A DNA stretch of 34,285 nt from Sulfurovum sp. 16-42-52 (GCA_002281755.1 NCHB01000021.1:1-34285); one strand, 5' to 3'; shown: positions 1 through 34,285, counted from the stretch's first letter. The notes: generated by a model not told the origin, from the letters alone. Numbers and translations are program-made.

Positions 1-6
1 AATAAA

Positions 7-131
7 CTCAAAGTGGCAGCGACCTACATTTCCACAGACGTAGCCTGCAGTATTATCGGCGATGGGAGGCTTGACTTCCAGGTTCGGAATGGAGCTGGGT
101 ATGACCCTCCCTCTAGCCCCACCACTAAGAG
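7..131 (-). rRNA. rrf: 5S ribosomal RNA
   Basis: Last gene of the minus-strand rRNA operon. The antisense of the conserved 5S core is readable (loop with CCGAAC, then GGAAGT). The ends were set from the terminal stem: CTCTTAGTGG at the 5' end pairs with CCACTTTGAG at the 3' end, 8 of 10 positions. That gives about 125 nt, so the mature ends may be a few bases inside. It lies about 160 nt downstream of 23S in the same transcript. The gene is nearly flush with the window edge but appears complete. Confidence 0.85.
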
Positions 132-272
132 AGATAAAGACACCGATGTGTGTTTATCTCTCTTTGCTTTTGGAAAGCTTGAGAAACTTAGTATTGTTAA
201 GAGTCTAGGCAATGTTGTTTGTGTAAATTACAATCTAGTGCAAGTTCAATCTTATTAATATGCTTGATGCAC

Positions 273-289
273 TTAATAAGGTAGTACCT
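273..289. repeat. Right arm of the 23S processing stem
   Basis: This 17-nt sequence is the exact reverse complement of 2934-2950, on the other side of 23S. Paired inverted repeats around 23S are the usual RNase III processing stem of pre-rRNA. Both arms are intact although the 23S between them is deleted internally. Confidence 0.8.
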
Positions 290-2933
<2,644 letters not shown>

Positions 2934-2950
2934 AGGTACTACCTTATTAA
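2934..2950. repeat. Left arm of the 23S processing stem
   Basis: Exact 17-nt inverted partner of 273-289, at the 5' boundary of 23S in the minus-strand transcript. It places the mature 23S ends close to 290 and 2933. Confidence 0.8.
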
Positions 2951-3113
2951 ATGCAAATAAGTCATTGTCTACAGATTTCTCTGTTTTCTATGGTTTAGTT
3001 GTTCAATAAGTTCTAACAATAATAAGTTAAATAACTTTAGGTGTAAAACCTAATAGAAACATTCGTGTGAATACTTCTATTAAGCTTTAATCTCTTAATC
3101 TCATTTCATGTGG

Positions 3114-3175
3114 AAAGTGCTTTGATAGTTTGCGAAGCATACATTCAGTATGTGAGCAAGCTATCAAAGTGCTTT
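3114..3175 (-). repeat. Long hairpin in the tRNA-Ala to 23S spacer
   Basis: AAAGTGCTTTGATAG at 3114-3128 and CTATCAAAGTGCTTT at 3161-3175 form a 15-position stem with one two-base internal mismatch. The pairing continues inward (TTGC/GCAA, then CATAC/GTATG) to a five-base loop. It lies 10 nt past the CCA end of tRNA-Ala, where many relatives carry tRNA-Ile. It may be a processing stem or a small palindromic repeat element. Confidence 0.6.
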
Positions 3176-3184
3176 ACGCAGAAA

Positions 3185-3260
3185 TGGTGGAGAATAACGG
3201 GATCGAACCGATGACCTCCTGCGTGCAAAGCAGGCGCTCTCCCAGCTGAGCTAATTCCCC
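3185..3260 (-). tRNA. tRNA-Ala (anticodon TGC)
   Basis: A complete cloverleaf of 76 nt including an encoded CCA (3185-3187). The minus strand begins GGGGAATTAGCTCAGCTGGG, the anticodon loop is CTTTGCACG with anticodon TGC, and the T arm is GGTTCGATCCC. The acceptor stem contains G3:U70, the main identity element of alanine tRNA. It sits between 16S and 23S, as in most Campylobacterota operons. The usual neighbouring tRNA-Ile is not present. Confidence 0.97.
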
Positions 3261-3289
3261 ATGGGTTTATCAAGTCAAAGATCCTAATA

Positions 3290-3311
3290 ATCTTTGACAA
3301 CCAAACATAAG
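3290..3311. repeat. 3' arm of the 16S processing stem
   Basis: This 22-nt stretch is the reverse complement of 5013-5034 with one mismatch, so the two sequences flanking 16S can pair as the pre-16S stem. The segment can also pair locally: GTCAAAGAT at 3274-3282 complements ATCTTTGAC at 3290-3298. That gives a competing small hairpin. Confidence 0.75.
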
Positions 3312-3384
3312 GTATGATTGAACATATAAATAAATCATTGTCTTTTTGTGTTGTGATACTGTTCTGTGAAGTATCTATACTCTG

Positions 3385-4893
<1,509 letters not shown>

Positions 4894-5091
4894 AAATGAA
4901 ATGGTTTGAACCATTTGTCAGAATCACTTATTTATTTCTAAATTAAGTTTTTCTCTTCCTACTTTTACAAAAAGTAGTAAAATTAAAACTCAAATAGACG
5001 TTGATTTATTTACTTATATTTGGTTGTCAAAGATCATTCACTAACACTCTTGCTAGCCACTCGCTAACCGTCCATGTGTTGTTGGACGCGT
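4894..5091 (-). other. Leader region of the rRNA operon
   Basis: Transcribed, non-coding stretch between the rRNA promoter and the 16S 5' end. It is AT-rich and contains the 5' arm of the 16S processing stem. I see no open reading frame of interest and no tRNA here. Confidence 0.65.
5013..5034. repeat. 5' arm of the 16S processing stem
   Basis: Partner of 3290-3311 (21 of 22 positions complementary), in the leader between the rRNA promoter and 16S. It marks the expected RNase III cut site of the precursor. Confidence 0.75.
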
Positions 5092-5120
5092 ATTATAGCA
5101 CCGAACTTTTTACTTGTCAA
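5092..5120 (-). promoter_or_regulatory. rRNA operon promoter, perfect sigma-70 consensus
   Basis: On the minus strand TTGACA (5120-5115) is followed by exactly 17 nt and then TATAAT (5097-5092). All twelve consensus bases match at the optimal spacing, about 200 nt upstream of 16S. The bases after the -10 box are GC-rich (ACGCG), the type of discriminator linked to stringent control in other bacteria. Confidence 0.85.
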
Positions 5121-5209
5121 GGGTTTTTGCGAATTTGTAGAGAATTTGCGCTTTTTTTTGGGTTGCTTACATTATAAATATATTATCATTCTTTTTTCGT
5201 TTTGTTTTC

Positions 5210-5236
5210 TTGATTTAAGTATACTCCCTTTATAAT
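5210..5236 (+). promoter_or_regulatory. Candidate promoter of the small lipoprotein gene
   Basis: TTGATT at 5210-5215 and TATAAT at 5231-5236 on the plus strand, spaced 15 nt (short). The -10 box overlaps an upstream ATG at 5235. That argues translation starts later, at the TTG at 5262, which has a ribosome binding site. Confidence 0.5.
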
Positions 5237-5261
5237 GCTTCTTTTTACTAAGAGGTTTTCT

Positions 5262-5438
5262 TTGCATTTGTTTTTTCTTTTCTGTATCACTCTTATCCTT
5301 TCTGCCTGTATGAACACAGAGGTAACTACACCTTCTGAATATCAAAAAAGTACGATGAAGATACGTAATAACCAAACCGATGCCCAAAATGCACAAGATG
5401 AATACAAAAGGCTACAACAACAAAGAGTTCACGAGTAG
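5262..5438 (+). CDS. Small putative lipoprotein, function unknown
   Basis: A short protein of about 58 residues with a hydrophobic signal region ending in the lipobox LSAC, so it is probably lipid-anchored after signal peptidase II cleavage. The mature part is short, polar and rich in Gln, Asn and charged residues. I prefer the TTG start at 5262 because AAGAGG lies 6 nt upstream (5250-5255); the alternative ATG at 5235 overlaps a TATAAT box and would lie before the expected transcript start. With that ATG the protein would have 67 residues. It stands alone between the rRNA promoter and a Bax-inhibitor-1 family gene. I do not recognise a family. Confidence 0.6.
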   Translation: MHLFFLFCITLILSACMNTEVTTPSEYQKSTMKIRNNQTDAQNAQDEYKRLQQQRVHE

Positions 5439-5509
5439 TGATTTTTATTAACCTTAGATTAATCTGACTATACTATACTTCATTCTAAATCAACACATGA
5501 AGGATTATC

Positions 5510-6196
5510 ATGGCTTTATATGACAGAGATTACACATCCACAGAAGGCTCATACGCGCAGGAGAGTGCGAGTGTAAGTTTTATGAAACAGACCTATCAGC
5601 TTCTAGCTGCCAGTATGATTGCTGCAGCTGCAGGAGCATACATCACGATGCCTTACGCACAAGTTGTGATGCAATACAAATGGTTTATATTTGGGGCAGA
5701 GCTTCTTATGCTGTTTGTAGGACTTAGAATGACAAGACATCAACCGGGTCTTAATATGGCGGCACTCTTTGTCTTCACCTTTCTGACCGGTGTCTCTTTA
5801 GTACCACTTTTGGCTTCGCTCATTGGTGCAGGAAATGGTGCAGTTATCGGAAATGCATTTTTAATGACATCGGTTCTATTTGGTGCATTAAGCTTGTTTG
5901 CCATCAACAGTAAAACTGACTACTCAAGCTGGGGGAAACCGCTCTTTATTACACTGATTGTTGTTATCGTGGCTTCATTGGTCAATATGTTTATACTTGA
6001 AAGTCCCATGATGCATGTCATTATCACAGCTGGTATCTTGTTACTGTTTAGTCTCTTTACGATTTACGATACACAGAACATAGCCAACGGTGCATACGAC
6101 TCACCAGTAGATGCAGCAGTCTCTCTTTACCTTGACTTTTTAAATATGTTTACAGCGTTACTTCAACTTCTTGGAATTTTTGGCAACGACGAGTAA
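5510..6196 (+). CDS. Bax inhibitor-1/YccA family membrane protein
   Basis: 228 residues, the normal length for bacterial BI-1/YccA (TMBIM) proteins. After a polar N-terminus of about 25 residues the chain is almost continuously hydrophobic, consistent with seven membrane segments in the inner membrane. The last third has the family signature with YDTQNI and a D-x-A-x-S-L-Y-L-D-F-L-N stretch. Family members are linked to calcium leak channels (BsYetJ) and, in E. coli, to modulation of the FtsH protease (YccA). The role here is unknown. AAGGA lies about 7 nt before the ATG. It has no obvious operon partner and faces the BioC-like gene convergently. Confidence 0.9.
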   Translation: MALYDRDYTSTEGSYAQESASVSFMKQTYQLLAASMIAAAAGAYITMPYAQVVMQYKWFIFGAELLMLFVGLRMTRHQPGLNMAALFVFTFLTGVSLVPLLASLIGAGNGAVIGNAFLMTSVLFGALSLFAINSKTDYSSWGKPLFITLIVVIVASLVNMFILESPMMHVIITAGILLLFSLFTIYDTQNIANGAYDSPVDAAVSLYLDFLNMFTALLQLLGIFGNDE

Positions 6197-6207
6197 ATAG
6201 TCTAACC

Positions 6208-6242
6208 CAACGGCTAAGGTGCTTTGCATCTCTGAGCCGTTG
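6208..6242. terminator. Hairpin between convergent genes
   Basis: CAACGGCT (6208-6215) and AGCCGTTG (6235-6242) form a perfect 8-bp stem. A second inner stem GGTGC/GCATC closes on TTT. It fills the gap between the stops of the Bax-inhibitor-like gene (plus) and the methyltransferase (minus), so it may serve both. Neither side has a clear T-run, so efficiency is uncertain. Confidence 0.5.
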
Positions 6243-6243
6243 A

Positions 6244-6963
6244 CTACACTGCATATACTAAAGAATTTCCCTTTACAAACAACACTTCGAACTCTAAATA
6301 ATCCAGTGGATATTGCATCATCAACTCTTTTGTCTGCTTATAGCTGAGATGTTTTTCGCCTCCGCTCACGCCACTTTTTTTAATATAATGAAACATTTCC
6401 CGTATACTCTCAAAGGAGAGTCTGTACTCTTTGATCTCAAATGAAGCAGTGTAGTATTTTTCGATTGTGTCTCTTAATGTACTACCTGAGTAAATGGGGG
6501 AGGAGATACCAGCTGATTGATGCAGTGTTTTAAAGGTATTGGCTGTAAAAATGGCAAAATAAGCCGCAGGTGACTTTTGCGCCATTTGTCCCAAAGTAAA
6601 GTCCAAATCTTTACTCCACTGCAAAGCAGAAGAAGAGAGGATAAGACTATTATCATCTGATGAAAGAGTCGAAAAGGCATCAGATGTATTGAAATCGGCG
6701 TGTATTTTGCGTATAGTGTGCGCTGAGGGATGAAGCGTTAACATCGGTAATGAAGAGTCCAATGCGATAAAGTTTTCAAAAGCAAGGTCTGATGTCACGA
6801 TGTTCTTATACACTTCACCTCTGCCGCAACCGATATCTAAAACCGTCGTGTGATGGGAGACAGGAATCATATTGACTAATGTTTTGGCAACCTCTGCCTG
6901 AATAACATTATAGCTATCGTACTCGTGTGCAAAACGGGAAAACTCTTGAACAGCATTGGACAC
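6244..6963 (-). CDS. bioC: BioC-like SAM-dependent methyltransferase
   Basis: 239 residues from a GTG start preceded by AAGGAG at 6-nt spacing. Class I methyltransferase: the SAM-binding motif VLDIGCGRGE is near residues 41-50, the acidic loop LDSS near 68, and a post-II segment LILSSSALQWSKDL near 106-119. The N-terminal pattern F-x-x-x-x-x-x-Y with a following IQ-x-x-VA, and the SSALQW segment, resemble BioC, which O-methylates malonyl-CoA or malonyl-ACP to start biotin synthesis. The C-terminal part (IREMFHYIKKSGVSGG) is also BioC-like. No other bio gene lies nearby, so the call rests on sequence resemblance only; a generic methyltransferase is the alternative. It is transcribed divergently from secG. 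Confidence 0.65.
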   Translation of the reverse strand: MSNAVQEFSRFAHEYDSYNVIQAEVAKTLVNMIPVSHHTTVLDIGCGRGEVYKNIVTSDLAFENFIALDSSLPMLTLHPSAHTIRKIHADFNTSDAFSTLSSDDNSLILSSSALQWSKDLDFTLGQMAQKSPAAYFAIFTANTFKTLHQSAGISSPIYSGSTLRDTIEKYYTASFEIKEYRLSFESIREMFHYIKKSGVSGGEKHLSYKQTKELMMQYPLDYLEFEVLFVKGNSLVYAV

Positions 6964-7013
6964 AGTTTTCTCCTTTTTGTCAAATTGTCGTCTTCATCAC
7001 CCTTTCAAACTTT

Positions 7014-7044
7014 TTTGGGTATAATCGCCGAAATTATACCCAAA
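7014..7044. promoter_or_regulatory. Perfect 12-bp inverted repeat with a -10 box on each strand
   Basis: TTTGGGTATAAT (7014-7025) and ATTATACCCAAA (7033-7044) are exact inverse copies around a 7-nt centre. Each arm contains TATAAT: plus at 7020-7025 toward secG, minus at 7038-7033 toward the methyltransferase. The two start sites would therefore lie inside or beside the opposite -10 box, so divergent initiation here would be mutually exclusive. The symmetry could also be an operator. Confidence 0.65.
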
Positions 7045-7079
7045 TTTATCGGGCTATCACACAATATAAAGAGGCACAG

Positions 7080-7532
7080 ATGACATCAACACTTTTAATC
7101 ATACAAATCGTACTAGCACTTGCAATCACTATTGCTGTACTGTTGCAGAAAAGCTCCAGTATAGGTCTTGGTGCATACAGCGGAAGCAATGAGTCTGTAT
7201 TTGGTGCCAAAGGGCCAACGGGTTTTCTGGCAAAACTTACCTTTTTGTTGGCATTTGCCTTTATTGTCAATACTTTGGTTTTAGGCTATCTCTACACAAC
7301 TGCCAATACTTCATCTGTAGCAGACACTCTTATTCCTGCAAACAATGCGGCTGTGCCTACTGCACCAAAAACAGAAGAAAATACTGCACCTCAAGCGCCT
7401 TCTGCACCCGAAGAGACACAAAATACAGCATCAGAACAAGAAAATAAATCTGCAGAAACAAACGCGAGTGTACCGGAAAAAGAAACTATCATACCAACGA
7501 TAGAAGCAAACAGTACCACCTCTACGAACTAA
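7080..7532 (+). CDS. secG: Preprotein translocase subunit SecG
   Basis: 150 residues. Two membrane segments (about residues 3-22 and 51-72) flank the conserved cytoplasmic loop with GLGAYSGSNESVFGAKGP, the SecG signature. SecG joins SecYE in the inner-membrane channel and supports SecA-driven export. The ATG at 7080 is chosen because GAGG lies just before it and the protein begins at the first membrane helix; an in-frame upstream extension has no SecG similarity. The C-terminal 75 residues are an Ala/Pro/Glu/Thr/Asn-rich, low-complexity tail, longer than in E. coli SecG (about 110 residues in total). It heads the secG-frr-pyrE cluster common in Campylobacterota. Confidence 0.93.
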   Translation: MTSTLLIIQIVLALAITIAVLLQKSSSIGLGAYSGSNESVFGAKGPTGFLAKLTFLLAFAFIVNTLVLGYLYTTANTSSVADTLIPANNAAVPTAPKTEENTAPQAPSAPEETQNTASEQENKSAETNASVPEKETIIPTIEANSTTSTN

Positions 7533-7537
7533 TGTAA

Positions 7538-7560
7538 AAGAAGAGGTTTCCTCTCTTCTT
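7538..7560 (+). terminator. Weak hairpin after secG
   Basis: AAGAAGAG (7538-7545) pairs with CTCTTCTT (7553-7560) around a 7-nt loop, just past the secG stop. There is no T-run after it, so it may only attenuate transcription before frr. Confidence 0.35.
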
Positions 7561-7609
7561 CATCCCCTCAAAACACCTCTCTCTCAATACATAACAAGCT
7601 AAAAAAAGG

Positions 7610-7615
7610 TAAAAT
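7610..7615 (+). promoter_or_regulatory. Candidate -10 box for frr
   Basis: TAAAAT at 7610-7615 in a T/A-rich stretch 29 nt before the frr ATG. There is no convincing -35 box, which is common in this group. Confidence 0.35.
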
Positions 7616-7643
7616 AACTGCAAATAATACCAAGGAGACAGTG

Positions 7644-8201
7644 ATGGTAAATGATGTTTTTGACTACACAAAAGAGAATATGCAAAAGGGTATCGATGCG
7701 CTCAAAAGAGACTTTACTACCCTACGAACAGGTAAAGTAACTACTTCAATCGTTGATAATATAAAAGTAGATTACTACGGGACGATGACTGCACTCAATC
7801 AAGTAGGCAGTGTCATTGCAACAGATGCAACGACTATCAGCATTACCCCTTGGGAGAAAGCGCTGCTTTCACCTATAGAAAAAGCGATTCAAGAGGCAAA
7901 TATCGGTGTCAACCCCAATAATGACGGAACGTTTATCAAACTCTTTTTCCCTCCAATGACATCAGACCAGAGACAGGGGATCGTTAAACAGGCAAAAGGC
8001 ATGGTAGAGCACGCCAAAGTTTCGGTTAGAAATGTCAGAAAAGACGGGAATGACAAAGTCAAAAAGCTTGAAAAAGACAAAGCAATAAGCGAAGATGAAT
8101 CTAAAAAAGCGCAAGAACAAATACAAAAAATAACCGATGAGTATATTGTAAAAATTGATGAAGCCTTCAAAATAAAAGAAGCTGATATCCTCAAGGTATA
8201 A
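7644..8201 (+). CDS. frr: Ribosome recycling factor
   Basis: 185 residues, exactly the usual RRF length. Conserved features include [12 protein letters not shown] with the domain-I arginine/threonine pattern, DYYG in the middle, the segment [31 protein letters not shown], and a charged helical C-terminus. RRF works with EF-G to split post-termination ribosomes. AAGGAG (7632-7637) sits 6 nt before the ATG at 7644; the adjacent in-frame GTG at 7641 would leave only 3 nt and is less likely. It precedes pyrE by two bases, so the two are probably co-translated. Confidence 0.97.
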
Positions 8202-8203
8202 AG

Positions 8204-8821
8204 ATGGAAAAACCGATTGATGTAGAAGCAGCATACAAAGAAGCAAATGCTTTGCTTGAAGGGCATTTTCTTCTTGCAAGTGGTAACCACTCCAACAGAT
8301 ACCTGCAAAGCGCAAAAGTACTTGAATATCCAAAGAAAGCGGCTTTACTTACTGATGCCCTGGCAAGCATGATACGTGCGCACGGCATAGAAGTTGATAC
8401 TGTCTGCGCACCTGCGCTTGGTGGTGTGCTTGCAGGTTATGAACTTGCGCGTTCACTTGACGTACGCTCTATTTTTGTGGAAAAAATAGAGGGGGGGATG
8501 GCGTTACGTCGGGGTTTTGAGATTGCACAAGGTGAAAAGGTTATCATTTGTGAAGACATCATCACCACAGGTGGTTCTGCGCTTAAAGCAGCACAGGCTA
8601 TTGAAGCGTTGGGTGGAGAGATTGTTGCTTTTGCATCGCTTGCGAACAGGGGATTTTGCAGGCGTGTCGGCAGTGATTTAGAACCAAAGGTTGCGTGTAT
8701 GTTGCCACCGCACATACCTCTTTTTTCTTTGGATGATTTTACCTTTGAAATGTTTGCACCAGAGGACTGTCCTCTGTGTAAAGAAGGAAGCGTTGCTGTA
8801 AAACCTGGCAGTAAATCCTAA
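8204..8821 (+). CDS. pyrE: Orotate phosphoribosyltransferase
   Basis: 205 residues. PyrE transfers orotate to PRPP to give OMP, the fifth step of UMP synthesis. The PRPP-binding signature is visible as VIICEDIITTGGSALKAA near residues 107-124, and the substrate region as LLASGNHSNRYLQ near 23-35. The C-terminus carries a Cys pair (CPLCKEG), as in the longer PyrE type found in Campylobacterota. The start follows the frr stop by two bases, with AAGG (8193-8196) inside the end of frr as its ribosome binding site. It is convergent with the HerA-like gene. Confidence 0.96.
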   Translation: MEKPIDVEAAYKEANALLEGHFLLASGNHSNRYLQSAKVLEYPKKAALLTDALASMIRAHGIEVDTVCAPALGGVLAGYELARSLDVRSIFVEKIEGGMALRRGFEIAQGEKVIICEDIITTGGSALKAAQAIEALGGEIVAFASLANRGFCRRVGSDLEPKVACMLPPHIPLFSLDDFTFEMFAPEDCPLCKEGSVAVKPGSKS

Positions 8822-8826
8822 GTTTT

Positions 8827-11166
8827 TTACTGCTGTTTCACTCTCCACACAATAGCACACAACTCGATGGAGATATCTGTCTTTTTGGGTTTGAGTGCGA
8901 ATGTTTCCATTACATACTTATCGATACTATATTTTTCATTGATAGCATCTATTTTATCTTCTAACTCATATCCTAGCTGTGTAATTTCTTCGCGCACTGC
9001 ATCATTTCTCTCCTGTGCACGACCCATATCCGATCTTTCTTTAAGGATTTGGCTTCCTTTGCTGACTGCACGACCGATTTTTGCAGAACTGCTTCGTCCA
9101 AACAAAGCACCCAATACAGCGATACCGGCTTCAATCATCGATCCCGTTGAATCAGCAGACTCTTTTTCAATCTGCTCCTGAGTACGCGATAGTCTGGAAA
9201 GCAAAGTTTTTTCTTTCTGTGCATAGGTGTTTTGCAATTTTTCTATCTCAAGCTCTTTTTTTTCACTCAGAACATCTTGCACACGAACCATAAAGTCTGA
9301 ATGGGATTCATGAAGGCGCGATTCCATCTTCAGCACCTCACAGCGATACAAGGTTAGATTTTCTTCACGGTAAAGCATCTCTTTAAGATCGCTGCTCGCT
9401 TTTTTCAACCCTTTGTCTGCGAGTATCACTTCTGGGAGAGCATAAAATTTTGCAGCATTGGGTGCAGTATGAGGGTAGCGTTCAAATGCGAGATCTTCTC
9501 GTGTAGCCTCTTCCCAAACGATACGCGCAGAAGAGGACTCAAGCGGAACAAAAAGCGAAAAAGATTTTTTCTCATCGATACCTTTACTTTGTTGATAAAA
9601 ATGCACACTTGCCTTAGCTGCCAAAGTTGGAAAATAGAAATTGACGCCTGTTACATCGGGTTCAAAATACTGAAGAATGGAAGCATCGATACTTTGATAG
9701 CTTTCCAAGGTAGCCTGATTTTGTACCACAGACGTCACACTCTCTTGCACGGTGCCCTGTTTTTGCTTATACTCTTGCATTAAGATACCAATCTCTTCTT
9801 TACTCAAAGGACCTTTGAGGTAACTCATCACCCAGCGTACAGAAAAAAGTTTCACATCGTCCAAATGCGCACTTTTAATAAAAAACATTCTCTCTTTAAG
9901 GTTTGCAAGCAGTGATTTGAGTTGGTTTTTATCAAAACTGGAGCCTACTTTTCCCCCTAGACCATCGATGACTCTTTCTATATCTTGGTTTGTTTGCAGT
10001 CTTCCTATAAACCATGTGCCGATGTTTGAAAGCCCTTTGTAGTCCAAATCAACAGGGTTTTGGGTACTAAGTACCACGCCCACTCCAAAAGCCCTTGCCT
10101 GCTTTAAGAGCAATAACATCGGCTCTTTGCTTGGTGGATTTTTTGTAGGCGGGAAAAAGCCGAATATCTCATCCATATAGAGCAGTGTCTTGAGCGCCGC
10201 CGTACCACTTTGTCTGCGCATCCATGCGATGTATTTATTGAGTAGTAGTGTCACAAAGAACATACGCTCTGTATCGTTTAGGTGGGAGATGGAGAAGATG
10301 GCAATCTTTGCCTTGCCCTGCTCATCATAGAGTAATTTTTGTATGTCCAAATTCTCCCCTTTGAGCCAGAGTGAAAAACTGGGGCTTGCCAAGAGGGCAT
10401 TAAACTTAGTTGCCAGCCCAAAGCGCGCTTCTTTGTCATAAAAATCATCCAAAACAAGTACCCCTATCTTTTTAAAAGGCGGGTTGATTATTTTACCGAT
10501 GATGCTTTCGATGCTCAAGTTTTCTGATGCCAGCCATGCGTGTGTGATGATTTGTGCCAAAAGGATATACTCTTTAGACTCCAAAGGATCAGCCTCGATG
10601 CCCACTAAAGAGAGAAGACTTGTTGCGGTGCTCTTGAGATAAGAAGCAAAGGTATCACTCTCCTGCATCACCTCAGCAGGCGGTACATCGAGTGAACTTA
10701 AAATGTTGATTGCTGCACCGGCTGAGCTTCCTGGTGTATAGAGTGTCTTTTGTACCTGATGGAATCTTTGAACCCGTTCAACACTTTGATCCCAGCTCTC
10801 AATCCCCTCTTTCCATACCGTAGATTGTTTTTGGGCATAGACTTCAGGATCAATCTCTTTTGTTTTTGCTTCATCCCTCACCCATGGTTCAAAAGAAGCG
10901 GGCAAGAAGTCTGGGTCTGTCAGACACAGATTGCCCATATCACCTTTTGGGTCGATGATGAGCGCAGGAATATTATCGATCGCCGCCTCTTCTATGAGGG
11001 CGACACCCAAACCTGTTTTCCCCGAACCTGTCATACCGATAATAGCCGCATGGGTGGTAAAATTTTTGTTTTTAATCAGGGTTAGCGCATCTGTTGTCTG
11101 CATCGATTGTGCATCTATCTCTTTACCCAAATAAAACAAGCCCAGTTTTTCATAAATCTCTTGCAT
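8827..11166 (-). CDS. HerA-like AAA+ ATPase (DUF87/DUF853 type)
   Basis: 779 residues. A FtsK/HerA-type ATPase core occupies the first 480 residues or so: Walker A GMTGSGKT at 44-51, LIIDPKGDMGNL near 72-83, Walker B LLYMDEIFGFFP near 330, a sensor-like LSTQNPVDL, and an arginine-containing segment (IGRLQTNQDIERV). Residues about 605-672 form a charged coiled coil. It is followed by a Gly/Ala-rich patch (AGIAVLGALFG) and another helical region. Proteins of this build are ring-forming motor ATPases related to HerA helicase and conjugative ATPases; the physiological role of this subgroup is not established. No NurA nuclease neighbour is present. AGAGGAG lies upstream of the ATG. A possible own -10 box (TAAAAT, 11205-11200 minus) separates it from the T2SS arm. 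Confidence 0.8.
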   Translation of the reverse strand: MQEIYEKLGLFYLGKEIDAQSMQTTDALTLIKNKNFTTHAAIIGMTGSGKTGLGVALIEEAAIDNIPALIIDPKGDMGNLCLTDPDFLPASFEPWVRDEAKTKEIDPEVYAQKQSTVWKEGIESWDQSVERVQRFHQVQKTLYTPGSSAGAAINILSSLDVPPAEVMQESDTFASYLKSTATSLLSLVGIEADPLESKEYILLAQIITHAWLASENLSIESIIGKIINPPFKKIGVLVLDDFYDKEARFGLATKFNALLASPSFSLWLKGENLDIQKLLYDEQGKAKIAIFSISHLNDTERMFFVTLLLNKYIAWMRRQSGTAALKTLLYMDEIFGFFPPTKNPPSKEPMLLLLKQARAFGVGVVLSTQNPVDLDYKGLSNIGTWFIGRLQTNQDIERVIDGLGGKVGSSFDKNQLKSLLANLKERMFFIKSAHLDDVKLFSVRWVMSYLKGPLSKEEIGILMQEYKQKQGTVQESVTSVVQNQATLESYQSIDASILQYFEPDVTGVNFYFPTLAAKASVHFYQQSKGIDEKKSFSLFVPLESSSARIVWEEATREDLAFERYPHTAPNAAKFYALPEVILADKGLKKASSDLKEMLYREENLTLYRCEVLKMESRLHESHSDFMVRVQDVLSEKKELEIEKLQNTYAQKEKTLLSRLSRTQEQIEKESADSTGSMIEAGIAVLGALFGRSSSAKIGRAVSKGSQILKERSDMGRAQERNDAVREEITQLGYELEDKIDAINEKYSIDKYVMETFALKPKKTDISIELCAIVWRVKQQ

Positions 11167-11258
11167 CTATGCTCCTCTAAAGTAAGATATCTTTAAATGA
11201 TTTTATCGCATTTTTTGTTTGTTTGGTCACTGATACAATAAAATCTTGCTTGTCAGAT

Positions 11259-11906
11259 TTACCCTTGAGGAGGAACTTGAAGCGGGTTTGGAGCAGGGGG
11301 TGGCGTGGTAGGACTTGTTGCGGGTGGTTGAATTGCGGGTGGTGTAGCGGGAGGCGTTTTGGATGATGACGATTTGGCTGCAGGTTTTGTAATGCCTTGC
11401 AGCATAAAACTGATAGGCTCTTTGCCTTTTTGCTGTAACAGAACTAACACTTTATCTTTTTCATGATAAAGATCAAAAAGTTTCATCTCAGACATCACGG
11501 GGTTGATTTCTACCTTTTCATCTTCTAAAAGAGGCAGATGATAGCCATTTCCTTCGATACGCACCAAGATATTGCCCTCTTTGAGCACTACCCAACAGAC
11601 TTTTGCTTCAGACAAAGCGTATAAAGAATGGCGTGTTTTTTCGATGCATACCCTGCTCATCTCTTCTTTTTGAATGGTAATATTGCCATCAGAATCCATA
11701 AGGTCTGCATAGAGCACTTTGACAGCTTTGCTGATGGTTTTAGATTTTTTAAGGTGCTCTGAGAGTTGCTGGTTGGAGTCTTGAAGCATATCAACCGTAG
11801 AAAAGAGTGCAACAATGACGATGCCCATCAGCGTAATGGAGATAAGGACTTCTAAAAGGGTGAACGCTTTATGAGAGCGTATGTGTTTTGGCATCACTCT
11901 AGCCAT
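11259..11906 (-). CDS. GspJ-like pseudopilin with proline-rich tail
   Basis: 215 residues. It has an N-terminal class III (prepilin) signal: basic leader, then A14|F15-T-L-L-E19, with the key Glu at +5 of the mature chain and a hydrophobic helix to about residue 36. The -1 residue is Ala, not the usual Gly. A mixed pilin-like domain with two Cys (near 82 and 99) follows. The last 42 residues are a low-complexity tail with about fifteen prolines plus Ser/Thr/Ala. The start overlaps the end of gspE by 8 nt. Position in the minus T2SS arm and size suggest a minor pseudopilin such as GspJ, but the assignment among H, I and J is by inference. Confidence 0.65.
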   Translation of the reverse strand: MARVMPKHIRSHKAFTLLEVLISITLMGIVIVALFSTVDMLQDSNQQLSEHLKKSKTISKAVKVLYADLMDSDGNITIQKEEMSRVCIEKTRHSLYALSEAKVCWVVLKEGNILVRIEGNGYHLPLLEDEKVEINPVMSEMKLFDLYHEKDKVLVLLQQKGKEPISFMLQGITKPAAKSSSSKTPPATPPAIQPPATSPTTPPPAPNPLQVPPQG

Positions 11907-13413
11907 CCATGATGCCTACACGTATGGCTTCCTCGTAACTCGTTTGTCCTTCCAGGAGCATCTGTGTGAGTTTGTCTGCGATGGTGCTCATGCCGTTTTG
12001 TTTCATGTACTCGCGTACCTGATAGTCATTGAACCCATCTTTCATCATCTCTTTCACTTTGTCATTAATGATAAACAGTTCACCGATGGCCTGTCTGCCT
12101 TTGTAGCCTGTGAAATCACACAGCTTACAGCCCACAGCTTTAAAATAGATTTTGTCCGAAGGCACTCCTATCTCCTCCGCAATTACAGCGGCTAACCGTG
12201 TCTCTTCTTTGCAGTGCACACAGAGTTTACGTGCAAGCCTTTGTGCCAGTACACCCAGCAAGGTAGAAGAGATAAGAAAATTTTCAATCCCCATATCCAT
12301 CAAACGGCTCAGTGAAGAGGTCGCATCATTGGTATGCAGGGTTGAAAGCAAAAGGTGTCCCGTCAAAGCAGAACGAAGCGCGATATCAGCAGTTTCAGAG
12401 TCACGAATCTCTCCTACCATGATGATATCCGGGTCTTGTCTCAAGATGGAACGCAAGCCAGCAGCAAAGGTGAGTCCTACTTTGGTATTGACCTGAATTT
12501 GGGAGATATTGTCCGCATTGTACTCTACAGGGTCTTCTACGGTGATGATATTTTTATCAGGTGTTGCCACATGCTGCAAGCAGGCATGAAGGGTGGTTGA
12601 TTTTCCTGAACCCGTTGGTCCTGTTACCAAAATCATACCGTGGGCATGGTTGAGCAAGCGGTGAAGCTCTTTGCTTATCTCCTCAGCAAAACCCAAAGAC
12701 TCCAAAGTAGGGATGTGTTCTGTTTGGGACAAGATACGCATAACGATACGCTCACCATGATAGGTGGGTAGCACCGAAACCCTCACATCAATGCTTTTGC
12801 CCGATATAGAAAGCTGCGTACGTCCGTCCTGAGGCACACGTTTTTCTGAGATATCCAAACTTGAGATGACTTTGATACGGTTAATCACCAAAGCCACGAT
12901 GCTTCGCTCAAGATCAAGATGTTTTTTCAGTGCCCCGTCTATACGCAGGCGCACTTCACCTTTTTTTTCACCGCTTTCGATGTGAATATCACTCGCACCT
13001 TTTTGGATGGCCTGAAAAAACAAAGAATTGACCAGTTTAATTACCGGAGCAGACTCTTCGCTTGAGAGTAGATCCTGTGAATTGCGGATAAACTCCAACA
13101 GGTCGGACTCTACTTCTATAAATTCGCCCGAAGTGGTTGACATCTCTTCAAAATCAGTACTGGTCTGTATCTCTAAAAATTTATTTTTAAGTCTGGTGAA
13201 ACTCTCGGCATCCACCATGACAATAGGATAGTCTAAAGAGAGTTTTGCAAAATGGTTCAGAGCATCTGCTAGAGTCTCTTGCTGTACAATACAACTCTTG
13301 ACTCCTTCTAGTACCGTAAAAAGCAAGGCATGTTTGAGTGCTAACTTATGATTGATCTCCGCTTCCCATAAAGGCTCGAGATTGACATCTTGAAGTTGGG
13401 GGAAATGCATCAA
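11899..13413 (-). CDS. gspE: Type II secretion ATPase GspE
   Basis: 504 residues. This is the cytoplasmic motor that powers pseudopilus assembly. Visible parts are an N-terminal domain (1-130), the nucleotide-binding core with Walker A GPTGSGKST near 262-270, the Asp box near 290-300, Walker B with DIIMVGEIRDSETADIA, and the His box LLLSTLHTNDA. The zinc-binding tetracysteine domain is present as CVHC and CKLC, about residues 397-432. AGGAG lies about 6 nt before the ATG. It follows gspD by 12 nt and overlaps the J-like pseudopilin gene, so it is part of the minus-strand operon. Confidence 0.93.
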   Translation of the reverse strand: MMHFPQLQDVNLEPLWEAEINHKLALKHALLFTVLEGVKSCIVQQETLADALNHFAKLSLDYPIVMVDAESFTRLKNKFLEIQTSTDFEEMSTTSGEFIEVESDLLEFIRNSQDLLSSEESAPVIKLVNSLFFQAIQKGASDIHIESGEKKGEVRLRIDGALKKHLDLERSIVALVINRIKVISSLDISEKRVPQDGRTQLSISGKSIDVRVSVLPTYHGERIVMRILSQTEHIPTLESLGFAEEISKELHRLLNHAHGMILVTGPTGSGKSTTLHACLQHVATPDKNIITVEDPVEYNADNISQIQVNTKVGLTFAAGLRSILRQDPDIIMVGEIRDSETADIALRSALTGHLLLSTLHTNDATSSLSRLMDMGIENFLISSTLLGVLAQRLARKLCVHCKEETRLAAVIAEEIGVPSDKIYFKAVGCKLCDFTGYKGRQAIGELFIINDKVKEMMKDGFNDYQVREYMKQNGMSTIADKLTQMLLEGQTSYEEAIRVGIMDG

Positions 13414-13425
13414 AACTCCTATCGC

Positions 13426-15405
13426 TTAAAAATTTGTGCCAGAGGTAGCTCGGTTGATGCGGTTACTTGCAGGCGCAGAGCTGGTGGTGGTAGTGGAGTA
13501 AAAAGGCTTTTTGCGTTTTTCAAGTTCTTTAAAATACAAATCATTATACCGCTCCTGCACCTCTTCAAGTTCGGAGAGCATCTGCTTAAGTCTTTGCAAA
13601 TCATCACTTCTTCTTACGATATACGGCGTAAGATACACAACGACATTTTCTTCGATTTGTCTGTCAACCGTATGGGTAAAGAGCAATTCTCCCAATACAG
13701 GGATATCGCCTAAAACAGGTACGCTGGAGACACCTTTCCCTCCTGTTCTCTTGATAAGCCCTCCTAGGATAACCATCTCCCCATTGTTTACAATGACATC
13801 TGTTTTGACTGTTCTTTTGGTGGTGGTTGGTCTATCAGCTACCTGCTCCGAAGATGGGTCAATATCTTCCAAAATCGTTTCTATATTCATGGAAACTTTA
13901 TTGTTACTGGAAAGTCGTGGCTTGACCTTAAGTGTAAGCCCAATGTCTTCTCTGCTGTAGTTATTGACAACATTTGAGACACCTGTGGTGGATTGCTGCG
14001 CTGCTGTTAAAACAGATCTTACCTGCCCTACATAGATTTCTGCCTCTTTATTATTGGTACACAACACCGAAGGCTCACTCAAGAGATGTGCTGCACCGTT
14101 TTGCTGCAAGAGATCAAGTTTTGCGCCCAAAGCAAAGACCTTGTCAGTATCTTCAAATTTGAAGGCAGGATTGGTTGTTGTAATGGCATTCCCGTTATTG
14201 TCAAATTGCGTAGTGGTATTGTTTGTATTTAAAAAACCTAAGAGTGCGGGTGATATCTGCAGTGCCTGAGCACCCAAATTGCCTGACATCGTGTAAAGTC
14301 CACTAGAAGTAATAGCGCCTCCATCCAGTCCATACTTAAGCCCTATCTGTGCGGCAAGATTGGTGTTGATCTCAACAATTCTTGCTTTGACATAGACCTG
14401 AACCTTAGGGATGTCTATCTTCATGACTGTTTCTCTGATGTTTTTCATCTGCTCGGCTGTAGCAAGTATAACCAATGCATTGCGTTCTATGTCGGAGACC
14501 ACCATCGCTTTGCTTGGCGGCTTGCCTCCCTTAACTGGAGCTTTCACTTCCACATCATTCATCTGAGAGATGAGCTTGCTCATGATGATCTCCATCTCTT
14601 CGACATTGGAGTTTTTAAGATCAAGCACATACATTTTTTGTGTGGTACTTTCCCCTTTGGTGTCGAGCTGTTTGATGTAACTTATCATACGGCTGTTGTT
14701 CACGCTTTTACCCACAAGTATGAGAGAGTTGGTGGCTTCATCCTGAAACACATCCACCATTTCGCTCTCGATGGTTTGCGGGAAAATCTTTTTAGACATA
14801 TTTTGCACATTGGGAAAAACATCTTTGACCAGTGAGTTTTTCAGTTTTATCACGACTGATTTTTTGTCACCTGTTTTTTCTACGGCGTTGATGACTTTGG
14901 CTACAGAACGCAAAGTAGAGGGGTTTGCGGTAATCGCCAAGATGTTATTCTCTTTAAAAGAGATGATTTTGGCATTTTTGTGAAGCAAAGGCTGTATCTT
15001 GGCACGAAGGACTGCTGCGTTGGAGTTTTTGAGCGGGAACATCACGGTTTTCATCGTATCGCCGTCTATGGCGCTGCTGACATCCAGCCCCTCGCCCGCT
15101 GCATCAACTGATTTAACCACTTTGTAGTACTCCCCCTGATCAATTAGCGCAAGCCCTTTGCCCCCCAAAATAGAGTTTGCCAAAGCAAAAAGTGAACTTT
15201 TTTTGATGGGTGTGGTTGAGACAAAATTGATAGTACCTTTGGGTTCTTCTTCGATGAGGATGTTTTTTTGTGTGATTTTGGACACCATCTCGATAAAGTC
15301 TTTCACGCTGAGATTGCGAAAATTCACATCCACCGTCTCTTCTGCTGCATGCAGACCCATAGACAACACCAACACCAACGCGACTACTATTTTAGTTAAC
15401 TTCAT
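13426..15405 (-). CDS. gspD: Type II secretion secretin GspD
   Basis: 659 residues. Forms the outer-membrane channel. The signal peptide ends near residue 20 (GLHA|AEE). Next comes an N0 domain (about 25-95) and repeated N1-N3 KH-like domains (about 115-345), seen in segments such as FPLKNSNAAVLRAKIQPLL and YVLDLKNSNVEEMEIIMSKL. The secretin core covers about 370-610, ending with VPVLGDIPVLGELLF and VVVYLTPYIVRR. A Ser/Thr-rich, Ala-containing tail closes the protein, a region used by some secretins to bind a pilotin; no pilotin gene is seen here. The start overlaps gspC by 14 nt. Confidence 0.95.
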   Translation of the reverse strand: MKLTKIVVALVLVLSMGLHAAEETVDVNFRNLSVKDFIEMVSKITQKNILIEEEPKGTINFVSTTPIKKSSLFALANSILGGKGLALIDQGEYYKVVKSVDAAGEGLDVSSAIDGDTMKTVMFPLKNSNAAVLRAKIQPLLHKNAKIISFKENNILAITANPSTLRSVAKVINAVEKTGDKKSVVIKLKNSLVKDVFPNVQNMSKKIFPQTIESEMVDVFQDEATNSLILVGKSVNNSRMISYIKQLDTKGESTTQKMYVLDLKNSNVEEMEIIMSKLISQMNDVEVKAPVKGGKPPSKAMVVSDIERNALVILATAEQMKNIRETVMKIDIPKVQVYVKARIVEINTNLAAQIGLKYGLDGGAITSSGLYTMSGNLGAQALQISPALLGFLNTNNTTTQFDNNGNAITTTNPAFKFEDTDKVFALGAKLDLLQQNGAAHLLSEPSVLCTNNKEAEIYVGQVRSVLTAAQQSTTGVSNVVNNYSREDIGLTLKVKPRLSSNNKVSMNIETILEDIDPSSEQVADRPTTTKRTVKTDVIVNNGEMVILGGLIKRTGGKGVSSVPVLGDIPVLGELLFTHTVDRQIEENVVVYLTPYIVRRSDDLQRLKQMLSELEEVQERYNDLYFKELEKRKKPFYSTTTTSSAPASNRINRATSGTNF

Positions 15406-16225
15406 ATTCTAACTCCACTTCTTCTTTACCTCGTTCAACAACCAAAGAGAGATTATTGATATTGGTAATATTTTTATACACACCAAAGGCGGCATTGTAG
15501 CTGTCTATCTTTTCACCGTTGATGGACTTGATGACATCTCCCCTTCTTACACCCAGTTTCTCAAATGCAGAACCCTTTCGCACAAAAGAGATACGAAACC
15601 CCTCCAAAGCATTGCCTTTTTTGACCTCAACGATACCGATATTTTTATAAATATCATCCATATTTTTGGCATAATGGTCTATGAGTGTTTTATCGACGAT
15701 CTTATGATCGCCTGCATCCACCACCTCTCCCTCTGGTTCACTGGCTTTAGTTTGTTCCTGTGGTACTTGCTCATTGGGCATGATGCTAGAGCCGCCTGTG
15801 GTTTTTACAAGCAGGGGAACTCTGTACATCTTGGAGGCTTTGCTAAAGGTTGCATAGTCACGCCCTGCACCCTCAAGCACAAATCCGTTTATCTCTTCAC
15901 CTTTGGAAAGCACTTTGGTTTTACGCTGATGTTCTATGGTGACTACTGTGACATCAGATGCATTATAGATGGCTAAAAGGGTGATATCCTTGATGCTGCC
16001 TGCAACATTTTGGGGTTTTTGTCCCACTGCGGGGGCTGCTGCTTCATTGGGGCTAAGCTTGACCCTGTAGTACAGGGCTTTACCGCCTTTTTGCTCCGCA
16101 TAGTCATAACCGCTGGGGCTGAGCCATACCATCTCAACCAAAAACCACACCACCTTGATACAGAGCAGCACGACAAGCAAGCGCCACACCCGTGTGAGTA
16201 TCGCGGCATTAAAAAGATGTTTCAT
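15392..16225 (-). CDS. gspC: GspC-like inner-membrane protein with PDZ domain
   Basis: 277 residues from the ATG at 16225. A short cytoplasmic start is followed by one membrane helix (about residues 13-34), then a periplasmic HR-type domain (about 45-165) and a C-terminal PDZ domain (about 205-277) with GFRISFVRKGSAFEKLGV and GDVIKSINGEKI. GspC links the inner-membrane platform to the GspD secretin and takes part in substrate choice. A linker with Pro, Glu and Gln lies between the domains. An upstream in-frame extension exists but would run through the end of the preceding gene and lacks a membrane helix, so it was not used. It overlaps the neighbours on both sides. Confidence 0.88.
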   Translation of the reverse strand: MKHLFNAAILTRVWRLLVVLLCIKVVWFLVEMVWLSPSGYDYAEQKGGKALYYRVKLSPNEAAAPAVGQKPQNVAGSIKDITLLAIYNASDVTVVTIEHQRKTKVLSKGEEINGFVLEGAGRDYATFSKASKMYRVPLLVKTTGGSSIMPNEQVPQEQTKASEPEGEVVDAGDHKIVDKTLIDHYAKNMDDIYKNIGIVEVKKGNALEGFRISFVRKGSAFEKLGVRRGDVIKSINGEKIDSYNAAFGVYKNITNINNLSLVVERGKEEVELEYEVN

Positions 16226-16724
16226 AGACCCACCCTTTTTCACCTTTTTTAAGTTGCGAACCCAACATCGGCAAGGCTTTACTCTCATTAAAGTCAAGAT
16301 GCACCGTGCGATTGAGCACATCAGCCTGACCTGTTAAGCCCCCAAAAGAGCCTTGCGCCTCTATCTTTATCTGTGTTGGTGCTACAATAGAGTGCGAAAA
16401 AATCGCCTCTTGTGTCTCTTGGGGCACCATCTGCTTCAAAGAGTCATCCACATGCAGGGTATCTAGTTTTAGGCGTGTATAAAACAGCAGTGTAATGATA
16501 TCTATCTCTTTGATGGTTGCCACCTTGATGCCCTTGACATAAACAGAGACCTGCTCCAAGGTAAGCCCAAACATCCCCTCGCTGATCTTCTTTTCGTTCA
16601 GGACTATCTCTTGTTTTGCCAAAGCCTCTTCAAGGGTATAGTAAAGCTCCTGCTTAGGCATAAACCCAAGGATGCCCAACCACACCAGTAGCAACACCAG
16701 CAAAACATTTTTTACCATTTGCAT
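16209..16724 (-). CDS. GspN-like T2SS protein
   Basis: 171 residues. There is a single hydrophobic N-terminal segment (about 4-22), then a soluble, probably periplasmic domain with alternating beta-like stretches (FGLTLEQVSVYVKGIKVATI, IKIEAQGSFGGLTGQADVLN). That pattern and the position between gspM-like and gspC genes match the poorly characterised GspN family. The start overlaps the previous gene by 13 nt; a second ATG two codons later is an alternative. Without a profile search, N is the best guess from context. Confidence 0.6.
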   Translation of the reverse strand: MQMVKNVLLVLLLVWLGILGFMPKQELYYTLEEALAKQEIVLNEKKISEGMFGLTLEQVSVYVKGIKVATIKEIDIITLLFYTRLKLDTLHVDDSLKQMVPQETQEAIFSHSIVAPTQIKIEAQGSFGGLTGQADVLNRTVHLDFNESKALPMLGSQLKKGEKGWVYETSF

Positions 16725-17113
16725 TGGAACTCCAAATCATACGTTGTGCCTTTGTTGTCAATGACAAGTTTTTTAATCTCAACCGGCAGTGTCATGATCT
16801 TTGAAGTAACGGCATTGAGTTCTCTTGAGGTTAATCCACTGTACGATGCAGTAACATTCTTGTTTTTACTGCTCCATGTTAGCTTGGATGGAGGAACTAG
16901 GCTTTGCAGTTTGGTCACATTTTGGGCAATCTTTTTATCGGCCCATATCTTTTGAAGGGCGATGACCTCTTTGAGTTCCTGCACCGTTTTTTTTGTGCCA
17001 AAGAGCATCTCCTGCTGCGAAGATAGCTGTACATTTTTATAGATAAAAGAGAAAGCCATCAAAAGAAATGCCGCCAAAACAATCCATTCATTCTGGTATC
17101 GCTTGGCTATCAT
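16712..17113 (-). CDS. GspM-like T2SS protein
   Basis: 133 residues. One membrane helix (about residues 10-27) follows a short basic start. A charged helical stretch comes next, then a small C-terminal alpha/beta domain (LTSRELNAVTSKIMTLPVE..IDNKGTTYDLEFQCKW). This is the layout of GspM, which binds GspL in the inner-membrane platform. The ATG overlaps the gspL stop in an ATGA arrangement. Call based on layout and operon position; primary sequence of GspM is weakly conserved. Confidence 0.65.
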   Translation of the reverse strand: MIAKRYQNEWIVLAAFLLMAFSFIYKNVQLSSQQEMLFGTKKTVQELKEVIALQKIWADKKIAQNVTKLQSLVPPSKLTWSSKNKNVTASYSGLTSRELNAVTSKIMTLPVEIKKLVIDNKGTTYDLEFQCKW

Positions 17114-18039
17114 AATGACCCCTCTATCTTCAGATCATTACTGCCTGTAAATGCTGACGTTTTATAACTGTATTTTTGTGCCAAGGTTTTCAGACGATTG
17201 GCTATCTCTGCATCTTTACACGAAAAACGGGCTTCAAAGCCTTTTTCTTCCATCTTCAAAGAAAGCAGTGTTACCCCTTTAAAAATCATCTCTGAGAGGT
17301 TTTTGATGCTGTCTCTTTTTTTGCGCTCTGTACTATCAATCGTTTCAAATTTGCTCATAATGCTTTCTCTGGCATAAGAGCTTTGCAAAGAAGAGTGGGA
17401 GGCAAGCAAGGTTTGCAGCTCTTCGTCTGCACCGCCATCACCCCCGTAGCGCAAGCCCTCCACAAAAAACATCATCGCAAACAAAAGCAATACAGAAGCG
17501 AACATCACCGTTTGTTTTAGTGATAAGATAGACCCGTACGACCCCTGTACTACCACACCTTTTTTAGGTGTAAAGACTTTATCAACCACAAGGGGTGCAA
17601 CCTCATCGTTTAATGCAGACCGCGGGACGATGGTCGCTATCCCCTCTAACGTAACCAGCGCTTCAGTGTCGGACAAAAACACAGGTTTGCTCAAATATTC
17701 CACTGCCTGCTGGGCAAAAAAGAGTTTGGAGACCAGCTCCAAGTCCATCCCTTGGCTTTGTAAAAAATTCATAATCATCTCTAAATCATACGCCAGAAAA
17801 ACCCAAGCGTCTGCTTCTTTGTACACCATATAGTCATACTGTCGGCTGGTATCAAGCAAACCATCAAACAATGAATGTGCGATGCGTTTTGCCTGATAGG
17901 CATACTTTATGGGCAAAATTTCTTTTTTGAGCGTATAAAACCTCGGTGTGAGCATCACATTGACGGCTTCAGTGGCGAGGGGCTTCTTGATCTCTTTATG
18001 AATCAGTATCAGCTCTTTATTGTTTCCCGTAAAATTCAA
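17110..18039 (-). CDS. GspL-like T2SS protein
   Basis: About 309 residues from a TTG at 18039, which has GGGAGAGG 9 nt upstream. The cytoplasmic N-terminal two thirds would be the actin-like domain that binds GspE. A membrane helix lies about 165 residues before the C-terminus (TVMFASVLLLFAMMFFVEGL). The periplasmic end shows a ferredoxin-like pattern (MEEKGFEARFSCKDAEIANRL). The reading frame stays open further upstream across the end of gspK, with ATGs at 18096 and 18216. The start is therefore uncertain; the upstream part looks like a shadow of gspK. Context (K-L-M order) supports GspL. Confidence 0.65.
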   Translation of the reverse strand: MNFTGNNKELILIHKEIKKPLATEAVNVMLTPRFYTLKKEILPIKYAYQAKRIAHSLFDGLLDTSRQYDYMVYKEADAWVFLAYDLEMIMNFLQSQGMDLELVSKLFFAQQAVEYLSKPVFLSDTEALVTLEGIATIVPRSALNDEVAPLVVDKVFTPKKGVVVQGSYGSILSLKQTVMFASVLLLFAMMFFVEGLRYGGDGGADEELQTLLASHSSLQSSYARESIMSKFETIDSTERKKRDSIKNLSEMIFKGVTLLSLKMEEKGFEARFSCKDAEIANRLKTLAQKYSYKTSAFTGSNDLKIEGSL

Positions 18040-18931
18040 AATATTTTGCCTCTCCCTGAATATACTCAAACCCAAACCGATACTGCTCTTTTGCATAACG
18101 GTAGGAGACAGAACATTGTGTCTCATCCATAAATGCCGTATCTGCCAACACATTTTTCCACTCTGCGTAGTCTCCGCCGTTTTGCTGTACAAAATCCTGT
18201 AAGGAAGGTCTGTCAAGCTCTAGTGAGTTTACCCATTCACCTGTCAAAAAAACATCCATTCCAAATAAAAAAGCGATCAATTCAGCGGAACTATATTCCG
18301 CATCGATTTTATCTGCATGGGAAGAAAAGGTAAAATACTTTTCCCAAGGCACCAGCCCTGTATTTTCATCATCACTTTCAAACTGATAGCGCATCAAAAG
18401 TGTTTCAAATTGTTGATAAGACATAATACCTTTTTTTTGGTGAAGTCTTCTTTGCGAAATTGTTATCAAATTGTAATCATCTGACATCTCTTCTTGCATG
18501 ATTTCAAGCAGTCTGGTGGGGTCTTGCAGTTCATACTCTTGTGCGATAAAATCAAAAAGATTTTGTGCAACCGTGTACTGTGATTGGCTTTGTGTATCTT
18601 GCGATAAACCGAGCCAATTGATATTGACCCCTCTGTTCAGGGCTTTGCACTCAAGCACCATTGCAAATTTTTCATCCGGATCCTGGATGGGCAAGGCGGT
18701 GCGGTAGAGAAAGGAAAAGAGTGTTTTTCTGTCTTCTATACTTCCAAAAATGGCAACAATATCGGCATAATAGACATCGGCTTGAATCAGCGCTTTTGTC
18801 GAACTCGCCTCATCTTGTGCCTCTTTAAAATAACCCAAAAGCACCGCAGTAAGTGCGATAATCACCGCCAGAACAGACAAGGTAATCATCAGCGCAAACC
18901 CTTGTCTCTTCTTTGTACCGATACTAAGCAT
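18017..18931 (-). CDS. gspK: GspK-like minor pseudopilin
   Basis: 304 residues from the ATG at 18931. A TTG 33 nt upstream is an alternative start, giving 315 residues. The prepilin-type leader is MLSIGTKKRQG|FALMITLS, and the mature +5 position is Ile, not Glu. Lack of Glu5 and the large size are known traits of GspK, the pseudopilus tip protein. The globular domain includes the helix-rich insert expected of the family (DPTRLLEIMQEE, DFIAQEYELQD). It heads the minus T2SS arm, downstream of a -10 box at 18998-18993. Confidence 0.8.
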   Translation of the reverse strand: MLSIGTKKRQGFALMITLSVLAVIIALTAVLLGYFKEAQDEASSTKALIQADVYYADIVAIFGSIEDRKTLFSFLYRTALPIQDPDEKFAMVLECKALNRGVNINWLGLSQDTQSQSQYTVAQNLFDFIAQEYELQDPTRLLEIMQEEMSDDYNLITISQRRLHQKKGIMSYQQFETLLMRYQFESDDENTGLVPWEKYFTFSSHADKIDAEYSSAELIAFLFGMDVFLTGEWVNSLELDRPSLQDFVQQNGGDYAEWKNVLADTAFMDETQCSVSYRYAKEQYRFGFEYIQGEAKYFEFYGKQ

Positions 18932-18992
18932 GTTTGGTTTTATCCATCTAAAAGCTCTATTCAAGTAAAATCTTTAAAATTAAAATCCAAAT

Positions 18993-18998
18993 ATTATA
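18993..18998 (-). promoter_or_regulatory. -10 box for the minus T2SS arm
   Basis: TATAAT on the minus strand, preceded by TTGGG, the same extended form as in the secG/methyltransferase repeat. It lies 24 nt before the gspG ATG on the other strand, so the two T2SS arms share this short region. I see no clear -35 box. Confidence 0.5.
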
Positions 18999-19021
18999 CC
19001 CAAGCAAACCAAAGGATAGAC

Positions 19022-19453
19022 ATGACACGCAACACTCCACTTAGAGCCGGCTTTTCACTGATTGAACTTCTCATTGTTATTGTTATTCTTGGCGGACTGG
19101 TTGCTGTTGTAGCGCCTGGTTTGATGGATGCTGCAGATGGGGCGAAGAGGGACACGGTCTGTCTTAAAATGAACGACTTGAAAAAAAGATTTGACATGTT
19201 CAGTCTGGATAATGGTACATACCCCGACACGGAAGAGGGTTTTGAAGCGCTTCTAAGCAACCCTGATGCAGACAAATATCCGAACTACCGTGAGAAACCG
19301 TACTTAAAAGAACTTCCTAAAGACTCATGGAAAACCCCTTTTATTTATATCAAAAAAGGCAGCGATATCGAGCTTATCTCTTATGGTGCCGACAGAAAAG
19401 AGGGAGGTGAAGAGAGCAACAAAGATATCTTGTTTAGCGAATGTTCAAAATAA
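19022..19453 (+). CDS. gspG: Major pseudopilin GspG
   Basis: 143 residues. The prepilin leader is MTRNTPLRAG|FSLIE15 with the canonical Gly at -1 and Glu at +5, followed by a 20-residue hydrophobic helix. The C-terminal half carries the GspG hallmarks: TYPDTEEGFEALL, YLKELPKDSWKTPFIY, and a calcium-loop-like end (ISYGADRKEGGEESNKDI). GspG is the main subunit of the pseudopilus. AAAGGA is at 19011-19016. An upstream in-frame extension overlaps gspK on the other strand and lacks pilin features. First gene of the plus T2SS arm. Confidence 0.95.
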   Translation: MTRNTPLRAGFSLIELLIVIVILGGLVAVVAPGLMDAADGAKRDTVCLKMNDLKKRFDMFSLDNGTYPDTEEGFEALLSNPDADKYPNYREKPYLKELPKDSWKTPFIYIKKGSDIELISYGADRKEGGEESNKDILFSECSK

Positions 19454-19462
19454 GATCTTTGT

Positions 19463-20011
19463 ATGTCTTCCAAAAAGAGATACGCGAGTACACAAGGCTT
19501 TTCTTTACTAGAACTGCTTATCGTGATACTTATCGTCTCTATCGTTTATTTTTTGGGTTTTGATGGCTTCGAGATAGGCAAACCAAAACCCAAAGCACTT
19601 ACTCCACTGACGCTCAAATCAACCATCACCACTTCAGATTTTTTCCCGGGACAAGGCACGTTTATGTGTATTGAAAAGTGTCGTTCTTGCTATTTTAGAT
19701 CCGACATATCCTCAGCGTTTGAATCTTACCCCAATGCAGTCAATTTGGGAGAGCTTGAAGTCTATACTTTAGATGCGCAAGATGCACTGGTGGAACTTGA
19801 GTATGGTCGCTATCAGGATGAAAAAATTTGTCTCTTGATGGACTTTTATCCCAATGGCAGTTCAACACAGCTGATACTCAAAGACAAAACAAGTAGCTAT
19901 TTTCTGCCTGCTTATTTCGACGAGCCCCAACGTTTTGCTTCCATCGAAGAGGCAAAAGACTTTTGGCTAAGAAACACCACGCTTGTCTCCGACAACGGAG
20001 CCTTTTATTGA
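19463..20011 (+). CDS. GspH-like minor pseudopilin with Cys cluster
   Basis: 182 residues. Prepilin leader with G12|F13-S-L-L-E17 and a hydrophobic helix to about residue 33. The following domain does not match a pilin I know closely. It contains C69-x3-C73-x2-C76 and another Cys later (KICLLMDF). Four Cys in a small exported domain suggest disulfides or metal binding. It sits 9 nt after gspG and overlaps the next pseudopilin by 3-4 nt. GspH is inferred from order and size only. Confidence 0.65.
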   Translation: MSSKKRYASTQGFSLLELLIVILIVSIVYFLGFDGFEIGKPKPKALTPLTLKSTITTSDFFPGQGTFMCIEKCRSCYFRSDISSAFESYPNAVNLGELEVYTLDAQDALVELEYGRYQDEKICLLMDFYPNGSSTQLILKDKTSSYFLPAYFDEPQRFASIEEAKDFWLRNTTLVSDNGAFY

Positions 20012-20421
20012 AAGCATTTCGTCCTGCTTTTACGATTATAGAGATACTCGTATCGGTGATCATCATCTCTTTTGCCATACTCTTCGTACTCAAAATACAC
20101 AGTGAAAATCACGAGCAAATCGTCTATATCACGCAAAGAAACACGCTCGCTTTTCAAGACTCACTCTATCTTGACAAAGAGAGTCTGCGGTACCATAAAG
20201 ACCATAAAACTGCTTATGATGTATTGGAAAAAACCTTTAAAATCACCGAACAAGAAAGCAGAGAAATCCTCAAACAACACAGCAGCGATATCTTTACGCC
20301 CGAAGAGATAGAGATTTTACCCCCTGCGGGGCAACCTGGTCCCAGCACCATCGTCAATGAAGTGATGCTTAAAGGCAAACAATCCTCTATCTACAGCCAT
20401 TTTAGACTAGAGCCATTTTAG
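20008..20421 (+). CDS. GspI-like minor pseudopilin
   Basis: 137 residues from a TTG start at 20008 that overlaps the preceding stop (TTGA). ACGGAG lies 7 nt upstream. This start gives a compact prepilin leader MKAFRPA|FTIIE12, with Ala at -1 and Glu at +5. A longer in-frame ATG start would put 15 odd residues before it. The hydrophobic helix is followed by a charged helical domain without cysteines. Short size and place in the arm suggest GspI; identity among H/I/J is not certain. Confidence 0.65.
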   Translation: MKAFRPAFTIIEILVSVIIISFAILFVLKIHSENHEQIVYITQRNTLAFQDSLYLDKESLRYHKDHKTAYDVLEKTFKITEQESREILKQHSSDIFTPEEIEILPPAGQPGPSTIVNEVMLKGKQSSIYSHFRLEPF

Positions 20422-20470
20422 ACTGGATCTTTTTAGCCCATGCTTCCAAACAAGATACAGTTAAACAAGT

Positions 20471-20476
20471 TATAAT
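20471..20476 (+). promoter_or_regulatory. Candidate internal -10 box for gspF
   Basis: TATAAT in the 87-nt gap between the I-like pseudopilin and gspF, the only sizeable gap in the plus arm. No clear -35 box. AAGGA (20493-20497) follows as the gspF ribosome binding site. Confidence 0.4.
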
Positions 20477-20508
20477 ACTCCCAATAGACGGTAAGGACAA
20501 GAAAACGC

Positions 20509-21723
20509 ATGCTTTTTAAGTATAAAGGGTTTGACAAAACAGGTAAAAAAGTCAAAGGCACCGTTACGGCAAGTTCACCAGAAGAGGCAGGTCAAAAACT
20601 CCGAAACAGCGGTATCTATCATGAAGGACTTACTGCATCCAAAGAGTTCTCCTTGGATGCTTTTTCTAAACGTCAAATGCCTACAGACCTTCTCAGTACC
20701 TTCTCTAAAGAACTCTCTTCGTATCTAAACTCTGGCATGACCATCCTCACAGCCATTAAACTCCTTGAAAACCAGCATGAGGGTGAAAAACGCTATGTCG
20801 CTTTTCTCAACTCCATCAAAACCATGATCGATGAAGGAAAATCACTTTTCAATGCACTCAATGCGCAAAAAGTCTATGCAATGCCGGACTTTTTCCTTCA
20901 AAGCCTCAATGTAGCCGGACAAAGCGGCAAGATGGTAGAAGTACTGACCAATATGGGAAACTTTTTCTCAGCCCAAAACAAAATCAAAAAACAGGTCAAA
21001 GGTGCTATGACCTACCCAGCCATTATCTTTATCGTAGCCATTGGGATGACCTCTTTTTTGATTGCTTTTGTGGTACCCAAGATCACAGAGATATTTGAAG
21101 ACACGGGACAGGCACTGCCTCCTATTACGCAGTTTGTACTTGCTTTGAGTGATTTTTTGACCTCACACTATATCGCCATTATTGTCACCCTTGTGCTTTT
21201 CATCCTTGCTTTTAAGCTCTCTTATGCAAAACTGGAGGGTTTTCATCGTATCATAGACTCGCTCTTACTCAAAATGCCTGTACTGGGTACACTCATCCAA
21301 AATCACGAACTGGGAAGATTTTCCTACATTCTCTCTTTGATGCTCAGCTCAGGCGTAGCGTATGCACAGGCTGTGGGACTTGCCAAAGCAACCTTCAGCA
21401 ACTACGGACTGCGCGCGCTTTTTGAAAAAGCGTCAGTCAAAGTGCTTGAGGGTAACAAACTCTCAAACGCTTTGCAAATGACAAAAGGCGTCAAGCTCAA
21501 ACGCAATTTTATGCAGTCTTTAGCGCTAGGTGAAGAGTCCAGCGAAGTCGCTCAGATTTTGAACAACACATCCACGCTGTATGCTGAAGAAAATGAAGAT
21601 AAACTCAAATTGCTGCTTAGTCTGCTAGAACCTTTTATGATGCTTTTTATCGGTACAGTGGTCGGAGTCATCGTCTCAGCCATGCTGCTTCCTATCTTTA
21701 CCATGACGCAAGGTCTTCAGTAA
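20509..21723 (+). CDS. gspF: Type II secretion platform protein GspF
   Basis: 404 residues, standard for GspF/PilC-type proteins. An N-terminal beta-rich start (FKYKGFDKTGKKVKGTVTAS) is followed by two repeated cytoplasmic helical bundles (about 65-190 and 265-385). Three membrane helices are visible, near 165-190, 215-240 and 370-395. Motifs include LSSYLNSGMTILTAIKLLE, QVKGAMTYPAIIFIVAIGMT and the matching second-repeat LSLMLSSGVAYAQAVGLAKA. GspF anchors the pseudopilus motor in the inner membrane. Its stop overlaps the ATG of the RDD gene. Confidence 0.93.
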   Translation: MLFKYKGFDKTGKKVKGTVTASSPEEAGQKLRNSGIYHEGLTASKEFSLDAFSKRQMPTDLLSTFSKELSSYLNSGMTILTAIKLLENQHEGEKRYVAFLNSIKTMIDEGKSLFNALNAQKVYAMPDFFLQSLNVAGQSGKMVEVLTNMGNFFSAQNKIKKQVKGAMTYPAIIFIVAIGMTSFLIAFVVPKITEIFEDTGQALPPITQFVLALSDFLTSHYIAIIVTLVLFILAFKLSYAKLEGFHRIIDSLLLKMPVLGTLIQNHELGRFSYILSLMLSSGVAYAQAVGLAKATFSNYGLRALFEKASVKVLEGNKLSNALQMTKGVKLKRNFMQSLALGEESSEVAQILNNTSTLYAEENEDKLKLLLSLLEPFMMLFIGTVVGVIVSAMLLPIFTMTQGLQ

Positions 21724-22196
21724 TGCCAAAACAACGCTTTAGAGCAGTGAAACAGAACAGAAATCCTCAAAAAAGGACCACCGATAGCACCCTCAACTAC
21801 GCAACAGCCGGTTTAAAAATCAAAGCTTTTTTAACCGATGCGTTTATGCTGTTGATGCCCATTATGTACATTGTTTTTTATCTGGTGATGGATGGCAGAG
21901 AAGATTTTGCCGCACACAAAGTACTGGGGTGGACATCCATACTCATTCCTTTGGTGCTGCTCCAAAGTGCTCTTATGTACGTGAGCGGACAAACACCAGG
22001 GTATCGTGCTTACCACATCACACTCATCGATAAAAAGACTTTAAGCAAACCCTCCTTGCCTGTGATACTTTTTAGAAACATGGCTGCGATACTCTCTTTT
22101 GCGACCCTCGTAGGCTGGATACTCATGTTTTGGCGCAAAGACAGCAAAACGCTCCATGACTTGCTCTCCAAAACCACTGTTATACAGACACGATGA
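21723..22196 (+). CDS. RDD family membrane protein
   Basis: 157 residues with a basic N-terminus (about 1-35) and three hydrophobic segments (about 38-60, 68-88, 118-138). The GYRAYHITLIDK segment and LKIKAFLTDAF near the start of the first helix fit the RDD family, small inner-membrane proteins of mostly unknown function. The ATG overlaps the gspF stop by one base and its stop overlaps the MFS start in ATGA. Co-translation with the T2SS arm is likely; a role in secretion is not known. Confidence 0.8.
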   Translation: MPKQRFRAVKQNRNPQKRTTDSTLNYATAGLKIKAFLTDAFMLLMPIMYIVFYLVMDGREDFAAHKVLGWTSILIPLVLLQSALMYVSGQTPGYRAYHITLIDKKTLSKPSLPVILFRNMAAILSFATLVGWILMFWRKDSKTLHDLLSKTTVIQTR

Positions 22197-23323
22197 TGAC
22201 CACAGCACACCCCACTTCCCTTGCACTCACCTTTTTACTCGGAGCATATTACTTTTTTTACTTTGCTTTGGTGGGCGTGTATATTATTTTCATGCCAAAA
22301 GTCTTGCTAGATCTTTCGTATTCGACCGTAGAAGTGGGCATCATCTATGCGGCTGCGCCTTTTATGCGTTTTTTGCTCCCTTTTGCCTTTCGTCATTTCA
22401 TCGCACTCACCCCAACTGTCTATCGTCTCTCTTTGGTGCTTACCTTCTTTTCTACGCTTATTTTTTTAGCGGTGGTAGACCATTTTTGGCTCTATCTAGG
22501 GGCCAATCTTCTTTTTGGTGCAGCCGTCGGCATCTCTTTACCTTATGTGGAGACCATTGCGCTTGGTGCATTATCCAAACACCGTTACGGAAAAGTACGG
22601 CTCTGGGGTTCACTTGGTTTTATGGCAATTGCACTCTGGCTGGGAAAAGTACTCGATACGCCCCAGGAAGCCCTCTACTACCTTAGCACGATGGCTTTTC
22701 TGAGCTTCTTTTTTGGTGCCATCCTGACAAAATACGACACGACACCACACTCTACAGCACACGATGACGCCTCATTTTCACTCTCCAAATACTGGGCATT
22801 TTGGCTCTCTATCTTTTTGATGCAAGTTGGATTTGGCGGCTTTTACAACTTCTTCACCATTTACGAGACAGCCCACGGCATTTCACTTGAGATGACAAGC
22901 TGGATGTGGAGTTTTGGCGTTGCCTGTGAGATACTGATGCTCTACTTTCAAGGACCTCTGTTACAGCGTAATCTGCTCTCTTTGTTGCAGTTTGCCACCC
23001 TTGTGACTGCCCTGCGATGGATGATACTCTACCTCTTTCCAGACTCTGTGGTACTCACATTTGCTTCACAGTCCCTGCACGCGATCGGTTTTGCACTGTA
23101 TCACACCGCTGCGATTACCTATGTCTTTTCTCTCTACACACAGAAAAAACTTGCCCAACAGTTTTTTCTGGGCATCGCATTTGGATTAGGTGGTTCTGTC
23201 GGTGCAGTACTCTCAGGACAGCTCTACGGAGAGTACCTCTTTTTAGCAGAATCTCTTATTACCCTGTTCGCATTTGCCGTTTTACTTGTGCATCAAAAAC
23301 GCAAAGCGGTGCTAACCCCATGA
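22193..23323 (+). CDS. MFS transporter (MFS_1-like, HcaT/nucleoside-symporter type)
   Basis: 376 residues with about twelve hydrophobic segments, an inner-membrane transporter. The segment KHRYGKVRLWGSLGFMAIAL near residues 129-148 is the loop signature of the MFS_1-like/HcaT branch. Substrate cannot be read from the sequence. The start overlaps the RDD stop (ATGA) and the stop overlaps the mobA start (ATGA), so it belongs to the same transcript. Confidence 0.85.
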   Translation: MMTTAHPTSLALTFLLGAYYFFYFALVGVYIIFMPKVLLDLSYSTVEVGIIYAAAPFMRFLLPFAFRHFIALTPTVYRLSLVLTFFSTLIFLAVVDHFWLYLGANLLFGAAVGISLPYVETIALGALSKHRYGKVRLWGSLGFMAIALWLGKVLDTPQEALYYLSTMAFLSFFFGAILTKYDTTPHSTAHDDASFSLSKYWAFWLSIFLMQVGFGGFYNFFTIYETAHGISLEMTSWMWSFGVACEILMLYFQGPLLQRNLLSLLQFATLVTALRWMILYLFPDSVVLTFASQSLHAIGFALYHTAAITYVFSLYTQKKLAQQFFLGIAFGLGGSVGAVLSGQLYGEYLFLAESLITLFAFAVLLVHQKRKAVLTP

Positions 23324-23886
23324 AAAAATCTATCCCTGCTGTCCTCTTTGCCGGTGGTAAAAGTGCACGCATGCAAACCGATAAAGCACTGCTTCCTTTT
23401 GGCGGATACACAACGCTGGCAGAATATCAGCACCGTAAACTCACTGACCTTTTTGAAGCAGTCTATCTCTCTGCCAAAACAGACAAATTTCCTTTTTCCT
23501 GCAAAGTCATCGAAGACAAAGACCCACTTAGTGCACCGCTTGTGGGTATTATTTCTCTCTTTGAGGCGTTAAAGTGTGACGCGGTATTTATTTTGAGTGT
23601 CGATGCACCTTTTGTTTCTGCTGAACAGATAGAGATGCTTATAGCAGCTGCAAATCCCGCCTACGATGCCATCATCGCACAAAGTCCCTCAGGTATCCAA
23701 CCCCTTTGCGGCATCTACAAAAAATCTATCCTGCCTTTTGTCTACAAACATTTAGAGGAAAAAAACTACGCACTACACACGCTTTTAAGTGATGCAACGA
23801 CGCACTTTGTCACCTTTGATGATGATGCACCCTTTGCTAACCTCAACCATCCGCATGAGTACGAAGAGGCACTTAGGCGTTTTTAG
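23320..23886 (+). CDS. mobA: Molybdenum cofactor guanylyltransferase MobA
   Basis: 188 residues. MobA adds GMP to molybdopterin to make the bis-MGD cofactor of DMSO-reductase-family enzymes. The GTP-binding start is AVLFAGGKSARMQTDKALLP (residues 7-26), and the metal-binding Asp is in LSVDAPF (near 92-98). The family normally has L-A-G-G-x-S-x-R-M-G; here LAGG is FAGG and the Gly after RM is Gln, small deviations. The start overlaps the MFS gene. The last 14 nt overlap the end of the convergent LysR gene. An upstream in-frame extension belongs to the MFS reading region and was rejected. Confidence 0.9.
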   Translation: MKKSIPAVLFAGGKSARMQTDKALLPFGGYTTLAEYQHRKLTDLFEAVYLSAKTDKFPFSCKVIEDKDPLSAPLVGIISLFEALKCDAVFILSVDAPFVSAEQIEMLIAAANPAYDAIIAQSPSGIQPLCGIYKKSILPFVYKHLEEKNYALHTLLSDATTHFVTFDDDAPFANLNHPHEYEEALRRF

Positions 23887-24787
23887 ATTCTTTTGTGGCT
23901 GTGTCTATCATTTGTGTCATCAGTTTTCTTGAAAAATAGACAAACTTTTCAAACAATGCACTGTGGTATTTGTCTTTATGATAGATCATCAAAAAATCTC
24001 GTTTACAATCAAAGTCTTTTACTGGGATTTTAAAGAGTTTTTCTTCTTTGAGTTCATCCTCAACGGCTATTTTTGAGATACAGGTGACACACTCACCATT
24101 CATCAAGATACTCTTAATAGACTCGGTGTGCCCAAGTTCTAAAAATATGTGCAGAGTGTCTACTTTTTCTTTGATGTACTCCAAAAACACTTCCCTCGTA
24201 CCTGAGCCCTCTTCTCTGAGTATCCATCTTTTGGAAGCCAATTCTTCTATGTTGGAGGGTTTGGAGAGGCTTTTTTGTGCCGTAACGATTACCAGTTCAT
24301 CCACCCCTATCTTTTCTTTAATGATCTCAGAACCCGATACAAAGCCCTCAACAAAACCTATATCAATGCTTCCTTCTTTGATCATCTCAGCAATTTCTTT
24401 GGTATTGCCCTCTTTCAGCGTAATCTTCACATCAGGATACGCACTCATATAGCTGCAGATAATCGTGGGCATCAGATAATCCACGATGGTCGTACTCGCA
24501 CCCACACGGATCATCCCCTTGTTTTCAGAGTTTTTAAACTCATACTCAATATCTGCAAGCTTCTTAAATAGAGGGTCTATCTCTTTATAAAAGGCTCTTC
24601 CGACCTCGTTGAGCACCAGTTTTTTATTGATCCGGTCGAAGACTGGTCTGCCCAGTATCGTTTCAAGCTCTTTGATGGACATCGAAACAGCAGACTGGCT
24701 GAGCCTCATCTCTTTTGCGACATTGGTCAAATGACCATGCATCACTACATTTAAAAAAATCTCCATTTGTCTCAGTGTTATCTTCAT
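23873..24787 (-). CDS. LysR-type regulator, YeiE-like
   Basis: 304 residues. A winged helix-turn-helix occupies residues 1-60 (LTNVAKEMRLSQSAVSMSIKELETILG) and the periplasmic-binding-protein-like effector domain lies at about 90-300 (IRVGASTTIVDYLMP). It is divergent from a YeiH-type gene, the same pairing as yeiE-yeiH in enterobacteria. YeiE has been linked there to sulfite and cysteine metabolism, but the ligand here is unknown. A GAAGAG ribosome binding site is just upstream of the ATG. The likely binding site is the palindrome at 24845-24867. Confidence 0.88.
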   Translation of the reverse strand: MKITLRQMEIFLNVVMHGHLTNVAKEMRLSQSAVSMSIKELETILGRPVFDRINKKLVLNEVGRAFYKEIDPLFKKLADIEYEFKNSENKGMIRVGASTTIVDYLMPTIICSYMSAYPDVKITLKEGNTKEIAEMIKEGSIDIGFVEGFVSGSEIIKEKIGVDELVIVTAQKSLSKPSNIEELASKRWILREEGSGTREVFLEYIKEKVDTLHIFLELGHTESIKSILMNGECVTCISKIAVEDELKEEKLFKIPVKDFDCKRDFLMIYHKDKYHSALFEKFVYFSRKLMTQMIDTATKESKNA

Positions 24788-24844
24788 GCTCTTCTCTTTT
24801 TTTAAACTTTATCTCTTTTTTTCACCGTTTATCTTTTAATTATA

Positions 24845-24867
24845 TCAAAATTATAGTACAATTTTGA
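24845..24867. promoter_or_regulatory. Operator-like palindrome between LysR and yeiH-type genes
   Basis: TCAAAATT (24845-24852) and AATTTTGA (24860-24867) are perfect inverse copies around 7 nt. The outer T-N-A geometry suits a LysR-type recognition site (T-N11-A contained within). TATAGT at 24852-24857 inside it could be a weak -10 box of the plus gene. Confidence 0.6.
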
Positions 24868-24903
24868 AAAAGTAATCAATCAAATTGAATTAAAAGGACA
24901 AAA

Positions 24904-25965
24904 ATGCCATTTTCACCTCAAAATCGAAAAGGTACCCTCAGCGGTATACTCTTTGTTGCTATTTTTTCAGCAGCAGCGACCTTCATTGCAGACCTCAATG
25001 CTATCAAGTCACTCGGACTCTCTCCTCTGGTTATCGGTATCGTATTGGGTATTTTTTATGCCAATACCCTGCATAACAACACACCCAAAGCATGGCAAAG
25101 CGGTATCACCTTCTCTGCGAAGAAAATCCTGCGTTTTGCGATTGTATTCTACGGTTTTCGTATCACCTTTCAAGAGATAGCCGAAGTGGGTATGGAAGGG
25201 TTTTTGGTCTCACTCATCATGCTTACCAGCACCCTTATACTGGGTTCATGGGCAGGTTATAAACTTTTTGGCATGGAAAAAGACACCTCTATTCTCACGG
25301 CTTCAGGTGCAGCCGTTTGTGGAGCGGCAGCCGTACTTGCAACCGAGCCTGTACTAAAGTCTGAAGAGTATAAAGCAGCCATTGCGGTCTCGATGGTTGT
25401 ACTTTTTGGCACCGTCTCTATGTTTTTATATCCTGTGCTTTATACCACACTATTTGAAAACGCCACAGGGTTTTTACATATGACAGCAAGAGAATTTGGT
25501 ATTTATGTAGGTGGAACTATCCATGAAGTGGCGCAAGTTGTCGCTGTTCCTGCCTCCATACCCAATGCCTCCAAAGAGATGGCAGATGCAGCCGTGATTG
25601 TCAAAATGACTCGGGTGATTATGATTGCGCCAATGCTGATTGTTTTGGGATTGTACCTAGGGTATGTCGCCAAAAAAGAGGGTGGAGCAGCGGGGGGCAA
25701 GATGAAATTGGTTATCCCATGGTTTGCCGTATATTTTATCTTGGTTGCCGGATTCAACTCTTTGCATCTTGTACCCCAAAACATCGTGGACATCATCAAT
25801 GAGATCGACACCTTCTTGCTCACCATGGCGATGACTGCATTGGGTATGGGTACGATTTTTGCCAAATTTAAAGGGCTTGGCCTCGCACCCATCTACACCG
25901 CTGCAGCGATGTTCGTCTGGCTGGTAGTAGGCGGATTTGTCGTGACTAAGCTGGTATGTGCCTAA
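24904..25965 (+). CDS. YeiH/UPF0324 family membrane protein
   Basis: 353 residues with about ten hydrophobic segments. Typical motifs are LGISPLVIGIVLGIFYAN-like (residues 37-57), ILRFAIVFYGFRITFQEI, SGAAVCGAAAVLATEP and GTIHEVAQVVA. The family is annotated as putative sulfate exporters, and the function is unproven in most species. AAAGGA is about 6 nt before the ATG. It is divergent from the LysR regulator, which probably controls it. In sulfur-metabolising Campylobacterota export of sulfite or sulfate would make sense, but this is inference. Confidence 0.88.
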   Translation: MPFSPQNRKGTLSGILFVAIFSAAATFIADLNAIKSLGLSPLVIGIVLGIFYANTLHNNTPKAWQSGITFSAKKILRFAIVFYGFRITFQEIAEVGMEGFLVSLIMLTSTLILGSWAGYKLFGMEKDTSILTASGAAVCGAAAVLATEPVLKSEEYKAAIAVSMVVLFGTVSMFLYPVLYTTLFENATGFLHMTAREFGIYVGGTIHEVAQVVAVPASIPNASKEMADAAVIVKMTRVIMIAPMLIVLGLYLGYVAKKEGGAAGGKMKLVIPWFAVYFILVAGFNSLHLVPQNIVDIINEIDTFLLTMAMTALGMGTIFAKFKGLGLAPIYTAAAMFVWLVVGGFVVTKLVCA

Positions 25966-25970
25966 ATAAT

Positions 25971-25986
25971 GGATGCTCCGGCATCC
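25971..25986. terminator. Stable hairpin with UNCG-type loop
   Basis: GGATGC TCCG GCATCC: a 6-bp stem closed by C-G around TCCG, the UNCG class of extra-stable tetraloops. It sits 6 nt after the yeiH-type stop and 7 nt from the stop of the convergent yifB-type gene. No T-run follows. Confidence 0.55.
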
Positions 25987-25992
25987 TCACAC

Positions 25993-27498
25993 CTATCTTC
26001 GCCTATAGCTGAGTGCTTCTAAAAGATCGGCTCTTTCTATCTTTTCATGTGCATTGAGATCGGCTATCGTTCTGGCGGTTTTTTTGATAGAAGCGATGCT
26101 TCGGTGTGAAAGGCCAAATTTACCCACAGCACTTTCGAGTACCTTTTGGGCTTCCACTTCAAGCGTACAATATTTTTCTATCTCCTCTTCGCTCAATTTT
26201 CCATTAAGTCTTTGCTGTCCTCTTTGTTTTTGTGCTCTAAAAGCCTGCAATACCGCTTCATGCATACGTGATGAGCTGATATCTGCCTTATCACTCGCAC
26301 AAACTTCCTGCATCACCACAAAAAGATCGATACGATCCAAAAAAGGATCCGAAAGCTTATTTTGATAGCGTTTTATCTCCACTTCGCTGCAACGGCACGC
26401 TTTTGTTTTAGAGAGAAGATTGCCGCAGGGACAGGGGTTTTGTGCTGCCACAAACATGATATCTGCTTCGTATTCTATCTTGGCATTGACCCTTGCGATA
26501 TGTACTTTTTTATCTTGCAACGGTTCTCTGAGTGCTTCCAAAATGGGTTTAGAAAAGTGGGGAAGTTCATCAAAAAAAAGTATGCCCTTATGTGCCAAAG
26601 CCACTTCACCTATTTTGGCTACGCTTGAGCCGCCTCCAAAGATAGAAGCTGAAGTTGCCGTGTGGTGTGGCGCTCGTAAAGGACGAAGTGCACAAAAGTC
26701 AGGCGTCATACCGTCTAAAAACTGATGTTTGGCGATGGAGAGTATCTCTTCTTCAAACAAAGGCGGCAAGATATCTTTGAGCCGTTTGGCTATCATGCTT
26801 TTACCGCACCCTGGATTTCCTTCCATCAAAAAATTATGCATCCCGGCTGCGGCGATAAGTGAGGCTCTTTTGGCTACAGTTTGCCCTTTTACCTCCAAAA
26901 AATCGCTCTCATATTTGCGCTCAAAATAGTACGGTACACCCTCTAGGCTCAAACACTGCGCCTCATAAGAAAACGACTGCACATTTGCTTGAAAATCTTT
27001 GTTTTTAAGTATCTCTATGGCTTCGCTCAGCGTCTCCACACAGATAAACTCAACCCCGGAGATGCGGCTCAAATAGGCAATGGACTCTTTGGGTACAATC
27101 GCTCTTTTGATACAGCCTTGTTCTTTAAGAGATAAGATAAGCGGAAAAAGCATCGAACTTGCTTTGACTTTTCCATCCAGCCCCAGTTCACCAAAAACAA
27201 AAAGCCCCTCTTCTGCGATGGTCGTTTTATGTAAAGCGATGAGCAGTGCCAAAGAAAGGTCAAAATGGGTACCTGATTTTTTGAGGTCTGAGGGTGAAAG
27301 ATTGATCGTTATCTTTAGAGGAGGAAAGACAAATTCATTGGTAAGCAAGGCTGATTTGGTGCGTTCTTTTGACTCTTGGATATCGCTTGAAGCCAAACCC
27401 ACAACCGAAAATCCAGGTAAACCTTTGGTAAAGGTCGCTTCAACTTCTATGACTCTGGCATTGACACCCTCAAGTGTCGCGCAGGTCAGACGGTTCAC
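25993..27498 (-). CDS. YifB/ComM family Mg-chelatase-like AAA ATPase
   Basis: About 501 residues from a GTG at 27498. The N-terminal Lon-like fold (LTCATLEGVNARVIEVEATF, GLPGFSVVGLAS) occupies about the first 180 residues. The AAA core follows with Walker A GNPGCGKSMIAKRL, Walker B ILFFDELPHF, a CPCG/CRC cysteine set and DPFLDRIDLFV. The last part is the Mg-chelatase C-terminal helical domain. ComM of this family is a branch-migration helicase in natural transformation. Homologues begin close to the GTG, which has AGG 5 nt upstream. An ATG at 27585 adds 29 residues and has no ribosome binding site; an ATG at 27603 lies before the predicted transcript start. Confidence 0.88.
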   Translation of the reverse strand: MNRLTCATLEGVNARVIEVEATFTKGLPGFSVVGLASSDIQESKERTKSALLTNEFVFPPLKITINLSPSDLKKSGTHFDLSLALLIALHKTTIAEEGLFVFGELGLDGKVKASSMLFPLILSLKEQGCIKRAIVPKESIAYLSRISGVEFICVETLSEAIEILKNKDFQANVQSFSYEAQCLSLEGVPYYFERKYESDFLEVKGQTVAKRASLIAAAGMHNFLMEGNPGCGKSMIAKRLKDILPPLFEEEILSIAKHQFLDGMTPDFCALRPLRAPHHTATSASIFGGGSSVAKIGEVALAHKGILFFDELPHFSKPILEALREPLQDKKVHIARVNAKIEYEADIMFVAAQNPCPCGNLLSKTKACRCSEVEIKRYQNKLSDPFLDRIDLFVVMQEVCASDKADISSSRMHEAVLQAFRAQKQRGQQRLNGKLSEEEIEKYCTLEVEAQKVLESAVGKFGLSHRSIASIKKTARTIADLNAHEKIERADLLEALSYRRR

Positions 27499-27604
27499 GA
27501 TAGCCTGTTTTTTCTCTTTGTGTTTAAGCGTATCAGTTCTTTTGGTTTCGGGTGGAAGTGTACCACTATCTATTTGTGCATTCATAATGCTATAATCGCA
27601 CACT

Positions 27605-27632
27605 TATATATCATAGAGACAAAATATGTCAA
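27605..27632 (-). promoter_or_regulatory. Promoter of the yifB-type gene
   Basis: Minus strand: TTGACA (27632-27627), 16 nt, TATATA (27610-27605). The expected start is near 27597. That excludes a translation start at 27603. Confidence 0.6.
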
Positions 27633-27676
27633 ATTGTCATATTTTTACCTTCAATGCAAAATTCTTAAAAGATGCC

Positions 27677-28726
27677 TTACAATCCTAAAAATTCAAAAGG
27701 TTTAGCCTCAATGAACTTACCCGATGTATCACCCGAGAAAATATTTTTCTGCTCTTTGCCCAGAGGAAGTGTTTTGGCTGATTTAAGTGTTTCAAAGTTG
27801 ATCTTCTTCATATCTACCCAAAAAACGGTCGGTGTGAGTGCTGATTCAAAATAATAAATCTTATTTTTTTGATCTGCAACCGTTCTCCATCTGGTTGATG
27901 AAATGTTGGGCTGTCCGGGTGTGCTGATGCCGTAAGGAACAGAGACATTACGAATCACACTGAAGACACTCGCTGTTGCCACACGTTCATTTTCAGATTT
28001 AGGAATAGCATTGATGTAAAATGACGCACGTACAAAGCGGTCGGCTGCACGGTTTGTTCCGGGGAGCATCACTGTACCGCCTATCTCTTTCCAGTACTCA
28101 CCCAGTGCCAACTGCTTGTCAAAGATGGGGGAGTTCGTCATCGTTTGATACTTTTTATCGTGGTGAATCACCAGTTTGCCGCCGATATACTCAAATATGG
28201 CACTATCTCCAGAGCTGTCGGAGATAGAAAGATGCAGGTTTGCCATCTTGCCCTTCATCCCCGGTACCTGATCGCTGACGACAACAAATTTCTCTTGTCT
28301 GAGTTCGTCCACCGCTTCTTTTACCGTAGCAAAATTATCAAGCACATATTGTGTCCAAGCAGAGATGGTAAGACCGGGCTCTTGTCCTTTCCATGGCGTG
28401 TACTCTGATTCTGCGAGCCACAAGAGATTGGCACTGAGTCCTTTTTCATTCATCCCATCTGTGGTGGCTATCTCATACCCCGAAGCGATGACACTGCCGT
28501 ACTTTGATTTCCATTTCACGGACATTTCTCCGACCTTACCGTCTCGCTCTAACCCCCGAGGGAATATCCACAAATTGGTCTCGATATCAACAGTCCAATC
28601 CATAGACCTCGCAGTCAAAACAGTATCATTTACTCCATGGTACACAACCCTTGTACATGCTTCACTGGGCGTCATCCCACCCACAACCATAGCCATCATC
28701 CCCAAAGCCATACTCTTTTTCAACAT
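27677..28726 (-). CDS. Exported choloylglycine hydrolase family (Ntn) amidase
   Basis: 349 residues. The signal peptide ends SEA|C24, so signal peptidase cleavage would itself expose the catalytic N-terminal Cys. Offset by 22 from bile salt hydrolase numbering, R40 and D43 (TARSMDW) fit Arg18 and Asp21. The Asn in MTNSP (residue about 198) fits Asn175, and the Arg in NRAADRFVRA is near the Arg228 position. Family members cleave linear amides: conjugated bile salts, penicillin V, and in Gram-negative relatives N-acyl homoserine lactones. The substrate here is unknown, and bile salts are unlikely for a free-living bacterium. Probably periplasmic or secreted. AGGAG precedes the ATG. Confidence 0.87.
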   Translation of the reverse strand: MLKKSMALGMMAMVVGGMTPSEACTRVVYHGVNDTVLTARSMDWTVDIETNLWIFPRGLERDGKVGEMSVKWKSKYGSVIASGYEIATTDGMNEKGLSANLLWLAESEYTPWKGQEPGLTISAWTQYVLDNFATVKEAVDELRQEKFVVVSDQVPGMKGKMANLHLSISDSSGDSAIFEYIGGKLVIHHDKKYQTMTNSPIFDKQLALGEYWKEIGGTVMLPGTNRAADRFVRASFYINAIPKSENERVATASVFSVIRNVSVPYGISTPGQPNISSTRWRTVADQKNKIYYFESALTPTVFWVDMKKINFETLKSAKTLPLGKEQKNIFSGDTSGKFIEAKPFEFLGL

Positions 28727-28751
28727 CTCTTGCTCCTAGCTAGTTGGTATG

Positions 28752-28774
28752 GCATCGATTATACACTGCGATGC
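28752..28774 (-). promoter_or_regulatory. Promoter of the Ntn amidase gene inside a short inverted repeat
   Basis: TATAAT on the minus strand (28763-28758) with TTAAAA 17 nt upstream. GCATCG (28752-28757) and CGATGC (28769-28774) flank the -10 box as an inverted repeat, so a regulator could bind across it. Confidence 0.45.
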
Positions 28775-28815
28775 TTCAAGTTTTAAAACCAAAATACATC
28801 AGAAACAAACCGTGC

Positions 28816-30504
28816 TTAGCGTGCATACTCCACTACTTCAACCTCTGTAGGTGATGCGGGTTTTACCTCTTGATGTACTTCTTCAAGAGGAGTGACATGC
28901 GCATCGCGTCCTTTGCTGAAACTTTGTTCTTGCACGATGACCCTATAGGCTTTGTTCAGCATCCTTGCACGTGCGTCTGAAGGCACGATGAGATGTGAGA
29001 TATCGCCGTGAAGTCTGGCTACCTCATCAGATTTCAAAGAACCGTTTGCATCAAAAAACTTTTCTATCACTTCGGTATTGGCACGAAATTCATCACCCGC
29101 ATGGTTTTGCTCAAGATAGAGGGTGTATTCATCTCTTCCATCAGCTGTTTTAGGTTCGGGTATGTCTGTAAACCCTTTAATCTCCTGACTCCAGTGGTAC
29201 CACCCTTGCAAAGTTGTATTGGCATCAAATTTTCTGGCAAAAGCAAAGGTCGTGTCAGTCGTAGCACCGATACCCCCGTGACACCCCATGCAGTAGAGTG
29301 TCTCCTCGTGGTTTTGCGGACGCAGCGCGCCACTGGCATCTTCGATAAAACCCTGATAGACCCAGCCCGTTCCTGTCACAAGACCTTTTTCGCTATCGCC
29401 TGCTATACTGCGCAGTCTATCGGGAAATGCTGCTTTCTCTTTTGCTTCGGCATCTACGGCATTGAAGAGTTGCCCGTAATGATTCCAGTGTGTCTTTTTG
29501 GCATAACGCACCTCTTTGATGCGCGGAGTCATCAAGAGTCTACCTTTGTCATCCATGCCGAGGTAGCGTACCGTATGCAAAAACTCTGTGCCTTTGGGGT
29601 AAAGACCAGGAGCGATGAAGTAGGTATTGGCAGAGAGTTTCTCTTTGGCAAGCCCCACATAACTCATCGAAAAATCACTCAGCTTTTGCGTCTTGCTATC
29701 ATAACGGGGTTTTACCCATAGATATACGATTTTGCTTGCTTTGCCCAAGATGCCGTTTTTGTCAAGGTCAAGGCCGTATTTTTGTTCATCCACAGGCTCT
29801 ATCGTGATGTCTTTTTGTTTGATCATCGCCTCTACGATACTAAGATTGAGTGTGTACACCTCCAGATCAAACACACCTTTTTCATCTTTGGCAAAATCCT
29901 CATGCAAACGGATTAACACATCGTCCGTACTGCCGTTTGTGGGCCAAAATGTTCCCAAAAACGGATAATATGCAAAAGCTCTCCAGCGCGTATACGCTCC
30001 ATTTGGTGCTTTGTCAAACCCATGCGCATCAAAGTCAAAATAACAATCAGGCACATAGCCACCCCAACTTCCATCACCGTTGACATCCCAGGAAGCAGGT
30101 AAATGTTTGAGTTTTTCAGCTAAAAGAAGTGTGTTGTTCTTACGGTAGTTATCTTCTGCGATATAGGCATCTATGGTCGCATCATCTATGGCTGCCACTG
30201 CTTTGCTTCTGTCTTTAAAAAGATTGGTAAAGCGGTTTGTTTTGGTATAGTCACTCAGAGGATAAAGAGCCTGAAGGGCAGCATCATCGACATAGTTTGG
30301 CTCTTTCGAGTTGATATGGCATGAAAAGCATGGGTTGTGTATGACACCATGGGCATCTTTTGTTTTGGTATAACACTGGCTGGGTATATACGCCGCCTGA
30401 TTATGCTTCGCAAACATGCTTTTGAACTCTACACTCTCTTCTTTGGCACAAACGAGCGAGACCGCAACCCCACACAACAACACAACAGACTTCACTCTAT
30501 ACAC
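28816..30504 (-). CDS. Exported diheme c-type cytochrome, family not recognised
   Basis: 562 residues from a GTG start with AAGGA 5 nt upstream. The signal peptide ends near residue 20 (SLVCA|KEE). There are two heme c attachment motifs far apart: C59-F-S-C-H63 and C405-M-G-C-H409. Two calcium-loop-like stretches occur between them (DVNGDGSWGG near 120 and DLDKNGILG near 240). The region around the first heme (NPCFSCHINSKEPNYVDD) and the long spacer are not like small electron-transfer cytochromes; an enzyme or surface redox protein is possible. Met or His axial ligands cannot be fixed by eye. It lies directly downstream of the PhoX-like lipoprotein gene on the same strand, joined by a hairpin-bearing gap. 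Confidence 0.75.
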   Translation of the reverse strand: MYRVKSVVLLCGVAVSLVCAKEESVEFKSMFAKHNQAAYIPSQCYTKTKDAHGVIHNPCFSCHINSKEPNYVDDAALQALYPLSDYTKTNRFTNLFKDRSKAVAAIDDATIDAYIAEDNYRKNNTLLLAEKLKHLPASWDVNGDGSWGGYVPDCYFDFDAHGFDKAPNGAYTRWRAFAYYPFLGTFWPTNGSTDDVLIRLHEDFAKDEKGVFDLEVYTLNLSIVEAMIKQKDITIEPVDEQKYGLDLDKNGILGKASKIVYLWVKPRYDSKTQKLSDFSMSYVGLAKEKLSANTYFIAPGLYPKGTEFLHTVRYLGMDDKGRLLMTPRIKEVRYAKKTHWNHYGQLFNAVDAEAKEKAAFPDRLRSIAGDSEKGLVTGTGWVYQGFIEDASGALRPQNHEETLYCMGCHGGIGATTDTTFAFARKFDANTTLQGWYHWSQEIKGFTDIPEPKTADGRDEYTLYLEQNHAGDEFRANTEVIEKFFDANGSLKSDEVARLHGDISHLIVPSDARARMLNKAYRVIVQEQSFSKGRDAHVTPLEEVHQEVKPASPTEVEVVEYAR

Positions 30505-30515
30505 AGCAATCCTTC

Positions 30516-30586
30516 GATAAATCTTTGTCTATCCTCTTTATTAAAAGAACAGACAAAGATTTATCCCCTCACAAAGAGGAGACAAA
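30516..30586 (-). promoter_or_regulatory. Hairpin with alternative pairing before the cytochrome ribosome binding site
   Basis: GATAAATCTTTGTCT (30516-30530) pairs perfectly over 15 bp with 30551-30565, leaving a 20-nt loop. The segment 30524-30539 can instead pair with 30573-30586 (two-base bulge), because AGACAAA occurs twice. In the minus-strand mRNA the 15-bp hairpin ends next to the AAGGA of the cytochrome gene. No U-run follows, so it is not a standard intrinsic terminator. Confidence 0.6.
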
Positions 30587-30593
30587 TACTTAT

Positions 30594-33500
30594 TTATTTG
30601 ATTTCATATACAACAGTCGAACCGCTCACTTCATAAGAGACCACCAAAAGGTTTTTGCCGTTTGGCGAAGAAGATGCCGGTATAAAGACCATACCCTCAG
30701 GACTAACATCATTTTGCTCATGTGTCACCACATAGTTGACAAACTGTGCATCATACGGATTGGTGATATCGTAAATCACTATCGCACTTTGTCTCTCAAG
30801 TCCGACAAAGGCATACGTCTTGCCGTCAATCGTTCCAATCGTCAATGCTTCAGGTTCTGCACCTTTGTTACCGCTTCTGCCATCTATATCCCCTTCATCT
30901 TGGTTAAAGAGTCTTGGTTCATAACTTGCAACTTTTTTTGAAATGCTGTCACCGCTATCCCATATCAGTTTTCCGTTCGCATCCCAGATAGAAAAACTTC
31001 TACCGCCAAAAGTATAGAGTTTTTCATATACTTTACTGTCTGGTGCTGTTTCACCCATATCAATCATCACTTTAAGATCATTGTCATACAGATAATCATT
31101 GGCAATACTTCCATCAAGGGTCAATTCAGAGATTTTTTCATCATCCGTCCACACTTTCCCTTTTTTGAGTGTATCTGATACTTTCGCAACCGGATACTCT
31201 CTACCGTCACCCTCATTTGCTGTTACCAAATACGTTGAACCGCCAAATGTATAGCTTGAGATACTGTCAGGCATATAAAGTGCTTTAAGTCCTTTATAAT
31301 TGTTGAGTCTAATCAGACCGTCTTCTTGAATATCAATTTTATTTTCACTCTCATAGTCTTTTGAACCCAATGAGCGCACAAATGTCAATGTATTATGTAT
31401 CAAGTCCACTTTTGCAATAGCATTGTTCTCCTGAAGCGTCACATACGCATAGTTACCTTTTACGGTGATGTATTCAGGCTCGATATCGAGTGTTTGGTCA
31501 TTGCTTGGTGTTCCACCCAGTCTTACAGGTGTTGTATCCGAAGCTGGATCAGGTGTCACAGTAGAGAAGTTAATATCTGCATAAGAGCCGTCTACTACAG
31601 TAATCACTCCCACAGACCCTGCTACATCTACATAGTCACCTGCTCCATTAGTTGTTACTTTTTTACTAGCATCGGTTATATAAACACCTGTTGTTGCACC
31701 AATAGGTTCACCTTCATTGGCAACCACGATTTTAGAGCCGTCTTGGTTAAAGGTTACCATATCCGGAAGGTAACCGACTTCTACATTATAAATCTCTTTA
31801 TAGTTATCACTGGTGTTCAATACAACCACACGCCCTTTGGTTGTCACTTTGTCTGCACTACCCACTGCAATGGCAAGTTTACCGTTTTTCACTGCAACGC
31901 TTTGCACGCTTGTGCCATAGCTTGAAAGGTCTATAGATGTAAGCACTTTGGGTGCTTGCACATCTTTCATATCAACCACATCTACTTTATTTGTTGCGCC
32001 GTTTGTGATGAAGAGTTTTTTCTGCGTTGCATCATACGCAGAGATTTCGCTTCCTGCCTCAGTATGGGTGTTGTAGCTTCCGAGTTTGATTAGTTTTTTT
32101 GCTTTCAGCGTCTCTACGTTTTTGATTGCGCCCATTACCCCGATGGAAGATTGACCCAACTCTTCAGATGTGGTGCTTGGGTGTTGTGTCACGGCAGTCA
32201 TATACGCCCAGCCATTGACATTTTCATACCAAAACGGTGACGTTGTCTCAGCACCTTTTGGTGTTGCAAACACTCTTGAGAGTGAACCATTGGTAATGTC
32301 AAGTGCCCAAATCATGTTATTCAGGTGGCGACCTGTATCTTCTCCGATGAAAAGAAGGTTTGAACCATCCATATAGGTCACGTTATCTGGTTCAGAGATG
32401 TTATTGACATCACAAGTATTTTTTGGGTTAAAGTATGGACTCTCAGCTGTGTAAGTTGTTGGTGCACCACCGATAATACCGTACATATTGTTTACAACAT
32501 ACGCACTTTTGATATCAGTACCATTTGTATCCGTTTGTGCTTCTGTCGATACATCAAGCGCATACACTGTACCACAAGCATTTTTAGGCACTCTGATATC
32601 GTTATGACCTCCTGTATCGTTAGAGCCATTATCTAGCATTCCTTTATCAACTACACTCATGGCTACAAAAAGTCTGTTATGGTCTTTACTGAAGGTAATC
32701 CCTTCTTCTTTGTTGAACTCAGTAGTTGCCCCCAACATTGCTGCATAGCGTCTTGGCTCAAGAAAGGCTGCTGCTTTTTCTTGTCCTGAAACAACTTTCA
32801 GACACTCATGCCCTGCACTGGTATTGATGGAAGTAAACCCATCATTACACGTACCAGCACTTGGCGCTACATCAGTGTCAAAAATATCGCTAAACTTCAA
32901 ACCATCTGGCGTTTCTACATCATTATCACCATCAACCATGGCACGAATCTCTGCATTGTTCGCGCTTCCCAGTTTGATCCAGCTCAGTTCAGCTTTACCG
33001 CCGTTTACATCTGATATTTGGTTCCATTTAGCCGCATACAGTGTACCTTCGCTCAAATCCTCAGCTTTATCCGCAACAAACATAAACAGACCCACGTTTG
33101 TACCGTCATCAGACATATAGACAGTTTTTCTGTCCGGCATCACATACGCCAACTCATGCGCCATACGACCCATTGCGTAGTGTTTAGCATACTGTGCTGC
33201 ACCTGTCGCATCAATTTTAACCTCAGGTGTCCAGCCATAGTAATACGGGCTTACTTTAGATAAATCACTACCCCAATACTTGAGTGTACCGTTTAAGAGA
33301 TTGTAGTTTCCGTAGTCTTTTGGTACAAGTGAAGTGTTGTTCTCGTAGGCTTCAAACGCTCTTGCATCAGGCTCATACTCTTCACTTCCCAAGTGAGATT
33401 CCCAAGGCGTTCTTTGTCCCGCGCAGTGTACAAAACCGCCAAACTCGGCTTTTTGAGAGATGAACGTGAGTGAATCTGACTTCACACTGAGTGCACCAGT

Positions 33501-34100
33501 TTGTGTGTTTTGCTCAAGTTTTGCCATATACATTGCACCGATACCACACTCAAATTGGCTTACTAGATACAACTCATTGTTTTTTTGTAAAATAGAAGAG
33601 TAATCAAGCCCCGATCCCACACCACCCAAAGAGCTGTTTGTTCCATTACACAGGTAAGGTGTTCCGTCAGTCAGTGCGATAGGAGTATCCGTGTAATCTT
33701 TGACCTGACCAAAAATTTCACTATTGTCTATATCTCCAGTAGCCAAAAGTTTTGTAAAAGCAATTTCCTGTGTTTCATCTCCAAAGGTGACCATCTCTGA
33801 AGACTGTATGGCATTTTGCGCATCACCAAGCGGGGTTTCAATTGGGTCAAATTGTATCTTCGATGCTTTTGTACCTACAGAGATAGTCAAATCTTCACCA
33901 TCAATCCCATCAGTACCGTTCGTTCCACTGATTCCGCTTGCACCCTCACTACCATTTGTCCCATCGATACCGGCTATACCATTGGTACCATTTACGCCAT
34001 CCACACCATTGATTCCGTCTATGCCGTCTGTACCATCAGTACATCCAGACATTCCCAGTACCAAAACCGCACTCGCTGCTATGCTTATCCATTGTTTCAT
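30594..34100 (-). CDS. Large lipoprotein: collagen-like repeat + PhoX-like + choice-of-anchor-I-like domains
   Basis: 1168 residues. The lipoprotein signal peptide has Cys20 in GMSGC. Residues 23-70 are sixteen uninterrupted G-X-Y triplets. About 75-660 resembles the PhoX/DUF839 phosphatase family (TPWESHLGSEEYEPDAR, MGRMAHELAYVMPD, SEGTLYAAKW). About 665-1165 resembles the choice-of-anchor-I domain, a beta-propeller-like fold (SEISAYDATQKKLFI, PEYITVKGNYAYVTLQENNA, EGDGREYP, DGRSGNKGAEPEALTIG). PhoX enzymes are calcium-dependent phosphatases, so a surface-anchored phosphatase is plausible, but catalytic residues were not verified. PhoX proteins usually carry a Tat signal; this one has no twin arginine. 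AAGG lies 9 nt before the ATG. Confidence 0.8.
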   Translation of the reverse strand: MKQWISIAASAVLVLGMSGCTDGTDGIDGINGVDGVNGTNGIAGIDGTNGSEGASGISGTNGTDGIDGEDLTISVGTKASKIQFDPIETPLGDAQNAIQSSEMVTFGDETQEIAFTKLLATGDIDNSEIFGQVKDYTDTPIALTDGTPYLCNGTNSSLGGVGSGLDYSSILQKNNELYLVSQFECGIGAMYMAKLEQNTQTGALSVKSDSLTFISQKAEFGGFVHCAGQRTPWESHLGSEEYEPDARAFEAYENNTSLVPKDYGNYNLLNGTLKYWGSDLSKVSPYYYGWTPEVKIDATGAAQYAKHYAMGRMAHELAYVMPDRKTVYMSDDGTNVGLFMFVADKAEDLSEGTLYAAKWNQISDVNGGKAELSWIKLGSANNAEIRAMVDGDNDVETPDGLKFSDIFDTDVAPSAGTCNDGFTSINTSAGHECLKVVSGQEKAAAFLEPRRYAAMLGATTEFNKEEGITFSKDHNRLFVAMSVVDKGMLDNGSNDTGGHNDIRVPKNACGTVYALDVSTEAQTDTNGTDIKSAYVVNNMYGIIGGAPTTYTAESPYFNPKNTCDVNNISEPDNVTYMDGSNLLFIGEDTGRHLNNMIWALDITNGSLSRVFATPKGAETTSPFWYENVNGWAYMTAVTQHPSTTSEELGQSSIGVMGAIKNVETLKAKKLIKLGSYNTHTEAGSEISAYDATQKKLFITNGATNKVDVVDMKDVQAPKVLTSIDLSSYGTSVQSVAVKNGKLAIAVGSADKVTTKGRVVVLNTSDNYKEIYNVEVGYLPDMVTFNQDGSKIVVANEGEPIGATTGVYITDASKKVTTNGAGDYVDVAGSVGVITVVDGSYADINFSTVTPDPASDTTPVRLGGTPSNDQTLDIEPEYITVKGNYAYVTLQENNAIAKVDLIHNTLTFVRSLGSKDYESENKIDIQEDGLIRLNNYKGLKALYMPDSISSYTFGGSTYLVTANEGDGREYPVAKVSDTLKKGKVWTDDEKISELTLDGSIANDYLYDNDLKVMIDMGETAPDSKVYEKLYTFGGRSFSIWDANGKLIWDSGDSISKKVASYEPRLFNQDEGDIDGRSGNKGAEPEALTIGTIDGKTYAFVGLERQSAIVIYDITNPYDAQFVNYVVTHEQNDVSPEGMVFIPASSSPNGKNLLVVSYEVSGSTVVYEIK
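33891..34034 (-). repeat. Collagen-like G-X-Y coding repeat
   Basis: Sixteen triplets starting with Gly, mostly followed by Thr, Ile or Val and then Asp or Asn, with one each ending in Ala and Glu and two in Ser. The DNA repeats with a 9-bp period, so replication slippage could change its length. No proline is present, unlike vertebrate collagen. Confidence 0.8.
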
Positions 34101-34285
34101 GTCATTGCCTTATTTTTTAGGTGCAAAAGCATAGAAAAAATGTATAACAAAATGACCTCAGGATGATTACAAAAGTGTTATATTTATTTGAGCCACTTGC
34201 AGATTAGTAAAAAAGAGGGGTTATTAAGGGTTAAAACGAAGAAAAAAAGCTGATTCTGATTTCAAAAAGTTATAATTTTTTACCA
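34101..34285. other. AT-rich upstream region at the window end
   Basis: Non-coding as far as visible. It should contain the promoter of the large lipoprotein gene. A weak candidate is TTGTAA followed, about 19 nt later, by TTATAC on the minus strand. Nothing else was recognised. Confidence 0.3.

Follow-up and report, generated by a model that had tools for sequence, protein, structure and literature searches.

PhoX is a phosphatase found widely in nutrient-poor waters. In Campylobacter jejuni, the PhoX protein Cj0145 is a Tat-exported, Ca-dependent alkaline phosphatase (PMC4148689). The Fe3+ of PhoX has a cysteine ligand, and Tat export has been speculated to allow both PhoX and PhoD to be loaded with iron in the cytoplasm (PMC4223295). 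Lipoprotein forms of PhoX have been published as well: Fjoh_2478 of Flavobacterium johnsoniae is predicted to reside at the outer membrane and is induced by phosphate depletion (PMC8115612). Psip1 of marine picocyanobacteria is reported to be without overall sequence identity to PhoX, and in some cyanobacteria it is fused to phytase-like domains (PMC11098088).

We analyzed a 34,285-nucleotide stretch of DNA from Sulfurovum sp. 16-42-52 (GCA_002281755.1, NCHB01000021.1:1-34285), referred to here as the window. A single open reading frame on its minus strand, 30594..34100, encodes a protein of 1168 amino acids, counted from the ATG, in which a lipobox signal is followed by a Gly-X-Y stalk, a PhoX module and a choice-of-anchor I (CAI) module. 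The features of this gene are as follows.

34101..34200, minus strand: upstream region, alignable with that of a PhoX-less relative in genome G078 (DNA alignment)
34041..34100, minus strand: Sec/lipoprotein signal peptide, residues 1-20, with an MSGC lipobox, a predicted lipidated Cys20 and Thr at +2 (sequence; LSGC at the matching place in G078)
33891..34034, minus strand: collagen-like spacer of 16 Gly-X-Y triplets, residues 23-70, proline-free (PF01391, 28.0 bits; exact count)
32112..33875, minus strand: PhoX module, residues ~76-663 (PF05787, stand-alone homologues, 3zwu; missing from the 77% identical relative L041)
30597..32096, minus strand: CAI module, residues 669-1168, a predicted seven-bladed propeller in which many Asp/Glu are conserved (PF22494, NF038117, structure, conservation)

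The original prediction, made from the DNA alone, had placed these three parts in one lipoprotein, and the exact coordinates and domain scores bear this out, both the PhoX and the choice-of-anchor I profiles being matched above their curated cut-offs. The Pfam matches were choice_anch_I (PF22494) at residues 673-1167 (264.5 bits, cut-off 32), PhoX (PF05787) at residues 219-599 (69.3 bits, cut-off 24) and Collagen (PF01391) at residues 23-68, the last barely over its cut-off (28.0 bits against 27.2); the CAI part also matched NCBIfam NF038117 (433.9 bits, cut-off 300). The PF05787 score is modest, and the PhoX module is larger than its Pfam match, as homology with stand-alone PhoX proteins spans residues ~77-663. 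The predicted stalk of 16 triplets was found uninterrupted and with zero proline, behind Cys20 of the lipobox, a motif that is the predicted surface-anchoring signal of this CAI protein. PADLOC gave no match.

An AlphaFold2 model built on a 42-sequence alignment had a mean pLDDT of 85.6, with the signal and stalk (residues 1-78) below 50. The best Foldseek match of the PhoX part was P. fluorescens PhoX (3zwu, E 2e-19). Residues ~665-1168 fitted seven-bladed propellers (VIA-align Z 31-32 over ~290 residues, mostly at 2.2-3 Å), matches that are generic and without functional meaning. How the two propellers are oriented to each other is uncertain in the model (pTM 0.66). The model is consistent with the two-propeller, phosphatase-type design that had been proposed, and the sequence alignments indicate that the PhoX metal site is retained in it.

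The structure 3zwu was matched by profile at E 3e-92, and seven tested positions (Cys179, Glu193, Glu194, Glu273, Asp292, Glu387 and Asp479) were retained in the window protein and in all 30 of 30 aligned homologues. We take these positions to be the metal/phosphate site, partly from the 3zwu structure. For the other part, this assignment draws on PMC11098088 and PMC4223295; a literature search found no paper naming the PhoX ligand residues that were sought. Numbering follows 3zwu chain positions in a phmmer alignment and agrees with the naming of D292 and R385 in PMC11098088. The corresponding codons, read from alignments, are these.

33423..33425, minus strand: Cys226, P. fluorescens PhoX Cys179, the thiolate position
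33378..33383, minus strand: Glu240-Glu241, P. fluorescens PhoX Glu193-Glu194
33153..33155, minus strand: Glu316, P. fluorescens PhoX Glu273
33105..33107, minus strand: Asp332, P. fluorescens PhoX Asp292
32709..32711, minus strand: Lys464, where P. fluorescens PhoX has Arg385 (Lys is the rule in this lineage)
32703..32705, minus strand: Glu466, P. fluorescens PhoX Glu387
32385..32387, minus strand: Asp572, P. fluorescens PhoX Asp479

Thus, the window protein has the propeller fold and the seven positions in common with P. fluorescens PhoX (3zwu/4alf, PF05787), but differs from it in having Lys for Arg385, a Sec lipoprotein signal rather than Tat export, and an additional stalk and CAI head. Because Arg385 is replaced, the kinetics or substrate of the window PhoX may differ. 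The same Arg-to-Lys change has been reported for Psip1 (PMC11098088). Compared with Fjoh_2478, both proteins are lipoprotein forms of PhoX, but no CAI head or collagen-like stalk is described for the Flavobacterium protein (PMC8115612).

Classical Tat-exported PhoX has a twin-arginine signal and Arg385; the window protein has Lys464, and no twin-arginine motif was found in its N-terminus, which instead carries a Sec lipoprotein signal. Typing of 43 PhoX ORFs by motif gave 36 with Lys, 6 with Arg and one untyped. A Tat motif was present in only one of the 36 Lys-type ORFs (that of Azospirillum), and in five of the six Arg-type ORFs, the sixth of which starts at a contig end. The predicted lack of a twin-arginine signal, and hence Sec export, was therefore confirmed, but it is the rule for the Lys-type lineage rather than a property of the fusion. 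Cj0145 and six similar proteins (L105-L110) share the Pfam family of the window PhoX; unlike it, the six have Arg at position 385, a Tat motif wherever the N-terminus is complete, and no diheme neighbour.

Lipidation of Cys20 is supported by the lipobox and the Sec-type signal, and since Thr occupies the +2 position, the protein is probably sorted to the outer membrane. The window also contains type II secretion genes.

11899-21723: T2SS genes for GspE, the GspD secretin, a PDZ (GspC-like) protein and GspF

That the window protein leaves the cell by this system, as had been suggested, is a guess.

We next asked how widespread this architecture is, by searching 175 genomes of the family and 397 genomes sampled across the phylum, two sets that overlap. 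No second protein with collagen, PhoX and CAI was found in either set. In the 175 family genomes PhoX is otherwise without CAI behind it, mostly as a separate protein of ~600 aa; CAI either forms a protein of its own or is fused to other domains. In the phylum sample, PhoX followed by CAI was present in five genomes of f6, another family of the order (L045-L049; 1239-1292 aa). These proteins resemble the window protein in that PhoX is followed directly by CAI, with 56-59% identity over both domains; they differ in their N-terminal region, which has no collagen-like stalk, and their CAI comes from a different branch. No plasmid record covered 80% of the query. The pairing of PhoX with CAI is thus rare but recurrent. 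The original prediction was that the two domains usually occur separately; the full triple is unique in the genomes searched, but PhoX-CAI is not, and collagen-CAI and collagen-PhoX each occur alone elsewhere. An example of the latter is found in Pseudoalteromonas (L118 and L119), which shares lipobox, collagen-like repeat, PhoX and diheme neighbour with the window but lacks CAI, its PhoX being only 30-32% identical.

The closest relative of the window CAI is L041 in G078, a 567-aa lipobox-collagen-CAI protein without a PhoX module. Its CAI is 77% identical and its first 37 residues are 70% identical to those of the window protein; the signal peptide, stalk and upstream DNA are alignable, and its lipobox is a canonical LSGC in place of MSGC. 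Relative to L041, the window PhoX is flanked by '...GEDLT' and '...LIKLGSY', and it ends where stand-alone PhoX proteins have their C-termini. Because this PhoX-less relative shares upstream DNA and signal peptide with the window gene, PhoX was probably inserted into an older gene for a collagen-CAI lipoprotein. In the CAI tree the window and G078 form a clade (support 100/100) surrounded by many PhoX-less CAI proteins, which argues for insertion in the window lineage rather than loss in G078. A shared genome position was considered but not supported: in G078 the gene follows def, but the source genome has its own def on contig C24, with unrelated sequence downstream. The last residues of this def gene (L122) differ from those of G078's and run into the unrelated sequence near the contig end.

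The CAI tree rejects a single clade of the window CAI and the f6 fusions, even with G078 included (AU p 8e-5 and 6e-7), and PhoX and CAI were therefore probably joined at least twice, independently. When the whole f6 PhoX group was included in the PhoX tree, the window PhoX adjoined this group with a support of only 62/24, and two f6 proteins with other fusions fell inside the group; at this support the tree fits a shared and a separate origin of the PhoX halves alike.

The gene start lies 185 bases from the contig end in a draft assembly of 66 contigs, and two neighbouring genes might have been joined by the assembly. We consider such a chimera highly improbable, since each of the two joints keeps the reading frame, falls at a natural domain end and lies inside one contig, and PhoX-CAI fusions are present in five other genomes. 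Moreover, neither a second PhoX nor a second CAI copy was found in the source genome.

The partners of CAI and PhoX bear on what the second head may do. CAI is fused to a 5'-nucleotidase in L038, L039 and L074, to a phytase-like domain in L040, L058 and L073, and to PhoX in the window, in L045 and L046 (by Pfam) and in L047-L049 (by BLAST); in L085 a lone CAI gene is followed by a PhoD gene, and in L009, L025 and L063 CAI stands alone as a lipoprotein. PhoX is likewise fused to a nucleotidase (L068) and to a phytase-like domain (L050). A 1444-aa PhoX-PKD-endo/exonuclease-phosphatase protein (L042 1003-5337, G092) is adjoined by a CAI gene, a 2021-aa protein on a Skermanella rosea plasmid (L124 880-6945) combines a nucleotidase C-domain with CAI, Exo_endo_phos and RTX repeats, and in Paracoccus a phytase-like domain is found in one protein with a partial CAI match. 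Since CAI and PhoX recur fused to phosphoesterase domains, a role in phosphorus scavenging is the economical reading. In G477 (L068 4618-12668), the PhoX-nucleotidase (1353 aa) and a PhoX-CAI protein (1292 aa) are encoded side by side, with a diheme gene a few kb away; in G541 (L073 3659-12442), diheme, PhoX, phytase-like-CAI and nucleotidase genes adjoin, possibly as a phosphate-scavenging island; and Acinetobacter baumannii plasmid p7E072658, a small mobilizable plasmid, encodes a CAI protein (L123 3875-5725).

It is quite possible, although we say so tentatively, that the CAI head is also a phosphatase, one of the atypical-PhoA type, which would make the window protein a two-headed enzyme with differing ester specificities. 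Its combination with several phosphoesterases and its occurrence alone as a lipoprotein are consistent with this idea, as are its 27 nearly invariant charged residues and its many invariant Asp/Glu, including EPE and PD motifs; a proline-aspartate Ca-binding motif is common to atypical PhoA and PhoX (PMC4548154). In addition, PF22494 matches the genome of Synechococcus elongatus, from which an atypical alkaline phosphatase has been described (Ray 1991, as cited in PMC11098088), but the match is at genome level and is not assigned to a particular protein such as PhoA. Binding propellers carry conserved acidic residues too, and our literature search found no characterized CAI enzyme and no solved, characterized relative of CAI. 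The many different catalytic partners would also suit an accessory module, and CAI may instead be a non-catalytic propeller that binds or presents substrate or mineral, directing phosphatases towards polymers, nucleic acids or calcium minerals. MSP130, which we presume may be a relative of CAI, would fit such a role. MSP130 is a skeletal protein that has been reported from bacteria as well (PMC4536745); no paper on MSP130 with gene transfer and phosphatase was found in the literature search. In contrast, CAI is also found alone, which an adaptor would not need.

Beside the domains, metal-site residues, anchor motif, PhoX-less relative and recurrent CAI-phosphoesterase fusions, all established computationally, we set a reading that we consider likely: the window protein is a Sec-exported, lipid-anchored extracytoplasmic phosphatase that scavenges organic phosphate with two propeller heads, and it arose by insertion of PhoX into a collagen-CAI gene. 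The lipid on Cys20 would anchor the protein, most likely in the outer membrane, and the short Gly-X-Y spacer would hold the PhoX propeller away from the anchor, where it would be exposed at the surface and may hydrolyze phosphomonoesters at an Fe3+/Ca2+ cluster. The seven-bladed CAI propeller would be a second head related to phosphate esters, acting by hydrolysis or by binding substrate or mineral. The PhoX module would have entered the older gene at natural ends, with the upstream region and signal peptide kept.

The gene next to that of the window protein is one that recurs beside PhoX genes of this lineage.

28816..30504, minus strand: 562-aa protein with two CxxCH motifs whose C-terminal part is P460-like (profile, alignment, Foldseek)

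Both CxxCH motifs were invariant in 13 aligned diheme proteins. The protein scored 26.8 bits against PF16694 (cytochrome P460; cut-off 27), 12 of 13 relatives matching at E<=0.01; its best Foldseek matches were P460/cytochrome c'-beta proteins, weak at E>=0.07, and a search by sequence found no PDB relative. A gene for a choloylglycine-hydrolase-family (CBAH) protein (27677-28726, minus strand) lies between the diheme gene and YifB. In the phylum sample, a diheme gene was present within 5 kb (<=5 kb) at 54 of 63 PhoX loci of the window PhoX's lineage, and 55 of 59 diheme matches adjoined PhoX. The pair also occurs in the Gammaproteobacteria Hydrogenovibrio, Thiomicrorhabdus and Pseudoalteromonas; in the plasmid records of Priestia, Azospirillum and Thiodictyon the diheme gene was not beside PhoX, nor was it at any of the six Arg-type (Tat-type) loci read. 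The association between Tat motif and diheme gene gave a Fisher p of 0.002 on 43 ORFs, which is only indicative because relatedness was ignored.

One interpretation, which we offer as a speculation and regard as rather unlikely, is that PhoX proteins of the Lys-type, Sec-exported lineage need the diheme protein encoded next to them, for example for loading or oxidation of the iron site outside the cytoplasm, the window protein being the most elaborate, two-headed form. This hypothesis is drawn from the contrast between Sec and Tat export and the speculation in PMC4223295; if true, the diheme helper would take the place of the Tat export and cytoplasmic metal insertion that classical PhoX is proposed to use. 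The frequency of the pair, its presence in some Gammaproteobacteria and the invariant CxxCH motifs would agree with a redox reaction carried out by both proteins, in which the PhoX fold would have a main role other than that of a phosphatase. We consider this improbable: all tested PhoX metal-site positions are retained and the fusion partners are phosphoesterases, both of which favour a phosphatase.

Because related bacteria shuffle the CAI propeller onto several phosphate-releasing enzymes, the window protein, read as a phosphate-scavenging phosphatase, is an uncommon new domain combination in a modular phosphate-scavenging toolkit and not a new kind of machine. The repeated attachment of the uncharacterized choice-of-anchor I domain to phosphate-releasing enzymes gives this family a testable role. 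The most interesting lead is the PhoX-diheme pair, which, found at sampled Sec-type but not Tat-type loci, raises the question of how a Sec-exported PhoX is supplied with iron.
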